From positions 1 to 64,000 of the IMG/VR virus record IMGVR_UViG_3300034012_003212: 64,000 nucleotides of DNA. One strand, given 5' to 3'. Of this stretch, positions 1 through 64,000 are shown one piece after another. This DNA is from a virus. The position numbers and the translations under genes are program-made. Numbering within the stretch: the stretch's first letter is position 1; each line of letters begins with the position of its first letter. The notes beneath the pieces are model-generated. The model saw only the letters and a list, made by a program, of their open reading frames with translations. It made no database searches and was not told the origin of the DNA.

Positions 1-1
1 T

Positions 2-1474
2 CAAGGTCTTCAGGGATTGCAGGGAACTCAAGGAACTCAAGGAACCCAAGGTCTTCAGGGTCTTCAGGGTCTTCAGGGTCTTCAAGGTCTTCAGGGATTG
101 CAGGGAACTCAAGGAACTCAAGGAACCCAAGGTCTTCAGGGTCTTCAGGGTCTTCAGGGTCTTCAAGGTCTTCAGGGATTGCAGGGAACTCAAGGAACTC
201 AAGGAACTCAAGGTCTTCAGGGATTGCAGGGAACTCAAGGAACTCAGGGGGTTCAGGGATTGCAGGGTCTTCAGGGCTCTAGAGGAAGACTTAATGGATG
301 CTCAAGATTTAGATTTGAGACTTCCGTTGATCTTTCCGGAGATATGGAAACATCCAATGGTTCGTTTGATGGCTCAACGACTTCTGTAACTTTATGGGAT
401 GTTGATTACGACGGAAATAATATTGATGTTGAATTGTCGTTGCTGACGGTGGGTTCTTATATATCTGTTTCGTCTGGTGGCAATGGCCCAGTAACATACA
501 AAATAACATCTTCCACTAAATCAGGAAGTTTGTACACTTTCGGCGTTACTTATGTTTCTGGAACAACATACAGCCCTTCTCCTGGAACAATAGTGAATGT
601 GTGTTGGTTCTATTTAGGGCCTCAAGGATTACAAGGATTACAAGGATTACAGGGGATTCAGGGGAATCAAGGACCAATAGGATCAGGAACCCAGGGACTT
701 CAAGGACTTCAAGGACTTCAGGGGGCAAGAGGAACGCAAGGAGCAGAAGGAACTCAAGGCCTTCAGGGACTTCAGGGATTACAGGGTCTTCAAGGACCCC
801 AAGGAGTTCAGGGATTCACAGGCCCGCAGGGTCCTTCTAATGGAGGCGGCCCAGGAGGAGAGGGTGCACAGGGACCACAAGGTCTTCAGGGTTTTCAGGG
901 CCTTCAAGGTTTTCAGGGCGTTGCCGGTCTCAATGGTTCAGGAACACAGGGTGTGCAAGGCGTTCAAGGAACTGCACAGAGCAACATGATTGTCCTTGCT
1001 GCAAGTGGGGGTATACCTTCAGGAACTGATGGTGCTATAGGACCGTTACAAACAGAAACCCCGACAAATAAACAGAACTATGTGACACTAGAATTCATAG
1101 ATGACACCAAGAAACACTATGCACAATGGAGTGTGTTCATGCCCCCTCAGTATTCAGGAGGAACCGTGACTGCTAAGTTTGTATGGTATGCTGCATCGTC
1201 ATCAACAAACTCAGTGGTTTGGGGCTGCCAGGCGTATGCATTTGGAGATATGGTGAATTACGATCAATCATGGGGGACTGCGCAGGAAGTTACCGATGCG
1301 CATAGTAGCACAGCAAATGATGTACAAATATCTTCTGCTACAAGTGCAATAACTATAGGAGGCTCCCCTGGTGCAAATAAAATGGTGCAATTTAGAGTGT
1401 ATCGAGACCCATCCAACGGAAGCGATACGCTAGCACAGACAGCTTCATTGTTAATGGTAATAATAGAATACTAA
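2..1474 (+). CDS. Collagen-like tail fibre or adhesin, 5' end outside window
   Basis: The reading frame is open to the left edge, so the N-terminus is missing. The protein starts in G-X-Y triplets (QGLQGTQG type), has a globular insert of about 110 residues (bases about 280-620), a second G-X-Y stretch (about 620-970), and a C-terminal beta-rich domain of about 165 residues (from NMIVLAA; VFMPPQYSGG, ending LMVIIEY). Collagen-like stalks carrying a terminal knob are typical of phage fibres that form trimers and bind the host surface. The knob resembles compact jelly-roll-like appendage domains, but this is by eye only. The next gene starts 2 bases after the stop, so the two are probably co-expressed. 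The internal DNA repeats make the stalk length prone to change by recombination. Confidence 0.85.
   Translation, partial: QGLQGLQGTQGTQGTQGLQGLQGLQGLQGLQGLQGTQGTQGTQGLQGLQGLQGLQGLQGLQGTQGTQGTQGLQGLQGTQGTQGVQGLQGLQGSRGRLNGCSRFRFETSVDLSGDMETSNGSFDGSTTSVTLWDVDYDGNNIDVELSLLTVGSYISVSSGGNGPVTYKITSSTKSGSLYTFGVTYVSGTTYSPSPGTIVNVCWFYLGPQGLQGLQGLQGIQGNQGPIGSGTQGLQGLQGLQGARGTQGAEGTQGLQGLQGLQGLQGPQGVQGFTGPQGPSNGGGPGGEGAQGPQGLQGFQGLQGFQGVAGLNGSGTQGVQGVQGTAQSNMIVLAASGGIPSGTDGAIGPLQTETPTNKQNYVTLEFIDDTKKHYAQWSVFMPPQYSGGTVTAKFVWYAASSSTNSVVWGCQAYAFGDMVNYDQSWGTAQEVTDAHSSTANDVQISSATSAITIGGSPGANKMVQFRVYRDPSNGSDTLAQTASLLMVIIEY
3..250 (+). repeat. 81-bp tandem repeat inside collagen-like fibre gene
   Basis: The block beginning aaggtcttcagggattgcag recurs at positions 3, 84 and 165, a period of exactly 81 bp (27 codons, nine G-X-Y triplets). 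The third copy is shortened. Within it 9-bp units (gtcttcagg, gaactcaag) repeat. Near-identical copies point to recent expansion by unequal recombination or slippage. Confidence 0.9.
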
Positions 1475-1475
1475 A

Positions 1476-2174
1476 ATGACGTTTAATTCATTAACAAGTT
1501 TTATTGATCAAGGTTCATACCTTAACTATACAACGAATACATTTTACCCGACAGCAGGAAGAATAATGTTTGCGTTTATAGTTGTCTCCAATAATGATGA
1601 TACCCTTGATTCTGTAACAGGATCACAATATACATGGGAAAAAGTAACATCCATACAATTTACCGGAGACGGAGGCGGGGGTTATGGATATTCAGGGTTA
1701 AATCTCTATTGGGCATATTGCGATTCTGGAAATAGTGACACTTTAAGCGTACAATGTCCTGGATCCTCAAACCCGAACACATGCATGATTTCTGTTTTTG
1801 AGATAGCTTCATCGTTTGGAAAGAATTGTTTTACTCCAAGGCAGATAACCTCAAATAAAACTAATGGTACAATTTTCCAGACAACATTCAATGCTAGCAA
1901 ATTAGAATCCAATGGTGCTTTTACGTTTGTAGCAGCGATTGATAAATTGACAACAAGCACAGCACCTACAAGTTATTCAGTCCTTGATACTATATCAGGA
2001 GGCACTCCGTTTGACTGCGGGGCGAGATTGGGGGTGATTGGATCAGGCACCAGTGGAACAAACGTACAATGGGGGGCGAATGATAGTTCTGTTGAATACG
2101 GGATGATAACAGTGGAGGTTTGGAATCCTCATACTGTTACAGGAACTGCCTACAGTTCTCCTATGGCATATTAA
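1476..2174 (+). CDS. Probable tail-fibre associated structural protein, 232 aa
   Basis: I do not recognise a named family. The sequence is rich in Ser, Thr, Gly and Asn with alternating hydrophobic residues (RIMFAFIVVS, NLYWAYC, MISVFEI, MITVEVW), as expected for a beta-sandwich appendage or adhesin. There is no signal peptide or membrane segment. It starts immediately after the collagen-like gene, so a role as a second fibre part or fibre tip is likely. A decoration protein is the main alternative. Confidence 0.65.
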   Translation: MTFNSLTSFIDQGSYLNYTTNTFYPTAGRIMFAFIVVSNNDDTLDSVTGSQYTWEKVTSIQFTGDGGGGYGYSGLNLYWAYCDSGNSDTLSVQCPGSSNPNTCMISVFEIASSFGKNCFTPRQITSNKTNGTIFQTTFNASKLESNGAFTFVAAIDKLTTSTAPTSYSVLDTISGGTPFDCGARLGVIGSGTSGTNVQWGANDSSVEYGMITVEVWNPHTVTGTAYSSPMAY

Positions 2175-2223
2175 AAAAAAAGAAGGTGGGATATATATAA
2201 AGAACAAAAATTATCGGATATTT

Positions 2224-2610
2224 ATGATTTACATCGAAAAAGTAGTACAGCGTTTTTTACAGACAAGAGACCAGGCACACTCACTGCACTGGACAACAAA
2301 GAGTTACGCGGCACACAAAGCACTAGGAGATTTTTATGATTCTCTTCTCGACGGAATCGATAATTTCATAGAAGCATACAGCGGAAAGCATCCTGAAGCT
2401 TTCTCACAGAAAGCAAAAATCCCCGTGAGCATATCAATAGAACCTAACGCATCGCCCGATGGAATGATGTCATATTTCATGGATTTCAATAAATTCCTCG
2501 AAACTCTTTGTGCTGATCTCGTAGAGAACGGAGACGGAGACTTAGAGCATCTTGTGCTCGACCTTAAGAACGACACAAATAAGCTCCTCTACCTCTTACG
2601 TTTAAAATAA
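2224..2610 (+). CDS. Dps/ferritin-like helical phage protein (DUF5856-like)
   Basis: The 128-residue protein is almost entirely helical. Its N-terminal half carries LHW, then AHKALGDFYD and GIDNFIE, which resembles the His/His/Asp/Asp-x3-Glu spacing of Dps four-helix proteins, although the two His are closer than in classical Dps. Phage proteins of this kind have been grouped as DUF5856 as far as I recall. Dps proteins store iron and protect DNA. Whether this one binds metal cannot be told from sequence alone. It lies between the fibre genes and small accessory genes. A purely structural four-helix protein is the alternative. Confidence 0.6.
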   Translation: MIYIEKVVQRFLQTRDQAHSLHWTTKSYAAHKALGDFYDSLLDGIDNFIEAYSGKHPEAFSQKAKIPVSISIEPNASPDGMMSYFMDFNKFLETLCADLVENGDGDLEHLVLDLKNDTNKLLYLLRLK

Positions 2611-2637
2611 GAGAACAATCACAAACAAACAAAATTT

Positions 2638-2832
2638 ATGAATCCTGAAATAAAGACAAAAAACGGCTCCGATAAATCATATGATAGCAGCGAAACCATC
2701 GCTAAATCAGAAGAAATTGAAAACACATCGGCATGTTATTTGAAGGTTATAGAAGAGATATGCAATCTCAAAGACCGTATGAAAGTGGGAAGGTCTAGTA
2801 CAAAGAAAGCAAAATTTAAGTGGGTGTACTAA
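2638..2832 (+). CDS. Small charged hypothetical protein, 64 aa
   Basis: No family is recognised. The N-terminal half is rich in Lys, Ser and Glu and probably disordered; a short helix follows (YLKVIEEICNLKDRM) and the tail is basic, ending KWVY. It follows the Dps-like gene by 27 bases in the same direction. Its last bases overlap the end of the convergent small gene on the other strand. Confidence 0.5.
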   Translation: MNPEIKTKNGSDKSYDSSETIAKSEEIENTSACYLKVIEEICNLKDRMKVGRSSTKKAKFKWVY

Positions 2833-3026
2833 CGACGTTTTTTTCGTTGTTTTTTCTTCTTACGCTGTCTCCAGGTCATAAAATCCATCAGATTAGGCCA
2901 AACATCCCCGCTACCCCTCTGCTCAGCAGAGGGTAGCACAACATCCCCCATTCCAGGAGTATCCTGCGGTGTAGCAAACCCCTGCGCATCCGCAGAGACT
3001 GCCCCTTCGTTCTCGTTTGTTTTCAT
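2829..3026 (-). CDS. Small protein with TPGMGDV motif and Lys/Arg tail, 65 aa
   Basis: This minus-strand gene sits among plus-strand genes. From the ATG at 3026 it reads MKTNENEGAV, contains TPQDTPGMGDV, and ends in a strongly basic tail (RQRKKKKQRKKRR). Short phage proteins with an N/DTPGMG-V motif and a basic C-terminus occur in several large phages as I recall; their role is unknown. A longer reading frame exists upstream to 3128, but the start at 3026 gives the coherent sequence. The basic tail suggests contact with nucleic acid or an acidic partner. Confidence 0.6.
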   Translation of the reverse strand: MKTNENEGAVSADAQGFATPQDTPGMGDVVLPSAEQRGSGDVWPNLMDFMTWRQRKKKKQRKKRR

Positions 3027-3053
3027 ACTGTATATATCAAAAAATTTTATGAG

Positions 3054-3710
3054 ATGAAGAAAAGTGTTATTTTGAGTCCTATGATCATTAGATTGTTTAT
3101 CTTTTTGTGCCTCTTCTTTTCGGCGCATGCGAAAGAATGGGTCTATTTCGTTTCCCCGGATGACGTGTCTATCGTGATGTCAAAAAGGGCCATGACATCG
3201 AAGGAATGGAAAAAAACAGGACACAGCAATTTCGTGAACCTCTGTTTTTTTGAATCCCGGAATGTCGTCGGCACTCTCATCATAAACGGAAAGCACCAGG
3301 GAAGAACAAGGTCAAAGTGGCCATTCTTCTCCATCAGGCCTACTGCAGGAGAACTTCTGAAGTGTGTAAACGTGATCGACGGATTCTCCGGCAGCCACGA
3401 GCTTGTTGTCGATTATACTGCCACCAGATTCAAGAATACTAAGTTCTCGCGAAGGAGATGCCAAAGAACCTGCATCGGGGTGAATTCTCAAGGATGTATT
3501 GTGATATTCGTGAGCACGGGGATAAACCTCAACGATGCAGCAAAGAGGATGCAGGAAATAGGCTGTTCGTACGCAGTGAACGCAGACGGCGGATCTTCAA
3601 CGATGCTCACAAAATCAGGAAAACATCTCTGCAACACGAGTAGAAAGGTCCCTGTTATACTGAGCTGGAAGGAAACAAACAAAACCGAATATGTGGTTCC
3701 TATTCGTTAA
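3054..3710 (+). CDS. Secreted phosphodiester glycosidase-like protein (NAGPA domain)
   Basis: The N-terminus is a signal peptide: basic MKKS, a hydrophobic stretch (IIRLFIFLCLFF), and a probable cut after SAHA. The mature part ends in a region with CIGVNSQGCIVIF and NADGGSSTML (residues about 175-184), the signature of the NAGPA/phosphodiester glycosidase family (PF09992), whose members remove sugars linked through phosphodiesters. Export suggests it acts in the host periplasm or envelope on a polysaccharide or glycolipid. In a phage it could trim surface glycans during release or alter the receptor. The start overlaps nothing on this strand; the first 30 codons lie upstream of the divergent small gene. 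At 218 residues it is close to a minimal domain. Confidence 0.8.
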   Translation: MKKSVILSPMIIRLFIFLCLFFSAHAKEWVYFVSPDDVSIVMSKRAMTSKEWKKTGHSNFVNLCFFESRNVVGTLIINGKHQGRTRSKWPFFSIRPTAGELLKCVNVIDGFSGSHELVVDYTATRFKNTKFSRRRCQRTCIGVNSQGCIVIFVSTGINLNDAAKRMQEIGCSYAVNADGGSSTMLTKSGKHLCNTSRKVPVILSWKETNKTEYVVPIR

Positions 3711-3942
3711 GTATTGGTATGTCATAGAAATTCGGGTGCTCCATAGAAACATGCACCCAAAATCCCTTCTTTTTAAAGTCGACATCGACATCCACCCTGG
3801 ACGTTATCACACGCCGAAGTTTGAGTTCATTTTTAGCATATCGCAGTTAACAATCTTTTCACTGTATGTGTATAATAGACGAAACGAAAGGTCTGTGTTC
3901 GACTTTGACGATGAATTTGATTCAGAAGATGTAATCCGTTGA
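3691..3942 (+). CDS. Hypothetical protein, 83 aa (or 63 aa from internal ATG 3751)
   Basis: No family is recognised. The frame overlaps the end of the glycosidase gene by 20 bases and stops just before the next promoter. It contains a VDIDIHPGRYHTP segment, a hydrophobic FIFSISQLTIFSLYVY stretch and an acidic end (FDFDDEFDSEDV). A start at 3751 (MHPKSLLF) would remove the overlap. The composition is protein-like and it fills an otherwise empty gap, but there is no homology support. Confidence 0.45.
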   Translation: MWFLFVKYWYVIEIRVLHRNMHPKSLLFKVDIDIHPGRYHTPKFEFIFSISQLTIFSLYVYNRRNERSVFDFDDEFDSEDVIR

Positions 3943-3950
3943 AAAAAATA

Positions 3951-3982
3951 TTTTTTTCTTCGTGCTCGATTGTTTATATTTG
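3951..3982 (+). promoter_or_regulatory. Bacteroidota-type promoter, upstream of 4005 gene
   Basis: A run of seven T follows AAATA, and 17 bases further on is TATATTTG (3975-3982), matching the Bacteroidota -7 consensus TAnnTTTG. The expected start of transcription is just downstream, about 20 bases before the ATG at 4005. Confidence 0.75.
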
Positions 3983-4004
3983 CACAACAACAAGGAGAAA
4001 CGGT

Positions 4005-4541
4005 ATGAACATCTTTGCGATAGATTCGGATCCTCTGATGGCAGCTTCATGGTTGGTAGACAAGCACGTTGTGAAAATGCCAGTCGAATATGCCCAGATG
4101 TTATGTACTGCGCATTGGGTTTCCGCTGGTATATCCAAAAGGAAATCCGTGGGTGAAAACGATGCCGATGGAATATTTAGGAATTTCCCTGATGGATGTA
4201 GTCCGTATCTACCCACACACGTGAACCATCCAAGTTCCGCGTGGGCCAGAGAAACGTTGGGGAATTACATGTGGCTCGCGGCTCACGCAAAGGCCACATG
4301 CAAGGAGTACACACGAAGGTACAAAAGAATCCATGCATCTGAGGCTGTCATAGATTGGTGTGCAACAAACATACCAACTGTTTGCGGAAATGACGTGCAC
4401 ATAACTCCGTTTAAACTCGCAATGCCAATTGAATTCAAGATCGACGAAGATCGGATAGAATCATATAGAAACTACTATCGGTATGCAAAAACCCATATAC
4501 ATTCATGGAAGATACCAGAATGCAAACCGAATTGGATCTAA
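4005..4541 (+). CDS. Conserved phage protein of the DxDPxxAAxxLxDKHVVKM type
   Basis: The start at 4005 (MNIFAIDSDP) is chosen because a promoter lies between it and the upstream in-frame ATG at 3939, and AAGGAGA sits 9 bases before it. The N-terminus (IDSDPLMAASW, DKHVVKMPVEYAQML) and the middle (THVNHPSSAWAR, NYMWLAAHAKA) match a family common in large phages. Some members are labelled pyrimidine-dimer glycosylase in databases, but I see no firm link to T4 endonuclease V. The invariant Asp, His and Lys clusters suggest an enzyme. Function is open. Confidence 0.7.
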   Translation: MNIFAIDSDPLMAASWLVDKHVVKMPVEYAQMLCTAHWVSAGISKRKSVGENDADGIFRNFPDGCSPYLPTHVNHPSSAWARETLGNYMWLAAHAKATCKEYTRRYKRIHASEAVIDWCATNIPTVCGNDVHITPFKLAMPIEFKIDEDRIESYRNYYRYAKTHIHSWKIPECKPNWI

Positions 4542-4562
4542 TCACTTACACAGGAAATACAT

Positions 4563-4823
4563 ATGTTTAACGTTCGATACAAGAACTATACAGATCAAAC
4601 TCCCTCAGGGGATATAAGCATGAACATGGAATGGAAGCCGTTTGTTGCAACAGACGGTTACGACCAAAACAAATACTACATGGTCTGGTCTGACAATTCG
4701 TTTTCACTCCACAGAGGGACTTCTGACGTGCAGGAAAAAAACATAATCTGCGAGGGGGATGTTTACATTGCAGAAGTGACATGCCCTCAGGTACACCGTT
4801 TCCCACTTGCAGCAGGCTGCTAA
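4563..4823 (+). CDS. Hypothetical protein, 86 aa
   Basis: Not recognised. It has a mixed beta-type sequence with several Trp and Tyr (MNMEWKPFV, YYMVWSDNSFSLHRG) and ends VHRFPLAAGC. An AGGA lies 7 bases before the ATG. It is 21 bases after the preceding gene and 12 bases before the next, so it belongs to the same operon that leads into the DNA-modification pair. Confidence 0.55.
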   Translation: MFNVRYKNYTDQTPSGDISMNMEWKPFVATDGYDQNKYYMVWSDNSFSLHRGTSDVQEKNIICEGDVYIAEVTCPQVHRFPLAAGC

Positions 4824-4835
4824 TCAAAGGAACAC

Positions 4836-5987
4836 ATGCAAACAACTCAATACTACGATGAATTTCTACGTTACTTCCAGTTGGCGCAAAAACAGCAGGA
4901 ACTGTGTAATTTAGGATCCGTCCCTCATCAGGAGAGTGATATCGGAGACGATCTCATGCACAACGTAGAACTGTATGATGTCGTCGAGAGAAAGTACGCC
5001 GGATTTTCACAGATAGTCAACGATGTGTTCTACGGATGGTCTGAAGAACACCCGTACTGGGAAAAAATGAAAAACGGTCTTATCACAAAACAGAGATCAA
5101 GGGTATCGAAGAATTGGACCGGGAAGCAATCTGATTTTTCATTGCCTGAATGGCTCTACCTGTTCCTTCTTCACAGGATAACAGGGTCTGCTATAAATTA
5201 CGCAACCAAACCTTCCGGGTATCATAACACACTTTTGTTCTATCTGCATGAATCAAGATCTATAGAAGATATGATCGGCCATGTAAACCGCCACAATGAG
5301 CCGTTCTACACTTCAATAGGATACCAGTTTCCCAGTTTTCCAAAACCACCAAGAGGGTCAATATATCGCAGGGGCGGTGATTATTACCTATCGGAATACG
5401 CCCCGAAACTCATAAGAGAACTATCGGATTGGCTCGAACAAGGAGGCAAACGAGATTTGAGAGAAATAGGACAATGGATGTTCGATTGGAACACTAGAAA
5501 CGGTCTGAGGGTTTACAGATTTCAGTACGCCGCATTCGTGGCCGATATAGCGGACTGGTACCCCAAATATGCGAACAGGGAATCGATGTTCTACTACGGA
5601 ACGAACGCAAGAGAGTGTTTATCATATCTCACCGAGGATAGAAAGAACAAAAAGGATGAGCACCTGGATTCCATAATGATGAAGATATATGAGGACACTG
5701 GATCTTTTCCGTACAATGCAGAAGACGTAGCGTGTGATTTCATACGTTGGGTGGAAAACTACATAAGACCCGGAGCGGACTATGACCATCTTGACCTCGA
5801 TGGGTTGTGGTCATCCTGCAGAATAAAAGACCATCCATACGGAAGACAAAAGGCGATGGTCGATCTAGGGCTCGTTGAGACCTTCAATGGCATCAGCTCA
5901 CATCCGTCGGATGACTATATTTTAAGAAAAAACAACATATCAGAAGAACAATACAAACACATGGTAAGAAAACATTATGCCTCATAA
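4836..5987 (+). CDS. Putative amino acid:DNA transferase / thymine pyrophosphorylase-like (aGPT-PPlase superfamily)
   Basis: The 383-residue helical protein contains the run FLLHRITGS, KPSGYHNTLL, GYQFPSFPKPP, RGGDYYL, ESMFYYGTNARE and IKDHPYGRQKAM. To my memory this pattern belongs to the phage ADDT/alpha-glutamyl-putrescinyl-thymine pyrophosphorylase superfamily described by Iyer, Aravind and colleagues. Members attach amino-acid or polyamine groups to activated hydroxymethyl-pyrimidines in phage DNA, protecting it from restriction. The next gene overlaps it by 11 bases and encodes a PLP enzyme, which would fit making or altering the attached group. The hydroxymethylase and base kinase expected for such a pathway are not in this window. 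Confidence 0.7.
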   Translation: MQTTQYYDEFLRYFQLAQKQQELCNLGSVPHQESDIGDDLMHNVELYDVVERKYAGFSQIVNDVFYGWSEEHPYWEKMKNGLITKQRSRVSKNWTGKQSDFSLPEWLYLFLLHRITGSAINYATKPSGYHNTLLFYLHESRSIEDMIGHVNRHNEPFYTSIGYQFPSFPKPPRGSIYRRGGDYYLSEYAPKLIRELSDWLEQGGKRDLREIGQWMFDWNTRNGLRVYRFQYAAFVADIADWYPKYANRESMFYYGTNARECLSYLTEDRKNKKDEHLDSIMMKIYEDTGSFPYNAEDVACDFIRWVENYIRPGADYDHLDLDGLWSSCRIKDHPYGRQKAMVDLGLVETFNGISSHPSDDYILRKNNISEEQYKHMVRKHYAS

Positions 5988-6849
5988 TAATCATACGATC
6001 GATGGTAAAAACATGGACATTGGTCTTTTGTCAAAAGAGGAGGCAAAGGATTACTACCTTTCTCTGTGCGAAGGCTGGGAGCCATATAATCCAGACCCTG
6101 TTGTCGTTGAACACAATGGCGTGAGGGTTGTTCGAGACGATGTCATAGTTGGAACAAAGACCCGAGCTGGTGATCTTTTGGCGTCAAAATTAGAATCAGA
6201 AACCATAGTATACTGCCAACCAAGAACAGGCCTGGCCGGAGTTTCTCTATTGGACGTTGCAAAAAACAGAGGAAAAAAGGTTGTGCTATTTATGCCAGCA
6301 TCCAAGAGGATCTCTCTTCACCAGGCATGTTGTATAGAACAAGGTGCTGAACCCATTTTCAAAAGAATAGCAGCGATGCCGAATCTCAATATCGCGGCAA
6401 AACAGTATGCAATCGATAACAAATTCGCATTCGTCCCGCTCGGTTTAAAGCATGAGTATGCAACAGCTGGTATAGTATACGCAGCAAGCAAGATAAAAGA
6501 ACCCGAAGATGTTTATGTGGCCGTGTCGACTGGCGTGTTATGCAGAGCGTTGCAGATCGCGTGGCCGAATGCAAAATTCCATCTCGTTGCAGTGGCAAGA
6601 AACCTGAAGGCTGGTGAAGCTGGGTGCAACGTCTCTGAAGTTATTTCAGAACCCCTTGAATTCCAGACGCCGGAAAAAAAGGAGAATCTACCCCCATTTC
6701 CTACTGTTTCTACCTATGACGGAAAGGTTTGGAAATACGTTCCCAAAAACTCAGGAAGGGACGTACTCATGTGGAATGTGGGCACGGATCCAGTTCTCCG
6801 AAATGAAAGCATATACGATGAGATAAAATCCCAGAGGGATTGGAGATAA
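5977..6849 (+). CDS. PLP-dependent fold-type II enzyme, DNA-modification partner
   Basis: The sequence VVRDDVIVGTKTRAGDLLA followed by YCQPRTGLAGVSLL and KKVVLFMPA is the tryptophan-synthase-beta / ACC-deaminase layout, with the Lys of GTKTRAG as the likely PLP Schiff-base residue and the Thr-Gly-Leu-Ala-Gly loop as phosphate contact. VAVSTGVLCRAL in the second half is another expected glycine-containing segment. At 290 residues it is near the family minimum. It overlaps the transferase-like gene by 11 bases (a later ATG at 6013 is possible), so translation is probably coupled. The inferred job is conversion of an amino-acid group linked to the hypermodified base, or its precursor. Confidence 0.7.
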   Translation: MPHNNHTIDGKNMDIGLLSKEEAKDYYLSLCEGWEPYNPDPVVVEHNGVRVVRDDVIVGTKTRAGDLLASKLESETIVYCQPRTGLAGVSLLDVAKNRGKKVVLFMPASKRISLHQACCIEQGAEPIFKRIAAMPNLNIAAKQYAIDNKFAFVPLGLKHEYATAGIVYAASKIKEPEDVYVAVSTGVLCRALQIAWPNAKFHLVAVARNLKAGEAGCNVSEVISEPLEFQTPEKKENLPPFPTVSTYDGKVWKYVPKNSGRDVLMWNVGTDPVLRNESIYDEIKSQRDWR

Positions 6850-6885
6850 TAGAAATACATCAAAAAAACCAAGCCGAAAACGTTT

Positions 6886-7038
6886 ATGGATCAGATAGCA
6901 TACATCGTCGGATACTTTTGCTTAGGTTATACTATAACTTCTCTCATGTTTGCTGTATGCATACGGCATTCGCTCACTCCAAGGAAAAAATTCAGGAGAA
7001 AACAGAAGCCATACAACAGAGATGGGATGATACATTGA
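6886..7038 (+). CDS. Small single-pass membrane protein, 50 aa
   Basis: From the ATG at 6886 the frame gives a hydrophobic segment of about 22 residues (IAYIVGYFCLGYTITSLMF) followed by a basic tail (TPRKKFRRKQKPYNRDG), a clear membrane-anchor layout with the tail predicted inside. An overlapping longer frame (6840-7073) lacks such features. Function unknown; small phage membrane proteins often act on the host envelope. Confidence 0.6.
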   Translation: MDQIAYIVGYFCLGYTITSLMFAVCIRHSLTPRKKFRRKQKPYNRDGMIH

Positions 7039-7114
7039 TCGAGCATACCTCCCAACCAAACACCTCCTCGTAAGACAACACACCCCCAGAAAAAAAACAT
7101 CTGCATTTTTCAAA

Positions 7115-7149
7115 TTTTTTTTTCACACATCCAAAATTTGTTATTTTTG
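7115..7149 (+). promoter_or_regulatory. Bacteroidota-type promoter, upstream of 7188 gene
   Basis: A nine-T run (7115-7123) is followed after 18 bases by TATTTTTG (7142-7149), matching TAnnTTTG. It is the nearest clear promoter before the first microgene block, so it may drive that block as well as the two small membrane-protein genes. Confidence 0.7.
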
Positions 7150-7187
7150 TAACGAATATTTCAACAACTTTTCAAGGAGTGCCAGAA

Positions 7188-7466
7188 ATGGAACAAGTTA
7201 GAAAAGGTGCGTTTGATTGGTCAAAGCACCCATCAGTGTCGGGTCGTATGGTGTTCATTGCAAACCCAAACGAGTTTGCAACATTCGGAGATGATACGTC
7301 AAAGGAAGAATTTGTGCACATGCTTCGTAGGCACAATATCGAAAAGGAATTTGATTTCAAAAAGCAATTTTTGAAGTATTGGGCTCTTGTTATTGCAGGA
7401 GTTCTACCTTGGGCGTTCTTGATAATCAGAGCTCTGTTTGACGCGTATAATGTGTTTAAATCCTAA
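7188..7466 (+). CDS. Hypothetical membrane-anchored protein, 92 aa
   Basis: The ATG at 7188 is preferred over the in-frame GTG at 7179 because AAGGAG (about 7172-7178) then has proper spacing. The soluble N-terminal part of about 60 residues (FDWSKHP, FVHMLRRHNIEKEF) is followed by one membrane segment (YWALVIAGVLPWAFLIIRAL). No family recognised. Confidence 0.6.
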   Translation: MEQVRKGAFDWSKHPSVSGRMVFIANPNEFATFGDDTSKEEFVHMLRRHNIEKEFDFKKQFLKYWALVIAGVLPWAFLIIRALFDAYNVFKS

Positions 7467-7491
7467 TTCACTAACATTACAAGTACCATAA

Positions 7492-7602
7492 ATGGCAACA
7501 GCACTTTCATTTTTTCTCATGATCCTTGTTTGCGAAATAGTGATATACGGATCATACAGGTTGGTCGTGGCCATCATCGATTTTATACACAAACATCAGT
7601 AG
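7492..7602 (+). CDS. Very small membrane protein, 36 aa
   Basis: A 36-codon frame encodes almost only hydrophobic residues (MATALSFFLMILVCEIVIYG, then LVVAIIDFIHKHQ). It begins 25 bases after the preceding membrane protein gene and is probably co-transcribed. There is no strong Shine-Dalgarno sequence. It may be a partner of the upstream membrane protein. Confidence 0.5.
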   Translation: MATALSFFLMILVCEIVIYGSYRLVVAIIDFIHKHQ

Positions 7603-7688
7603 CATTTGCTGCTATAAACCTCGATTGTGTGAATTACGGTGATACACCTAACCCGTGCGTATTTCTATTTATACTAACAACAGAATCC

Positions 7689-7886
7689 ATGGACTTAGAG
7701 AATGCTAATGTTAAGATTTTTAACTTCTTGCGCACCTCTGTGTGTAACTCCGTGTATGACTCCATATGGGACCCCAGAAGGGACTCCACATGGGACTCCG
7801 TATGGGACTCCTTGAGGAATCCCGTGTTGGACTCCGTTGTTATTAGATTACAGGAACCCATAAGAGAAGAAAGGAAACGAGGATGA
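7689..7886 (+). CDS. SV-repeat microprotein 1, 65 aa
   Basis: This opens block 1 and starts MDLEN instead of MNLEN. The ATG has no strong Shine-Dalgarno, and the frame is open upstream to 7530. The core includes DSTWDSVWDSL; the end is PIREERKRG. Confidence 0.7.
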   Translation: MDLENANVKIFNFLRTSVCNSVYDSIWDPRRDSTWDSVWDSLRNPVLDSVVIRLQEPIREERKRG

Positions 7887-8086
7887 ACTTAAAGAATATT
7901 GATATTAAGATTGGTAGGTCCATGCGGATCTCCGTGGAAAAATCCGCGTGGAACTACGTGTTGGACTCCGTGAGGCACTCCGAGTGGAATTCCGTGTGGT
8001 GGTCCGTGAGTTACTACGTGGAGAATTCCGCGTTGGACTCCGTGAATGATGGACTACAAAGACTCATAAGACAAGAAAGGAAATAA
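7883..8086 (+). CDS. SV-repeat microprotein 2, 67 aa
   Basis: ATGA overlap with unit 1. It ends REERK-type as RQERK with a TAA two bases before the next ATG, one of the few junctions without overlap. Core includes WNSVWWSVSYYV. Confidence 0.75.
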   Translation: MNLKNIDIKIGRSMRISVEKSAWNYVLDSVRHSEWNSVWWSVSYYVENSALDSVNDGLQRLIRQERK

Positions 8087-8088
8087 GG

Positions 8089-8283
8089 ATGAACTTAGAG
8101 AATGTTAACTATAAGATCTGTGATTCTGCGTATGTATCCTCGTGGAACTCTGTGAGGGGCTCTGTGGTGGTCTCCGTGTGGAACTCTGTGAGTAACTCCG
8201 TGAGTAACTCCGTGAATGATAGACTACAAGAACCCATAAGAGAAGAAAGAGGAAGCGAAGATGAACTTAGAGAATGTTGGTAA
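8089..8283 (+). CDS. SV-repeat microprotein 3, 64 aa
   Basis: The stop phase is shifted, so the frame runs 23 bases into unit 4 and gains the end GSEDELRECW, which is unit-start DNA read out of phase. N-terminus KICDSAYV is shared with unit 8. Confidence 0.7.
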   Translation: MNLENVNYKICDSAYVSSWNSVRGSVVVSVWNSVSNSVSNSVNDRLQEPIREERGSEDELRECW

Positions 8284-8455
8284 AAATATAGAATTCGCAT
8301 CGATCTCCATGGAAAACTTCGCGTTGGGCTCCGTATGGGACTCCTCTATGTACTACTCCATATGTGACTCTGTGAATTTCTTCGTGGAAAACTCAGTGGA
8401 AAACTCAGTGAATTTTAGACTACAGCAACCCATAAGACAAAAAAAACAGGGATGA
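8261..8455 (+). CDS. SV-repeat microprotein 4, 64 aa
   Basis: Starts inside the tail of unit 3. The core is less regular near the start (IEFASISMENFALG) and ends VENSVENSVNF; tail RQKKQG. Confidence 0.75.
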   Translation: MNLENVGKNIEFASISMENFALGSVWDSSMYYSICDSVNFFVENSVENSVNFRLQQPIRQKKQG

Positions 8456-8646
8456 ACTTAAAGGATGTTGAAGATAAGATTGAGGAGTCTGTGTCATACC
8501 CGTTGCACTCCGTGAGGGACTCCGTGAGGAATTCCATTAGCAACTCCATATGGCCCTCCAATTGGTACTCCGTGTGGAACTCCGTGGGGGGCTCTGTGAA
8601 TATTGGACTAAAAGGATCCATAAGAAAAGAAAGGAAACGAGGATGA
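8452..8646 (+). CDS. SV-repeat microprotein 5, 64 aa
   Basis: Carries the cassette WPSNWYSVWNSV that recurs in units 29 and 33. Tail is GLKGSIRKERKRG, shared in part with unit 22. Confidence 0.75.
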   Translation: MNLKDVEDKIEESVSYPLHSVRDSVRNSISNSIWPSNWYSVWNSVGGSVNIGLKGSIRKERKRG

Positions 8647-8855
8647 ACTTAGAGAATGTTGGTAGGAAGATTTGGGATTACCCTAGGTCAGACTATATGT
8701 TGAACGATGTGTTTGATTGTGTGTATGGATCCGCCTTTACCTTCGCGCGGGACTCCGCGTCCGGTTTCGGGAGGGACTCTGTGTTTGAACCCGCGTGGGA
8801 ATCCGTGTATTATGGAGTGCAAGAACCCATAAGACAAGAATGGGAACAAGAATGA
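8643..8855 (+). CDS. SV-repeat microprotein 6, 70 aa, divergent core
   Basis: Conserved ends, but the core (DYPRSDYMLNDVFDCV, FARDSASGF) has lost most SV periodicity. Tail RQEWEQE resembles that of unit 35. Confidence 0.7.
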   Translation: MNLENVGRKIWDYPRSDYMLNDVFDCVYGSAFTFARDSASGFGRDSVFEPAWESVYYGVQEPIRQEWEQE

Positions 8856-9061
8856 ACTTAGAGAATGTTGATAATAAGATTGGTAAGTCCGTGGAGAACT
8901 CCGTTTTGGGCTCCGTGTGGAACTCCGTGTGGAACTCAATGGAGGACTCTGCGGGGAACTCCGTATGGTGCTTTGTGGGGGACTCTGTGGAGGACTCTGT
9001 GCAGAATGGACTACAAGAATCCATAAGAGAAGAGAGAAAACGAAAGAGGAAACGAGGATGA
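8852..9061 (+). CDS. SV-repeat microprotein 7, 69 aa, twin of unit 21
   Basis: By eye the 210 bases are identical to unit 21 (11578-11787). Distinctive tail REERKRKRKRG with an added KRKR, and the core cassette NSMEDSAGNSVWCFV. Confidence 0.8.
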   Translation: MNLENVDNKIGKSVENSVLGSVWNSVWNSMEDSAGNSVWCFVGDSVEDSVQNGLQESIREERKRKRKRG

Positions 9062-9267
9062 ACTTAGAGAATGTTAATTATAAGATCTGTGATTCTGCGT
9101 ATGTATACTCGTGGAGCTCCGTGAGGGACTCTGCGTGGAACTCTGTGATGGACTCCGTGTGGGGGGTGGTGTGGGCATCCGTGGATCATCCCATGAGTAA
9201 CTCCGTGGGGGACTCTGTGGATTTTGGACTACAAAGACCCATACGAGAAGAAAGGAGTCAGGGATGA
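9058..9267 (+). CDS. SV-repeat microprotein 8, 69 aa
   Basis: N-terminus KICDSAYVYSW is shared with unit 3. Core includes VWGVVWASVDHPM. Tail RPIREERSQG is shared with units 10 and 46. Confidence 0.75.
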   Translation: MNLENVNYKICDSAYVYSWSSVRDSAWNSVMDSVWGVVWASVDHPMSNSVGDSVDFGLQRPIREERSQG

Positions 9268-9482
9268 ACTTAGAGAATGTTGGATATATGAGTGTGAATT
9301 ATGTGAGTGACTTGGTGAGTTTATCCATGAGAGACTCCGCGTGGAACTCCGTGTGGGACTTTTTGAGGGACTCCGTGGGGAACTCTGTGAGGGACTCTGT
9401 GGTGGTCTCCGTGTGGAACCCCGTGTGGGACTCCGTGAATATTGGACTACAAGAACCCATAAGAGAAGAAAGGGGCCGGTAA
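9264..9482 (+). CDS. SV-repeat microprotein 9, 72 aa
   Basis: Lacks the usual KI after the start (GYMSVNYVSDLVSL). Ends REERGR with TAA directly abutting the next ATG. Cassette WDFLRDSV is shared with unit 28. Confidence 0.75.
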   Translation: MNLENVGYMSVNYVSDLVSLSMRDSAWNSVWDFLRDSVGNSVRDSVVVSVWNPVWDSVNIGLQEPIREERGR

Positions 9483-9692
9483 ATGAACTTAGAGAATGTT
9501 AGAGATAAGATTGGGAACTCCGTGAGTATCTCCGTGAATAACTCCGTGTGGTTGTCCGTGTGGAACTCCGTGGATAACACCATGTGGAACTCCGTGAGGA
9601 ACTCCGTGTATTTCTCCATGGGGAACTCCGTGAGAAACTCCGTGAATTTTAGACTACAAAGACCCATACGAGAAGAAAGGAGTCAGGGATGA
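9483..9692 (+). CDS. SV-repeat microprotein 10, 69 aa
   Basis: Regular core with about eleven tetrapeptides; RNSVYFSM cassette is shared with units 34 and 50. Confidence 0.75.
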   Translation: MNLENVRDKIGNSVSISVNNSVWLSVWNSVDNTMWNSVRNSVYFSMGNSVRNSVNFRLQRPIREERSQG

Positions 9693-9874
9693 ACTTAGAG
9701 AATGTTAAAGATAATATTATGAACTCCGTGAGGAACTCCGTGTATTTCTCCGTGGGGAACTCCGTGTGGGACTCCGTGTGGTACTCCGTGTGGCGCTCCA
9801 CGCAGAACTCCGTGAGGAAGTCCGTGGATATTGGACTAACAGAACCCATACTACGAGAAAGGAGACGAAGATGA
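9689..9874 (+). CDS. SV-repeat microprotein 11, 61 aa
   Basis: Begins with the same RNSVYFSV cassette as its left neighbour and ends ILRERRRR, one of the most basic tails. Confidence 0.75.
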   Translation: MNLENVKDNIMNSVRNSVYFSVGNSVWDSVWYSVWRSTQNSVRKSVDIGLTEPILRERRRR

Positions 9875-10077
9875 ACTTAAAGAGTATTGAGGATGAGATT
9901 CATTCATGGATTGACTCCGTGGAGAGTTCCCTGAAAAACTCCATGTGGAATTACGTGTGTATTTACAGGTCGTATTCCGTGTGCGACCCCGTGTATAGCT
10001 TTGTTGAGAACTCTGTGCGGGATTCTGTTTATATTAGAATACAAAGACCTATAATAGAAGAATTAAAACGAAGATGA
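9871..10077 (+). CDS. SV-repeat microprotein 12, 68 aa
   Basis: N-terminal SIEDEIHSWIDSV is shared with unit 24; tail RIQRPIIEELKRR is shared with units 31 and 32 in block 2, linking the two blocks. Confidence 0.75.
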   Translation: MNLKSIEDEIHSWIDSVESSLKNSMWNYVCIYRSYSVCDPVYSFVENSVRDSVYIRIQRPIIEELKRR

Positions 10078-10250
10078 ACTTAAAGAATGTTGAAAATATG
10101 ATTTGGGAATCCGTGAGGGACTCCTTGTGGTATCCCATGCGGATATCTATATCAAACTCCGTGAAAAAGTCCGTGTGGGTCTCCGCTAGGGAATCTGTTT
10201 ATTATGGAGGAATACAACTACCCATAGCACGAGAAAGGAGACGGGGATGA
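10074..10250 (+). CDS. SV-repeat microprotein 13, 58 aa
   Basis: Short unit with ATGA overlaps at both ends. Core WYPMRISISNSVKKSV; tail has an extra Gly (YYGGIQLPI) and ends RERRRG. Confidence 0.75.
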   Translation: MNLKNVENMIWESVRDSLWYPMRISISNSVKKSVWVSARESVYYGGIQLPIARERRRG

Positions 10251-10444
10251 ACTTAGAAGATGTTGGTAGGAAGATTGGGGGCTCCATGGATGACTTCGTG
10301 ATGAACTCCGTGTGGTGGTCCGTGGCCAACTCCGTGTGGAACTCCGTGTGGAACTCCGTGTACAACCCCGTGTGGAACTTTGTGAGGAACTCGGTGTATG
10401 ACGGAATAAAACTACCCATAAGAGTAGAGAGGAAACGAAGATGA
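10247..10444 (+). CDS. SV-repeat microprotein 14, 65 aa
   Basis: Core WNSVWNSVYNPVWNFV is very regular. Tail KLPIRVERKRR. Confidence 0.75.
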   Translation: MNLEDVGRKIGGSMDDFVMNSVWWSVANSVWNSVWNSVYNPVWNFVRNSVYDGIKLPIRVERKRR

Positions 10445-10650
10445 ACTTAGAGCATGTTGAAAATAAGATTCGGGATTTTGTAAATATCTCAGTGGGGTTT
10501 TCTGTACAGGAATTTGCGTGGAACACCATGACTAAACCCGCGTGGTATTCCATATGGTGCCCCGCGTATAGCTCTGTGGAGAACTCCATGTGGGACTCCG
10601 TGAATATTGGACTACAAAAACCTGTAAGAGAAGAAAGAAAACAAAGATGA
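10441..10650 (+). CDS. SV-repeat microprotein 15, 69 aa
   Basis: Core partly eroded (VQEFAWNTMTKPAWYSIW) but four-residue spacing is kept. Tail KPVREERKQR. Confidence 0.75.
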   Translation: MNLEHVENKIRDFVNISVGFSVQEFAWNTMTKPAWYSIWCPAYSSVENSMWDSVNIGLQKPVREERKQR

Positions 10651-10820
10651 ACTTAGTGCATGTTGGACATAAGATTGTGAAGTCCGTGGAGAACTCCGTG
10701 TGGAACTCCGTGTGGAACTCCGTGTGGAACTCCGTGAGGTTCTCCGTGTGGGACTCCGTTTTGGACTCCGTGAAGACTAGACTACAATTACCCATAAGAG
10801 AAGAAAGGGTACAGGGATGA
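10647..10820 (+). CDS. SV-repeat microprotein 16, 57 aa
   Basis: Contains the purest tandem run in block 1, three WNSV in a row coded by near-identical 12-mers, a sign of recent slippage expansion. Begins MNLVHV. Confidence 0.75.
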   Translation: MNLVHVGHKIVKSVENSVWNSVWNSVWNSVRFSVWDSVLDSVKTRLQLPIREERVQG

Positions 10821-11011
10821 ACTCAGAGAATGTTAGTGGGAAGATTTGGAAGTTTCGGAGCTCCGTAGATAACTCCGTGTGGAACTTCGTGTGGAACTCT
10901 GTGAGGTTCCCCGGGAGGAACTCGGTGAGGGACTCTGTGAGGAACTCCGTGTGGGACTCTGTAAATATTGGACTAAAAGAACCCATAAGAGAAGAGAGGA
11001 AACAGGGATGA
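10817..11011 (+). CDS. SV-repeat microprotein 17, 64 aa
   Basis: Begins MNSENV. Core has an off-pattern RFPGRNSV segment; tail KEPIREERKQG. Confidence 0.75.
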   Translation: MNSENVSGKIWKFRSSVDNSVWNFVWNSVRFPGRNSVRDSVRNSVWDSVNIGLKEPIREERKQG

Positions 11012-11193
11012 ACTTAGAGAGGGTTGAAGATAAGATTTGGGGCTACGTAGAGTATTCCGTATGGATATCTGTGGATAAACTTGTGTGGGACTCCGTGTGG
11101 TACTCCGTGTTTGACTCTGTATGGAACTCCGTAAGGGACTCTGTGAATTTTAGACTCCAAGAACCCATAAGAGAAGAGATGAAACAAAGATGA
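11008..11193 (+). CDS. SV-repeat microprotein 18, 61 aa
   Basis: VEYSVWISVDKLVW near the start is shared with unit 33 of block 2. Tail REEMKQR. Confidence 0.75.
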   Translation: MNLERVEDKIWGYVEYSVWISVDKLVWDSVWYSVFDSVWNSVRDSVNFRLQEPIREEMKQR

Positions 11194-11387
11194 ACTTAGA
11201 GAATGTTGGAAATAAAATTAGAACAAACGTATGGTATTATGAGTGGGGACATAGTTTCAACTATGCTAATGAATCGTTAGGACGTTCCATATATTTATCT
11301 GTTTATGCCCACATCTTTGATGGCATATTGAACTCTTTATATATTAGACTCCGAGAACCCATAATAGCACAAAAGAAACAGGTATGA
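11190..11387 (+). CDS. SV-repeat microprotein 19, 65 aa, degenerate core
   Basis: Ends are conserved, but the core (WYYEWGHSFNYANESL) has almost no SV pairs and its base composition is more AT-rich. Tail REPIIAQKKQV. Confidence 0.7.
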   Translation: MNLENVGNKIRTNVWYYEWGHSFNYANESLGRSIYLSVYAHIFDGILNSLYIRLREPIIAQKKQV

Positions 11388-11581
11388 ACTTAGAGAATGC
11401 TAGAGATAAGATTGCGAACTCATTGTGGAAATCCGTGGAGGGTCCTGTGTGTACCTCCACGGGGAAATCCGTGCAGGACGATGGGTGGTTCCCCCTGATG
11501 ACCTCCGTGTGGAACTCCGTGAGGGACTCAGTGGATATTGGACTAACAGAACCCATAAGAAAAGAAAGGAAACAAGGATGA
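11384..11581 (+). CDS. SV-repeat microprotein 20, 65 aa
   Basis: Starts MNLENARDKIANS. Mid-core GPVCTSTGKSVQDDGW departs from the pattern; the last two tetrapeptides are canonical. Confidence 0.75.
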   Translation: MNLENARDKIANSLWKSVEGPVCTSTGKSVQDDGWFPLMTSVWNSVRDSVDIGLTEPIRKERKQG

Positions 11582-11787
11582 ACTTAGAGAATGTTGATAA
11601 TAAGATTGGTAAGTCCGTGGAGAACTCCGTTTTGGGCTCCGTGTGGAACTCCGTGTGGAACTCAATGGAGGACTCTGCGGGGAACTCCGTATGGTGCTTT
11701 GTGGGGGACTCTGTGGAGGACTCTGTGCAGAATGGACTACAAGAATCCATAAGAGAAGAGAGAAAACGAAAGAGGAAACGAGGATGA
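11578..11787 (+). CDS. SV-repeat microprotein 21, 69 aa, twin of unit 7
   Basis: Same 210 bases as unit 7 by eye; identity continues about 30 bases into the next unit (to aattataagat) and then ends, marking a recombination junction. Confidence 0.8.
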   Translation: MNLENVDNKIGKSVENSVLGSVWNSVWNSMEDSAGNSVWCFVGDSVEDSVQNGLQESIREERKRKRKRG

Positions 11788-11981
11788 ACTTAGAGAATGT
11801 TAATTATAAGATTGGGAACTCGGTGAGGGACTCTGTGAACAACTCCTTGTGGAACTCCGTGTGGGACTCTGTGTTTAACCCTGTGAGGTACTCTGTATGG
11901 GATTCTGTGAATGACTCCATGGGGAGCTCTGTGAATATTGGACTAAAAGGATCCATAAGAAAAGAAAGGAAACAAGGATGA
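11784..11981 (+). CDS. SV-repeat microprotein 22, 65 aa
   Basis: N-terminus VNYKI is that of unit 8 up to the junction, then the sequence switches to GNSVRDSVNNSLW. Tail GLKGSIRKERKQG as in unit 5. Confidence 0.75.
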   Translation: MNLENVNYKIGNSVRDSVNNSLWNSVWDSVFNPVRYSVWDSVNDSMGSSVNIGLKGSIRKERKQG

Positions 11982-12175
11982 ACTTAGAGCCGATTGATAA
12001 CAAGATTTGGATCTCCATACGGGACTCCGTGGATAACACCGTGCGGAACTCCGTGAATAAATCCGCGTGGAACCACGTAAGTTTCTTCGTGTGGAACTCC
12101 GTTTTGGACTCCGTGTGGATCTCTGTGAATATTGGACTACAAAACCCCATAAGAGAAGAGAGGAAACAGGGATGA
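11978..12175 (+). CDS. SV-repeat microprotein 23, 65 aa
   Basis: Begins MNLEPIDNKIW. Core RNSVNKSAWNHVSFFV; tail QNPIREERKQG. Confidence 0.75.
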   Translation: MNLEPIDNKIWISIRDSVDNTVRNSVNKSAWNHVSFFVWNSVLDSVWISVNIGLQNPIREERKQG

Positions 12176-12378
12176 ACTTAGAGAGTATTGAGGATGAGAT
12201 TCATTCATGGATTGACTCCGTTTCGGGCTCCATGTGGAAACCTGTGTGGGATTATATGTTGTACTCCGCGAGGGGCTCCGTGTGGGCCTCCGTGATGGAC
12301 TCCGCTGGGGACTATGTGGAGGACTCTGTGCAGAATGGACTACAAGAACACATAAGAGAAGAAAGGGCCGGTAAATGA
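12172..12378 (+). CDS. SV-repeat microprotein 24, 68 aa
   Basis: SIEDEIHSWIDSV N-terminus of unit 12 joined to a VEDSVQNGLQ end like that of units 7/21. Ends REERAGK. Confidence 0.75.
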   Translation: MNLESIEDEIHSWIDSVSGSMWKPVWDYMLYSARGSVWASVMDSAGDYVEDSVQNGLQEHIREERAGK

Positions 12379-12581
12379 ACTTAGAGAATGTTGATAAACC
12401 ATATTTTCACATTGTAGATAACACCCTATGGAATCGTGTGTACTCAGTATGGAAATCGTCATTAACAGTTTCCTCACATAATTTCGTGCGTGATTCTGTA
12501 GATATATCCATGAGATCTGTACAACTCTCGTTGCACGAGGGCGTATTAAGACCCGTAAGAGAAGAAAGAAAACAAGGATGA
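12375..12581 (+). CDS. SV-repeat microprotein 25, 68 aa, degenerate core
   Basis: After MNLENVDK the core (YFHIVDNTLWNRVY) is eroded. End is GVLRPVREERKQG. Confidence 0.7.
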   Translation: MNLENVDKPYFHIVDNTLWNRVYSVWKSSLTVSSHNFVRDSVDISMRSVQLSLHEGVLRPVREERKQG

Positions 12582-12739
12582 ACTTAGAGGATGTTGGATA
12601 TAAGATCGGTGATTCTGTGTGTGTATCCGTGTGGTATTCTGTGAGTGACTATGCGTGGAACTCTGTGCAGGACTCCATAAAGGACCTTGCGTATAATGGG
12701 CTAAAAGAACCCATAAGAGAAGATAACAAACAAAGATGA
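12578..12739 (+). CDS. SV-repeat microprotein 26, 53 aa
   Basis: Short unit, ATGA at both ends. Core VCVSVWYSVSDYAWNSV; tail KEPIREDNKQR. Confidence 0.75.
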   Translation: MNLEDVGYKIGDSVCVSVWYSVSDYAWNSVQDSIKDLAYNGLKEPIREDNKQR

Positions 12740-12909
12740 ACTTAGAGAATGTTGGAACTAAGGTTTGGGGCTCCGTGTGGAACTCCATGAGGTTCTTCGA
12801 GAGGGACTCCATGTGGGACTCCGTGAGGGACTCTATGTATAACTCCGTGTGGGACTCCGTGTTCGATGGGTTACAACTACCAATAAGAAAAGAGGGGAAA
12901 CAAGGATGA
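12736..12909 (+). CDS. SV-repeat microprotein 27, 57 aa
   Basis: GTKVW start and RFFERDSMWDSV are shared with unit 31, the first unit of block 2. Tail RKEGKQG. Confidence 0.75.
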   Translation: MNLENVGTKVWGSVWNSMRFFERDSMWDSVRDSMYNSVWDSVFDGLQLPIRKEGKQG

Positions 12910-13103
12910 ACTTAGAGAATGTTAAAGATAGGATTTGGTACTCCGTGGGGAACTCCGTGAGTGACCCCATGCGGAAATCCGTGTGGGACTTTTTGAGGGA
13001 CTCCGTGAAGTATCCTGTGTATAACTCCGTGGTGGTCTCCGTGTGGGACTCCGTGGATATTGGACTACAAGAACCCATAAGAGAAGAAAGGGCACAGGGA
13101 TGA
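12906..13103 (+). CDS. SV-repeat microprotein 28, 65 aa
   Basis: MRKSVWDFLRDSV cassette related to unit 9; NSVVVSVWDSV later in the core. Tail REERAQG. Confidence 0.75.
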   Translation: MNLENVKDRIWYSVGNSVSDPMRKSVWDFLRDSVKYPVYNSVVVSVWDSVDIGLQEPIREERAQG

Positions 13104-13270
13104 ACTTAGAATCGGTTGGTGTGAAGATAAGAGACACCGTGTGGAACTCCGTGTGGCCCTCCAATTGGTACTCCGTGTGGAACTCCGTGTTTGACCCCGT
13201 GAGGAACTCCGTGTGGGACTCCTTGAATATTGGACTACAAGAACCCATAAGAGAAGAAAGGGGCCGGTAA
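13100..13270 (+). CDS. SV-repeat microprotein 29, 56 aa
   Basis: WPSNWYSVWNSVFDPVRNSV is shared with unit 33. Ends REERGR with TAA abutting the next ATG, as in unit 9. Confidence 0.75.
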   Translation: MNLESVGVKIRDTVWNSVWPSNWYSVWNSVFDPVRNSVWDSLNIGLQEPIREERGR

Positions 13271-13528
13271 ATGAACTTAGAGAATGTTGGACATAAGATT
13301 TGGGGCTCCGTGTGGAACTCCATGAGGAAATTCGTGGGTATCTCCGTGAGGGTCTCTGCGTGGAAATCTGTGAGGTACTCCATGGGTATCTCCGTGGGAG
13401 ACTCTGTGTGGGACTCCGTGAAGGGCTCCGTGGGGGTCTCCGTGTTGAACTCTGTGTATGGAATACAAGACGCAATAAGAGAAGAAAGATTCAACAATGA
13501 GGCGGCACAAAAAAATATTTTTTTTTGA
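13271..13528 (+). CDS. SV-repeat microprotein 30, 85 aa, last of block 1
   Basis: Longest intact unit, with about sixteen tetrapeptides. Its end is unique (AIREERFNNEAAQKNIFF) and runs into the T-run of the following promoter, so no further unit is coupled to it. Confidence 0.75.
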   Translation: MNLENVGHKIWGSVWNSMRKFVGISVRVSAWKSVRYSMGISVGDSVWDSVKGSVGVSVLNSVYGIQDAIREERFNNEAAQKNIFF

Positions 13529-13549
13529 AAGTAGGATTGTGTATGTTTG
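13518..13549 (+). promoter_or_regulatory. Bacteroidota-type promoter (first of a pair) after block 1
   Basis: ATATTTTTTTTTGAAA, then 15 bases after the T-run TATGTTTG (13542-13549). Nearly the same layout and upstream bases recur about 100 bases downstream. Confidence 0.65.
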
Positions 13550-13619
13550 CATAGATATTTTTTCCAGGGAATATGAACCTGATTTGACATCAAGATTTTT
13601 TTAGTTTTCCAATAAAATA

Positions 13620-13651
13620 TTTTTTTTTGAAATCAGAAGTACGTATATTTG
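13620..13651 (+). promoter_or_regulatory. Bacteroidota-type promoter of the DUF6745 gene
   Basis: ATATTTTTTTTTGAAA followed by TATATTTG (13644-13651), a full match to TAnnTTTG, about 49 bases before the ATG at 13700. It gives the DUF6745 gene and its companion their own transcription inside the array. Confidence 0.75.
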
Positions 13652-13699
13652 CAGAGGGTATAACCTCACAGTTTTTACAACTTTTTAAGGATAGCCATT

Positions 13700-14692
13700 A
13701 TGGCAAAAAAATATTCACCAAGCAATCCGCTTGAGAAACTCACTCCTGAAATGGAGGCGCTCATCCCAGTCGTCAGGGATGAATGGATTAACCGAGCATA
13801 CAAAGGGTTGAATCCAAATGATATTGACGAGAAGAAGGTGAAGAGTGCTGTACATTGGATATACAAAAAATCGGACTTGCCCAAGCCGATGGTCATCATA
13901 ACGGATTCGCCAAAAGCTGCTCAAGATGCAGCAAATGAATTGTATAAGAAGCATGTTGACCCATCAGCAAAGCGTCAGTATTTTCCATTTTCTGACAGTC
14001 TTTCTGTATCCGACTTCCGCTGGGTTGCATTCTATGATTACTTCACCCGCATTGGCGTCTTGCAAGACAAGACATTCAATAAATACATGGAGTACACAAA
14101 ACTTGGCATTTATGACACAATCAAACTTCACGATGTTTGTATTGTTGTGAAAATGCCTGAGTATGTTAAATCCACTATTGTGCGTGATGTTCGCGTCCCG
14201 CACAGTGAGGATTCTCCTGCTGTTAAGTTCATTGATGGTGATTCTTATTATTTCTGGAATGGTACATTGGTTCCGGAGAAATGGATCATGCGCAAAGACG
14301 AGATCACACAGAATGATATCATCTCAGAAGACAATGCCGAAAAGCGTCGTTGTCTCATGGAAATCCTTGGAGCAAAGAGGTATTATGACATCATCTCTGA
14401 TGGAAAGGGTCTTAAACTCATTGACGAGGACACAGACAATCAGGGATTCCCTATGAGATTGTATGAGACAACAAAGAATGATTCTATCGTCAACAAAAAG
14501 GTTCAATTCCTTGAAGTGACTGATCCATCAACAGGGCGAGTGTATAACATCTACCCTCCTAATCAGAATGCAAAGAATGTATGGGATGCGAAGGCACAGA
14601 CATTCAGTTCTGAGAAATTGTACGTCCGTCAGGGTGATGTTGGACTGACGAAGATAGGATACGATGAAGCGCATCCTGTGCAAGAAACATAA
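13700..14692 (+). CDS. DUF6745-family protein lacking the internal SV repeat
   Basis: The N-terminus (LTPEMEALIPVVRDEWI, then PKPMVIITDSPKAA at 62-74) and the main domain (RWVAFYDYF 107-115, DSPAVKFIDGDSYYFWNG 171-188, NAEKRRCLMEILG 212-224) match the DUF6745 family, whose function is unknown. Homologues as I recall them carry many SV tetrapeptides between the SP motif and W.AFYDYF. Here that stretch is only about 35 residues with the remnant SDSLSVSDF. The flanking 55 microproteins supply just this repeat type, so a complex in trans is a reasonable inference. AAGGA lies about 9 bases before the ATG. The C-terminus holds VRQGDVGLTKIG, a motif I associate with the start of the companion protein. 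Codon use is ordinary, unlike the repeats. Confidence 0.85.
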   Translation: MAKKYSPSNPLEKLTPEMEALIPVVRDEWINRAYKGLNPNDIDEKKVKSAVHWIYKKSDLPKPMVIITDSPKAAQDAANELYKKHVDPSAKRQYFPFSDSLSVSDFRWVAFYDYFTRIGVLQDKTFNKYMEYTKLGIYDTIKLHDVCIVVKMPEYVKSTIVRDVRVPHSEDSPAVKFIDGDSYYFWNGTLVPEKWIMRKDEITQNDIISEDNAEKRRCLMEILGAKRYYDIISDGKGLKLIDEDTDNQGFPMRLYETTKNDSIVNKKVQFLEVTDPSTGRVYNIYPPNQNAKNVWDAKAQTFSSEKLYVRQGDVGLTKIGYDEAHPVQET

Positions 14693-14751
14693 TGTAATTT
14701 TTATAGTATAATATATACACCTAATTAACTTTTTTTTCAATAGGAGATTTT

Positions 14752-15048
14752 ATGGATAAGTCAGAAAGAATCCGCAGAGTGATTGCTCGTGGTGAGCATT
14801 CCAACCATTCACATGTTGTGTGTGGTGATGATGTAACAATTCGTGAAGAGAAGGGCACAATTTTTGTCACAGTTGGCAATAGTGGTGCAGTTCTTCGTCA
14901 CTTGCTTGAGATGGAGTACATCGAAACAGGCAAGGAAGTATGGACAAAGGAACATGAAGATGTGCCGCTTCCTCAGGGTGAATATAAATTTGTTCCCCAG
15001 ATTGAGTACAATCCGCTCGATGAAACCATCCAAAGAACAAAGGACTAA
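14752..15048 (+). CDS. DUF6745-linked small companion protein, 98 aa
   Basis: Contains ARGEHSNHSHVV, then HEDVPLPQGEYKFVPQIEYNP. This matches a small protein often found beside DUF6745 genes (pattern ARGE.tGH.H ... H..v.LP.G.Y.v..Q.EY.P), function unknown. The invariant His residues suggest metal binding or catalysis. It follows the DUF6745 gene by 59 bases, has AGGAG about 6 bases before the ATG, and is followed by a strong terminator, so the two form a unit. Homologues often begin with RQGDV, which here ends the preceding gene instead. Confidence 0.7.
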   Translation: MDKSERIRRVIARGEHSNHSHVVCGDDVTIREEKGTIFVTVGNSGAVLRHLLEMEYIETGKEVWTKEHEDVPLPQGEYKFVPQIEYNPLDETIQRTKD

Positions 15049-15075
15049 TCATATTAGTTCAAAAGATTGGTACAT

Positions 15076-15109
15076 AAAAATGGCACGCCTTAAACGTGCC
15101 ATTTTTTTT
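15076..15109 (+). terminator. Rho-independent terminator between companion gene and block 2
   Basis: Perfect inverted repeat TGGCACG / CGTGCCA, extended by A/T pairs, with a short CTTAAA-type loop and eight T. It sits 16 bases before the first unit of block 2, so block 2 must rely on read-through or an unseen promoter. Confidence 0.85.
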
Positions 15110-15125
15110 AACAGAGGAAACAAAG

Positions 15126-15323
15126 ATGAACTTAGAGAATGTTGGAACTAAGGTTTGGGACTCCATGTGGAACTCCATGAGGTTCTTCGAGAGGGACTCC
15201 ATGTGGGACTCCGTGTGGAACTCCGTGTGGGGTTCCGTAAGGGTCTCCGTGTGGGACTCTGTGTGGGATTCTGTTTATATTAGAATACAAAGACCTATAA
15301 TAGAAGAATTAAAACGAAGATGA
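15126..15323 (+). CDS. SV-repeat microprotein 31, 65 aa
   Basis: First of block 2, with AGAGGAAAC as ribosome-binding site just after the terminator. N-terminal half as in unit 27; tail RIQRPIIEELKRR as in unit 12. Confidence 0.75.
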   Translation: MNLENVGTKVWDSMWNSMRFFERDSMWDSVWNSVWGSVRVSVWDSVWDSVYIRIQRPIIEELKRR

Positions 15324-15505
15324 ACTTAGAGAATGTTGGATATGAGATTTGGAAATCCGTGAGTTCCTCCGTGAGGAACTCTGTGGATGACTCCGCGTGG
15401 AACTCCGTGTGGGGTTCCGTGAGGGTCTCCGTGTGGGACTCTGTGCGGGATTCTGTTTATATTAGAATACAAAGACCTATAATAGAAGAATTAAAACGAA
15501 GATGA
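15320..15505 (+). CDS. SV-repeat microprotein 32, 61 aa
   Basis: Second half (WNSVWGSVRVSVWDSV and the tail) nearly copies that of unit 31, so the pair looks like a recent tandem duplication with a changed 5' part. Confidence 0.75.
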   Translation: MNLENVGYEIWKSVSSSVRNSVDDSAWNSVWGSVRVSVWDSVRDSVYIRIQRPIIEELKRR

Positions 15506-15723
15506 ACTTAGAGATTGTTGAAGATAAGATTTGGAGCTCCGTGGAGTATTCCGTGTGGATCTCTATGGATAAAATCGTGTGGAACTCCGTGTGGCCCTCC
15601 AATTGGTACTCCGTGTGGAACTCCGTGTTTGACCCCGTGAGGAACTCTGTGATGGACCCTGTGAGGGACTCTGTTTATGGTGGATTACAAATACCCATAA
15701 GACAAGAAAGGGAACGAGGATGA
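15502..15723 (+). CDS. SV-repeat microprotein 33, 73 aa
   Basis: Joins VEYSVWISMDKIVW (compare unit 18) to WPSNWYSVWNSVFDPVRNSV (compare unit 29): a cross-block mosaic. Confidence 0.75.
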   Translation: MNLEIVEDKIWSSVEYSVWISMDKIVWNSVWPSNWYSVWNSVFDPVRNSVMDPVRDSVYGGLQIPIRQERERG

Positions 15724-15905
15724 ACTTAGAGAATGTTAAAGATAAGATTTGGAACTCCGTGAGGAACTCCGTGTATTTCTCCATGAAGAACTCCATGAGG
15801 AAATCTGCATGGAACTCCGTGATGGGCTCTGTGTGGGCCTTTGTGTGGGACTCTGTTTATGGTGGACTACAAGAACCCATAAGAGAAGAAAGGAGACAAG
15901 GATGA
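15720..15905 (+). CDS. SV-repeat microprotein 34, 61 aa
   Basis: KDKIWNSVRNSVYFSM start and MRKSAWNSV cassette are shared with unit 48. Tail REERRQG. Confidence 0.75.
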   Translation: MNLENVKDKIWNSVRNSVYFSMKNSMRKSAWNSVMGSVWAFVWDSVYGGLQEPIREERRQG

Positions 15906-16108
15906 ACTTAGAGCAGGTTGAATATAAGATTGGTAACTCCTTGTATGACTCCAAGTGGAACTCTGTGAGGTTCTCCGTGAGGAACTCCGTGTGGAAGTCC
16001 CTGTTGAGCGTGTGGGACTCCGTGTGGAAATCCGTGTTGGTCTCCGTGAGGGACTCTGTGCAGAATGGACTAAAAAACCCCATAAGAGAAGAATGGGGGC
16101 AAGAATGA
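15902..16108 (+). CDS. SV-repeat microprotein 35, 68 aa
   Basis: Core has a 3-base phase slip (KSLLSVWDSV). It is the left parent of unit 38. Tail REEWGQE. Confidence 0.75.
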   Translation: MNLEQVEYKIGNSLYDSKWNSVRFSVRNSVWKSLLSVWDSVWKSVLVSVRDSVQNGLKNPIREEWGQE

Positions 16109-16302
16109 ACTTAGATCTGGTTGGTGGGAAGATTTGGGATTCCATGTTGAACTCCGTGTGGGAATCCGTGTGGAACTCCGTGTTTGACTCCGTGAGGGAC
16201 TCTGTGGGGGGCTCCGTGAAGTATTCCGCATGGAACTCCGTGTGGGACTCTGTGAAAGTTGGACTACAAGAACCCATAAGAGAAGAAAGGAAACGAGGAT
16301 GA
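16105..16302 (+). CDS. SV-repeat microprotein 36, 65 aa
   Basis: Starts MNLDLVGGKIW. Its second half (RDSVGGSVKYSAWNSV) is the right parent of unit 38. Confidence 0.75.
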   Translation: MNLDLVGGKIWDSMLNSVWESVWNSVFDSVRDSVGGSVKYSAWNSVWDSVKVGLQEPIREERKRG

Positions 16303-16484
16303 ACTTAGAGCATGTTGAATATAAGATTGGTAACTCCGTGTATGACTCCATGTGGAACTCTGTGTGGGGTTCCGTGAGGGTCTCCGTGTGGGACTCCGTG
16401 GTGGTTTCCGTGGCGTATTTTGTGGGGGACTCCGTGAATATTAGACTACAGATACCCATAAGACAAGAAAGGGAACAGGAATGA
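16299..16484 (+). CDS. SV-repeat microprotein 37, 61 aa
   Basis: WGSVRVSVWDSV is shared with units 31 and 32; VVVSVAYFV resembles unit 45. Tail RQEREQE. Confidence 0.75.
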   Translation: MNLEHVEYKIGNSVYDSMWNSVWGSVRVSVWDSVVVSVAYFVGDSVNIRLQIPIRQEREQE

Positions 16485-16735
16485 ACTTAGAGCCGGTTGA
16501 ATATAAGATTGGTAACGCCGTGTATGACTCCAAGTGGAACTCTGTGAGGTTCTCCGTGTGGAACTCCGTGTGGAAGTCCCTGTTGAGCGTGTGGGACTCC
16601 GTGTGGAAATCCGTGTTGGTCTCCGTGAGGGACTCTGTGGGGGGCTCCGTGAAGTATTCCGCATGGAACTCCGTGAGGGATTCTGTGTATTTTGGACTAA
16701 CAGAACCCATAAGACAAGAAAGGAAACGGGGATGA
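16481..16735 (+). CDS. SV-repeat microprotein 38, 84 aa, recombinant of units 35 and 36
   Basis: The first two thirds follow unit 35, including its KSLLSVWDSV slip; the rest follows unit 36 (GGSVKYSAWNSV). The switch lies in the shared bases ctccgtgagggactctgtg. Confidence 0.8.
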   Translation: MNLEPVEYKIGNAVYDSKWNSVRFSVWNSVWKSLLSVWDSVWKSVLVSVRDSVGGSVKYSAWNSVRDSVYFGLTEPIRQERKRG

Positions 16736-17025
16736 ACTTAGAGCATGTTGGTAGAAAGATTTGGGAATCCTTGAAGAACTTTGCGTGGGATTTTGTGGGC
16801 ATTGGACACAAAAACACCCATAAGACGAGAAAGAGAAAAATGGGGACGAGGATGAACTTAGAGAATGTTGGTAGGAAGATTGATATCCGCATGTGGTTCT
16901 CCGTGAGGATATCCGCGGAGAACCACACATTAAACTCCGTGGATATCTTCGTGTATTTCCCCGTGAGGGACTCTGTGTATGATGGAATACAACTACCCAT
17001 AAGAGAAGAAAAGAAACAAGGATGA
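16732..17025 (+). CDS. SV-repeat unit 39, frameshifted and fused to unit 40 (97 aa)
   Basis: A one-base change in the tail (gga cac aaa aac acc) shifts the frame, so the normal stop is missed and reading continues in frame into unit 40. Without it the tail would read KNPIRREREK.. and stop at the usual ATGA. The unit has only about three tetrapeptides left. Either a broken gene or a natural two-unit fusion. Confidence 0.6.
   Translation: MNLEHVGRKIWESLKNFAWDFVGIGHKNTHKTRKRKMGTRMNLENVGRKIDIRMWFSVRISAENHTLNSVDIFVYFPVRDSVYDGIQLPIREEKKQG
16852..17025 (+). CDS. SV-repeat microprotein 40, 57 aa
   Basis: Own ATG with GACGAGG upstream, also reachable by read-through from unit 39. Core IRMWFSVRISAENHTLNSV is partly eroded; tail REEKKQG. 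Confidence 0.7.
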   Translation: MNLENVGRKIDIRMWFSVRISAENHTLNSVDIFVYFPVRDSVYDGIQLPIREEKKQG

Positions 17026-17177
17026 ACTTAGAGAATGTTGGATATAAGATTTGGGATTTCGCGCCCATCCGATTGGAACAACCCACATGGTACTCTGTGA
17101 TGGAACCTGTGAATATTAGACTAATACAATCCATAAGTAACGAAAGGGAACACGAAGATGAACTTAGAGAGTGTTAG
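17022..17177 (+). CDS. SV-repeat microprotein 41, 51 aa, degenerate
   Basis: Core FAPIRLEQPTWYSVMEPV; tail SISNEREHEDELREC runs 20 bases into the next unit, as in unit 3. Confidence 0.65.
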   Translation: MNLENVGYKIWDFAPIRLEQPTWYSVMEPVNIRLIQSISNEREHEDELREC

Positions 17178-17355
17178 TTGGAAGATTTCAAGATGTGTAC
17201 ATTCTTATGTGTATATTCCTGCTGAAAGTTTCATATTGAACTCCGTGAATGTCTCACGTTGGATTTCTATATGGGATTTTACTATGGATCCGTTATTACA
17301 ATCGGTTAACAACAGGATACAAACGCATATAAGACAAGAAAGGGGACGGGGATGA
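17158..17355 (+). CDS. SV-repeat microprotein 42, 65 aa, degenerate
   Basis: Core VHSYVYIPAESFILNSV has few canonical repeats. Tail THIRQERGRG keeps the ribosome-binding bases. Confidence 0.7.
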   Translation: MNLESVSWKISRCVHSYVYIPAESFILNSVNVSRWISIWDFTMDPLLQSVNNRIQTHIRQERGRG

Positions 17356-17486
17356 ACTTAGAGAATGTTAAAGATAAGATTTGGAACTCCGTGAGGAACT
17401 CCGTGGAGATTTCCGTGTGGGACTCTGTGGGAAAATCTGTGGATGGACTACACGGATCCATAATAAAAGAAAGGGAACAGGGATGA
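17352..17486 (+). CDS. SV-repeat microprotein 43, 44 aa
   Basis: Short unit with about five tetrapeptides, all canonical (RNSVEISVWDSVGKSV). It lacks the residue pair before GL (VDGLHGSI). ATGA at both ends. Confidence 0.7.
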   Translation: MNLENVKDKIWNSVRNSVEISVWDSVGKSVDGLHGSIIKEREQG

Positions 17487-17689
17487 ACTTAAATGCTTTT
17501 ACTACAAATAATATAAAGGTGAGTAACTTCATGTGGAACTCCGTAGCGGACTCCGTGTGGAACTCCGTGTTGAACTCCGTGGAGATTTCCGTGTGGGGCT
17601 CCGTGTATAACTCCGTGAGGGACCCTGTGTGGAACTCTGTTTATGATGGACTTCAAGAACCCATAAGAGAAGAAAGGAAAAAAAGATGA
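17483..17689 (+). CDS. SV-repeat microprotein 44, 68 aa
   Basis: Unusual N-terminus MNLNAFTTNNIKVSNF in place of MNLENV..KIW, then a regular core sharing EISVWGSV with its neighbour. Confidence 0.75.
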   Translation: MNLNAFTTNNIKVSNFMWNSVADSVWNSVLNSVEISVWGSVYNSVRDPVWNSVYDGLQEPIREERKKR

Positions 17690-17883
17690 ACTTAGAGAAT
17701 GTTGAAGATAAGATTTGGGAATCCGTAGGGAACTCCGTGTGGGACTCCGTGGTGGTCTCCGTGAGGGAGTCCGTGGTGGTCTCCGTGAGGGGCTCTGTGG
17801 CGTATTCTATGGGGTACTTTGTGGCGAACTCCATGGATATTGGACTGCAAGAACCCATAAGAGAACAAAGGGAAAGAAGATGA
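17686..17883 (+). CDS. SV-repeat microprotein 45, 65 aa
   Basis: Core contains an 8-residue repeat of its own (VVVSVRES VVVSVRGS), a fresh 24-base duplication. Tail REQRERR. Confidence 0.75.
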   Translation: MNLENVEDKIWESVGNSVWDSVVVSVRESVVVSVRGSVAYSMGYFVANSMDIGLQEPIREQRERR

Positions 17884-18065
17884 ACTTGGCGTATGTTGGT
17901 ATTGAGATTGGGGACTACGTGATGGTCTCCGCGCTGGAGTCCGTGAGGATTTTCGTGCCAGACTCTGTAAGTGAGTCTGTGGATGACTTCGTGTGGGTCT
18001 CCTTGAGGGCCTCCGTGAATTTTAGACTACAAAGACCCATACGAGAAGAAAGGAGTCAGGGATGA
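17880..18065 (+). CDS. SV-repeat microprotein 46, 61 aa
   Basis: Starts MNLAYVGIEIG. Tail NFRLQRPIREERSQG is shared with unit 10. Confidence 0.75.
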   Translation: MNLAYVGIEIGDYVMVSALESVRIFVPDSVSESVDDFVWVSLRASVNFRLQRPIREERSQG

Positions 18066-18296
18066 ACTTAGAGAATGTTAGTGTTAAGATTTGGAACTCC
18101 GTGTGGTGGTCCGTGGGAAACTCCGTGTGGGTCTCCATGCGGGACTTTTTGAGGAGGGATTCCGTGGGGAACTCTGTGAGGGACTCCGTGGTGGTCTCCG
18201 TGAGGGACTCCGTGGATCTCCGTGAGGAACTCTGTATATAACTCAGTGGATTTTAGACTACAAGAACCCATAAGACAAGAAAGGAGACAGGGATGA
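18062..18296 (+). pseudogene. SV-repeat unit 47, frameshifted
   Basis: The frame is normal to about 18213, where a 12-mer has lost 2 bases (tccgtggatc), giving an early stop at 18241 (59 aa ending DLREELCI). The remainder (RNSVYNSVDFRLQEPIRQ) is intact in another frame and still ends at the expected ATGA, 52 bases after the early stop, so coupling to the next unit is broken. Confidence 0.75.
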
Positions 18297-18487
18297 ACTT
18301 AGAGAATGTTAAAGATAAAATTTGGAACTCCGTGAGGAACTCCGTGTATATCTCCATGGAGAACTCCGTGTGGTACTCCATGAGGAAATCTGCATGGAAC
18401 TCCGTGAGGAACTCTGTGTGGGACTTTGTGTGGGACTCTGTGGATGGACTACAAGAACCCATAAGACAAGAAAGGAGACAGGGATGA
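18293..18487 (+). CDS. SV-repeat microprotein 48, 64 aa
   Basis: KDKIWNSVRNSVYISM and MRKSAWNSV shared with unit 34. It lacks one residue before GLQ (SVDGLQ). Confidence 0.75.
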   Translation: MNLENVKDKIWNSVRNSVYISMENSVWYSMRKSAWNSVRNSVWDFVWDSVDGLQEPIRQERRQG

Positions 18488-18621
18488 ACTTAGAGAATGT
18501 TAGAGATAGGATTTGGTACTCCGTGAGGAACTCCGTGATGGGCTCTGCGAGGATCTCTGTGAGGGATTCTGTGTATTTTGGACTAACAGAACCCATAAGA
18601 CAAGAAAGGAGACAGGGATGA
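18484..18621 (+). CDS. SV-repeat microprotein 49, 45 aa
   Basis: Short unit with five tetrapeptides; its first 15 residues (RDRIWYSVRNSV) equal those of the next unit. Confidence 0.7.
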   Translation: MNLENVRDRIWYSVRNSVMGSARISVRDSVYFGLTEPIRQERRQG

Positions 18622-18791
18622 ACTTAGAGAATGTTAGAGATAGGATTTGGTACTCCGTGAGGAACTCCGTGTATTTCTCCATGGAGAACTCCGCGGGGTA
18701 CTCCGTGGATAAATCCGTGAGGGACCCTGTGAGGGACTCTGTGGATTTTGGACTAGCAGCACCCATAAGACAAGAAAGGAGACAGGGATGA
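18618..18791 (+). CDS. SV-repeat microprotein 50, 57 aa
   Basis: Same start as unit 49, then YFSMENSAGYSVDKSV. Tail LAAPIRQERRQG. Confidence 0.75.
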   Translation: MNLENVRDRIWYSVRNSVYFSMENSAGYSVDKSVRDPVRDSVDFGLAAPIRQERRQG

Positions 18792-18979
18792 ACTTAGAGA
18801 ATGTTAGAGATAAAATTTGGAACTCCGTGGATACCCCCGTGTGGCACTCCGTTTTGGACTCTGTGAATAACTCCTTTTTCTTGAGGGAATCCGTGTGGAA
18901 CTCTGCGAGGAACTCCGTGTGGAAGTCTGTGAATACTGGACTACAGTACCTAATAAGACGAGAAAGGGAACAGGAATGA
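18788..18979 (+). CDS. SV-repeat microprotein 51, 63 aa
   Basis: Phase-broken core (NNSFFLRESVWNSARNSV). Tail LIRREREQE. Confidence 0.75.
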   Translation: MNLENVRDKIWNSVDTPVWHSVLDSVNNSFFLRESVWNSARNSVWKSVNTGLQYLIRREREQE

Positions 18980-19158
18980 ACTTAGAGAATGTTAGAGATA
19001 TGATTTGGTACATAGGAGACGATGTTTTCTCGAGATTTGTTAAAATCCTCTGGTACCCGCCAGCAGAATCAGGGTATCAAAACATATTGACTCCTATGTG
19101 TGACTGCTTATACAATAGACTACAGACATCTATAAGACACCAAAGATGGCTCGGATGA
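18976..19158 (+). CDS. SV-repeat microprotein 52, 60 aa, degenerate
   Basis: Only the two ends are recognisable; the core (DDVFSRFVKILWYPP) has no SV repeats. Tail RHQRWLG. Confidence 0.65.
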   Translation: MNLENVRDMIWYIGDDVFSRFVKILWYPPAESGYQNILTPMCDCLYNRLQTSIRHQRWLG

Positions 19159-19280
19159 ACTTAGATAATATTTGGAAATCCATGAGGCGTTCCGTGGATA
19201 AATCCATGAATAACTCCGCGTGGAACTCCGTGAATTTTAGACTGCAAAACCCCGTAAGACGAGAAAGAAGACATGGATGA
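19155..19280 (+). CDS. SV-repeat microprotein 53, 41 aa, shortest unit
   Basis: MNLDNIWKSM start without the KI spacer, five tetrapeptides, tail NPVRRERRHG. ATGA at both ends. Confidence 0.7.
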   Translation: MNLDNIWKSMRRSVDKSMNNSAWNSVNFRLQNPVRRERRHG

Positions 19281-19474
19281 ATTTAACTGATGTTGATGGT
19301 ATAACCCAACATTTCATATGGCGTCTTATTACACGGCCCGCATGGGATTCTATTGTGAATTTTACAGGTGGATCCATGAGATCAGTTGATCACCCGGTGA
19401 AGGAATCGGTATGTAAAAGTCTACAAATGAAAATAAGATTCAACGTGCCGGTGGTAAAAATTCTATCGGATTAA
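19277..19474 (+). CDS. SV-repeat microprotein 54, 65 aa, degenerate
   Basis: MNLTDVDGI start, weak core (RPAWDSIVNF, MRSVDHPVKESV), and a new tail KIRFNVPVVKILSD. The ATGA-coupled chain ends here. Confidence 0.65.
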   Translation: MNLTDVDGITQHFIWRLITRPAWDSIVNFTGGSMRSVDHPVKESVCKSLQMKIRFNVPVVKILSD

Positions 19475-19538
19475 TTCAATGGCGCCGTGTTAGATAATTT
19501 ATTGATATGATTTGTTTGTTAAAAAAAAGGAAATAGTC

Positions 19539-19760
19539 ATGAATTTACAAAACGCTGATTGTTTAAATGGATCAGTATTAGAATCCATTCTAAAATCTTG
19601 TTTTAGTTCCATCGAGAAACCTTTAGTGGAAATCACTTTGAGTTCAGTCGACCCCAAGATGTTAGAATATATTTGGGAAAACACGAGAGGAATGTTGTGG
19701 AACTCTGTTCTTTTAAGATTACAAAATCCAATAAGGGACGATTTCGCTACCAAAATTTAG
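19539..19760 (+). CDS. Outlying SV-family relative, unit 55, 73 aa
   Basis: Preceded by its own AAAAAAAAGGAAATAG leader, 64 bases after unit 54. MNLQNA start and the end LWNSVLLRLQNPIRDD place it in the family, while the core has no repeats. It may be an old founding copy or a decayed one. Confidence 0.6.
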   Translation: MNLQNADCLNGSVLESILKSCFSSIEKPLVEITLSSVDPKMLEYIWENTRGMLWNSVLLRLQNPIRDDFATKI

Positions 19761-19841
19761 AACAATAGCCGCAGAGGGCTTTGTTGAATACCGTCATTTT
19801 TAGCAATCGTTGCGATAATATATACAATAAACTTAAGTTCG

Positions 19842-20990
19842 ATGAAAAATGTGTTATTATCATTCAACGATTTCATAAAAAATAGGCTAAATGAAGGGGT
19901 TCGAGTCAGAGAAGACGGGGAATCAGGATGGATATTTGATTTTGATCGTGATCGGGAAGAAGATTTCATGTCATTGAAATTTTTAAACAGACCATCAAGG
20001 ACGCAAATATACAAGAATACTGACGTTAGCTATGAGTATTTTTATTGTTACAAGCTTGAAAAGGAAGAAGATACATCGGATTTTGTGAAGGCTGTAAAAT
20101 ACATAGATGAAGCACTCATAAATCCACAGGATCTTGAAAGATTTGTGAAAAAGGGAGTGATCGCACTCGACAAGAAACACGACCTGACTAAATTTAATTG
20201 CATCATCTACCCAAAATCGACTTCGAAGATATTAACAGAATTCGCCAAATTTGCTTCAGAAAAAAGTGGTGTGGCAAAACTGATCCCAGACGCACTTGTT
20301 AAAGTTCCAAATGAGGACATCACGTTAGATTTTGCAGCAATAGGAAGGCTCAAAGACCCAAAGACGAGGAAGGAAATTCTTAGGAACTTCAATAGAGCTG
20401 TAAAGGATCCGAATGGAAATTGGAAACGAAAGCCATTCAAGATGACAGATGTATATGTCAAATTTCGTAAGTTCATAACAAACTTTTTGAAATTCGGGGA
20501 TTCTGTGATAGAAAATAACCGGATGAAAAGAGACGTCTATAATGCAATAACTGCAAGTAATGTTCTCCTCATAGATGACTTCAGGACAACGGGGTCCACG
20601 ATCAAGGAGATGATCAAGAACATCGCAGAAATAGGTCCTAAACACATCGTCATATGTTGTCTGATTGTAATAGAAAAGTACAAGGAAAAGGACGTAGAAC
20701 GAGATAGAGACCGGATGGAAAGGAATATGCTTGACAATGCCGGAATACCATACAATGTCATAAAGAAGGACGGAAAAGACGTAAGAGTGGTCGACAAATC
20801 AAAGCTTGATAGGAAGTACATGGAATATGTATACAGTCATGAAGCGGGCGATTGGATCAAAAACCCGGGATTTGTGGGTGAATTTGAACACCAAGAAAGA
20901 ATAGAAGATAAATTCGGGAACGTGATACCCAATCCTTTTTATGACCCAAACTATAAACCCCTGAAAGAATCAAAAAAATTTTTCAGGTAA
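19842..20990 (+). CDS. Phosphoribosyltransferase-like protein, 382 aa
   Basis: Residues about 242-254 (VLLIDDFRTTGST) are the PRPP-binding signature of type I phosphoribosyltransferases. A core PRTase fold is likely from about residue 110 to 290, with a charged N-terminal extension and a C-terminal part (EAGDWIKNPGFVGEF) of unknown kind. Several phages carry such enzymes for nucleotide salvage or base exchange; the substrate cannot be told. The gene stands alone between the microgene array and the next promoter, which overlaps its 3' end. Confidence 0.75.
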   Translation: MKNVLLSFNDFIKNRLNEGVRVREDGESGWIFDFDRDREEDFMSLKFLNRPSRTQIYKNTDVSYEYFYCYKLEKEEDTSDFVKAVKYIDEALINPQDLERFVKKGVIALDKKHDLTKFNCIIYPKSTSKILTEFAKFASEKSGVAKLIPDALVKVPNEDITLDFAAIGRLKDPKTRKEILRNFNRAVKDPNGNWKRKPFKMTDVYVKFRKFITNFLKFGDSVIENNRMKRDVYNAITASNVLLIDDFRTTGSTIKEMIKNIAEIGPKHIVICCLIVIEKYKEKDVERDRDRMERNMLDNAGIPYNVIKKDGKDVRVVDKSKLDRKYMEYVYSHEAGDWIKNPGFVGEFEHQERIEDKFGNVIPNPFYDPNYKPLKESKKFFR

Positions 20991-21009
20991 GAGGAAATTT
21001 GTATTTTTG
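20979..21009 (+). promoter_or_regulatory. Bacteroidota-type promoter overlapping end of PRTase gene
   Basis: AAAAAAATTTTTC, then after 18 bases TATTTTTG (21002-21009), a TAnnTTTG match, 33 bases before the ATG at 21042. Confidence 0.65.
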
Positions 21010-21041
21010 CCCATGTATTTGAAACTATACGGGATCGTGCA

Positions 21042-21560
21042 ATGTTGAAGATCATATCGGGAGGTCAAACTGGTGTTGATACTGCCGGACTCATGGCGGC
21101 AAGGAACTGTGGATTGACGACAGGAGGATACATGCCAAAGGGGTTCATTACCGAGAGTTCCCCTGCTCCGCACTACAAAAACCTCTATGGAATCCAGGAA
21201 CTAGGTTCAAGCGACTACACAGTAAGGACCGACATGAACATAAAGAGTTCTGACGTGACCATGATATTCCACAATGGAACTGTGGGAAGAGGGACAAGAC
21301 GAACCATGGACAAATGTTTATCGTTCGGGAAGAAGCACTTTGTCTACAATATGCTCGAGAACATGAACGACCTAAATGGATTCATCGATATCATAGCAAA
21401 TGATCTGATCACATGTCGTGAAAAATTCGGAGATGATTTTACTGTCAACATAGCAGGAACAAGAGGATCGAAGCTTGGCATGAAGAATGAAAACATACTT
21501 GTGATAGTCCTGACAGAAGCCTTCAACAAATATAAACTTCACACTCAATCATATCAATAA
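21042..21560 (+). CDS. SLOG-type putative molybdenum carrier / YpsA-like protein
   Basis: Starts with IISGGQTGVDTAGL and GGYMPKGFITE, the glycine-rich nucleotide-binding start of the SLOG/lysine-decarboxylase-like Rossmann family called putative molybdenum carrier (PF12694). A second loop (MIFHNGTVGRGTRRTMDKC) matches the family's GT.RT segment. In phages and defence loci SLOG proteins bind nucleotide-derived ligands; a role sensing or removing a signal nucleotide is possible but unproven. Full length at 172 residues. Confidence 0.75.
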   Translation: MLKIISGGQTGVDTAGLMAARNCGLTTGGYMPKGFITESSPAPHYKNLYGIQELGSSDYTVRTDMNIKSSDVTMIFHNGTVGRGTRRTMDKCLSFGKKHFVYNMLENMNDLNGFIDIIANDLITCREKFGDDFTVNIAGTRGSKLGMKNENILVIVLTEAFNKYKLHTQSYQ

Positions 21561-21685
21561 GAACATCGAGATGTTGTATCACAGTAGATGACATATTGAA
21601 CCCAGATACAGGATCAGTTGTCTGGTCTCTGTTGTAATCCAAGAACTTACCCGGTTAGTTATTTTTTCAATTTTATAGGATTTAT

Positions 21686-22306
21686 ATGAACAAATTTTTT
21701 GTTTCAGCAGTAGCATGTCTAGTTATTTTTTCAAATTCTAGCACAGCTAACGGGGTCGTTGAATCGTCCCCTTTGAATTTTGTTGCACAGCAGCCCGCTT
21801 GCTGCTCAACATCATGGATAAGTGAAATCGGCATGTCGTTTCCGGTAAAGACCACGACATACAGAGATTTTTTAACGTCTAGCGGCGTGATCACAACTCC
21901 CATCACATCAGGAATGGGATACGGAGTTCAGTTCGGCAGGCACTATGTTGCGCGAGATGGTGCAACACTCGGTGTTGTTGTTGCTGCAAATGCATTCTAC
22001 TCGAATACCCCGGCAACAAATCAAGTTTATCAGGTGGCCGCATACTTCACTGGTCGTGCGTACTTTAGCCAATCTTGGCATGAAGGAATTTTTGCCGAGA
22101 TCGGCGCGGGCCCCGAAGTCGGAGGGACCTCAATAAATAGTGGCGACTTCCGTTATCAAGCGAATCTCTCTGCGAGGTTCGGCCTTGGCTATAACTACAG
22201 GTTCAATGACGATGTTTCCATCGGATTGTCTGTTGTTGCATCACCTTCGGTTATGTCTAGCAGCATAGTCGATGGATCCAGGGTATTGGTAAATATGCTC
22301 TGGTAA
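21686..22306 (+). CDS. Exported outer-membrane beta-barrel protein, 206 aa
   Basis: The N-terminus (MNKFFVSAVACLVIFSNSSTANG) is a signal peptide. The rest alternates short hydrophobic and polar strands (GVQFGRHYV, LGVVVAANAFY, VYQVAAYFTGRAYF, ANLSARFGLGYNYRF, SIGLSVVASPSV) and ends in VLVNMLW with a terminal aromatic, as outer-membrane barrels do; eight strands fit the length. A phage-coded outer-membrane protein may block superinfection or alter the surface, like Lom-type proteins. It ends at a strong terminator. Confidence 0.75.
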   Translation: MNKFFVSAVACLVIFSNSSTANGVVESSPLNFVAQQPACCSTSWISEIGMSFPVKTTTYRDFLTSSGVITTPITSGMGYGVQFGRHYVARDGATLGVVVAANAFYSNTPATNQVYQVAAYFTGRAYFSQSWHEGIFAEIGAGPEVGGTSINSGDFRYQANLSARFGLGYNYRFNDDVSIGLSVVASPSVMSSSIVDGSRVLVNMLW

Positions 22307-22336
22307 AAAAGAGTATATGAAGGAAAGGGTAAGGAG

Positions 22337-22367
22337 ATCCTCCACGAAAGTGGGGGATTTTTTTTTC
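22337..22367 (+). terminator. Rho-independent terminator after beta-barrel gene
   Basis: ATCCTCCAC, GAAA loop, GTGGGGGAT, then nine T. The T-run also serves as the upstream element of the next promoter. Confidence 0.9.
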
Positions 22368-22392
22368 TAGAATAGATTTTTTAGTATATTTG
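22358..22392 (+). promoter_or_regulatory. Bacteroidota-type promoter of the 22429 gene and tRNA
   Basis: TATATTTG (22385-22392) preceded by AGATTTTTTAG and the terminator T-run. It would drive the 78-aa gene and probably tRNA-Lys. Confidence 0.75.
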
Positions 22393-22428
22393 CACCGCTA
22401 AATACTACACAACACATTAGGAACTTAG

Positions 22429-22665
22429 ATGGACGAAAGAAAATTGAGACTCATGATCATAGGCCGTGAAATGAACGCAGGCCGTATGACTGTGCAAGAA
22501 GGTCTTCGTGCGTGCGCAAACCTCGACGAAAAAGAATCGTTGGCGCAAAGGATGGAAACGCTCGCAAGACGGAGAGAAAAGGACAGAGAACGAAGGGCGA
22601 GAAAGAAACAGGAGACGCTACAACAAAAGTCTCTGCCTGAGAAGAAGGTCAAAACTCGCAGATAG
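22429..22665 (+). CDS. Highly charged helical protein, 78 aa
   Basis: Not recognised. About 40 percent of residues are Arg, Lys or Glu, with long helix-forming runs (RMETLARRREKDRERRARKK) and a basic end. It may bind nucleic acid. It directly precedes the tRNA gene and shares its promoter. Confidence 0.55.
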   Translation: MDERKLRLMIIGREMNAGRMTVQEGLRACANLDEKESLAQRMETLARRREKDRERRARKKQETLQQKSLPEKKVKTRR

Positions 22666-22677
22666 TTGTGCCGAAAT

Positions 22678-22749
22678 GATCTCGTAGCTCAGTGGTAGAG
22701 TATCTGACTTTTAATCAGAGTGCCGCGGGTTCAAGTCCCGCCGAGATCA
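22678..22749 (+). tRNA. tRNA-Lys (UUU)
   Basis: A full 72-base cloverleaf: acceptor GATCTCG/CGAGATC, D-arm GCTC-AGTGGTA-GAGT, anticodon stem TCTGA/TCAGA with loop CTTTTAA (anticodon TTT), T-arm GCGGG-TTCAAGT-CCCGC, discriminator A. CCA is not encoded. It reads AAA/AAG, common codons in this AT-rich genome. Confidence 0.97.
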
Positions 22750-22781
22750 CGTGAAAAAAATTTTACCAAAGCTCAAAAATA

Positions 22782-22813
22782 TTTTTTTCTCAGGTGAAAT
22801 TGTATTATTTTAG
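22782..22813 (+). promoter_or_regulatory. Probable promoter of the 22885 gene (weaker match)
   Basis: AAATATTTTTTTC upstream as in the other phage promoters, but the -7 region is TATTATTTTAG, off the TAnnTTTG consensus. The 70-base leader contains ACGAGTGAGG...CTACTCAC. Confidence 0.4.
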
Positions 22814-22884
22814 CATCAGAAACGAGTGAGGGACTTTGGCTGTCTACTCACTTACATTGTACAACATATCAAAGGAGTAACCCT

Positions 22885-23190
22885 ATGATGAATAGAGCCA
22901 AAGGTAGAAACAAGACGAGCATCGATTACATCAAATCGGTTGCGAAAACTGCAACAGTAGTTGATCAGCGTGAGATCAATGTTTCAGTTGTTGGCAATTC
23001 GATATTTTCTCCGCTTGCCAATAAGATCCTTGCGCTTCCTCATGGTAAAGCCCTCGTTGCCGATTTCGGTAACAATGAGTTCATGAGTCGCAATGTATCA
23101 TTGCGGGATATCTGCAAGAAGAATGGAAAGAAACTCCACACAAAACGAATCAATGGAACTTGGTACGCCATGTGGACAACAAAGCGGTAA
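22885..23190 (+). CDS. Hypothetical protein, 101 aa
   Basis: Not recognised. AAAGGAG precedes ATGATG, so either ATG may start it. Mixed alpha/beta sequence with basic N-terminus (NRAKGRNKTS) and C-terminus (KKLHTKRINGTWYAMW). Followed by a terminator, so it is expressed alone. Confidence 0.6.
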   Translation: MMNRAKGRNKTSIDYIKSVAKTATVVDQREINVSVVGNSIFSPLANKILALPHGKALVADFGNNEFMSRNVSLRDICKKNGKKLHTKRINGTWYAMWTTKR

Positions 23191-23212
23191 ACAAGCAATC
23201 TTCTGTTTGATG

Positions 23213-23255
23213 AAGGGTTTCGCGCTTTAATCTGGCCCGAAACCCTTATTTATTT
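23213..23255 (+). terminator. Rho-independent terminator after the 22885 gene
   Basis: Ten-base perfect stem AAGGGTTTCG / CGAAACCCTT around a 15-base loop, then ATTTATTTG. The rest of the gap to 23363 shows no gene. Confidence 0.75.
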
Positions 23256-23363
23256 GATATATAGCACACGGTGTCTTCATGCTGACCGTCACTTCACATA
23301 GAATCTGTTGGATCAGATTATGAACATCGAAAAAATCTAGGTGTATAAAAAAACACATGTGCT

Positions 23364-23498
23364 ATGAAAAAGAAAGAAAACAATCAAAAACAAAAGGCAA
23401 AGCCGAAAAAAACCAGACAGGGATCAAGCATCAACACAAAGCTCTCGGCTGCCCCTAAAACTAAAAAAAGGAGCAAATATCGTGGTCAGGGAAGATAA
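23364..23498 (+). CDS. Small basic protein, 44 aa
   Basis: Lys-rich throughout (KKKENNQKQKAKPKK, KTKKRSKYRGQGR), probably disordered and nucleic-acid binding. It overlaps the next small gene by 17 bases. Confidence 0.5.
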   Translation: MKKKENNQKQKAKPKKTRQGSSINTKLSAAPKTKKRSKYRGQGR

Positions 23499-23658
23499 TC
23501 GAGGTATACTGCAGGATTGGCTTGGGATTATTGCTATATTGTTTCTCATAGTCGTGGTTCCCATCATATTAGGGTTCCTGTATATAATACTCCTACCATT
23601 GAGGATGTATACATCCATAAAAGAACGAATTGATGAATTTTACGAATCAAATCTGTAA
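23482..23658 (+). CDS. Small single-pass membrane protein with GTG start, 58 aa
   Basis: The GTG at 23482 has AAAGGAG about 8 bases upstream, which decides the start. The protein has one long hydrophobic span (LGIIAILFLIVVVPIILGF) flanked by VREDNRG and a helical tail (SIKERIDEFYESNL). Function unknown; it overlaps the basic-protein gene, so translation may be coupled. Confidence 0.6.
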   Translation: MVREDNRGILQDWLGIIAILFLIVVVPIILGFLYIILLPLRMYTSIKERIDEFYESNL

Positions 23659-23678
23659 CACTACTACATAAAAAAATT

Positions 23679-23927
23679 ATGAGTAAGTCGAAGAACTACG
23701 ATAAGATAATGAGGAGGGGTGAGATAGCTCCTAAAATGCACATTGGTGCATCATCAGAACTTATAACACTTAGGCACAAAAAACTGATACCCATCAAAGA
23801 ATCGATGCCACTGTCTGATGTACCGGTTGAAAACTGCCCACATCTCGAGAAACTGCTAAAACAATACCCCGATAGTACGGTGATGGACTTCGGGGGCACA
23901 CCCATACTAAACGTTCACATCAACTAA
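23679..23927 (+). CDS. Hypothetical protein, 82 aa
   Basis: Not recognised. Contains ELITLRHKKLIPIKESM and MDFGGTPILNVHIN. It lies 20 bases after the small membrane protein and 9 before rmlA, so it is probably co-transcribed with rmlA. Confidence 0.55.
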   Translation: MSKSKNYDKIMRRGEIAPKMHIGASSELITLRHKKLIPIKESMPLSDVPVENCPHLEKLLKQYPDSTVMDFGGTPILNVHIN

Positions 23928-23936
23928 GAGGGAACA

Positions 23937-24803
23937 ATGAAAGGAATAATCCTTGCCGGCGGTAGGGGTACGAGATTGTATCCGATGACGGAAGTCTGCA
24001 GTAAACAACTCCAGCCTATATACGACAAGCCCATGATATATTACCCTCTTGCGACATTGATGCTTGCAGGAATCAGGGACATACTCGTCATAAGCACACC
24101 GAGGGACACACCACTCATAAGCAATCTTCTAGGAGACGGTAGTCGTTGGGGTGTAAACATTTCATACGAAGTACAAAAAGAGCCCAAGGGTATAGCAGAG
24201 GCGTTCATATACGGGGCCGATTTTATAGGAAACGATCAGGTGTGCCTGATATTGGGAGACAATCTTTTCTACGGCAGTTTGGATTTCCTGAGAAACGCGA
24301 TAGCAATGAACACTGGAGGGACAATATTCGCGTACCAGGTGAATGATCCTGAGAGATACGGCGTCGTGGAAGTGGATGAAGATGGCAAAATACTCTCGAT
24401 AGAAGAAAAACCAAAAACGCCAAAATCAAATCTTGCTATTCCAGGTCTTTACATATTCAATTCAGATGTAGTTAATATCGCCAGAAACATATCCCAGAGC
24501 GCACGTGGTGAGCTAGAGATAACAGAGGTGCAGAACCAGTACCTAAAGAACAATTCGTTAAGGGTTGAGCGAATGGGGCGCGGAATGGCATGGCTGGATA
24601 CTGGAACTCCCGAGAGCCTAATAGAAGCAGGACAGTTCATATACTTGATAGAAAAGAGGCAAGGCATAAAAGTCGCATGTTTGGAAGAAATAGCTCTTAG
24701 GATGGGTTACTACGACAGTGATGATAAATTCATGGATGCAGTGGAACTTATACCACAGAGTCCATACAAACACTACTGCCTAAAAATATATAGTGAGATC
24801 TGA
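23937..24803 (+). CDS. rmlA: Glucose-1-phosphate thymidylyltransferase
   Basis: It joins dTTP and glucose-1-phosphate to make dTDP-glucose, the first step to dTDP-rhamnose. Residues 8-18 (GGRGTRLYPMT) are the nucleotide-binding loop, QLQPIYDKPMIYYP the substrate loop, ILGDNLFYG the metal site, and ERYGVVEVD, EKPKTPKS and WLDTGT complete the family pattern. At 288 residues it is full length. No rmlB, C or D follows, so the phage may feed a host pathway, make dTDP-glucose for glycosylating DNA or protein, or change the host surface. AGAGGG precedes the ATG. Confidence 0.93.
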   Translation: MKGIILAGGRGTRLYPMTEVCSKQLQPIYDKPMIYYPLATLMLAGIRDILVISTPRDTPLISNLLGDGSRWGVNISYEVQKEPKGIAEAFIYGADFIGNDQVCLILGDNLFYGSLDFLRNAIAMNTGGTIFAYQVNDPERYGVVEVDEDGKILSIEEKPKTPKSNLAIPGLYIFNSDVVNIARNISQSARGELEITEVQNQYLKNNSLRVERMGRGMAWLDTGTPESLIEAGQFIYLIEKRQGIKVACLEEIALRMGYYDSDDKFMDAVELIPQSPYKHYCLKIYSEI

Positions 24804-24852
24804 TTCCATACTTCGGTTCAATGCGGTCGGGGTGACACAAAAAAATGGTTAT

Positions 24853-25323
24853 ATGGCAATATCGATAAAGATAGCTCCTGATACAAAAGTACGCGTATCG
24901 GATAAATGTGTATTAAATAGCGGTGCGAAAGTAAAAGGGACACTGGTATTTAATAAATTTATGCAGAAAGGGAATCGTTCTATGCTAATAGCCGATACCA
25001 TCATAAATTACAATTCATATTTTTCCAATGGGGTTTGTAAATCACTCCATCATGGTGGAGATTTTTCTAATCTTTATTTCTACGACATACTTTTTTCCGA
25101 TGATTTAGTTATAGAAATTCAATTTGATTATTATCAAATTTCTAAATATTTAGACCCCCCTGGAATAGATGAAGAAAGAGCACTTGAGTATTTAGCAGAA
25201 AATTTTATAACAGATGATGCAGACGTTAATGAGTTATTCGATTTTTACGACCAAGACCTTTCGGTTAACTATACAGTGAGTACTGATACCGACTCTGTTG
25301 TTTACACGCTAAAAAGGGTCTAG
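24853..25323 (+). CDS. Hypothetical phage protein, about 156 aa
   Basis: Not recognised. ATG 24853 (MAISIKIAPDTKVRVSD) is chosen; an in-frame GTG at 24793 overlapping rmlA would add 20 residues. Beta-rich first half, acidic second half (PPGIDEERALEYL, DDADVNELFDFYDQD). Same operon direction as rmlA. Confidence 0.6.
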   Translation: MAISIKIAPDTKVRVSDKCVLNSGAKVKGTLVFNKFMQKGNRSMLIADTIINYNSYFSNGVCKSLHHGGDFSNLYFYDILFSDDLVIEIQFDYYQISKYLDPPGIDEERALEYLAENFITDDADVNELFDFYDQDLSVNYTVSTDTDSVVYTLKRV

Positions 25324-25327
25324 CAGC

Positions 25328-25930
25328 ATGCCATATTCTGGTATTGCAAAAATAGAAATTCAGAAAAAGATGCAAATGGATAATTCAAATATCAGCGAAA
25401 GCTTAAAATGGCACCTGGAAAAAAACATTGGAGTGGTATCAAATATTTTCCGCCCCACCTCGAGGTCCTTTTTTGAGATCATAAACGAAGCTAGGATGTT
25501 ATACATTGATGGTTCCATTTCCCTTAATGAGAATGACCGCATTGTTCTGGATGAGACTGATATAGGAAAATTTGGAATGTTTCGTGGTAAACACGTTCCA
25601 CTTGATATGCCCATGTGGAAAGAAGAGGATGTATCAGAAGCAGAATACAAAGGCAGGAATGTTGAACTAAACAAACCAAAAAGGGGCGGAAAGAAGAAGT
25701 ATTACGTCTACACAATAAATCCGGAGACCAAAAAGGTCATAAAAATATCTTTCGGCGATGTCCATGGAGGATTGACCGCGAAAGTTTCCGATGCACAAGC
25801 TAGGAAGAGTTTTGCGGCTAGGCACAAATGTAGCACAAAGAAAGATAAGACAAAAGCAGGATACTGGGCATGTAGGATAAATAGGTACGGGTACCTATGG
25901 GGAGGAAAAACTTATCCGGGGTATTGGTAG
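25328..25930 (+). CDS. Phage protein with C-terminal ARKSFAARHKC...KAGYWACR motif
   Basis: The C-terminus (GDVHGGLTAKVSDAQARKSFAARHKC, then TKAGYWACRINRY) is a motif shared by many phage proteins of unknown role, usually written as RR.SFRARH.C......A.YWSC. The paired Cys and His could bind zinc. The N-terminal 100 residues are helical and specific to this protein. It begins 4 bases after the previous stop and ends directly at the next ATG. Confidence 0.6.
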   Translation: MPYSGIAKIEIQKKMQMDNSNISESLKWHLEKNIGVVSNIFRPTSRSFFEIINEARMLYIDGSISLNENDRIVLDETDIGKFGMFRGKHVPLDMPMWKEEDVSEAEYKGRNVELNKPKRGGKKKYYVYTINPETKKVIKISFGDVHGGLTAKVSDAQARKSFAARHKCSTKKDKTKAGYWACRINRYGYLWGGKTYPGYW

Positions 25931-26203
25931 ATGCGCCTTCCATTTGATGAACAAAAGATAACAAAAAACGTCGCAATTAGAATCTTCTCAGAAGATACTC
26001 CACAGGAGGAGTTGATGTGGCACATGGACCCAGAAGATAGAACGATTCAATCTATCGAAGAAACTGATTGGATGATTCAACTCGATGACGAGCTTCCTCG
26101 AAAATTAACAGGTGAAGTAAGGATACCCGCAAATGTCTACCATAGATTGATAAAGGGAATCGGGAAGTTGAGACTACAGGTGACTTTTTACGATGGTGTA
26201 TGA
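25931..26203 (+). CDS. Cupin-like small phage protein, 90 aa
   Basis: The order ELMWHMDPEDRTIQSIEE, then MIQLDDELPRKLTGEVRIPANVYHRLIKG, fits a small cupin-type protein seen in cyanophages and other large phages (pattern WHRD..DR...V.EG.GW..Q.D..LP), function unknown. The His residues of WHMD and YHR are at possible metal positions. It is the last plus-strand gene before the convergent junction. Confidence 0.6.
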   Translation: MRLPFDEQKITKNVAIRIFSEDTPQEELMWHMDPEDRTIQSIEETDWMIQLDDELPRKLTGEVRIPANVYHRLIKGIGKLRLQVTFYDGV

Positions 26204-26220
26204 TAGATGCATTTCGGACT

Positions 26221-27183
26221 TTACCCCTTTCTCAATTTGCGCTTCAGATGGTCAGGGATCACATTAGGATTCCTTTTGAGCTCTGTTGCGAATCCTGTTT
26301 GTAAATTATACCGAATTGTCGTATCTACCTGAAGATCATCGGGCAGCCTTGTGATCCCTGTGCAACCAATGAGATCCAGATACCCTCCCACCTTGAGGCC
26401 ATCAGGCAGCTTCGTGAGTCCTGTGCAACCCCCTAGATCCAAATGCCTTCTCACGGTAAGACCATCAGGCAGCTCCTTGAGTCCTGTGCAATCCCCTAGA
26501 CCCAAATCCCCGTTCACAATGAGATTCTCAGGCAGATTCCTGAGTCCTATACAGCCATTGAGATACAAATGATCTCCTGCGATGAGATCGGCGGGCAGCT
26601 CTCTGAGCCCTGTGCAATTATTGAGATTTAAGACCCATCCAACCTTAAGTCCCTTAGGCAGCTCCGTGAGTCCTGGGCAATTCATCATAAAAAAATGCCC
26701 ATTCACTGTGAGGGCCTCAGGCAGCCTTGTGATTCCTGTGCAGTGATTTAAAGACAAAGTTCCATTTACCGTAAGGCCCTCAGGCAGTCTTGTGATTCCT
26801 GTGCAGTAATCCAAAACCAAACCCTTATTGGCCTCGAGGCCCTCAGGAAGCCTCGTGATTCCTGTGGAGGCGAAATTGAATTCACCTTTAACCTTGAGGT
26901 CTTCGGGCAGCCGCGTGATTCCTGTGCACAACCCGATATTCAAACCCCCATTGGCTTCGAGGACGTCAGGCAGCCTCGTGAGATACGAGCAACCGGCGAG
27001 ATTCAAATACCCGTTCACCTTGAGGACGTCAGGCAGCCTCGTGAGCTTTCTACATTCATAGAGAAACAAGCCCCCTCCCACAATGAGACGATCAAGAGTT
27101 CCTAAGGAGTCCAATGCTTTCTTTGAACAGTTCCTAAGATTTATTTCTGTCTGTTTTTCTATCTTTATCTTCTTCTTTATCAT
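26221..27183 (-). CDS. Leucine-rich repeat protein with 21-residue units, 320 aa
   Basis: From about residue 30 to 295 it is made of about twelve LRRs of 21 residues, consensus LTRLPDGLKVNGYLNLxGCTG, a bacterial/phage LRR type with short irregular turns. The N-terminus (MIKKKIKIEKQTEINLR) is basic, with no signal peptide, so it is cytoplasmic or virion-bound. LRRs bind proteins. Repeats are similar enough at DNA level (63-bp period) to recombine. Because LRR proteins occur near DUF6745 genes elsewhere as I recall, a link to the array is possible but speculative. Confidence 0.85.
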   Translation of the reverse strand: MIKKKIKIEKQTEINLRNCSKKALDSLGTLDRLIVGGGLFLYECRKLTRLPDVLKVNGYLNLAGCSYLTRLPDVLEANGGLNIGLCTGITRLPEDLKVKGEFNFASTGITRLPEGLEANKGLVLDYCTGITRLPEGLTVNGTLSLNHCTGITRLPEALTVNGHFFMMNCPGLTELPKGLKVGWVLNLNNCTGLRELPADLIAGDHLYLNGCIGLRNLPENLIVNGDLGLGDCTGLKELPDGLTVRRHLDLGGCTGLTKLPDGLKVGGYLDLIGCTGITRLPDDLQVDTTIRYNLQTGFATELKRNPNVIPDHLKRKLRKG

Positions 27184-27243
27184 ATTCTATTTCTATTTTT
27201 GTAGCCCCTTTAACCCTTTCTCAATTTATTTAAGGGTAAGGCA

Positions 27244-27429
27244 TCATCGTATGGTTTCACCATTGATGATCTTGGCCTTAATATCAAGCGGAAGTTCACT
27301 TATACTGGAAGCGCTGTACCTCTTGAGCACATCTTCTATGTTCTTCATCTCAAAACTCCTATCAGTTTCCTTTCCTATTTCTTTGAGATTTCTCTTGACC
27401 AATGGCGCTATTTCTGAATATTTTTTCAT
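27244..27429 (-). CDS. Small helical protein, 61 aa
   Basis: Not recognised. Starts by ATGA overlap with the metallopeptidase gene end, so it is coupled to it. Helix-rich (EIAPLVKRNLKEIGKE, MKNIEDVLKRY); it could be a partner or regulator of the peptidase. Confidence 0.6.
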   Translation of the reverse strand: MKKYSEIAPLVKRNLKEIGKETDRSFEMKNIEDVLKRYSASSISELPLDIKAKIINGETIR

Positions 27430-28001
27430 ATGCGTTTATTTTTTTGTATCCATCTCTCCGCAGAACTTACTATCTTTGGATGAGCATTTTTCAATATGGT
27501 TTTCCACTTATTATCTATTATAGGAGTGTAGTATTCGCTGAATATCGAGTACCGCAGAGGCCTCCCCTGTTTCAACAAATCTGGATTTGTTATGAATAGT
27601 CTGGCAGCCTCTGCCATCCTTTCATCCACATTCTTATCATCCCGATCTGATATATTTTCTTCTCTTGATTTTAGCTTTACGAAGTTTTTGCGAAAGCTTT
27701 TACCCAACTGATCAGATATGTAGTGTCCCATCTCATGGGCTATTATTCCGTAGGGCGTTAAATCCTCAACAAAACCAGGAAAAGACCAATCATGGCCGGG
27801 CACCTTTACAATAGGCCTGCACAACTTTCTATTTATATATATGACATTGTTCCAGTAGAATATTCCATAGAACGAATCATCCATGCTATTATCTATGATG
27901 ACCTTAGGGACTTCTAATTTATTTAGTTTGCAGAAGTCATGAGCAAGTTCAAGACCAGCTGATAATAAATGCTCTTTAGTTTCGAGCCCTTTGAAAATCA
28001 T
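27426..28001 (-). CDS. Putative zinc metallopeptidase, 191 aa
   Basis: GIIAHEMGHYISD (residues 85-97) has the HExxH zinc site, and downstream DERMAEAARLFITNPDLL holds the likely third ligand Glu, a layout found in phage and plasmid putative metallopeptidases. No signal peptide, so it acts in the cytoplasm or virion. The substrate is unknown; maturation of a structural protein or attack on a host protein are options. Confidence 0.75.
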   Translation of the reverse strand: MIFKGLETKEHLLSAGLELAHDFCKLNKLEVPKVIIDNSMDDSFYGIFYWNNVIYINRKLCRPIVKVPGHDWSFPGFVEDLTPYGIIAHEMGHYISDQLGKSFRKNFVKLKSREENISDRDDKNVDERMAEAARLFITNPDLLKQGRPLRYSIFSEYYTPIIDNKWKTILKNAHPKIVSSAERWIQKNKRI

Positions 28002-28002
28002 T

Positions 28003-28437
28003 TCAGAAATCGCCCTTCTGCACCTGCAGACACGTCAAACCTAGTTCCCTCCACATATCAACAACAGAATTCCTATCATCAAGGACAAACCAAACATCGT
28101 GCCTCGGCGCTATTTTGTTCATATATATCTCCCTTTTTACTATATGATCAGGGCGGTTATCACCTTTCTTCCTCATATACAGTTCAATTGGAGTTTCTAT
28201 TCCATCGAAAACGTATTTACGAATCCACTGTTTTGTCGCATCCATACACGAATCTTCTCGGCCGGAACAAAATACTATGTCATTCCACTGTAGGTACAGG
28301 AGTTTAACGAGTTTTATGATATCCTTCTTGGGCATATCTTCCATGACCCTAGAATAATCATATATGTCCCTATCAGTCTTTTCTGATATAGTTCCATCTA
28401 TGTCGACGATTATGGTAGTCTTATTCTTATTTTTCAT
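28003..28437 (-). CDS. HAD-family 3'-phosphatase, PseT C-terminal-like
   Basis: IIVDIDGTIS (9-18) is the catalytic DxDGT loop, FCSGRED the second motif, and FVLDDRNSVVDMWRELGLTCLQV the acidic third motif. ELYMRKKGDNRPDHIVKREIY closely follows the phosphatase half of T4 polynucleotide kinase. Without the kinase half it should remove 3'-phosphates from nucleic-acid ends during repair. It overlaps the nuclease gene by 11 bases. Confidence 0.82.
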   Translation of the reverse strand: MKNKNKTTIIVDIDGTISEKTDRDIYDYSRVMEDMPKKDIIKLVKLLYLQWNDIVFCSGREDSCMDATKQWIRKYVFDGIETPIELYMRKKGDNRPDHIVKREIYMNKIAPRHDVWFVLDDRNSVVDMWRELGLTCLQVQKGDF

Positions 28438-29116
28438 CTTTACCCTCTTGAAAATACTTCATTTTATCCCTTATTTTTGCAGCTGCCTCGTAGTCTTCGT
28501 TCTTTATTGCTGCGTCCAACTCGTCTTGCAATGTCATTGATTCTCCTTCTTCTTTATCCTCTTCGATGTCATCGAAATGATCTTCAAATTCATCTTGGGG
28601 TTTATCCGTTGAATCAATTGATTTCTTGGATAAATTCATTATGACATCATTTGTTATGAAGATAGGCGCGTCGGCCCTCAATGATATTGATATTGCATCA
28701 CTCGGCCTGGAATCAAGGACGATGTGTCCTCCCTCATCTTGCACGATTATGGAAGAATACACTGTATCAAAACTATTCTTCTCAAAATCAATTCCATCTA
28801 TTACAACATACAATAGACGACCTTCCATTTTATCCATAAGTGTTACAAAGAGGTCGTGTGAGAACGGCCTGGATGTCATCCTTTCATCATTCTGGGCTTC
28901 AAGGAATATCGCTATTGACTGCGCCTCTGATCCACCTATTGTTATAGACACCATCTTCCCAGACTTGTTCTTTTCGCGGAGTATGAGGTTGTATGCATCC
29001 AAGATCTTATCGCTGGGAACAATGCCATATATCGTGAACTCGGAAGAATTCTTTGGCGTGCTGAAACTGTAATTTTCAATCCCATCATCATCCTCGTCGT
29101 CAAAAAAATCACTCAT
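28427..29116 (-). CDS. Bifunctional nuclease-family protein (BFN) with UVR motif
   Basis: Residues about 55-165 (KMVSITIGGSEAQSIAIFLE, VVIDGIDFEKNSF, VLDSRPSDAISISLRADAPIF) are the BFN/DUF151 domain (PF02577). The C-terminus (LQDELDAAIKNEDYEAAAKIRDKMK) is a UVR helical hairpin as in UvrB. This BFN-UVR form is typical of Bacteroidota chromosomes, suggesting capture from a host. It sits with helicase and recombination genes, so a role in DNA processing is likely. Confidence 0.85.
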   Translation of the reverse strand: MSDFFDDEDDDGIENYSFSTPKNSSEFTIYGIVPSDKILDAYNLILREKNKSGKMVSITIGGSEAQSIAIFLEAQNDERMTSRPFSHDLFVTLMDKMEGRLLYVVIDGIDFEKNSFDTVYSSIIVQDEGGHIVLDSRPSDAISISLRADAPIFITNDVIMNLSKKSIDSTDKPQDEFEDHFDDIEEDKEEGESMTLQDELDAAIKNEDYEAAAKIRDKMKYFQEGKDEK

Positions 29117-30667
29117 TTATATCTCCATTGTATAAATTTTGTATGGAAATTCCTCATCCTTGTATATGTCAATCCTGGATTCGCCATGCTTTAGAAGGTA
29201 GTTTTTTTCTGCTTTAACTGACCTCTTAGAACCATCATGCTTCTTCCATGATAGATCATCTTGTATATCTATTATGGTCACAACATCTTTGTTTGCATTG
29301 AGCCTCATTCCCCTTCCGATGGATTGCTTTATGATCTTCTCAGACTTATAACTCTCCACAAAAAATATGTTGTGTATGTTATTTATACTTATTCCGGTGG
29401 AAAAAGTACCAAAAGATGCTATCAGAATTTTATCCCCGCTTTCTTCCATCAACTTCTTGTACTCATCCCTTATATTTATTGACGTCGAACCATCGACGTA
29501 ATGTATACCCCTATCGTCAGTTTCTTCGCGAAGTTGGTCGTATATCCTTCTTCCGTAGTTATCCTTTATGTTCTGGAAAAGAACCAGACTGTTGTTTTTT
29601 GATTTCTTTATGAGGTCACAAATGACCCTGAATCTTTCATTTGACTTTATGACGAGTTCCCGTTCCAGCGCTAGTTGTTTCTCCCCGGTCACTGTGTCTT
29701 TTATCAGCCTCAGATCAAACAGTTTTTTGCAGAGTTCATTGTTCTTGTATTTGAGCCTCACAACTTTTATGTTCACAGGCGTGGCGACTTTCTTTTCGAA
29801 GAGATCAATGGGTCGTATTTTATTGATTAACGGACCTATGAACGCTTGTATTGTTAATGCATCTGCTGTATCATCCTGTTGCAGAGTTCCAGAAAGCCCA
29901 AATTTTATCTCAGCATCTCGGCACTTTGATATGACAACCTTTACGCTCTTTGCATTTGTGAAATGCGCTTCATCCACACACACGACATTTATGCCTTCGA
30001 ACCAGGATTCATTCTGCTTAACAAGAGATTGAAACGTTCCTATTACAATATCCACATCCTGTTTTTTCTTCTCATTGACTTCACCGGACACCATCTGGGC
30101 CTTGAACTTCGTGAGCTTCTTCTCGAATGAATATTCTTCAAATGCATCCAATGTCTGTATTATCAAGCTCGTGTTGGGAACCACTATAAGCATCTTCGAC
30201 AACTTCCCCACATGCTTAAGATATGCAAAGATCATGAATATTATCAGAGTCTTACCAGCAGAAGTGGCAAGTTCACTTATAGATCTCTTGTATTTTAATA
30301 TCTTCAGGGCGGCATCTATCTGATAATCCCTCGGCTTCTTCTCATGGTCTTTGAAATATTCCTCTGCCCACTCGCTGAAGTGTTTTTCGTCGAAATCCGA
30401 CCATATGCTTCTTTCTATTCCATCAATTTCTATGGGTATACCGAATTTTGCACAGACATCTTTCACCTTTGCTATCAAACCTATAGGAACTCGGTTTGCT
30501 TTATCAAGAAATGAAATATTACCATCCCATAACTTTTTTCTCACTAGAGGATTGAACATCCAGTTCCGAATCTTCTTTGTGAGGGATGATCTCATCTGTT
30601 GCAATTCTCTGTCGGTGTACTCAGTGAACACCAACCAATTAGAATCTTCTGTGACAACTGCTTTCAT
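29117..30667 (-). CDS. uvsW: UvsW-like superfamily 2 DNA helicase
   Basis: A T4 UvsW-type helicase for branch migration and recombination. TSAGKT (135-140) is Walker A, VVCVDEAHFT about 230 is the DEAH box, FGLSGTLQ motif III, LVLFQNIKDNYGR starts domain 2, and KIIKQSIGRGMRL is motif VI. The N-terminal 90 residues correspond to the small UvsW DNA-contact domain. At 516 residues it is near T4 length. It begins just before the UvsY-like gene end by a 4-base overlap. Confidence 0.88.
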   Translation of the reverse strand: MKAVVTEDSNWLVFTEYTDRELQQMRSSLTKKIRNWMFNPLVRKKLWDGNISFLDKANRVPIGLIAKVKDVCAKFGIPIEIDGIERSIWSDFDEKHFSEWAEEYFKDHEKKPRDYQIDAALKILKYKRSISELATSAGKTLIIFMIFAYLKHVGKLSKMLIVVPNTSLIIQTLDAFEEYSFEKKLTKFKAQMVSGEVNEKKKQDVDIVIGTFQSLVKQNESWFEGINVVCVDEAHFTNAKSVKVVISKCRDAEIKFGLSGTLQQDDTADALTIQAFIGPLINKIRPIDLFEKKVATPVNIKVVRLKYKNNELCKKLFDLRLIKDTVTGEKQLALERELVIKSNERFRVICDLIKKSKNNSLVLFQNIKDNYGRRIYDQLREETDDRGIHYVDGSTSINIRDEYKKLMEESGDKILIASFGTFSTGISINNIHNIFFVESYKSEKIIKQSIGRGMRLNANKDVVTIIDIQDDLSWKKHDGSKRSVKAEKNYLLKHGESRIDIYKDEEFPYKIYTMEI

Positions 30668-31131
30668 CGTGTTCTAAAATTTTCTAAGTCCAATCGATGT
30701 TTTATTCCGAAAATCATGCTATCGAGGGTCTTGATCGTCTCGTACATGTAGCCGGAATGGGACTTCATTATATTTATATGGTGAATGTGATCAGAGCACG
30801 CCCCGTCAATTAAATTGTTCATATCAGTCCTGCCGTATCTGACATCCATGTTATTCAGTTCTTCTATGAGCTTTTTCTTCTTTTTGTTCAACCTAGACTC
30901 AACCCTTGAAATACTCATGGTTATGTTGTATTGATACTCAACTGCTTCCTGCCTTGAAGTGTATAGGTCAACCTGAAGCTCAGCTAGATTATGAACATCT
31001 CTGATCCTTTCAGCCATCTCTTTGATCCTGTTCCTCCAATCTTCCCGCTCATCAAGGAAGCGTTCACGCATTCCGTTGAGTTCTTCTTCTACTGTTTTAG
31101 AAGAGTCCCGTGTTTCTGTTTCTTTTTCCAT
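30664..31131 (-). CDS. Probable UvsY-like recombination mediator
   Basis: Helical 155-residue protein. The central and C-terminal parts (QVDLYTSRQEAVEYQY, RLNKKKKKLIEELNN, HSGYMYETIKTLDSMIFGIKHRLDLE) align by eye with T4 UvsY, which loads the UvsX recombinase on gp32-covered DNA. Position next to uvsW supports this. The N-terminal 40 residues are extra and charged. Similarity is weak enough to leave doubt. Confidence 0.6.
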   Translation of the reverse strand: MEKETETRDSSKTVEEELNGMRERFLDEREDWRNRIKEMAERIRDVHNLAELQVDLYTSRQEAVEYQYNITMSISRVESRLNKKKKKLIEELNNMDVRYGRTDMNNLIDGACSDHIHHINIMKSHSGYMYETIKTLDSMIFGIKHRLDLENFRTR

Positions 31132-31315
31132 GTTCTTCGATCTTTACTTTAATTTTTTCTTTCTTCTTTATATCACCAATAGAAAATGATTTCAAATCCG
31201 GAAAGCTCAATTCACTTGCCGAAAATTCAATTTCACCCTTTAACTTCTGCTCAATGGGAGTGTCATCGGTAAAATCAACATGCTCCGTATTTTCTCTATA
31301 GTAAAACGATATCAT
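31097..31315 (-). CDS. Hypothetical protein, 72 aa
   Basis: Not recognised. It fills the gap between primase and UvsY-like genes, overlapping both ends (20 and 35 bases). Sequence: acidic N-terminal half (ENTEHVDFTDD) and basic end (KKKEKIKVKIEEHGKRNRN). Overlaps of this size occur elsewhere here, so it is probably real. Confidence 0.5.
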   Translation of the reverse strand: MISFYYRENTEHVDFTDDTPIEQKLKGEIEFSASELSFPDLKSFSIGDIKKKEKIKVKIEEHGKRNRNTGLF

Positions 31316-32384
31316 ACTTGTTATTGGTAAAATAACTTGATATACCCTGTATCCTTTTGTTATTCATGACGCAATGAACGATAGTATCATTCCAATCGAC
31401 CTTGCTCTTCTTCATTTTTATTCCATTATCGTCCAAAAACTTCTTCCACATAAAAACATACTGGCCACTCTTCAGCAGTTCCATTGATTTCTTTTTACCC
31501 GGTTCGTCGTAATCAAAGAGATAGCGGAATCCCTCAAATTCAAACGGAACACTAGCATGGAGTGATGCAAGTGCTATGCTGTTGGGAAAAAGGAAACAAT
31601 CCATCGGTCCTTCAAATATTGTGATGACTTTGGAAAAGTCTACATTGAATATGTTGAATGTGTTGCTCAACTTATCCATTGACTGCACATCAAGGTCTTC
31701 AATGGACTCGTTCCTCTTCAATATATCCCTTGCCTTTGACCATTTGTATGTCATATACTTCTGGCCCTGCATTTCACGCATGCCAAAATTCCTGATCTGC
31801 CAACCTATAACTTTGTTGTCCTTTCTACAGATGTTGAGGACAAAAAGCCTTTTGTACTTTGGATCCCACAGAAAGTTTTCAAAATCTCTCTGCATCCGTT
31901 TCTCCAGATACACCTCTATGGCGGAACCCTCTATTTCGGTTAGATGCAGTTTGGTTTTGAGTTCTTCTCGATCAAACATGAAATCCTTCACTCGCGGATC
32001 GAATATAGATTCTATGAGCGTGTCTGGATTAAAACTCTTTGTTTTATTGTGCTTAAAAATAAGGGATTGCACCGCCAATTCACGTAGTTTATCCCATCCG
32101 CTTTTAAGCAAATCAAAATCGCGCAAGAACTTATCAAGATTTGCATGCATTTCACAGTTAAAGCAGTGAAAGCTAAGGCTGCTGAGGTAGAGATTTCCTC
32201 TTTTTTTGAACTGATTTGAACTGGAATCACCACAGTATGGGCACGCAAAATTTAGATTATCCTTTCCAATTTTGACCACAGACTTCTGCGAAGATTCACC
32301 GAATCTAATATTCAGTATCTCCCTAACACACGCTAGTATAATTTCTGACTTCTCTTCGTCAGAAATTGCAAATTCTTTTATCAT
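31296..32384 (-). CDS. T4 gp61-like DNA primase
   Basis: From the ATG at 32384 (MIKEFAISDEEK) the N-terminus has a zinc ribbon CPYC at 48-51 and CFNC at 74-77. The centre has FENFLWDPKYKRLFVLN and a TOPRIM-like core (VITIFEGPMDCFLFPNSIALAS, FDYDEPGKKKSMELL) with acidic catalytic residues. It makes RNA primers for lagging-strand synthesis. An upstream start at 32441 would run through the terminator of the SSB gene and is rejected. Confidence 0.85.
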   Translation of the reverse strand: MIKEFAISDEEKSEIILACVREILNIRFGESSQKSVVKIGKDNLNFACPYCGDSSSNQFKKRGNLYLSSLSFHCFNCEMHANLDKFLRDFDLLKSGWDKLRELAVQSLIFKHNKTKSFNPDTLIESIFDPRVKDFMFDREELKTKLHLTEIEGSAIEVYLEKRMQRDFENFLWDPKYKRLFVLNICRKDNKVIGWQIRNFGMREMQGQKYMTYKWSKARDILKRNESIEDLDVQSMDKLSNTFNIFNVDFSKVITIFEGPMDCFLFPNSIALASLHASVPFEFEGFRYLFDYDEPGKKKSMELLKSGQYVFMWKKFLDDNGIKMKKSKVDWNDTIVHCVMNNKRIQGISSYFTNNKYDIVLL

Positions 32385-32402
32385 ACTAATAGATATTAAA
32401 AA

Positions 32403-32432
32403 ATCAGGGGGTTTAGTGTAAAACCCCCTGAT
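32403..32432 (-). terminator. Rho-independent terminator after the SSB gene
   Basis: Read on the minus strand: ATCAGGGGGTTTT, short loop, AAACCCCCTGAT, then six T. It separates the highly expressed SSB from primase and downstream genes. Confidence 0.88.
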
Positions 32433-32453
32433 ATGATGCACAGAATTTGTATC

Positions 32454-33437
32454 TTAATCTAAATCATCGTAGGAATCAAGTCCCATGTCATCTATCGGAT
32501 CCAATTTTTTCTTTGAACTCGAGCTCGGGGCGGGAATGTCATCATCCAATATATCATAGACTGATGTCACTTTTTGAGACTGAGCATTCTTTTGCCTGGG
32601 TTCTGTGCGTTTCGATGATGTATTTATCTCATCAAAAGCATCTTCTATGATCTTCGCAGGATTGATTGAACCTGACTCAACACTCTGGATCAATCGATTC
32701 ACGAGATCATGCGTCTCGTCATCCCAGTCCTTGTATCCGTTATCCTCAAGGTTCGGCGAATTCTTCTCCAGCCAATCAGCAATTTCCTTCTTCTTTTCCT
32801 TGTCCTGCATAGCTTCTTCTATGCTAACCTTCTCGCCGTCTATGTGCAAGTATGGATATGAATCACCGTCGAACTTACAGCCCGAAACATCATCCCAATC
32901 TCCACTCTTCGTAAGATGGAGGACGAATCGCCTTCCGGTCAAGAGATTAAACGGATCACGGGGTGAGCCGATTTCGGGATTTATCTCACTCTCAATCTTG
33001 TCCTTTATCTTCTTTCCGAACTTGTAGATCATGATCTTGCCAACGAGTTCAGGTGCGTTGTCATCCTTGATGACTTGAACAAGGGCATAGCATGAAAGCT
33101 TTCTTGAGAATTTTTCGGCCTGTGCCTTCATGGTCACATCCTCAGAATCTCTGAGCTTCTTCCACATCTGATAAAGAACGCTCGATTTTCCTATAGAAGA
33201 GGGGCAATCGACGAGTTGACCTGAACCTGTTGAGGGATCAACCAACCAAGCGGTCCATTTTTGGATGATTGATTTTTGTTTGTTTTTGTACCAGGGTACA
33301 AATCGAACAACGGACTTATAGACGCCGTTGTTTCCGTTTTTCGTGTTCGGGCGATAGTAGATTCCACCCTCACTTTTTGCGCCTTTAAAGGCGTCAAGAC
33401 TATCGCTCGTGAGCAATGAGTCAAAATCAAAAGACAT
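32454..33437 (-). CDS. gp32-like single-stranded DNA-binding protein
   Basis: T4 gp32-type protein: N-terminal SFDFDSLLTSD, OB-fold core (YYRPNTKNGNNGVYKSVVRFVPW, LVDCPSSIGKSSVLYQMWKKLRDSED, VQVIKDDNAPELVGKIMIYKFG, GRRFVLHLTKSGDWDDVSG) and an acidic tail (DDMGLDSYDDLD) that contacts replication partners. The gp32 zinc ligands are not kept. It coats ssDNA during replication and recombination. It has the strongest Shine-Dalgarno in this strand and its own terminator, as fits a very abundant protein. Confidence 0.9.
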   Translation of the reverse strand: MSFDFDSLLTSDSLDAFKGAKSEGGIYYRPNTKNGNNGVYKSVVRFVPWYKNKQKSIIQKWTAWLVDPSTGSGQLVDCPSSIGKSSVLYQMWKKLRDSEDVTMKAQAEKFSRKLSCYALVQVIKDDNAPELVGKIMIYKFGKKIKDKIESEINPEIGSPRDPFNLLTGRRFVLHLTKSGDWDDVSGCKFDGDSYPYLHIDGEKVSIEEAMQDKEKKKEIADWLEKNSPNLEDNGYKDWDDETHDLVNRLIQSVESGSINPAKIIEDAFDEINTSSKRTEPRQKNAQSQKVTSVYDILDDDIPAPSSSSKKKLDPIDDMGLDSYDDLD

Positions 33438-33442
33438 AAGAA

Positions 33443-33448
33443 CTCCTT
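33443..33448 (-). promoter_or_regulatory. Strong ribosome-binding site of the SSB gene
   Basis: AAGGAG, 5 bases before the ATG (minus strand). Upstream is CTATATTTTTCTAA, a possible but imperfect -7 box. The rest of the gap to 33560 shows no gene. Confidence 0.6.
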
Positions 33449-33560
33449 AGAAATTTAGAAAAATATAGAAAAACGCTAACGCGTTGAATAGTAGTATCGA
33501 AAGAATTTTTAGTTATCTAAGTCATTGTACTGTCAGCAAACGAAAAGGTTACTGCCGCCA

Positions 33561-36500
33561 TCACAAAAATTTAGCCAATGTTCCAGGGGGTACCCCTGTG
33601 ATGTAATCGCAGATTTCGTATTCATCAGTCTGGTTGTATTTGTAACTCTTTCCAGCCAGGGTGAGTGTCATGACCCTGGGTATTCTCTTCGAGAATGTGT
33701 TCTTGGTCTCAACAATCACCCTGGGCTCTTGCTCCATGAAATCTGTCACAACGTCATCTATCACATAGAATGTGTTTGAAACGAACTCGCCGGAGCCAGA
33801 ATATGGAGATCCGGACTTCGTGGTGCGTATCACGACGCGCTTGTAATTGACAGTCCTTTCTCCGTTCTGTTGGCTTGTCGTTACGGATTTGAAATTAGTC
33901 ATGTTTGTTATCAATGTCCTCGTGACGTTGTTAACTGAGTCATTTCTTCCGTTATACAGGGAAATAAGAAGAGAGTCATAGAACTTCGCAAGCGTTACCT
34001 GCCAATCATTGTTCGCTGCCGTTTGATTGGGGACGGTGAATGAAAAATCCCCAGCGCCCTTATTAGAATATAGGGCCTTAAATATGCCATCCCATCCTAC
34101 ATACTCCTGGATACCGAACTTCAATATTTTGTTCGCAGAATCTGAATTCAGGAATATATCTATCTTTGTTCCCACCTCGGATGCAACATCTGTTATCGTG
34201 TTAAGAAGCGTGTCGGTGTATGAATACGATTGTGAGTAGAAGAACGATTTAGAGTCCCTTCCATTCGTCGTACTGTTGACGGTTGGAACGTCTTTCTCGT
34301 ACGTATTCACCGTCAATGAGTCTATGTATTTGCTATATCCTGCCAAAAACGTGTTCTTTTTGTTTACAACATCTTGCTTTCCCTGATCGTAGTTCGAATC
34401 CAAAGCAACTTCAACCCTAAACGTCGGTAAACTTCCTATGGTCCTCGTGTACATGGAATATGCAGTGGTGTACGATGAATTTCCGGTTTCAACTGAATAT
34501 GGTATGTTCAGCTTCTGACCTTGGGTACTTTTCATCTTTTCACCATTGAATTCCAGCAACGCGAATTTGAGTTTTGTCGCACTACCACCCTGAGTCATAT
34601 TGATGTCAGTGGTCTGTGAACTAGAATCCTTTTCTATGAACCACTTTGAATCGTACGGTGTTTCTGTTGTCAAAAAAGTCCTAGGCTGTTGTTTCCTCAG
34701 TTCTGCATATTTTCCACCATTAGTCCTGGCATCATTCACGAATTCGGTGTTGAAAAGTTTTTCTATCTTCGACTGGAACAATTTATTATTGCTTGTTCGT
34801 ATTTCATACCTTCCTGTGAAATTAGGAGTTTTTACAAAATAGACGTCATAATACACAGTATACGCCGAAGCCTCCGAGGATCCAGAAGATGACATACCCT
34901 CAGAACTTCCTGATTTAATGTCAGTCGCAAAGGAACTCTTCAGGGGATCTTGCCATGTGTTCACGTCTCTGAAAACGCTATCAACATTTATTCTTCTGAA
35001 TGTGGTATTGTTATCGTTAGCCCCTGATACTGTGCCTGTTCCGGTTGTTGTTCCAGTAGTTGTCGCAAAATTACCACCCGTACTCGATACATTCGTTGCA
35101 TTTTTTCCTGTGCCTGTCGTGGTACTACCAGTTCCCGTGCTTGTGCCAGTTCCGGTTCCTGAGCCAGTTCCAGATCCTTGGCTGGTGCCTGTTCCGGTTC
35201 CAGCGGATGAAGAGGAACCAGCGGTTGTTGTTCCAGTGGTCGTTGTTGTTCCAGTAGTTGTAGTATTCTGTGAATTTAGGTTCTGTATCTGTTCGCGTAG
35301 CGAATTTATGACATCCGATATTTCACGAACCGAGGATGATTGATTCTGTTTTGCTGCATCCATCGCAGCCTTTAGATCATCTTCACGTTTCTTCAAAAGT
35401 GCATTACGTTGATCGAACTCGGTCTTTTGGTCCTGCAGTGATGAAGTTTGATCTAGGAGTGTTTTTTGTTGTCCAAGCAGCGCAGTTTCAAGCGCCTTCA
35501 GACTCTCTTCCTTCGAGTTCAGGAGTGATTCCCTGGAATTCAGCGATGACTCTCTTTTATCGAGAGATGCTTCCTTTTCCTTTATTCCCGCAAGTCTCGT
35601 CGATATCGCATTGTTTCTCATCAACTCAACTTTATCGAGAACCTTCTGATAATTATCAAAATTCTCAACGCTCCCCTTGTATATTACAGTCTCCTCTCCG
35701 GTGTTCCCGTCAGACAGAACCTCCACCACCGATATGTACTTCTTCTGTATAGAATAGCTCTTTGTGTTATAGAGGACGTTTATGAATTCTTCTGCGGACT
35801 TGGAGGACCATTCGGCAAATGGAACAAGTACTTCTTTTCCGCGTATGTCTGATGCTATATCCAGGCTGACAGTTCCTCTGACTGTATTCGTGTTTCTAAC
35901 CGTTATGAAGAATTTTCCTGGGAGGTCATCAATCATCCTAGAAGCATCGGCAGCGGGGACCCTGAACATCAACATGCCATTTTTGGGATCGTTGATCTGA
36001 AGATTCGCAGAAGAAGTCTCTCCTATGAAAGGAGAATACGTCGCATACCTATACCTCGATCCAGTGGATGATTCGATGATGATATTTATCTCCTGCGCAT
36101 CAGAAAGATCCAATGTTTGTATCTCTTCTGGAGTCACACGATACACCCTAAATCTAAAATAATTATCAAACGGGTTCACGAGTATCACAGCATCGGATTG
36201 ACCGAACACTATATCCCATTCAAATAATTCCTCTGGTACATATTCACCGGTTTTAGATAAAAACAACTTAGCAGTGCTCACTGAAACGTTCACAGAGTCG
36301 TAGAACGAAGGCGACACTATTCGTCGTATTCTCACATCCTGTTTCTGAACAGGGAATGTGAACTTAGGACCTTCTGTTATAGCGTTGTAGATCTTCATAG
36401 GAACAAGTTCAGAACCTATGTCAAGCTTCAACGAATTCTTTCCAAATTTCTTCGGCTCAAATGATGTCACAGATGAACTTCTTATTATCTGTGTTCCGTC

Positions 36501-37547
36501 GTCTTCGTTCGTCAGACGCATCGTGTAATCAATGGAAAATGAGAACGCAGTGTCCGCATTCTTGAGTATTGGCCTGTACAGAAACGGTTGATCGAAATCC
36601 TCCTTCTGCAAAATAACGTTACTTGAGCTGTACACCTCAGAAAAACCTATCTGTTCTGTGACGGTCAATTCATGGATGACAACATAACGGCCCCGGGTCT
36701 CATTCAGGACTGCGATATAATCTGCTATGAATTCGCCCTTCCATGTTGGATAATATTCAAAATAATCACCATTTTGTGTTATGACTGCGGCAAGGTCTCC
36801 GTACTGATCCTGCTGTTCAAACGAGGTGTATGACGGAAGCCCAGTTCGAACATAATCGAATCCGTTAAAATTTGTCACCTCCTCGATCTCATAGAAATTC
36901 ATCTTTATAAGACCGTCGGTGGAGAATCCGCTCCCATCGCTCGTCAGATAATATGCTAGCGCGTCTGTTTTTACCGGAGCAGAATCAAATTCCGTCACAA
37001 GATCTGCTAGCGACGGTATCCTAAACTCAACATACTTGTCGTAATTTGTTCCGTTTATTATGACAGGCTTTGTGTTTAGTTTTATGTAATCATCGCCATT
37101 GACATACGTAAATAAACCAACCCTTGCATCAGATAAACCATTGTTCTCGGGATATGCGATTTCTAGGACGAAACCATTCGCCGCGCTGAATGTAAATCCA
37201 GAGCGTATGTGAACGCGAATGCTGTCATAGTTCACATTCCATGATTGTCCCGGGGATGCGAGATCCGAGAGGCTCGTTACTTCAAACCTAGGATCCGTAG
37301 GAAGGTACAGTATAGGAATGTCTTGTTCGGTTCGAACCCATTGATTTTTTCCTATCTGTACGCTCGACCGATCTAGGACATTTCCTGTCTTGGAATAAGA
37401 CCTATTATCATTGACAGAATACCGATAACCGAGGATTGTGTTATCGATCAATGTAAATGTTGCATCTGATGAAGAAGCGGTATAATCACTATACTGTATC
37501 TCTATCAGAGCATAATCTGTAATTTGTATTAGTCTTGACTTTGGCAT
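33561..37547 (-). CDS. Large structural protein with coiled coil and Gly-Thr linker, 1328 aa
   Basis: Residues 1-620 are beta-rich domains without a family I can name. About 630-757 is a long coiled coil with regular repeats (KEASLDKRESSLNSRESLL, KEESLKALETALL). About 758-838 is a low-complexity Gly/Thr/Ser linker, followed by a second beta/alpha region to the end. This rod-plus-linker layout suits a tail or baseplate appendage. It begins exactly where the DUF6808-like gene ends and is the last gene of the structural operon. Confidence 0.7.
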   Translation of the reverse strand: MPKSRLIQITDYALIEIQYSDYTASSSDATFTLIDNTILGYRYSVNDNRSYSKTGNVLDRSSVQIGKNQWVRTEQDIPILYLPTDPRFEVTSLSDLASPGQSWNVNYDSIRVHIRSGFTFSAANGFVLEIAYPENNGLSDARVGLFTYVNGDDYIKLNTKPVIINGTNYDKYVEFRIPSLADLVTEFDSAPVKTDALAYYLTSDGSGFSTDGLIKMNFYEIEEVTNFNGFDYVRTGLPSYTSFEQQDQYGDLAAVITQNGDYFEYYPTWKGEFIADYIAVLNETRGRYVVIHELTVTEQIGFSEVYSSSNVILQKEDFDQPFLYRPILKNADTAFSFSIDYTMRLTNEDDGTQIIRSSSVTSFEPKKFGKNSLKLDIGSELVPMKIYNAITEGPKFTFPVQKQDVRIRRIVSPSFYDSVNVSVSTAKLFLSKTGEYVPEELFEWDIVFGQSDAVILVNPFDNYFRFRVYRVTPEEIQTLDLSDAQEINIIIESSTGSRYRYATYSPFIGETSSANLQINDPKNGMLMFRVPAADASRMIDDLPGKFFITVRNTNTVRGTVSLDIASDIRGKEVLVPFAEWSSKSAEEFINVLYNTKSYSIQKKYISVVEVLSDGNTGEETVIYKGSVENFDNYQKVLDKVELMRNNAISTRLAGIKEKEASLDKRESSLNSRESLLNSKEESLKALETALLGQQKTLLDQTSSLQDQKTEFDQRNALLKKREDDLKAAMDAAKQNQSSSVREISDVINSLREQIQNLNSQNTTTTGTTTTTGTTTAGSSSSAGTGTGTSQGSGTGSGTGTGTSTGTGSTTTGTGKNATNVSSTGGNFATTTGTTTGTGTVSGANDNNTTFRRINVDSVFRDVNTWQDPLKSSFATDIKSGSSEGMSSSGSSEASAYTVYYDVYFVKTPNFTGRYEIRTSNNKLFQSKIEKLFNTEFVNDARTNGGKYAELRKQQPRTFLTTETPYDSKWFIEKDSSSQTTDINMTQGGSATKLKFALLEFNGEKMKSTQGQKLNIPYSVETGNSSYTTAYSMYTRTIGSLPTFRVEVALDSNYDQGKQDVVNKKNTFLAGYSKYIDSLTVNTYEKDVPTVNSTTNGRDSKSFFYSQSYSYTDTLLNTITDVASEVGTKIDIFLNSDSANKILKFGIQEYVGWDGIFKALYSNKGAGDFSFTVPNQTAANNDWQVTLAKFYDSLLISLYNGRNDSVNNVTRTLITNMTNFKSVTTSQQNGERTVNYKRVVIRTTKSGSPYSGSGEFVSNTFYVIDDVVTDFMEQEPRVIVETKNTFSKRIPRVMTLTLAGKSYKYNQTDEYEICDYITGVPPGTLAKFL

Positions 37548-38287
37548 CAGAAATTTATTATGTTTAATCCTACAGTCAAACTCAGCGCGGGAATTATGCC
37601 TAATTGGCCCGATGGTGAAATTCCATATCCTATAGAAGGACCTATTGACAATGAAAATCTCTTGTTGTCGTTTATAAAAGGTTTCTCCGGATCCTTTACT
37701 GCGCCTTCCACATCAAAATATACTCCAGGAAAATCCGTTCTTGCGTATGCCTTGATTTTTCCATCTTCTTCCTTTATCCCAGTAAAAATCTTAATCCTCA
37801 GCTTAAAATCTTCAATTGTCGATTGTTTTGAATCCAACACGAGATTTGAATCCTTTGTCCTTATTCTAATGGGCGTTGTTCCCTTGAACGCAATGCTATT
37901 CAATGAATCGTGGTTCTTCTCATAATTGAATTTTATAGAAAACGTAGAGTCTCCCGTCTTATAGATATAATTATCCACAAATATGGTATCTACTCCTATT
38001 GTTGTTGAAGCCCCTGTTATTGTCTTACCCTTCTGTGCTATGAGCTCTTTTGTCAACTGTGAGTTAAGCTTCTTAAGAGTTTCAATGTCTCCAATGTATA
38101 CCATTCGCTCGTACACAGCCCTTCCAAGCGCATCCACGCTCTTCTTTGTAACATCTCTCAACGCTTCAATGTTCTGATTAGCCTCATTTATGTCCCTCTG
38201 CTTTGAACTACATGACTTTATGCTAGCAAAAAGAGCTATACATAGTCCTAGTATCACGGCAGAAAAAATCAGATCCTTCTTTGTCAT
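37547..38287 (-). CDS. DUF6808-like membrane-anchored protein, 246 aa
   Basis: One N-terminal membrane segment (FSAVILGLCIALFASI, then a Cys in KSCSS), a coiled coil to about residue 95, and a beta-rich end (LSIGPSIGYGISPSGQLG). Bacteroidota phages commonly carry such proteins, grouped as DUF6808 as I recall. The anchor plus periplasmic coiled coil resembles an inner-membrane spanin, so a lysis role is possible. It interrupts the structural genes. Confidence 0.6.
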   Translation of the reverse strand: MTKKDLIFSAVILGLCIALFASIKSCSSKQRDINEANQNIEALRDVTKKSVDALGRAVYERMVYIGDIETLKKLNSQLTKELIAQKGKTITGASTTIGVDTIFVDNYIYKTGDSTFSIKFNYEKNHDSLNSIAFKGTTPIRIRTKDSNLVLDSKQSTIEDFKLRIKIFTGIKEEDGKIKAYARTDFPGVYFDVEGAVKDPEKPFINDNKRFSLSIGPSIGYGISPSGQLGIIPALSLTVGLNIINF

Positions 38288-38298
38288 TTTTAAATCCT

Positions 38299-38553
38299 CT
38301 ATTTATTTGAAAGTATTGCGTTGTAGATATTAAAACCTTTACCATACTTCTTTTCACAACGAAGCTTCAATTCATTTTCGCTGTTTTTTATATCCTCTAG
38401 TTCAACATGTAATTCAGAATTCAAATTCTCTAACATCTTTATAGAATTTGTGATATTCTCGAATTTTTCCATCAATAGCGCGTAGTTTTTTATTATACGC
38501 CTAGCTTCGAACAACTCCTTACTGAAATCTGAGTCATTTTCGGGTCTCATCAT
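38299..38553 (-). CDS. Small coiled-coil protein, 84 aa
   Basis: Nearly all heptad-type helix (FENITNSIKMLENLNSEL, VELEDIKNSENELKL). ATGA overlap with the collagen-like gene upstream, so translation is coupled. No family recognised; a chaperone or connector for the fibre is plausible. Confidence 0.6.
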   Translation of the reverse strand: MMRPENDSDFSKELFEARRIIKNYALLMEKFENITNSIKMLENLNSELHVELEDIKNSENELKLRCEKKYGKGFNIYNAILSNK

Positions 38554-41117
38554 AATTGATTGCTTCCTATTAGTTCAAAATTCACATGTGCATAAATAAC
38601 ATTAATACCAGATCGTATTATCTTCAGGGGAACTGTTGGTATTCCAGTCTGCCTTGATGTATACATCTTAAAATCTTTTGCGACGCCCCACGGATGTGAT
38701 AGTTCGTAATCCTTTTCCATAATGAATCCAACTTCTGCAACTTCATTATACCTCAAAGGAACAACATCACTGGATTCAACCTTTATCACGTGATTACTCA
38801 TCACAGTATTCTTGAAGTTGTATGTGTTCACTGAGTTGTTTTTTGACAGATTTATGCCAGAGACAAAATCAGAACTCGTTCCATTTAATGCATAGTAGTC
38901 GGCAAAAACAGGTGACTCAGAATTTCCTTCACCGAACTGCGCGGGCGCTACTTCTCTTGTATGTGTTGAAAGATACGAATATATCACAGGTGATGCGTAT
39001 GTTGAACCATCTCCATAATACGAATCATAGAATGGCGATGGACCTGCTGTATCTGGAATCCTCTGACCCCAGGGGACAGTCGCATCATAGACCATGACAG
39101 CTGTGTGAATAGGTATAGGAGAACCAAGGCCTGTGTAAAGTTCCTGAAGAAGTGTTGGACTACTGTCCGTATTTCCTAATACGCTGTTAACGTATGCATA
39201 CGCAACAACCGAGACGCGATAGAACGACACCTTATCATCATTCGAAGAAGCGGACTTTATCTTGTTCAGAACAAGAGGAGCTCTACGATAGTCCATAGGG
39301 AGTGCATAATTCCTTGACGTCACCGTATCGGTATACTGGCTAGTGTTTGCAACTCCAGCGTAATTGTCTATCAAAGAAGAAACACTCGGCGCATTCGACG
39401 TCTTGAAATCAGTGAAATCATACTCAAGTTTTGCCGTCTGCCTGAGCTGACCTATTCCCATCTTTGCCTGTTTTATCGGAGTGTATAACACATTTTTTTG
39501 GTACTTGTGTGCTAAGTCGGACGATGAGTTCGGCCAACCCCAGGATGATACCCTGTTGTTCTTAACCTGTAAACCCACATCCGGTGAAATATCTGCCCTC
39601 CATGCACTTGCCAAAATGGAACTAAAGTATTCGTACCTGGAAGGATCCTGGGCAAAACTCAGGTACTCTGCTCCCCATTGCATATCACCTACCGATGGAA
39701 GATATCCCAGTCTCGAACCAAGTTCATTCGATTTATGGAGCCACGCAGATGAATATGTTATCCTCGAACCAAGAAAATTCATACTCTCCGGAGTAAGAAC
39801 ACTGTTACTGGATGCGTTATAGCTTATGTTTATATAGTTACCTACAACATCGACTTCTAGGTCGTCTTGTATGTTAAGATAAAAAGAATCCTCTCCAGAT
39901 GAATTAAGTGTGCTGAGAGTTACGCCATCCTTTTGAACAACAACATTGGAGAATGAATTCGAAACTCCGCCTCCGCCGCCCGGACCGGAAATTCCTAGTA
40001 TCTGTATCGGGCCTCCTGATGTTTCATCAGAAAATCCGATTCCGTTCATTGCTTTTATCTGGAATGATGTTGTTGGAAACACGGAGGTTTGACTACTCAG
40101 AGTTATTGTTGCCAATCCATATGTTGGGCCCGATCCAAGAGAATCAAAAACTATGCTAACAACTGGATCAACTACAGGCGCTTCCTGTTCAAAACTATTC
40201 CACTGCCCAGAATAGAAATATTCAAAGTGATCTGTATTCCACCTGAAAGCTCCATCATTGAAATCAGTTCCACTTGTTGTGTTGGAAACAAAACGAACTG
40301 GTCCTCCTATTATTCCATAGGTCTTCTGGTCATTTGAATTTATGAGAGTCTCACTGGCCCCCAAAAGAAAGAATGGCCCGTTTGTACCTGGATTATCAGA
40401 TGGCTTATTGATACTTATGCGATCGAATATTATGCTGGCGTACTGTTTATGAGTGGAGTAATCTCCATTTCTTAGTCCCTGTATTATGAGTCTTTCTATC
40501 TGCGGATTTGCTGAATTCCAGAATGAATTTATCACTGTACCCGAATAATCCATCCATAGGGAATCGGATTGCCTTGCATCCTGGTTGGCGAGTCTGATGT
40601 TATTGCCGTTCAATCCTGAATTGAACACCTTTAATTTATACGTGCCGCCGATGTTGACTCCTGTTTCGGTGGAATCACTCGTTAGCAGCAGGGAATATTC
40701 ATCACTTGAATTTGTTACAGTATTGCTTGTGGTGTCCTTTTTGAAGAAGTTTCCAGCGATTCCCTGTGATGTTCCGAGTGAACCCATTAGAATCCATATG
40801 CTTCCATCGAATTGATATATGTCAGATGTCGTTAGGTCGATGTACATGTCGCCATCAAACGCCCCAGTTCCTGACGCAGGAGAGCCATTTCCCGTTGTCC
40901 ACTGACTGCCACGTATGCCATCATCGCCTTTTGCTCCAGGAATACCCGCCGGGCCTGGAGGGCCGGAAACACCAGGAAGACCCGTGAGGCCCCTTTTTCC
41001 AGTGGGACCGCCTCCGTTTAAAGAAATCTGCTCGAAGTTAAAATTTATCTTCTCGATTGCTCTAAATAGAGCGTCCGTTTGCTCTATTCTATGTAAATTA
41101 ATCTGGTTCAATGGCAT
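38550..41117 (-). CDS. Collagen-like tail fibre or baseplate fibre, 855 aa
   Basis: The first 35 residues (LHRIEQTDALFRAIEKINFNFEQI) form a helix that probably attaches to the baseplate. Residues about 37-69 are G-X-Y triplets (GPPGPAGIPGAKGDDG), then an AFDGDMYIDLTTSDIYQFDGSIW repeat unit known from fibre proteins, then several beta domains. It is likely a trimeric short fibre and follows the 1948-aa protein by one base. Confidence 0.75.
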   Translation of the reverse strand: MPLNQINLHRIEQTDALFRAIEKINFNFEQISLNGGGPTGKRGLTGLPGVSGPPGPAGIPGAKGDDGIRGSQWTTGNGSPASGTGAFDGDMYIDLTTSDIYQFDGSIWILMGSLGTSQGIAGNFFKKDTTSNTVTNSSDEYSLLLTSDSTETGVNIGGTYKLKVFNSGLNGNNIRLANQDARQSDSLWMDYSGTVINSFWNSANPQIERLIIQGLRNGDYSTHKQYASIIFDRISINKPSDNPGTNGPFFLLGASETLINSNDQKTYGIIGGPVRFVSNTTSGTDFNDGAFRWNTDHFEYFYSGQWNSFEQEAPVVDPVVSIVFDSLGSGPTYGLATITLSSQTSVFPTTSFQIKAMNGIGFSDETSGGPIQILGISGPGGGGGVSNSFSNVVVQKDGVTLSTLNSSGEDSFYLNIQDDLEVDVVGNYINISYNASSNSVLTPESMNFLGSRITYSSAWLHKSNELGSRLGYLPSVGDMQWGAEYLSFAQDPSRYEYFSSILASAWRADISPDVGLQVKNNRVSSWGWPNSSSDLAHKYQKNVLYTPIKQAKMGIGQLRQTAKLEYDFTDFKTSNAPSVSSLIDNYAGVANTSQYTDTVTSRNYALPMDYRRAPLVLNKIKSASSNDDKVSFYRVSVVAYAYVNSVLGNTDSSPTLLQELYTGLGSPIPIHTAVMVYDATVPWGQRIPDTAGPSPFYDSYYGDGSTYASPVIYSYLSTHTREVAPAQFGEGNSESPVFADYYALNGTSSDFVSGINLSKNNSVNTYNFKNTVMSNHVIKVESSDVVPLRYNEVAEVGFIMEKDYELSHPWGVAKDFKMYTSRQTGIPTVPLKIIRSGINVIYAHVNFELIGSNQL

Positions 41118-41118
41118 T

Positions 41119-44100
41119 TTAGTTCCTGGTTATGTTGAATGCTAATAAAACTCTATATGCTCCGTCCAGGGGAAACGACGTGACAAATCCATTCTGGTCA
41201 TTCACCTGTAGTTCATCCATTTTTCTATAGTCCTTTAAATCTTTTGGATCGTTTACGGAAGAAATCACTTCAGTGACTGAAGATGGGCAAGTGTATATTT
41301 CAACACTCTTTATGGAATAAGCATTTATTAGTTCTGATTCTATATATTCCCTTGCAACAGCATACGGATTGGAAGATGAGAGAACTGATCTAACATTATC
41401 AAAAAACTTAGCAAGCCCCTTGGAAAATATCTCATCTGCTATTATCTTTTTCAAGTTTACTTGCAGTGTCAAATAATTAGATGTTGTTACATACGAAACA
41501 CTAAAATTTTCATCATTCACCGAATGATCGTACTGATGGCTTCTGAGGTACCGAGGAAGATTACACTCCCTGGATCCAAGGAAAAACCTTCCAGTACTCT
41601 TTGCATCGATTCCGATGACACCAACATCAATTGTTTTATCCTTTGCTTTCGCGTACATCGCATTCTTCCATATATCAATATTCGGCTGTATGAAAATCCT
41701 GCCGACTGCGAAGGGAAGTCTAACGCGGTCACCGTTAACTGCAGTGATGCCATCGCTTATGACATTATCGGATACCCGTCTGAACCATAAACCAATATTG
41801 TTCGTTCCGACGACATTTGTGTTCATTCCATTGAATGAATTGTAGAAGATTTTTGATAGAAGCTTATCTTCTGATGATGAAAAATGAAGAACATCCTTGT
41901 ATGATGGTTCAAAGTCACCGTCGACCCTGAATATGTTCAAATCATTCTTGCTATCAGTAAAGGTTATCTTCCCTGAAAAATCAACAAATGCACTCTTATA
42001 CGAATTTGGTTTTAATTTCTGAGGGGTGTTGTACTCAAATTGAATTTTAGACTGTGAAAGTTTTCCAGAAAGGCCGACGTAAATATCATGGAATAATCCG
42101 TATGATATATCTTCTAGCACCTTTTGTGCAACACATGAATTTATTGTATCAGCGTACACTGGTTGGTCTCCTACAGCATATACGACAGGCGACGATATTT
42201 TTGTCAATATACCTGATACATCAACCGGTGCTGAATTCTGACCATATAGCCTAAGGCTTCCATCACATGTGATACTATCTTTTCCATCAAATTTAAAGAG
42301 TGTTTTGATAGGACCCGTAGTAGAGTCGCACACCATAGAAAAGAATGAATCGAGATATGAACCATCGACGAATGTCCTCTTCCTCATGAGCACAGGATCA
42401 TATACACCCCTGATACGTTCTCTAGGGATGCACATAGAAATTTTCACATTCTCTTTATACAACAATCCTTCTATTATGTAATCGCAGTTGGGATAATATG
42501 GAACTTTTAACAGTTCAATATCATTCGGTGCCGCATAATCATATTCGATTGTTACCTTCGTTTCGTACTCTTCTCTCCTGAAACCATCATGCCTTTGGGC
42601 ATCATCATATGAATTCGTTGGGTTTATGTAAGAATTCTTTTTGATAATTTTCTTGTCATTATATGCCCTAGGAGATAGATCAAATCTCAGAATATCATCG
42701 GATCCAAATATGCACATAGGACCATACAATTGGCCGTATTGGGTGTTTAATTGGTTATTCGACAGATTATAGAGCTCTTTTACTGTCAACGATCCGTCTA
42801 TTGAACTCGTGGACAATGACACACTAACAAGAAGCGTGATGCATCTCCATTTTTCGTTCGTGATGACTGTTATTTTCCTTGGTCCAAAATTACCATCTTC
42901 TACCTGTAGAACCGAGCAGAATCTATAACCATCGATGTTGTTCTTGGAGATCAATCTCAATGGAAGACCTTTAAACATCGTCTCAAATTTATCGTCATCT
43001 GATGTTTTTACTTTAGACCAAAGAGTCCTATAACTCCTCCTATTTCCACTTGTGAATTTTTCAGAACCATCTCCGACTGAAAAATATGCAGTGAAATAAT
43101 CGTAGTCCACTGATTTCAAGAGTTCAGGATCAATTCTTTTTCCTGTGTAATCATACGTAAATTCATCCTCCGGTGTTGCATCCATCGGCCACCCAGAAAT
43201 CACATAAAAATCGAGCGGAAACGTGTCAGGTATCGCGTCGTTGTATGGTATTCCAGTGAAGTTATCATACTGAAGTTGAAGGGGGTCGGCGTTCAATGTG
43301 TATGGTTCCAAATTTGCATTGCTGGAATCAGACTTCTTCCATCTTCCAACATTCGGAAATGTTTTACCCCTCTGCGATCTCATAGACGATGCTATGTTAT
43401 TTGTCGATTGTTCTTTTGTTATAGATGAACGATTTCTCACCAAAACTTCTTTTGTGTACTCTTCTCCGTTTAGATTATTGAACGGATAATCCTGGGATAA
43501 GCCAACCCTTGAAAAACTAATCCCCTGTGAGTCTCTGTATGGGAGTTCATCAAAGAAGTTAAGGTCAACAAATCTTTTGAACGATAATAGATGAATAGAG
43601 GTCTCAAGCTCCTCTACTAGTTTGATCCTTCCGTCCTTGATGAATGGCTCTGAATCAAGCGATATGAGAATGCTGTTCTCCCTTGCCTGCTTTGCTCCCA
43701 ATACATCAGGGATGAACAGATTTCTTTCATCAAGGGAAATAATCCTACAATTTTTTCCAGAAGGGGAAAACACAGAAGTAGATTCTTTTATGAGACCAGA
43801 GAACGATTCGGGTATGGAATAGACGTTATCAGAAGACCTGAACACGAATCTCGAGAATGCATATGTTATTTTCCTATCGTAATTGATGAACTGCTTGCGC
43901 GCCATCCTTCCGTTTATCTTTATGCTCCTGTTAAAATAATTGGAAATCATTATAGAAGAATCTCCGGTGTCATCGTCCATGATAACACATAAGTTTCCAG
44001 ATTCTATGGAACATTTGAAAGGAGGATTCTTAAACGATTGTAAACCAATGAGAAACATTGATTCAAGTGTCTGAGAATTTACTATAGGAGAATAAACGAT

Positions 44101-46965
44101 TTCGTGTTCTACGTTTTCAACCTGAAGATATCCGTAAAGGGATACATCATATTTACCCCCTGAAAAGTACAGCCTGTATTTATTATTTCCTACGTTTTCA
44201 GTGGAAACATATTCCAACGTGACGTTATTAGATGGATCCTCTGATACAAGAGTGTATATGAAATGTCCTTCTGGATACAATTCATCTGATGATACCTCAA
44301 GTGTGGTCCAATCTTTATTCGAATTAAATCCTGTGAACTGTATTGTTTTCTTCCACCCTCCCATCGATGAATGATCTACTGTTTGCCTATTATCAAGCAT
44401 GACGTTCCAACGTTTTACTGATGTTTTCGTCTTCCTCTCTATGATGATTGAATCACCAGGAGTCGGAGTAAAATCGGGCTGTGTTACGAACTTGATGCTA
44501 CACAGAGGTTTAAAATCTTCAACCTTTTTTGCGGGAATTGCAGTGGAACCGATATTGGCCTTTGTGTTCCCGAAATCAAGAACATTTGATTTTATCGATG
44601 CTATGGCGTTCATCTCATTTCCGGCATCAATCACATCGATCGTACTTATAGAATAGAAAGAATTCTTCGTCTGTAATACATACTGTCTTCCAGGGGATGA
44701 AATTGATGTGCTCGGCGGGAAACTGACTGATTTTCCATCAGAAAGGAGATCGAGCGTAACAACTCCTCCGTTGGAAAGGTTTCCATTATTTTCCAACAAC
44801 TCAAAGAATACCGTGTAGTAATCGTCGGTCGACGTGATGTATTTAGGCAAAAACGTGACGTTAGAAAGCCTTGTTGTATCATAGAGAACTATGGCCTGTC
44901 TAACATCAAGTTTTTGATCGGCAACACCATCAAGCCAACGTGAAAGTTCATTGTCATCGAGATCCTGCTTTGATAAAACAATGCACGATGATTTTGATGC
45001 ATCGCTTGCATCCAATCTAAAAGATCCGTTCGATGTAGTTGTTTCATCTGGATCAAAATCAAAAAATCTCACGTAATACTTATTGCCATCAGTGGAATAC
45101 ACATCATCGTCCGTACATGTTAATGTGGCAATACCTGTTAATGATTCATACGCGCAACCAGTTACATTAAGATACTGCACGAGTGTTCCGTCTTCCTTCT
45201 CTAAGCGAACTGTGAATGATCCGGATTTTAGTTCTTCCGGATCAAACATGGAGTATATGGTGACTATAAGTTTCTTTGATGCGGATGATTCACTCTCAGT
45301 TGTAGCGTAATGGCGTAGTTTGTAGATGTTAGAATTCTTTGAAGCCTCGTCAGATGACCTAGATACCATCCGTGCTTCATTGAACCTCTTCGCACTGAGA
45401 ACCACCTTTACATCATCTTTGCTAGAAATCACGAGACTGTCTGTTAAAAACTTATCAGGAGATGATGAGAAGTCCTGCGTGAAAAGTGAAGATGTTTTTT
45501 GTAAATCAACTGAGTACTTTCCGATTTCTATGGAATCACAATAGAGTCCAAAGTATTGATATATTTCAAATGGACTTGCATCTTTATCATCGAATAAGAA
45601 TTCGATGTTCATGAACTGAGGGGAATATATTCCGCCTCTGGAGAATCCAGAAGTTATAAGGTCATTGAACTCAAAATCAGATAATCCTGATTGTATATCA
45701 GAACCAAGGAATTCTATATGTTCTGTCCATTCTCCATTCTTTACAGAAAGTCCAGTCCATGTAACTTTGTAATTGGATTGAGTGTCGATGTGAACAGGGC
45801 TCACATTAAATTTATCGTTAGACTTTATATTATCCAGATACGGGCCAAGCTCCGAATTTTTAATATCAATAATCTTTACGACCCTGGACTCTGAAAATAG
45901 ATCGCTTGTTTCCGATGTGACGGGTTTTGCAAATATTGCAAAATATTGGGGCACTTTTCCTTTAATCCACAGGGGCGCAAATGCCTTTAGCGATTCCCGG
46001 TTTCCTATCGTTCGCTCCACCCCTGCGTTTATTCCAGTGAAATATTGTTCAGAGAATTTATCAGTGGAATATTTTAGGTCTATCTCATTGAACGAATATA
46101 TCGAATCGGCGGGAACATATTCAAAAAATTTAGAAGAGTCCCTGGCAAGGCCCAAATTTGTGCAGCGCCTCCTGTAACTCATATGGAACGGGGATGACGA
46201 CGCCCATATCTTGTCCATATACAGTTTTCCTCCAGAATCCAACTGAAGTGTCATGGAACTGGATATGGGAACGAATGATCTAGCAAGTTGAAGGGTATCA
46301 TCCTGGTCATTTACCGAAGGAGGATTCAAGTTCGGTTGGATCTTTTCTTCCTCAGGTGTGACATAAAATTCATAGAATAATGAGCGCTTTCCTGGTATTT
46401 CTAGTTTTACGCTAGCGTATTTTTCTGTGTAATCATACGTTCTTGAACTTATGCGTAGGTATACTCTGGTCTCAGGCTGTAATGCTATGGTATATGAACC
46501 ATTTGCAACAACTGGCGAATTAACATCAGGAAGGTTTCCTCCAAGTAGGCGAGCCAAAGAAAATTGATCAACAGAAAATCTAGGAAAACCGCCGACTGTA
46601 GTGACATATTCCAATTCGATTCCGGTGAACAATCCTTCTTCCGAAAACAAATAGAACTTATTTCCAGAATCGAAATGTTGATATTCTGCAAAGGATGGTA
46701 TGTGTATCTCAAGGAAATACACAGGAGAGCCGGTAGAATACGACCGTATTGCAACAAGCTTATCGTTCTCGATAAAAAATCCAGGTATCTTTGGAACTGT
46801 TATGTATCGGCTCTCTCCAGGGGAATAGAGTGTTTCGTTGTTCTCGATGGAAAGAATACCATAAACATCATTTATCCGCACACGATAGTTCAGGTCGTCG
46901 CGGCATGAATTATTTGTAACAGGTAAGAAAAAATTATCTATTTTTTTCCTGGAATATATTTTCAT
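41119..46965 (-). CDS. Giant structural protein, 1948 aa
   Basis: Beta-rich throughout with no membrane segment, signal peptide or motif that I can name. Its size and place between fibre and baseplate genes indicate a baseplate or tail-tip component. It is two bases from the next structural gene, in one continuous operon. Confidence 0.65.
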   Translation of the reverse strand: MKIYSRKKIDNFFLPVTNNSCRDDLNYRVRINDVYGILSIENNETLYSPGESRYITVPKIPGFFIENDKLVAIRSYSTGSPVYFLEIHIPSFAEYQHFDSGNKFYLFSEEGLFTGIELEYVTTVGGFPRFSVDQFSLARLLGGNLPDVNSPVVANGSYTIALQPETRVYLRISSRTYDYTEKYASVKLEIPGKRSLFYEFYVTPEEEKIQPNLNPPSVNDQDDTLQLARSFVPISSSMTLQLDSGGKLYMDKIWASSSPFHMSYRRRCTNLGLARDSSKFFEYVPADSIYSFNEIDLKYSTDKFSEQYFTGINAGVERTIGNRESLKAFAPLWIKGKVPQYFAIFAKPVTSETSDLFSESRVVKIIDIKNSELGPYLDNIKSNDKFNVSPVHIDTQSNYKVTWTGLSVKNGEWTEHIEFLGSDIQSGLSDFEFNDLITSGFSRGGIYSPQFMNIEFLFDDKDASPFEIYQYFGLYCDSIEIGKYSVDLQKTSSLFTQDFSSSPDKFLTDSLVISSKDDVKVVLSAKRFNEARMVSRSSDEASKNSNIYKLRHYATTESESSASKKLIVTIYSMFDPEELKSGSFTVRLEKEDGTLVQYLNVTGCAYESLTGIATLTCTDDDVYSTDGNKYYVRFFDFDPDETTTSNGSFRLDASDASKSSCIVLSKQDLDDNELSRWLDGVADQKLDVRQAIVLYDTTRLSNVTFLPKYITSTDDYYTVFFELLENNGNLSNGGVVTLDLLSDGKSVSFPPSTSISSPGRQYVLQTKNSFYSISTIDVIDAGNEMNAIASIKSNVLDFGNTKANIGSTAIPAKKVEDFKPLCSIKFVTQPDFTPTPGDSIIIERKTKTSVKRWNVMLDNRQTVDHSSMGGWKKTIQFTGFNSNKDWTTLEVSSDELYPEGHFIYTLVSEDPSNNVTLEYVSTENVGNNKYRLYFSGGKYDVSLYGYLQVENVEHEIVYSPIVNSQTLESMFLIGLQSFKNPPFKCSIESGNLCVIMDDDTGDSSIMISNYFNRSIKINGRMARKQFINYDRKITYAFSRFVFRSSDNVYSIPESFSGLIKESTSVFSPSGKNCRIISLDERNLFIPDVLGAKQARENSILISLDSEPFIKDGRIKLVEELETSIHLLSFKRFVDLNFFDELPYRDSQGISFSRVGLSQDYPFNNLNGEEYTKEVLVRNRSSITKEQSTNNIASSMRSQRGKTFPNVGRWKKSDSSNANLEPYTLNADPLQLQYDNFTGIPYNDAIPDTFPLDFYVISGWPMDATPEDEFTYDYTGKRIDPELLKSVDYDYFTAYFSVGDGSEKFTSGNRRSYRTLWSKVKTSDDDKFETMFKGLPLRLISKNNIDGYRFCSVLQVEDGNFGPRKITVITNEKWRCITLLVSVSLSTSSIDGSLTVKELYNLSNNQLNTQYGQLYGPMCIFGSDDILRFDLSPRAYNDKKIIKKNSYINPTNSYDDAQRHDGFRREEYETKVTIEYDYAAPNDIELLKVPYYPNCDYIIEGLLYKENVKISMCIPRERIRGVYDPVLMRKRTFVDGSYLDSFFSMVCDSTTGPIKTLFKFDGKDSITCDGSLRLYGQNSAPVDVSGILTKISSPVVYAVGDQPVYADTINSCVAQKVLEDISYGLFHDIYVGLSGKLSQSKIQFEYNTPQKLKPNSYKSAFVDFSGKITFTDSKNDLNIFRVDGDFEPSYKDVLHFSSSEDKLLSKIFYNSFNGMNTNVVGTNNIGLWFRRVSDNVISDGITAVNGDRVRLPFAVGRIFIQPNIDIWKNAMYAKAKDKTIDVGVIGIDAKSTGRFFLGSRECNLPRYLRSHQYDHSVNDENFSVSYVTTSNYLTLQVNLKKIIADEIFSKGLAKFFDNVRSVLSSSNPYAVAREYIESELINAYSIKSVEIYTCPSSVTEVISSVNDPKDLKDYRKMDELQVNDQNGFVTSFPLDGAYRVLLAFNITRN

Positions 46966-46966
46966 C

Positions 46967-49900
46967 TCAGATTTGGATAGTTGAAGTTAGTTGAGAAGTA
47001 TACCTTGTGCTTCCGTCAGAAACATATGATGAAGAGATTATGAAATCAAAAGAGAACAGTGGATCCCCCTTACAACTTATGTCGATGCCAAGACCTCGTA
47101 CCGATGTTAAATTGGAAAAATTCCTGTTTACAAGACCGCCGAGGTTATTCAGCTTATCGGTAAATCTGTACTGGAATATTATAGGTATCACAACTTTATA
47201 CTCTTCACCCATTGGAAGTTCCTTGAATGAATTTAACCCGCTTCCATTAACTTTTATTGTTTCAATCGATGGGCTCTGAATATAAAGATATGATCCAACT
47301 GTGTCGCTTCCAATCAAGTATGGATCGTCGTAGCTAAACCCTAGTTTCATAGGATATGGCCACTGTGAATTTTCAGAGAACTGAGCATATCCAGCCTGAG
47401 GCTTCGGCCTCGTTGGATCATCACTCGGAGATACGACAAAAGCTGAATTGTGGTGAAACTGAGGATATCTAAACGGAGCATTCGATGCCATGCTATCTAC
47501 TTTACTATTCAACATAGGAGAATTGAAGTAATTAGCCAATGTTGGTTTGTTTGTTGTGCTTGGCGAATACTGATCGGTTCCAACCTTTACAAATTTTATG
47601 GCCGGATGATCCACGCTTACGCAGAACGATGTTAGACTGCCTCCACCCAACGGGGAAAGGTATTCAATGTCACCGACTGTATTCGTTGTATTTGAATCAA
47701 AATCGTTGGACCAAACGTTCGCATGAGTAGGAGCATTATATCCAAGATCCGAATTTGGGATCAACTGGGTCGGAGGCGCAAACTGATCATAGAAATTATA
47801 GAGACCGTTCAATGAAACTGCCCTGGAATATATGAACTGGCTCGCCTGTTGGGACGATTGATATGGTATGGGCTGGTTTGCGACATACTCCGGAAGATAG
47901 TACGAATCCCTCGTTCTCATTGGGGCAGCCGCGAGTCCTATCGGAACTCGATTGTATGCCTTGTTCGAGTAATCCTGGGGGACCTGAACGCCGTTAAAAA
48001 TATTTCCAGCAGACGAAGGAAGACCATCTCTAAGAAGGCCCGGGAACTGTGATAACAGCATCAATGGAGTTGCTGATGAGTTTTCTATCACAAGATTGTA
48101 CTGTTTTGTGACTATCGCCCCTGGCCTTTCAGATTCAGAAACTAATTTTAGGTCCTCTACATAGAATCCAGCGTTGGCAGAAATCGTAGCTCCGTTTGCG
48201 ACAGATATAGAGTTTCCATATGGATCTATTATTGAAACCTTTAGCATGCCCTTTCCTGTTTCAACCTTCGTCCTAAGCGCTGATAACTGTGCCTCAAGAT
48301 CTTTTATCTTCTGGGCAAGCGTTACTACGCTGTTGGCATCTATCGAATAAGAGATCTCATCTGCATTATGTGCAACGTACACTGATCCAACTTGAGTGGA
48401 GTTCTGTATGTGCTCTGTTATTCCAATGTTGGTTAAAGAATCCTGGAGTCCCTTTTGGGCTAATTTTGTCTGTATGCTTGTGACAAGATTAGCGACATCG
48501 GGTTTAACAAGTGATTCAGGAAAATCAACAACGATACTGGTGGAAAAATCGCTTTCGATCGGATTCGCCGGCCATCCTGCTTCTGAAATACTTGAAACTT
48601 GTATTTCTACCCTTTCTCCTTGCGTGATCGCAACCTCAAGCTGCTGCGTATTGACTTCATCCGGATTCTGTATATCGCTCTGCCTCCATACAACGGATCC
48701 ATCAGGAAGAACGACTCGATTCCTTGGTTTTGTGACAAACTCCTGCCACCTAGAAAAATATGCACTCGCAGTGCTTCCATCCTGGCTAGTGAACGGAACC
48801 TCCCTCGCCGATGCAGTAGATTCATTCATTGGTAGATACCGGTAACGAACCCTGAATGCAATGACCTCCTGCTTTTTCCCCTGTATAGATACGCGGGCTG
48901 CTGGTATTTCCCAGAAACCAAAGATGGAGTATTTCGAAGGTGTTGTTGAAATATTAGGATTCTGTGCCAATATATTTTCAGCCTTCGTCAACAGCCCAGA
49001 ATTCATCTCATTCAGGGAATTTATCTGTTTCTGAATAGATTCCTTGGAAGACTGATACGCAATCGACGCAGTGGATGTTGCGCTAACAGTATCTGTTGCA
49101 GTGAGATTCTGGTTTAACTTATTGAGTTCGATGTTAAGACTCGATATCTTCTTATCGTTGTTGTGTATCTGAGAATATATCTGATTTAATTCATTTTCAG
49201 CCTGGGTTCCGTCTATCTGATCATTGAGACGCTTTACAACGAAATTATCCTGTCTGAGTTCGGGTGGTGATGGTTTAGTTCCTGTTAGTATGCTCACCCT
49301 CTTTTCGCGCGCATGGGAAACTAAATCTTCGCTGAGATCTATGACATATGTGTCATAAAAATCTGATATTCCTACATTTCCCTTAGAAGACTGGTAGAAT
49401 AAATCATTGGTATAAAATCCAACACCAGGAGACCACTCGGATGAAGTTATGTTATCTTGTATAGGTTTCATGAAGAGTATTTCGTACTCATTCATTGCTA
49501 TGGGAACATTCAATATCTGAGGATTGTATAGCTCACTTTGTATGCTTAAAACATCCACACCTATTTCTATAGAATCTGCTCCTTGCGTTCTCTTCAACGT
49601 CACAATATTCTTTGTTTCATCTATCTCGGTGACAGAAAAAAGAGATGAACCCTTTATGAGAACGTCGCCGGGTTTCAATGCCTGATTCGATTTCACCCTT
49701 GATATAGAATCAGTGTAATTCAGAGAATCAAGCACATACCTCCTGATGTTGTTTTGGCCCGATACTCGATCAAGTATCTTAACAACGCTAAATGTTCCGT
49801 AGTACCTTGGAGTTGCTGGAGGCAGCTCCATCGTCTCATCATCTATGTTAAAGTTAATGAGAGAATCGGTTAAAAAGAGAACACAATCATCGAATGATAT

Positions 49901-50428
49901 ATCGTTCTTTCCCTTAAATGCATTTTCGAATATTGTCTTTTTATCGGCTGTATCAGCATCAACAAGTAATCTCCTGACCTGTACGTGTTTTACATTAGAA
50001 TCTATCTTTCCTGATAGATCAAAACGAACCGTCATGAGAGGTGACATGAGGTTCTTAAAGAAATAATTGTCCTGTGGAACGAACGTCGTGGGAGTCGTCA
50101 GCGATGTTATTCTCCTAGGAGATGGGGACAAATTAACAGCTATTATCCTCTTGAATGAACCGTCGGATTGGCGAACAAGAACATCCGATTCTCCTATTCC
50201 ACTCATGTTGGACACATTGGTGTCGATCCTTCGCAATTCTGAACGAAGATAACCAAGGGACGGTATGCTCAGCGTGGAAGTGTTTCCGTTATCAAGGGTT
50301 ACACTAACATCTATCGTCTCATTCGGAGTGCTAGAAGCAAGCGCAAGCGCGTTAAGTATTTCAATCGCATTTTTGTGCAATCTTACTATATCTAGCAAGT
50401 ATGATGAAGAACTATTCGTTGCTGCCAT
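46967..50428 (-). CDS. Structural protein with coiled coils and FN3-like domain, 1153 aa
   Basis: N-terminal beta region, coiled coil about 395-470 (YSQIHNNDKKISSLNIELNK), an FN3-like domain about 510-645 (VIAFRVRYRYLP, EVAITQGERVEIQVSSISEAGW), a second coiled coil about 713 (LAQKIKDLEAQLSALRTKV), then a C-terminal beta part. FN3 modules occur in tail proteins that touch the host surface. One base separates it from the next gene. Confidence 0.68.
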   Translation of the reverse strand: MAATNSSSSYLLDIVRLHKNAIEILNALALASSTPNETIDVSVTLDNGNTSTLSIPSLGYLRSELRRIDTNVSNMSGIGESDVLVRQSDGSFKRIIAVNLSPSPRRITSLTTPTTFVPQDNYFFKNLMSPLMTVRFDLSGKIDSNVKHVQVRRLLVDADTADKKTIFENAFKGKNDISFDDCVLFLTDSLINFNIDDETMELPPATPRYYGTFSVVKILDRVSGQNNIRRYVLDSLNYTDSISRVKSNQALKPGDVLIKGSSLFSVTEIDETKNIVTLKRTQGADSIEIGVDVLSIQSELYNPQILNVPIAMNEYEILFMKPIQDNITSSEWSPGVGFYTNDLFYQSSKGNVGISDFYDTYVIDLSEDLVSHAREKRVSILTGTKPSPPELRQDNFVVKRLNDQIDGTQAENELNQIYSQIHNNDKKISSLNIELNKLNQNLTATDTVSATSTASIAYQSSKESIQKQINSLNEMNSGLLTKAENILAQNPNISTTPSKYSIFGFWEIPAARVSIQGKKQEVIAFRVRYRYLPMNESTASAREVPFTSQDGSTASAYFSRWQEFVTKPRNRVVLPDGSVVWRQSDIQNPDEVNTQQLEVAITQGERVEIQVSSISEAGWPANPIESDFSTSIVVDFPESLVKPDVANLVTSIQTKLAQKGLQDSLTNIGITEHIQNSTQVGSVYVAHNADEISYSIDANSVVTLAQKIKDLEAQLSALRTKVETGKGMLKVSIIDPYGNSISVANGATISANAGFYVEDLKLVSESERPGAIVTKQYNLVIENSSATPLMLLSQFPGLLRDGLPSSAGNIFNGVQVPQDYSNKAYNRVPIGLAAAPMRTRDSYYLPEYVANQPIPYQSSQQASQFIYSRAVSLNGLYNFYDQFAPPTQLIPNSDLGYNAPTHANVWSNDFDSNTTNTVGDIEYLSPLGGGSLTSFCVSVDHPAIKFVKVGTDQYSPSTTNKPTLANYFNSPMLNSKVDSMASNAPFRYPQFHHNSAFVVSPSDDPTRPKPQAGYAQFSENSQWPYPMKLGFSYDDPYLIGSDTVGSYLYIQSPSIETIKVNGSGLNSFKELPMGEEYKVVIPIIFQYRFTDKLNNLGGLVNRNFSNLTSVRGLGIDISCKGDPLFSFDFIISSSYVSDGSTRYTSQLTSTIQI

Positions 50429-50429
50429 T

Positions 50430-52574
50430 TTATCTTATTTTTTCAATGTTAAATGTGTACGTCTTTGGATCAAGACAAACTACTTCAAAATAGGGCTGAT
50501 TTCCAGAGAACGAGAACTGCGACGCGTTGAATGTGCCTATTATTTTGCTGTACGGGACCGCCGCGCCAGATCTGTTAGTCGAATCAGTGATTATAGAGAA
50601 CTTCTTCTCAAACGGGTTGTAACCGCTCTGTAAGTTAACCGGAGAAGAAAAACAGATGCGTATTATTTGTCCAGACTGAAACTGAATATTAGAATCATCT
50701 ATGAGGAGCGTCATGTCCATGTTCGGATCAAATGGAGATGAATCATCGGTCTTAAATAGAACATAATTACTTCCATCAAGGAGCGTGTGAGTATATTGGA
50801 AAACCGAATTCACTTCACTGTATTCATTAAGATCGATGTACGGTTTAGCTACATCGATGGAATAACCTGCCCGAGTGTTGGAAATTTCAACCTTTCCTGC
50901 GCGTTTCTTTAGGTTTATACCACGTCCTGACGTGAGAACATCAACGTTGTATTGCATCAAAACACTGGTCTTGTTGTTATAGATATCTATGATTGCATCA
51001 TAGTTTCTCTGTATCAGATCTATTATGGATTTTGAATTGCTGAAATATGCCTGAGAATCTATAAAATCCTGTTCCAGCGTCGTCACACGCGAATCCAAAG
51101 AATCCACAGAATTCTGTGTCAACAGTTGTTCCTCTATGTCATCAATCCTTTTTTGAAGAAGGGATATATTTGCTAACTGCGTGAGCAATTGATCACTTGC
51201 GCCCCTCAATTCAGTCAATGCTTCATTGAATAATTGAAGGGAAAATGTGTTGTAATCATTTATGCTCGATTGAACAGAAGTGTCCTCAACATTCGTATCG
51301 AGCCTTAAATTAACTCTAAGACCATACGAATTTCCGTTCATGTTAGTTTCAACATTAGGACGGTACTTCGTGAATCTCGGTATGTATGCGCCGCTCGTGG
51401 AAGGCTGCAGATCATCGAGGAACAGCACCCCGAAGAGGTTTGTTGCCTTCTGCGTCGGATCATCCTTTGACACAATGTCATAATATATGAGCACTGTATT
51501 AAAGTCAAAGGATGTACTTCCTGGTGTCTTGTTGAACGAATACCACGAATTGGTAGCAGCCTCTTGGTTTGCCAATTGGTAGTTCGTGAGATCAAAGTCT
51601 ATACCAATTCCGTCTAATCGGCTTCTTCTGAAATACACGTCATTTCCGGCTTCTGCTCCTATTCCGACTATCTTTAGATCATCGTTCCTTGAATCATTGA
51701 GCCTCACGGGTTCAAGGAAATACGTGTTATCACTTGTGTATGGCCACCACCATGAATCCGATTGGTAGTTTCCTGATGAATCCTTCTTGTACAATTCGTA
51801 TGTTGATCCATCGGTGTATGAGCCCTCACAATCATAATACGCGCGCGTATCTAGGCCTGAAGGTTGCACATCATCAGCGGTTCTTCCAGATATGTACGCC
51901 TGATCCAACGGATTCAACGGAGAATACCGAAGCGCGGTGTTCGCTGCGTAATTGGTATCCTTTGTCTCGCTCGTGAACATTACATATGGGCTCCTTCCTG
52001 CATCTGTTGGAACGTGGATGTAGATCTCTGCTTGAGTACTTCCGTTCACGCTAGATGTATTAACGAGGTCAACTTCACCGACGTACTTTATAACCCTTGA
52101 ATATTGGAGACTTTCGTCCTCTTCAACAAATCTTTGACCAGTGCTTGTGTTATTCGTCGATGTCTCGGATGCGTTCGATTCCCTGAACCTCAATGCTCCG
52201 ATTTCCTTCAGCCATTTGAAAAAGACTCGTTCTGATACGGTATGCAGGGCAGATGAATCATAACTGTCCTGACTCTGTATGAGAGTCTCAAGGTTGAATG
52301 CGTAATCCTGTAGCGAATTTGCAAATGCTATATTAGCCGAGCTTGATGCGTCATATACCTTGGAATACGCTCCTGGAACAGAACGAAGCTGTACATAATT
52401 CTCATAGTTCTCGGGAGTGGCTATATTCGGTATGTCGAGTAATGCAAATTTTGAGAACGTCACATCATAGCTAGGATTGGAGAACGTGAAATTGATGTCC
52501 TCTACGCTAGAAGGGAATGTATAGACGGTACCGCCTTGTACTCGTATCGGCCTTATGAATGGTGCTACTGCCAT
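50430..52574 (-). CDS. Structural protein, probable baseplate component, 714 aa
   Basis: Begins MAVAPFIRPIRVQGGTVYTF; beta-rich with a coiled coil about residues 450-510 (QLLTQLANISLLQKRIDDI). C-terminal part YFEVVCLDPKTYTFNIEKIR. No family named; position in the baseplate gene run supports the call. Confidence 0.62.
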   Translation of the reverse strand: MAVAPFIRPIRVQGGTVYTFPSSVEDINFTFSNPSYDVTFSKFALLDIPNIATPENYENYVQLRSVPGAYSKVYDASSSANIAFANSLQDYAFNLETLIQSQDSYDSSALHTVSERVFFKWLKEIGALRFRESNASETSTNNTSTGQRFVEEDESLQYSRVIKYVGEVDLVNTSSVNGSTQAEIYIHVPTDAGRSPYVMFTSETKDTNYAANTALRYSPLNPLDQAYISGRTADDVQPSGLDTRAYYDCEGSYTDGSTYELYKKDSSGNYQSDSWWWPYTSDNTYFLEPVRLNDSRNDDLKIVGIGAEAGNDVYFRRSRLDGIGIDFDLTNYQLANQEAATNSWYSFNKTPGSTSFDFNTVLIYYDIVSKDDPTQKATNLFGVLFLDDLQPSTSGAYIPRFTKYRPNVETNMNGNSYGLRVNLRLDTNVEDTSVQSSINDYNTFSLQLFNEALTELRGASDQLLTQLANISLLQKRIDDIEEQLLTQNSVDSLDSRVTTLEQDFIDSQAYFSNSKSIIDLIQRNYDAIIDIYNNKTSVLMQYNVDVLTSGRGINLKKRAGKVEISNTRAGYSIDVAKPYIDLNEYSEVNSVFQYTHTLLDGSNYVLFKTDDSSPFDPNMDMTLLIDDSNIQFQSGQIIRICFSSPVNLQSGYNPFEKKFSIITDSTNRSGAAVPYSKIIGTFNASQFSFSGNQPYFEVVCLDPKTYTFNIEKIR

Positions 52575-52591
52575 ATTGTATTATATATTTC

Positions 52592-53932
52592 TTATGAGAA
52601 TGTGTTAAATATCGTGGAATCAGAAAACGAAGAGAAATCCCTCTTCGATGCACCGAATCCCATGATCTGAACTTCATACCGACAATTTGTCAATATCGAA
52701 TGAATTCGCGTATCCCTCTCATTGACCGTGACGTACCGCCAAGAACTCGAAAAAACTGGCTTGAAGCGGGCAGTATAGTATGAAAATTTCTTGTTCTTTT
52801 TGACCTGAATTCTGAAAGAACTGCTGGGATTTTCCAAAATGTAGTCAACGAGATCACTGTTTTGTAATCCATGAAGAGCGTCAGAATTTTCTATAGGTAT
52901 GTTGATCCTTGGGTCTTCCGTCACGATGTACCAAGAAGTAGAATTGCGAGATGCGCCGGATGGCTTATATATTGTTTTTAGGGTGAAAGAATTACCAGAA
53001 GATGACGAAACGATCCCGATAAAATACTTTGACCCAAGATCCTGTGATTCCAGATCTAACGGGGTTGCTGAAACGTATACTCTTTTTCCTACTTCGTATT
53101 CCCCGGATGGATTCAAGAGAGAAACTACAACAGAATCCGATAGCTTCAATTGAAGGAGATTCACCTGAAGCGAATTCGTAAAATCATATGTTTGATTACT
53201 AAAAGAGCAGTCCCCTGATATTATCAACTCCCTCGTATCATCACTTCCATTGGAATTTCTTAAAAGAACTGGATTACCTGGTTCAAAGTTCCCGTTTTCA
53301 AACTGGGTGCGTGATGCTTTTACCCATATGTTCGGATTCGGCGTCTCTACATCAGAGTAAGAAAGAACCCTAGAGGACACGTGATTGCTCGAATCATTTG
53401 TGATGTAATTAATTGAAAAACTAATATCGTTGCTTAACCGGAATAGATCTTCCTGTGATACATCAAGATCTCGTGAATAAACGACTGAATACTTTTTATC
53501 AGTCTCAGAAACGTATGAATCAAAATCTGAATCACATGAATCATCTAGCAATACTGCATATGTGTTTGTCATCCTCCTCTGAACAGCAACGACAGTGAAT
53601 TTCCAACATCTCGATGTGTAATCATCGATGATTAGCAAAGTATCCCTTCCGTTTAATGATGATCCATATAGGTCGTCATCATTTATCAGTCCATTGAAAG
53701 TAATCTGATACAAACATCCGCGTGATATTTCATTTCCACCATTCTGATTCAAACTCCTGGAGTAAAAAACAGAATCGACTGTTATTGTTTTTGTGAGGCC
53801 TGATACTTCATTTTCTTCAGATTTCAAAAAAGAATAGCGTGAAGCATCAAGAGAAGATGCTCCTAAAAAATTAGAATTATCAAGCCCTGGTACGCTCGGG
53901 TATTTTACGTCGCAGTTTAATCTATAGGACAT
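52592..53932 (-). CDS. Structural protein, 446 aa
   Basis: Beta-rich, Ser/Asn-rich, with a possible FN3-like end (FSYYTARFKPVFSSSWRYVTV, CRYEVQIMGFG). It overlaps the end of the 1802-aa gene by 16 bases. Virion role inferred from context only. Confidence 0.6.
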   Translation of the reverse strand: MSYRLNCDVKYPSVPGLDNSNFLGASSLDASRYSFLKSEENEVSGLTKTITVDSVFYSRSLNQNGGNEISRGCLYQITFNGLINDDDLYGSSLNGRDTLLIIDDYTSRCWKFTVVAVQRRMTNTYAVLLDDSCDSDFDSYVSETDKKYSVVYSRDLDVSQEDLFRLSNDISFSINYITNDSSNHVSSRVLSYSDVETPNPNIWVKASRTQFENGNFEPGNPVLLRNSNGSDDTRELIISGDCSFSNQTYDFTNSLQVNLLQLKLSDSVVVSLLNPSGEYEVGKRVYVSATPLDLESQDLGSKYFIGIVSSSSGNSFTLKTIYKPSGASRNSTSWYIVTEDPRINIPIENSDALHGLQNSDLVDYILENPSSSFRIQVKKNKKFSYYTARFKPVFSSSWRYVTVNERDTRIHSILTNCRYEVQIMGFGASKRDFSSFSDSTIFNTFS

Positions 53933-56900
53933 GATTCTCTTTCCATTTTTTCGTATGTTTCATACACAGAAACGAATCCGGTTTTTTCGATAGTCTTCGT
54001 GTTGTTATTGACATCAACCACTGTTGCAATTACATTGTAATTACCTGCTCTTTGAAACGTCCATGCCAAATTCTCAGACTTAATTTTCACGAGTGTGACA
54101 CCGGATCTGGAATCTTCCAACTCCCATATGACATTCTTGGCTCCAGGTATTTTACAGTTTGCTAACGAAAAGAACACAGTAGAAAACACAGGTGCATCCA
54201 CATGGTCCACTCCTATGTACGAGTCATTCCAACAGAAACTACCGTTCAGATACGGCGAATATTGTCTGCGAAGATCTTTGACAAAATCTTCTGCGCAAAG
54301 ACTGAAATGTTTATTAGGCGGATATGTTGCACCACCTTCCAACCAACCACGGGTGATTGAATAATCCAAAGGATTATAGCTTCCTAATTCTTCGGTGAGA
54401 CTATCATTCTTGAAATCATACACAGGATACGATGTGCCCCTTGTCAGAAATTCAGGATCACTTCCATACACACCATTATCATACTCGAGGTAACACAATC
54501 CTGATGTTCCAGGAACCTTAGCACTTGCTAGTATAAAATACTCAGGTTGTACATATTTCTCGGTATCCGTTTCTGGGTCATACACTATAACATCCTGTAA
54601 TTCTGCCCATTCTGTGAAGTACACTCGATAATCTGTCACATCAACAACATTCTGATAATCAGTATTATGTTCAACGGGTATAGAAATTATCGCATTTATC
54701 GGATCGAATGAGGAAGCATCACTTATCGTGAGTTCTATTGTATCAGTTCCATCTGAGCTTTTTATGCGTATCGTCTTTCCTATCTCAAAGTATGGAAGTG
54801 AAGTTATGTCATTTTCGAAATAAAAACTAACGTTCTGGCTAACGCTTCCATTGTCTGAATAATTCGAAAGAACATACGCATCACCGACCTTGTATCCACC
54901 GGACATATAATATGGCCAGAATCCATATGAAATTGATGTGTAATAATCAGTCTTCACAGGAGACGATGAATTATTGTAGAAGACAGCGTTTTCTGATACC
55001 TTTCCATCGAAGTCATTTGAGCCAATAGAAGCTGGTTCGACTATAACATAATCCCCTTGGGATAGTTCATCCAGAGACATCTTGGAATACGGAGTGCTCT
55101 TGTACTCTCCATAAATGGAAGTAGTTCCAACCGAAAGAACCCGGAAAGCATACGTATTCTCATCATACTGGCCAAGGTAAACGAGTTTTGCAGAAGGACT
55201 ACGATGTGCTTGAATCTTTCCATCAATTGGTGTTCCAGGTAACATAAAGCAAACATCCCCTGTTTCAAATGATGCATATTGATCGTTTGCCTCTACGAGT
55301 ATTGTGTATGGCTCTATTCGCACAAGGCCAATAGATTCATCATACAATGCGACGCTGTAATTGAATTTTGAAATTCCCTCATCGTTCGATGATCTAAGAG
55401 CTTCAACCGCGTCTCCGAGTGTCATGAATTGCGTGTTGGGAAATTCAAATAATTCTCCTGAGTCAACGCGAATCGTGCCGCCAGGGGAAACTGCATTAAG
55501 TTTAAATCCACATATCGCCGGTGAATGGTAATCAAATGATCCCCATGTCCTCGAAAAGGAATCCTGCCATCGCACTTTTGCTGATTTCCACTTTGAAACT
55601 GCATCCACGCCGTACCACTCCTGTGCGTAATCAAGATCAAAATCAGAAAATTGGATCATGTAACTAAGATCTATTTTTCTTAGATTATTGAATGGATCAT
55701 CGAGTACTAGAGAAGTCTTTCCATTTGCATATGTTATTCCATTGATGTAGAACGAAACATCCGAGTCAACGTTATTCCAATACGCAACAATATCATTTGA
55801 TGGATCATTCGGATCTGGAATAAAAGATAATGCGTTATTCTGTGAACTTGCATATATGATGGTCTTTCCGTTATATGGCGTAATCGTTCCAGGGAGAAAT
55901 CTTGCAATAAAATCAAAGTACCTTATAGAACAATTTTCTAGTGATTCTATTCTTGAACTATTGATCAATTCAGATGGATCAAAATTAAATGGCCTTTCGT
56001 CCAATGATTCAAACACTATAGTGGTTGTGTTTCCGTCGCTATCGTACCGGGATTGTTTAATTAAACCCTCATTAAAGGAAGTCTGACCATACAATTTGTA
56101 CTCAATTGATGTATTTGTTCTCATGCGACTGGTTACATCACCAGTGACGCCAAACATGTATCTTGGGCGATATCCATCATACCGTAGATCTGTTGACATT
56201 GAATAAAATGTCAAATCTCCTATTTCTTTTCTGGATATTATGGATATCTGTTTTCCATACAGTTCAGATTCTGAATGCTCACCTTCAATTGTTATGAGTT
56301 TTTGGGTGCTATCATAGTACTTTACTTTGTATCCTTCTCGATTTTCTTGCACAGTAAACCGAACAAACATGCCAGACTTTATCATCTGTGCATTTGGTTC
56401 ATCCGGGTTGAAGTAATTTCCACTTATTTTTACTATGCTCTTGTTGTAATCTATTTCAGATATAGGAAGAATAATAGATTCAAGCACTTCGTCTTTTCCT
56501 AGATAAGAAGAAACAGACGAATCTTTCCACCTGATTCCACAATTCTGCCATGTTGTATTCTTGAGTGATCGATAAAGACTATTCACGTCGGATCGCCTCT
56601 TTCTCTTCGGACGGAGGACCCCCTGGTTTCTTTCTGCCCAAGACCATGCCCCTTGTTTCCATGTCTGGTTTACATCAGTCCACAACTCAATCTTATTTGA
56701 TGCTCGGTATATCCCTGCGATGTTCGTCGATTTCATCAGCACCTGGAAAAGAGATTTCTTTGTCCTCGACTGACTTCCGCTGCTCGTGAGATAATACGCG
56801 AGTGTTACATCGTAGTTGCCTTCGTATGGAACCACCACATCGTGTACTTCAAGGTCTTCTATCTTTCCTCGTTTTCTGTACGTAAATGGAACTTCCCTTT

Positions 56901-59325
56901 CGGCTGATTTGACTCTCCATTCCATTTCATACGCATCTTTGGATGCTATACCTTTCCATGAATACTGGGTTCCCGGGAGCTCTTGCTCCGAAGACATCAT
57001 ATTCTTCCATGTCTGTTTTAGATCCGACCATGTGACACTGAACGTATTTGCCGTAAGTGTGACGGTCGCTCCTATGTTTGCCTGAGAATCATCAACAAAG
57101 TTAGAATAACTCTTGTTGACATAGAAGCTTCTTAATTCGAAGTCTTTGATGTCCTGAATAGAAAATTGAGCAAGATCCTGAACCTTAACGCCATCTCCTA
57201 TGTTATCGTCGGTGCGGTACCCGGTTCCAAGATCCTCTATGTATGCTATCGACGGTTCTGCCGTAAAATCTATGTCAAGATAATCTGGGGATGCTGTGAT
57301 AGTTTCATTCTGAGTCAGCCAACTTTCTATTGCATACGTTTCAAAATAAACCCCCTCGCCCGTTATGTCGACTATTCTTGCATTCAGAGGAAGGAAATAC
57401 TTCTTTAGAACATTCTTAAGAGAGAATAACTTTATGAGTATCTCATCATTCGTGAAATCAAACACATCCTGTGTCACAGGCTGGCCGTATTCATCATATG
57501 TTCCAGTGAGCCTATTTATGTCGTAGAATAGGCTAAACTTATTTGTCTTTTTCCAGTTTTGACTGGGAATTAATTTATCATTATTTACATCTGTCAGATT
57601 CAATGGCACTTCCACCTGACGATATTTACCGTAGATGGTGGATTGCATATCTATGTTCTTCCAATATTCTTTGAGACGGAGATCACCGTAGCCAAAAAAC
57701 TTTATAGCATTTATGAAACCCTTGTACGATCCAGTATATGGAAATATGTGATCGCCTGCCGCTAGTAATTCCTTCCTCTTCTCATTCACTATAAGGTAAT
57801 CAGGGAGTATCTCATTCACATCGGAACCTCGGAAAATAGGTCCAACATCTGGAACTATATCCATGCCCAGGTTCTGCAAAAGCATCTTGAATCGTTCATC
57901 TTCTCCTTCTACTTCCCCGTAGAATGCAACTTCGGCAACCTTCTGTTCATTCTCTATCGGGGTGCAACGAAACACTATGAGTGAATTCTGCTGAGGTATT
58001 ATCCCGTGCTCACTGTTTCCAAAATCAAGTGTCACTAGAGACGGAGTCCTCCTTGTTATCTGGACAACTGATTCTTCTTTTTCATATCCTGTGATGTCAT
58101 ACACAACTGAGATATCTTGCACATCCTGTTTTGAATATGCAATCCTATATTTAGATATGTCATCAACAAGCGACAGCGCAGCGTTATCTTCTATGTAAAC
58201 CGTTGTCGTGTCTTCTACTGGATCGTGCTCACTGTATACAATCTTGCACAGAAAGTTCTTTGATATGTCGCCGTCCTTATAAACAACAATATCCCCGTTC
58301 TGTGAAAGATTGGGCTCAGTTGCAATTGATTTATGGGATTCAAAAGTGAGACTCATTGAACCCAGATCAAGAGAAGATGAAGACTGCAGCTTTGTTCCGC
58401 TCCCTGGCGGTATTAGGTATACGTCAAACGAGTTGTTCTTAAACGAGAAGTCTTCTGGAACATCGAAAGGAAAACTCTGTGATTGCAGGCCAGTTCCAAG
58501 GAATGATTGGACTTCCGAACTTTCTACAGATGATAGATTTTTATAGTATATTTCAAGAGTTCTTGCGAATCTGGATTCTTCGTCCGAATGCAACGCTATG
58601 TTGACCTGCATGATCTTTTTATTCAGATCGTCAGATGGATCAATTATCCTGTATAATGTTGCATCAGAGTCGACTGAAATAGGTATATCACCAGAAAATG
58701 TCACCCCTTCGATATCATCCCCGGAACCATTATTAAGTAATATATCCTGAGTCTCTACTCTTTTTATGATAGCAGAATTTGCGCTTGTCTCCGCCTGAAA
58801 AAGAAATATGTTCTTCTCAAACTCGTACTCCCTCCATTTAAAAAAGAAGTATGAATCGGCATCGCCTCTTGGGTGTACATATGTAAATGTTTCAAGCCTC
58901 CACGAAGAATGGCTTCCACTTCCCTGTGAATAGACTATTCTTATGTGGGCATAACCAGTGGTTTCATTATATCCGAGTATATCTGCAACAAAATAATTCG
59001 AAGCATCGGATGTATCATATGATTTAAAGCTCTTTCCGGGCTTTAGAATTTTTGCGATTCCCAAAGATCCCGTCGGATCCGGTGTAAGAGGTATATCGGC
59101 ATATGTTGCAGTCTCTTTAGAAAGCGCATCAAGGTCTATAGATTGAGTGAATTCTTCCTTGTACTTCACCTCCTCAACTATAAAAAGATGCTGTACTTCA
59201 TGCAGAGAAGAAGACACTCTTGGGAAATAAGACATACCATACCAGACACCGTGTGTCCTTGTGAGGTTTAGCTCATTGCCGTTTTTATCAAAAAACTTTA
59301 AGTGTCTTCCTACTTCTACAAGCAT
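53917..59325 (-). CDS. Probable gp7-like baseplate wedge protein with PKD-like end, 1802 aa
   Basis: About residue 540 is GSYKGFINAIKFFGYGDLRL, which resembles a conserved segment of the large gp7 wedge proteins of T4-like cyanophages as I recall them. The last 90 residues (KNVIWELEDSRSGVTLVKI, FQRAGNYNVIATVVDVN) form a PKD-like Ig domain. Order relative to gp6-like (60186) also fits a baseplate wedge set. Most of the chain is beta-rich and otherwise unassigned. Confidence 0.55.
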   Translation of the reverse strand: MLVEVGRHLKFFDKNGNELNLTRTHGVWYGMSYFPRVSSSLHEVQHLFIVEEVKYKEEFTQSIDLDALSKETATYADIPLTPDPTGSLGIAKILKPGKSFKSYDTSDASNYFVADILGYNETTGYAHIRIVYSQGSGSHSSWRLETFTYVHPRGDADSYFFFKWREYEFEKNIFLFQAETSANSAIIKRVETQDILLNNGSGDDIEGVTFSGDIPISVDSDATLYRIIDPSDDLNKKIMQVNIALHSDEESRFARTLEIYYKNLSSVESSEVQSFLGTGLQSQSFPFDVPEDFSFKNNSFDVYLIPPGSGTKLQSSSSLDLGSMSLTFESHKSIATEPNLSQNGDIVVYKDGDISKNFLCKIVYSEHDPVEDTTTVYIEDNAALSLVDDISKYRIAYSKQDVQDISVVYDITGYEKEESVVQITRRTPSLVTLDFGNSEHGIIPQQNSLIVFRCTPIENEQKVAEVAFYGEVEGEDERFKMLLQNLGMDIVPDVGPIFRGSDVNEILPDYLIVNEKRKELLAAGDHIFPYTGSYKGFINAIKFFGYGDLRLKEYWKNIDMQSTIYGKYRQVEVPLNLTDVNNDKLIPSQNWKKTNKFSLFYDINRLTGTYDEYGQPVTQDVFDFTNDEILIKLFSLKNVLKKYFLPLNARIVDITGEGVYFETYAIESWLTQNETITASPDYLDIDFTAEPSIAYIEDLGTGYRTDDNIGDGVKVQDLAQFSIQDIKDFELRSFYVNKSYSNFVDDSQANIGATVTLTANTFSVTWSDLKQTWKNMMSSEQELPGTQYSWKGIASKDAYEMEWRVKSAEREVPFTYRKRGKIEDLEVHDVVVPYEGNYDVTLAYYLTSSGSQSRTKKSLFQVLMKSTNIAGIYRASNKIELWTDVNQTWKQGAWSWAERNQGVLRPKRKRRSDVNSLYRSLKNTTWQNCGIRWKDSSVSSYLGKDEVLESIILPISEIDYNKSIVKISGNYFNPDEPNAQMIKSGMFVRFTVQENREGYKVKYYDSTQKLITIEGEHSESELYGKQISIISRKEIGDLTFYSMSTDLRYDGYRPRYMFGVTGDVTSRMRTNTSIEYKLYGQTSFNEGLIKQSRYDSDGNTTTIVFESLDERPFNFDPSELINSSRIESLENCSIRYFDFIARFLPGTITPYNGKTIIYASSQNNALSFIPDPNDPSNDIVAYWNNVDSDVSFYINGITYANGKTSLVLDDPFNNLRKIDLSYMIQFSDFDLDYAQEWYGVDAVSKWKSAKVRWQDSFSRTWGSFDYHSPAICGFKLNAVSPGGTIRVDSGELFEFPNTQFMTLGDAVEALRSSNDEGISKFNYSVALYDESIGLVRIEPYTILVEANDQYASFETGDVCFMLPGTPIDGKIQAHRSPSAKLVYLGQYDENTYAFRVLSVGTTSIYGEYKSTPYSKMSLDELSQGDYVIVEPASIGSNDFDGKVSENAVFYNNSSSPVKTDYYTSISYGFWPYYMSGGYKVGDAYVLSNYSDNGSVSQNVSFYFENDITSLPYFEIGKTIRIKSSDGTDTIELTISDASSFDPINAIISIPVEHNTDYQNVVDVTDYRVYFTEWAELQDVIVYDPETDTEKYVQPEYFILASAKVPGTSGLCYLEYDNGVYGSDPEFLTRGTSYPVYDFKNDSLTEELGSYNPLDYSITRGWLEGGATYPPNKHFSLCAEDFVKDLRRQYSPYLNGSFCWNDSYIGVDHVDAPVFSTVFFSLANCKIPGAKNVIWELEDSRSGVTLVKIKSENLAWTFQRAGNYNVIATVVDVNNNTKTIEKTGFVSVYETYEKMERESCPID

Positions 59326-59353
59326 TATTGTATTGATTCTTTAAAAATTTATC

Positions 59354-60157
59354 TTAGACTGTTTCTATGTATGCGCCATACATGTTAAGTATCAACCATT
59401 CTGAACCAGTCCATGCCAATTCGACGCAGCTGTAATACAGATCCGATCCAACCGCAGTGCTATTATTTGCCAGAAGTATTCCTTCGCCTGCTGCCACGCC
59501 GACGATGCTTCCACCGGTAGGAGCAAGTAGGTAGTGGCCTGCCACATTAGTCACATCTTCATTTAATTTCGTGCATATGGTTATCCTCTGACCTATATCA
59601 CCGGTGTTAGGGAGTCTTACGTCCTTTATCGTGAATCCATCTGCTGTATTCGAAGGATCATACGATGATGTCCATTGAAGGAGGAACACAGATTTTTTTG
59701 TCGTTGTTATCGTTCCAGTTGTTCCACTTACGGTTGCATATGATGCAGAGTCGTAAGCTGCGATGAATGAATCTGCGAATCCATTCTGCACAACCGATCC
59801 AGAACTCGCAAGATTGTACGCAGAGATCTTGTATGTCGAATTTGACTGTGTGATATCCCCGCTGCTTGCAGTGATGCCTCCTGTTGAAGTCATCGTGTTC
59901 ACTGTAGTCGAACCAGATACAGAAACGTTACCTGCAACAGTAGCAGATTTCTGAAGCTCCAGTCCTACTACTGAAGTGGCTTCACTTTGTACCTTTTCTA
60001 TCACCACGCTCGAAAGAACTGCATCTCCGGATGATGAATCGACGAATTCGTTCAAAGAGTCAACTGAGTCCTTGAGTTTTGTGAAATTGTCATTTATTGT
60101 GATCCTCGATGATGCGATCTCATCGGTTTCGAGGATTTCTGTTATATTTATCGCCAT
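59354..60157 (-). CDS. Fibre-type structural protein, 267 aa
   Basis: N-terminus EILETDEIASSRITINDNFTKL is a typical attachment helix of phage fibre or baseplate-hub proteins; the middle is Ser/Thr-rich beta helix (VAGNVSVSGSTTVNTM), and the end (CVELAWTGSEWLILNMYG) a small knob. It lies between the wedge genes, so it is probably a baseplate-bound short fibre. Confidence 0.65.
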   Translation of the reverse strand: MAINITEILETDEIASSRITINDNFTKLKDSVDSLNEFVDSSSGDAVLSSVVIEKVQSEATSVVGLELQKSATVAGNVSVSGSTTVNTMTSTGGITASSGDITQSNSTYKISAYNLASSGSVVQNGFADSFIAAYDSASYATVSGTTGTITTTKKSVFLLQWTSSYDPSNTADGFTIKDVRLPNTGDIGQRITICTKLNEDVTNVAGHYLLAPTGGSIVGVAAGEGILLANNSTAVGSDLYYSCVELAWTGSEWLILNMYGAYIETV

Positions 60158-60185
60158 GGTTTACCTCTTGTATTATTTTAAAATT

Positions 60186-61907
60186 TTACTTACTCTTTAA
60201 TTTTTTTATCTTCTCAGTGGAATACCTGTTGTATATCGATTGACTGAGGATGTCTTTTATCTCTATGTTCACAGGTGAAGCTGTGTTGAAATCTATTGTA
60301 TCATTATAGAAATTACCATATCGATCATACCAACCTCCTCGTATCACAGGCAACTCGCCTTTTCCTATTATTATATCCCCCTGCGCATCAAGGCCTATGT
60401 CAACGGGCTCAACAGCATTCGGATTTGTACTCAGCTCAGCAAGCCATTTTTCTTTGCTTCTTTCATTTTCTTCACACATAAACCTCACATTGACCGAATC
60501 AACACCTTCGATTCCTTCAATGACTGACACAATATCACTCTGCGGTATTCTATCTCTTCTCACAAATGTTAGAAGGTACTCGTTGATACTGGAAACAATA
60601 GAACTTCGTATGAGGTCAAGAGAATAGTTCTCGAACACAACAATGCTTATATTCAGTACATACTTCTTTATAACTGGTCGGAGTATCCTCATCTCAGATG
60701 TTACAAGCATTGAACCGGATTCCCTTACGTACTCTCGTATTTTTGAAACCTCATCATCAAACAAGTTAAATTTTGCAATGTCTATACTAAAATAATTCTC
60801 ATTTGATTTTAGCCTTTTTGTTATATCAGGAACCAAATACACGTAGATGATGTTATCATCGTCAAGGTAATCATCGTTAAACGTATCAAATGCGTCAACT
60901 ATTGAGAAGTAATTGAGTTTCTGAAGAAAGTATATGTAATTCTCTGCTCGGGCAAGCACAAAACTTTTTGATGCCCTAGGAGCTAATAATTTTGTGAGCT
61001 CAATAGGTTCCGGCGATGTACCAAGAACGACCTTTGTTGCCAATTTTATACTAAGGGCACTGTTTGCATCTATAGTTCTACCGAGGGCGTCAAAAACAGG
61101 ATCTATGAATATGAACTTGGCCCTATCGGTCATGTCGATAATGTTTCCAAATGAACCGAGTGTTAGTAGGTATTGGACTGTTATGGTAGAACCAGGCTGA
61201 GGTATTTTTCCATATTGACCATTCCCGAATATTATATCGATACCGCTATTCAGTGAAGTTCGAACTAGGCAAGAAGGGGATTCCGGTGGCATATCATAAA
61301 AACTATCGTATGCCTTATATTCTTCTCCATTTACGTAGATGTTCACGAAATGATTATCTATGTTATCGTTGTTCTGAACTACAGCATTGAATGATTGCAA
61401 AGGGAGTCCAGTTCCTGTGAAATTCTGGGTTTCTATTTTTCCCTGAATTATCTTTGTTCTTACTTGCGCAGGACTTCCAACGGTCATACGTATCTCTTCC
61501 CTTGCGGCAAGGATTACATAATCTATGTTTGTGTTCACGCAACGTATGAGCGTGAGATTTGGTATTACGATCTGATTGTTTGCTGCTTGTACACTTTCAC
61601 CGGTGAAACTTATGTAAATATCACCCGTCGCACCCATTGCCCTCGTTGGATTATGGCCAGTTAATCTAGAGAGACCATATACTGAACTCTTTCTTGTTGC
61701 TGTATTTATGTTCAGCTCATTTACGCTATCCTCTATGTAAAACATGACCTTCTGTGCAAATGCAGCGATGGCGATCATTATCTGTCCGTACGCAGACGAA
61801 GGGCCGAATACAGCCAAGGATTGGGAGTACGTATTTGAAAAATAGGTCCTTACGTCTTCGTATACCTGCGAAAAGAGGACACTTACTTTTTTAATTAGTG
61901 GGTTCAT
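60186..61907 (-). CDS. T4 gp6-like baseplate wedge subunit (baseplate J-like)
   Basis: The N-terminus (FSQVYEDVRTYFSN, GQIMIAIAAFAQKVMFYIEDSVNELN) and the C-terminal segment (IPQSDIVSVIEGIEGVDSVNVRF) match the gp6/baseplate J family, whose members form the inner ring of the baseplate in contractile-tailed phages. Full length at 573 residues. This is the clearest evidence that the phage has a contractile tail. Confidence 0.85.
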   Translation of the reverse strand: MNPLIKKVSVLFSQVYEDVRTYFSNTYSQSLAVFGPSSAYGQIMIAIAAFAQKVMFYIEDSVNELNINTATRKSSVYGLSRLTGHNPTRAMGATGDIYISFTGESVQAANNQIVIPNLTLIRCVNTNIDYVILAAREEIRMTVGSPAQVRTKIIQGKIETQNFTGTGLPLQSFNAVVQNNDNIDNHFVNIYVNGEEYKAYDSFYDMPPESPSCLVRTSLNSGIDIIFGNGQYGKIPQPGSTITVQYLLTLGSFGNIIDMTDRAKFIFIDPVFDALGRTIDANSALSIKLATKVVLGTSPEPIELTKLLAPRASKSFVLARAENYIYFLQKLNYFSIVDAFDTFNDDYLDDDNIIYVYLVPDITKRLKSNENYFSIDIAKFNLFDDEVSKIREYVRESGSMLVTSEMRILRPVIKKYVLNISIVVFENYSLDLIRSSIVSSINEYLLTFVRRDRIPQSDIVSVIEGIEGVDSVNVRFMCEENERSKEKWLAELSTNPNAVEPVDIGLDAQGDIIIGKGELPVIRGGWYDRYGNFYNDTIDFNTASPVNIEIKDILSQSIYNRYSTEKIKKLKSK

Positions 61908-61918
61908 TTCATAATTTT

Positions 61919-63262
61919 TTAAAGACGCATGACCGAAGTCTTATCGTCAATACCTGCGAGGTCGGATATATCACCGGAACGTACTATACACTTTTTAAGA
62001 TCGCCTTTAACGTTGTGTGGTGCATTGTCAATATAGCAATCAAAAAAGGTGTTATGGGGTGTAGCAATATGACATGATTTTATCTTTGAGAACTCTATGT
62101 TGTTGTCCAGCGAGATGTTACAGTAAAACAAATGAGACTCTTTTACTTTACATCCTATGAAGGTGCACTGTTCTATCACAGCACCTTTTATGTAACAGTC
62201 GACGAAATCCATATCAGAAAATTTCCACGATCTAAGAAACTTTCCATCTTTTACTTGATACCGATGTAGGTCGTTATCAAGGTTTATCATGCCAGACTTC
62301 AACCCGTTTGTATATATCAGATTGAATAGGATGTTTCTTATCTCATTCCAGTATGTTGCCAACAGCTGATCATCGTCCTTGAGATCGACAAAAACTTTGA
62401 TCTTTGGATACATCACCTTAAAAACCCTGTGATTTATTATACTATTGACAAACTTTTTATGGTCTATCATCCTCTGTCTCAGGCTATCGACATCCGCTTG
62501 ATCGTATGATGGAACCCTCAGGCATTCATATATGGTCAGAGCTGTATAATCAATGAGACTTAGTATATCTTCTATCTTTTCCTCATAATCCCGCCCTCCC
62601 ATATACCTCATTTCAAGGTAACCAAATTCAAGCTTTGAGAAATTGAAACCAAAGTACTTGTCACTTGGTACGGTAAAACTCGAACGATTTATCGTCTTTA
62701 TGTTATCTGTGAAGGAAAAAAGATTATTCGGAAGGACAAAATCTATAGACTTTGCAAAAACATTGTCCATCCTCTCGGGAAACTTATCGAATACATTATT
62801 CTCATCGTAGGATAATATGAGTTTTAATGGATCCAACCCTGATAAATTTATGGTTTTATCAGGGGTCTTAAATGGATCAAAACTTATATTTACGTGTATG
62901 CCAGAACGAGATGTGGTTTTTCCATTATCTCGTATGTAATTAAGAACTTTAGCTAGTATTATTTTTGCCTCATAATAAGGAGTAGGACCGGTGACCAATT
63001 CCATCATCGCCGGCCCTCCTGAAAAATCATGCTCTAGCTTATAGTTATAGTAAGAAACCTTCATCTCTGTGTGAGCTCCGGGTATCTTTTTTCCGCTAGG
63101 ATCTGTCTTAAATGCAGCAACGACCTTTTTTTCAAGGATATCTGATAGTTCGCGCGCAACTTTATTGAATCCCTTCTTACAAAAGAATTCAAACTCAAAT
63201 CCTATTATAACAGAATTCAGTATCGCGTTCTTATTTAAAAAATCCCTTGTTTTAAGGTTCAT
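61919..63262 (-). CDS. Amidoligase-like enzyme with pentapeptide-like C-terminus, 447 aa
   Basis: GFEFEFF (21-27), HTEMK (64-68), ELVTGPTPYYEAK (88-100) and SGIHVNISFDP (120-130) follow the amidoligase pattern (COOH-NH2 ligases related to glutamine synthetase, PF12224): Glu-rich first strand, metal-binding Glu, then G.HV.. motif. Such enzymes join a carboxyl and an amine using ATP. Residues about 355-430 (DCYIKGAVIEQCTFIGCKV) are pentapeptide-like repeats. The gene starts 11 bases inside the end of the S1-domain gene. The target is unknown; peptidoglycan or a capsid protein are possible. Confidence 0.7.
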   Translation of the reverse strand: MNLKTRDFLNKNAILNSVIIGFEFEFFCKKGFNKVARELSDILEKKVVAAFKTDPSGKKIPGAHTEMKVSYYNYKLEHDFSGGPAMMELVTGPTPYYEAKIILAKVLNYIRDNGKTTSRSGIHVNISFDPFKTPDKTINLSGLDPLKLILSYDENNVFDKFPERMDNVFAKSIDFVLPNNLFSFTDNIKTINRSSFTVPSDKYFGFNFSKLEFGYLEMRYMGGRDYEEKIEDILSLIDYTALTIYECLRVPSYDQADVDSLRQRMIDHKKFVNSIINHRVFKVMYPKIKVFVDLKDDDQLLATYWNEIRNILFNLIYTNGLKSGMINLDNDLHRYQVKDGKFLRSWKFSDMDFVDCYIKGAVIEQCTFIGCKVKESHLFYCNISLDNNIEFSKIKSCHIATPHNTFFDCYIDNAPHNVKGDLKKCIVRSGDISDLAGIDDKTSVMRL

Positions 63263-64000
63263 TTTCTGTGTATAATGTTGCTTGGATCAAATTCCGTTTT
63301 TCATTTATACTACTAACTACGATTTTTACCGTGTCCCCTTGCTTTATCCTTTGTTGTGGAGCAGTCACTGATTTGATGGGAACTGTTGTAATTATGTTTC
63401 CGAATTTAATGGTAACATGTGATCCGCGTATAGATTCCACTAGAACATCGACGCACAGATCACTATCGTTAGTTTCTATGATATTTTTTAGGTTCTTCAA
63501 TTGTTCGTACAACGCCTGAACAAAACTTTCATTTTGCGTGAGAACAAAATTCTTAGGCGGTATGACATCCCGGATCCAAACTTCTATTTCAGAACCAGGC
63601 CTTAAAAGCTTTGAAGAAAAATCAGCCGCAGTCTGTTTATTCATATCACCCACGGACAGAAGACCTGTCATTATGCCGTTAAACTCAACAAAAACTCCAG
63701 CATCTATCGATCCCGTCACTATGCCAACGTACAGATTCCTTATATCAAGGTCTGCCACCATCTTAGGCATGATGTGATCTATGTACTTCTTATTGGAAAC
63801 GATGAACGTGTTATTCGCATGGATATACGAATCTACCATCACTTTTATAGTCTTTCCAATGAGTGCTTCAAAATTTGTTATCTTATTAGCACTTGCGAGT
63901 GAACCTGGCAAAAATGCTTCAATGCCATTGATATCAACAAAATATCCCCCTTTGTTCTTCTGAAGGACCTTTGCATCATACACTTTCGTTTGCGCATCAA
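63252..64000 (-). CDS. S1-domain RNA-binding protein, N-terminus outside window
   Basis: The frame is open to the right edge; a GTG at 63983 is not convincing because S1-like sequence (VYDAKVLQKNKGGYFVDINGIEAFLPGS) begins before it. A second S1-like repeat follows (LYVGIVTGSIDAGVFVEFNGIMTGLLS) and a third OB-type region at the end. It resembles ribosomal protein S1 and would bind RNA. In a late operon it may regulate translation. Confidence 0.75.
   Translation of the reverse strand, partial: DAQTKVYDAKVLQKNKGGYFVDINGIEAFLPGSLASANKITNFEALIGKTIKVMVDSYIHANNTFIVSNKKYIDHIMPKMVADLDIRNLYVGIVTGSIDAGVFVEFNGIMTGLLSVGDMNKQTAADFSSKLLRPGSEIEVWIRDVIPPKNFVLTQNESFVQALYEQLKNLKNIIETNDSDLCVDVLVESIRGSHVTIKFGNIITTVPIKSVTAPQQRIKQGDTVKIVVSSINEKRNLIQATLYTENEP

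Follow-up and report, generated by a model that had tools for sequence, protein, structure and literature searches.

To what do dozens of tiny genes, all built on one tetrapeptide repeat and laid end to end in a phage genome, belong? The question is raised by a 64-kb stretch of viral DNA, here called the window, with which a virus record of 260,658 bp begins. By eye the larger genes of the window look T4-like, among them genes for capsid, sheath, prohead protease and recombinase-like proteins, and a UvsW-type helicase was recognised by Pfam. An earlier reading of the letters alone had claimed an array of Ser-Val microgenes at 7689-19760 and had called it an apparently undescribed system. The array is real and lies far beyond chance, and no description of it was found in the literature searched, where DUF6745, the protein family that proved central to it, is not mentioned.

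Two blocks of chained microgenes

The ORF count gave 54 tetrapeptide-repeat microgenes within 7689-19760, all on the plus strand, with a median length of 65 amino acids (range 41-85) and a total coverage of 10,242 bp. When a single unit was run by tblastn against the 260,658-bp record, it matched 54 places, none of them outside the array region. About 55 consecutive units had been claimed; the two blocks and 54 units bear this out, but the blocks are separated by a DUF6745 gene and a small gene, R, which that reading had missed. Block 1 (7689-13528, plus strand), delimited by the ORF chain, the tblastn places and the consensus, contains 30 chained microgenes, and 25 of its 29 junctions are exact overlaps of 4 nt. 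Block 2 (15126-19760, plus strand) contains 24, the final units of which, at 19277 and 19539, are strongly diverged. Over both blocks the exact 4-nt overlap, ATGA, is found at 44 of the 52 within-block junctions. The consensus of the array is MNLENVxxKI-(xxSV)n-xDSVxxGLQxPIREERxQG. A Shine-Dalgarno-like motif lies 5-18 nt upstream of 39 of the 54 units, compared with 14% of background ATGs, and for each next unit this motif is formed by the codons for the constant C-terminal EERKxG of the gene before it. The Ser-Val codons also cast shadow frames on the opposite strand, and these account for the long antisense ORFs with TEF/TES repeats.

The fixed ends and variable Ser-Val cores that had been described hold for most units. 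In about six the core is largely lost, as judged by translation, while one or both ends are kept: in the unit at 8643-8855 (plus strand) both ends are retained around a largely degenerate core, the units at 11190-11387, 17158-17355 and 18976-19158 are degenerate in a similar way, and the two terminal units at 19277 and 19539 complete the set. One further unit (18062-18241, plus strand) is truncated, its missing C-terminal portion lying out of frame ahead of the next start at 18293. The microgenes at 8852-9061 and 11578-11787, both on the plus strand, are identical in all 69 codons, with no synonymous and no non-synonymous difference, which indicates that duplication or conversion took place recently within the array. 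Different units also have segments in common at shifted offsets, for example 13100/15502 and 15720/18484. Together, the identical units and the shifted segments indicate that the array is undergoing duplication and reshuffling.

A representative full unit (9483-9692, plus strand) was predicted to fold as one long helix spanning residues 3-68, with a mean pLDDT of 79.9; at a pTM of 0.39 this single-helix prediction is too weak to carry an argument.

DUF6745, its partner R and the tetrapeptide tract

The first gene between the blocks (13700-14692, plus strand) encodes a 330-aa protein of the DUF6745 family (PF20530, phrog_31813). It matched the Pfam model at E=4e-11 with 42.9 bits, the curated cut-off being 27, and was matched at E=2e-12 in a separate genome search. 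Comparison of its linker showed that it lacks an internal tetrapeptide tract. The second gene, R (14752-15048, plus strand), is a small conserved partner recognised by its own profile (E=4e-21) and by alignment, and is a relative of phrog_27831 members. The family alignment gives the motif GE-x-S/T-x-H-x-H ... EH ... Y-x-P, in which the His residues are invariant. R lies no more than 2.5 kb from 62 of the 71 DUF6745 genes with enough flanking sequence, and several of the nine loci counted as misses have a diverged R-like gene; the other conserved neighbours of DUF6745 are ordinary phage genes. Neither protein had a sequence or fold match informative of function. The confidently predicted DUF6745 core gave no significant match in a fold search against the PDB, and against viral models significant E-values were obtained only with other DUF6745 and uncharacterised proteins. 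R did not fall into an established enzyme family in Pfam.

A scan of viral contigs for the xxSV repeat yielded 79 loci. At most of them the repeat is held by a single protein of 260-500 aa, either DUF6745 or a member of a second family that ends in ...DLWxxGLVPSFDGKxWRLHSG. In DUF6745 this cis tract comprises 13 to 131 tetrads between the N- and C-terminal parts, and its predicted structure has no confidence (pLDDT<50). Pfam DUF4816 matches to the tract fell below the cut-off and were taken as compositional. Most of the remaining loci are arrays of microgenes whose constant ends differ widely, for example MESVKD..., MKQSLNNSV...NKINETIT and M[KI]LGKSIKDKV...PKIK. The idea of a system limited to this phage finds no support: the tract is widespread and usually lies inside DUF6745 proteins.

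Viral contigs supplied 92 distinct DUF6745 proteins in which the relation between tract and array was examined; they came from the tract scan and from scans for the C-terminal domain alone, which do not depend on the repeat. An internal tract is present in 72 of them and absent from 20, the window's protein included. The tracts occur in several dialects (xxSV, xxQV, xxNV, xxNI, xxAV, xxAT and xxQL), each protein being largely uniform. Under a strict automatic rule, flanking arrays were found at none of the 72 tract-bearing and at 11 of the 20 tract-less genes (Fisher p=3e-9); when only the tract-independent subset was counted, the figures were 0/53 and 8/16 (p=1.5e-6). After follow-up of whole contigs, which was directed mainly at the tract-less cases, an array was located on the same contig for 19 of the 20. 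Manual reading or the whole contig revealed the array in eight of nine apparent exceptions: those of L192, L147 and L210 had been missed by the automatic rule, those of L193, L197 and L213 lie elsewhere on the contig, L098 shares its contig with L089, which has an array, and L214 has a diverged one. No array was detected for the ninth, L166. Among 12 tract-bearing whole contigs examined, none had an SV array. Independent xxQV and xxAV arrays also adjoin tract-less DUF6745 genes. Since the tract-bearing proteins are without arrays and the tract-less ones nearly always have them, the tract occurs either in cis or as separate genes in trans. The window units themselves have the period-four repeat of DUF6745 tracts, constant at the third and fourth positions with the same Ser-Val and overlapping residues at the two variable positions, x1 and x2, and they are genetically linked to a tract-less DUF6745. 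The amino-acid alphabet of the arrays is wider than that of the cis tracts, with 87 x1/x2 combinations in the window and 68 in L010.

The diverged array of L214 (G014) lies on a 368-kb contig. About 83 microgenes lie there at 12.6-34 kb, after a tract-less DUF6745 and R; they begin with the leader M-x-(L/I)-G, and 4-nt overlaps link most of them. Few of the cores resemble one another (8 core pairs at E<0.01). The Gly4 codon of the leader varies among GGA, GGT, GGG and GGC, although Gly4 itself was part of the rule by which these microgenes were selected. A fixed leader joined to unrelated cores counts strongly against the arrays being mere repeat DNA.

Bacterial and archaeal genomes seldom contain xxSV tracts: a single scan covering about 85,000 species found 14 loci, again mostly within DUF6745. 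A Mycobacterium abscessus prophage record has a DUF6745 with an xxQL tract, together with R. Microcystis phage LMM01 has a tract-less DUF6745, gp174, and R, gp175, and a search for the xxSV dialect found no array in it; nor was an array detected with the tract-less DUF6745 of a Streptomyces plasmid. Phage records gave no match to the array in a nucleotide search, and none to a microprotein query, for which the low-complexity filter is perhaps responsible.

Codon usage and diversification of the repeat

The Ser-Val pair is written differently in different phages: TCC/T-GTG in the window, TCA-GTA in L010, TCT-GTC in L009, AGC-GTC in L017 and TCG-GTC in L050. Within each phage the 12-nt unit is nearly uniform, and such near-homogeneity shows recent amplification at the DNA level. 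The retention of Ser-Val between phages through different codons, on the other hand, shows that selection acts on the protein. There is no single synonymous step between the AGC and TCN serine codons, so that the repeats of different phages most likely arose independently and then converged on Ser-Val. In the cis tracts W, R or G predominates at x1 and D or A at x2; the Arg codon is AGG or CGG, depending on the phage, and the main x1 and x2 residues are likewise retained at the protein level through different codons. The proposal that these are genes and not repeat DNA is supported by Ser-Val being held through differing codons and by the relative's array on the 368-kb contig, which keeps leader and coupling without repeats.

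Between paralogous segments of the window array pN/pS averages 0.96. This is an average that hides classes of position: the x1 and x2 codons show 0.35 and 0.40 non-synonymous differences per codon and almost no synonymous change, whereas the Ser position has 5 non-synonymous and 14 synonymous changes. Relaxed selection acting on the cores would give a mean near 1 as well.

Comparison of closely related phages shows that DUF6745 diverges far more rapidly in its tract than elsewhere, although misassembly of 12-nt repeats in metagenomes could exaggerate the apparent reshuffling. The C-terminal domains of the L056 and L123 proteins are 100% identical and the N-terminal domains 98.7%, and their tracts have about 20 and 26 tetrads in a different order. 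L017 and L025 show the same pattern. The contigs of L010 and L203 are 94.6% identical in nucleotide sequence up to the array and rearranged beyond it.

Possible roles of the microproteins and comparison with known systems

Because DUF6745 occurs with R, and the tract is either internal or replaced by an array on the same contig, the array may be regarded as a trans version, split into genes, of the hypervariable tract found inside most phage DUF6745 proteins, its microproteins acting with DUF6745 and R. From the comparison of genomes we consider this an evenly balanced judgement. The microproteins would then most likely be exchangeable, diversified subunits of a DUF6745/R machine. The constant leader and tail of each might attach it to the tract-less DUF6745/R core, where the microproteins would serve as interchangeable recognition parts, by which one core would gain dozens of variants. 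Translational coupling would ensure that the variants are made together, and duplication and reshuffling of units would renew the set. Our best guess for its use, and the weakest step, is a repertoire directed against variable host factors, for example defence proteins or takeover targets. A broader proposal, which we put forward tentatively, is that a single conserved DUF6745/R machine is found across phages and recognises many targets by means of a hypervariable tetrapeptide code (x1 mostly W/R/G, x2 mostly D/A/N), carried either within the protein as a tract or by an operon that encodes dozens of exchangeable microproteins.

Among the alternatives, the one that survives best, though we think it unlikely, is that DUF6745, R or both act as a modifying enzyme of the RiPP type, for which the cis tract or the trans microproteins are multi-site substrates. 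Tandem genes with a fixed leader and a hypervariable core, next to a single conserved pair of genes, would suit such a system, and two invariant His in R suggest a metal site. Prochlorosins are made by one enzyme from many precursors, and borosin precursors may be fused or split, to which the cis/trans division is parallel. Against this, DUF6745 has no enzyme fold match, R belongs to no established Pfam enzyme family, no protease or exporter was recognised beside the array, and units of 41-85 aa contain little Cys.

Somewhat less probable is a scaffold or condensate, in which tetrads of W/R/G and D/N/A would be stickers and spacers forming polymers or compartments, nucleated by DUF6745/R, with array size setting the dosage. 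Trp, Arg and either Asp or Asn are regularly spaced in most dialects, and the very low confidence of the cis-tract prediction is compatible with disorder. Dosage alone, however, explains neither the fast diversification nor the array of the 368-kb contig, where the pattern is gone and the cores are unrelated.

Neutral expansion, in which slippage and recombination of 12-nt repeats built and spread an array of proteins with little function, has a smaller chance still of being correct. It would account for the near-homogeneous codons inside each phage, a mark of recent amplification at the DNA level, for the identical duplicate unit and for the average pN/pS of 0.96. It does not account for 54 open frames with 44 exact overlaps, for a Ser conserved through synonymous change, for the same Ser-Val through TCC, TCA, TCG and AGC in different phages, or for the association of arrays with tract-less DUF6745. 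Least probable of all is a reservoir of silent or semi-silent variants that would enter an expressed copy by recombination; it would fit the segments common to units at different offsets (13100/15502, 15720/18484) but not the start in every unit, the coupled stop and ribosome-binding site in most, or a DUF6745 at the same locus without a tract to receive the variants.

To return to the trans-tract reading, it brings together a domain without known function, a small partner gene and phage arrays of 50 to 80 microgenes, which have apparently never been linked before. The cis/trans split shows directly, by comparison, to what the microgenes belong. Hypervariable stretches in otherwise near-identical phages point to a diversity mechanism that is active, with no reverse transcriptase in this record. 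The tract-bearing M. abscessus prophage and the tract-less cultured phage LMM01 make laboratory tests possible, and an undescribed diversity system common to many phages is now testable.

Several known systems resemble parts of this one. Diversity-generating retroelements, also found in phages, place hypervariable positions within a constant frame, but the array varies by reshuffling of units and by many copies. Such an element was considered on account of NNC-like x2 codons and was dropped because reverse transcriptase PF00078 is absent from the 260,658-bp record, which may be incomplete, and because synonymous-site adenines are constant in L010. TALE and PPR proteins use a two-residue variable code per repeat and, like pentapeptide repeat proteins, consist of tandem repeats with constant positions. 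The array differs in having a period of four residues, not the five of pentapeptide repeats, in showing no sequence relation to them that could be found, and in spreading its units over many genes. Prochlorosins and other RiPPs with one enzyme and many precursors share with it the many small genes, the constant leader and variable core, both seen in the window units, and the conserved partner. The array differs from these in its repeat-based cores, its setting in a phage genome and a cis form fused inside a different protein, with no modifying enzyme, exporter or protease recognised. The DUF6745 family itself is a further comparison: the protein encoded between the blocks belongs to it, and other phage members hold the same repeat internally, but in the window the tract is absent from the protein and is present as 54 separate genes.

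Other paralogue arrays in the same phage

The full virus record (G000) contains, beyond the window, a second very large tandem array at 197,389-224,941 (loci L259-L261), in which about 55 leucine-rich-repeat-like paralogues, each of about 108-214 aa, span 27 kb. They follow the pattern MIEIxVRKET...CSQEALDSFGSLEALKVNGDL...LTKLPDGL, and the Pfam match to the leucine-rich repeat (LRR) is weak. A relative is found within the window at 26224-27183 on the minus strand. Repeat-protein arrays take up about 40 kb of this phage. Seven or eight paralogues beginning M-S-E-W-I-T-D-R-L-P are present at 183,136-187,839 of the record (locus L258-L259), and among them lies a pentapeptide-repeat protein (183,924-184,379).

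A second tract family and neighbouring genes elsewhere

An internal xxSV tract also occurs in a second protein family, seen at loci L006, L028, L031, L093 and about 25 others, with the C-terminal end RAYxSxFF...YPFQxxVDLWxxGLVPSFDGKxWRLHSG and at times two or three copies in tandem (L006, L075, L093). On a Streptomyces cadmiisoli plasmid (L252), a tract-less DUF6745 gene and its small partner gene R adjoin an STM4011-STM4015 cluster, which consists of two radical SAM proteins, a hydrolase, STM4014 and STM4015. In contig L007, the stretch that separates its two arrays (5540-7970) encodes two proteins that, by eye, resemble RtcB and an RNA ligase.

Similar N-terminal leaders

The phosphoribosyltransferase-domain protein at 19842-20990 of the window has the N-terminus MKNVLLSFNDFIKNRLNE. 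This N-terminus resembles capsid-targeting leaders of the T4 type, and numerous proteins encoded in this record, as well as in the L012 contig, carry similar leaders.
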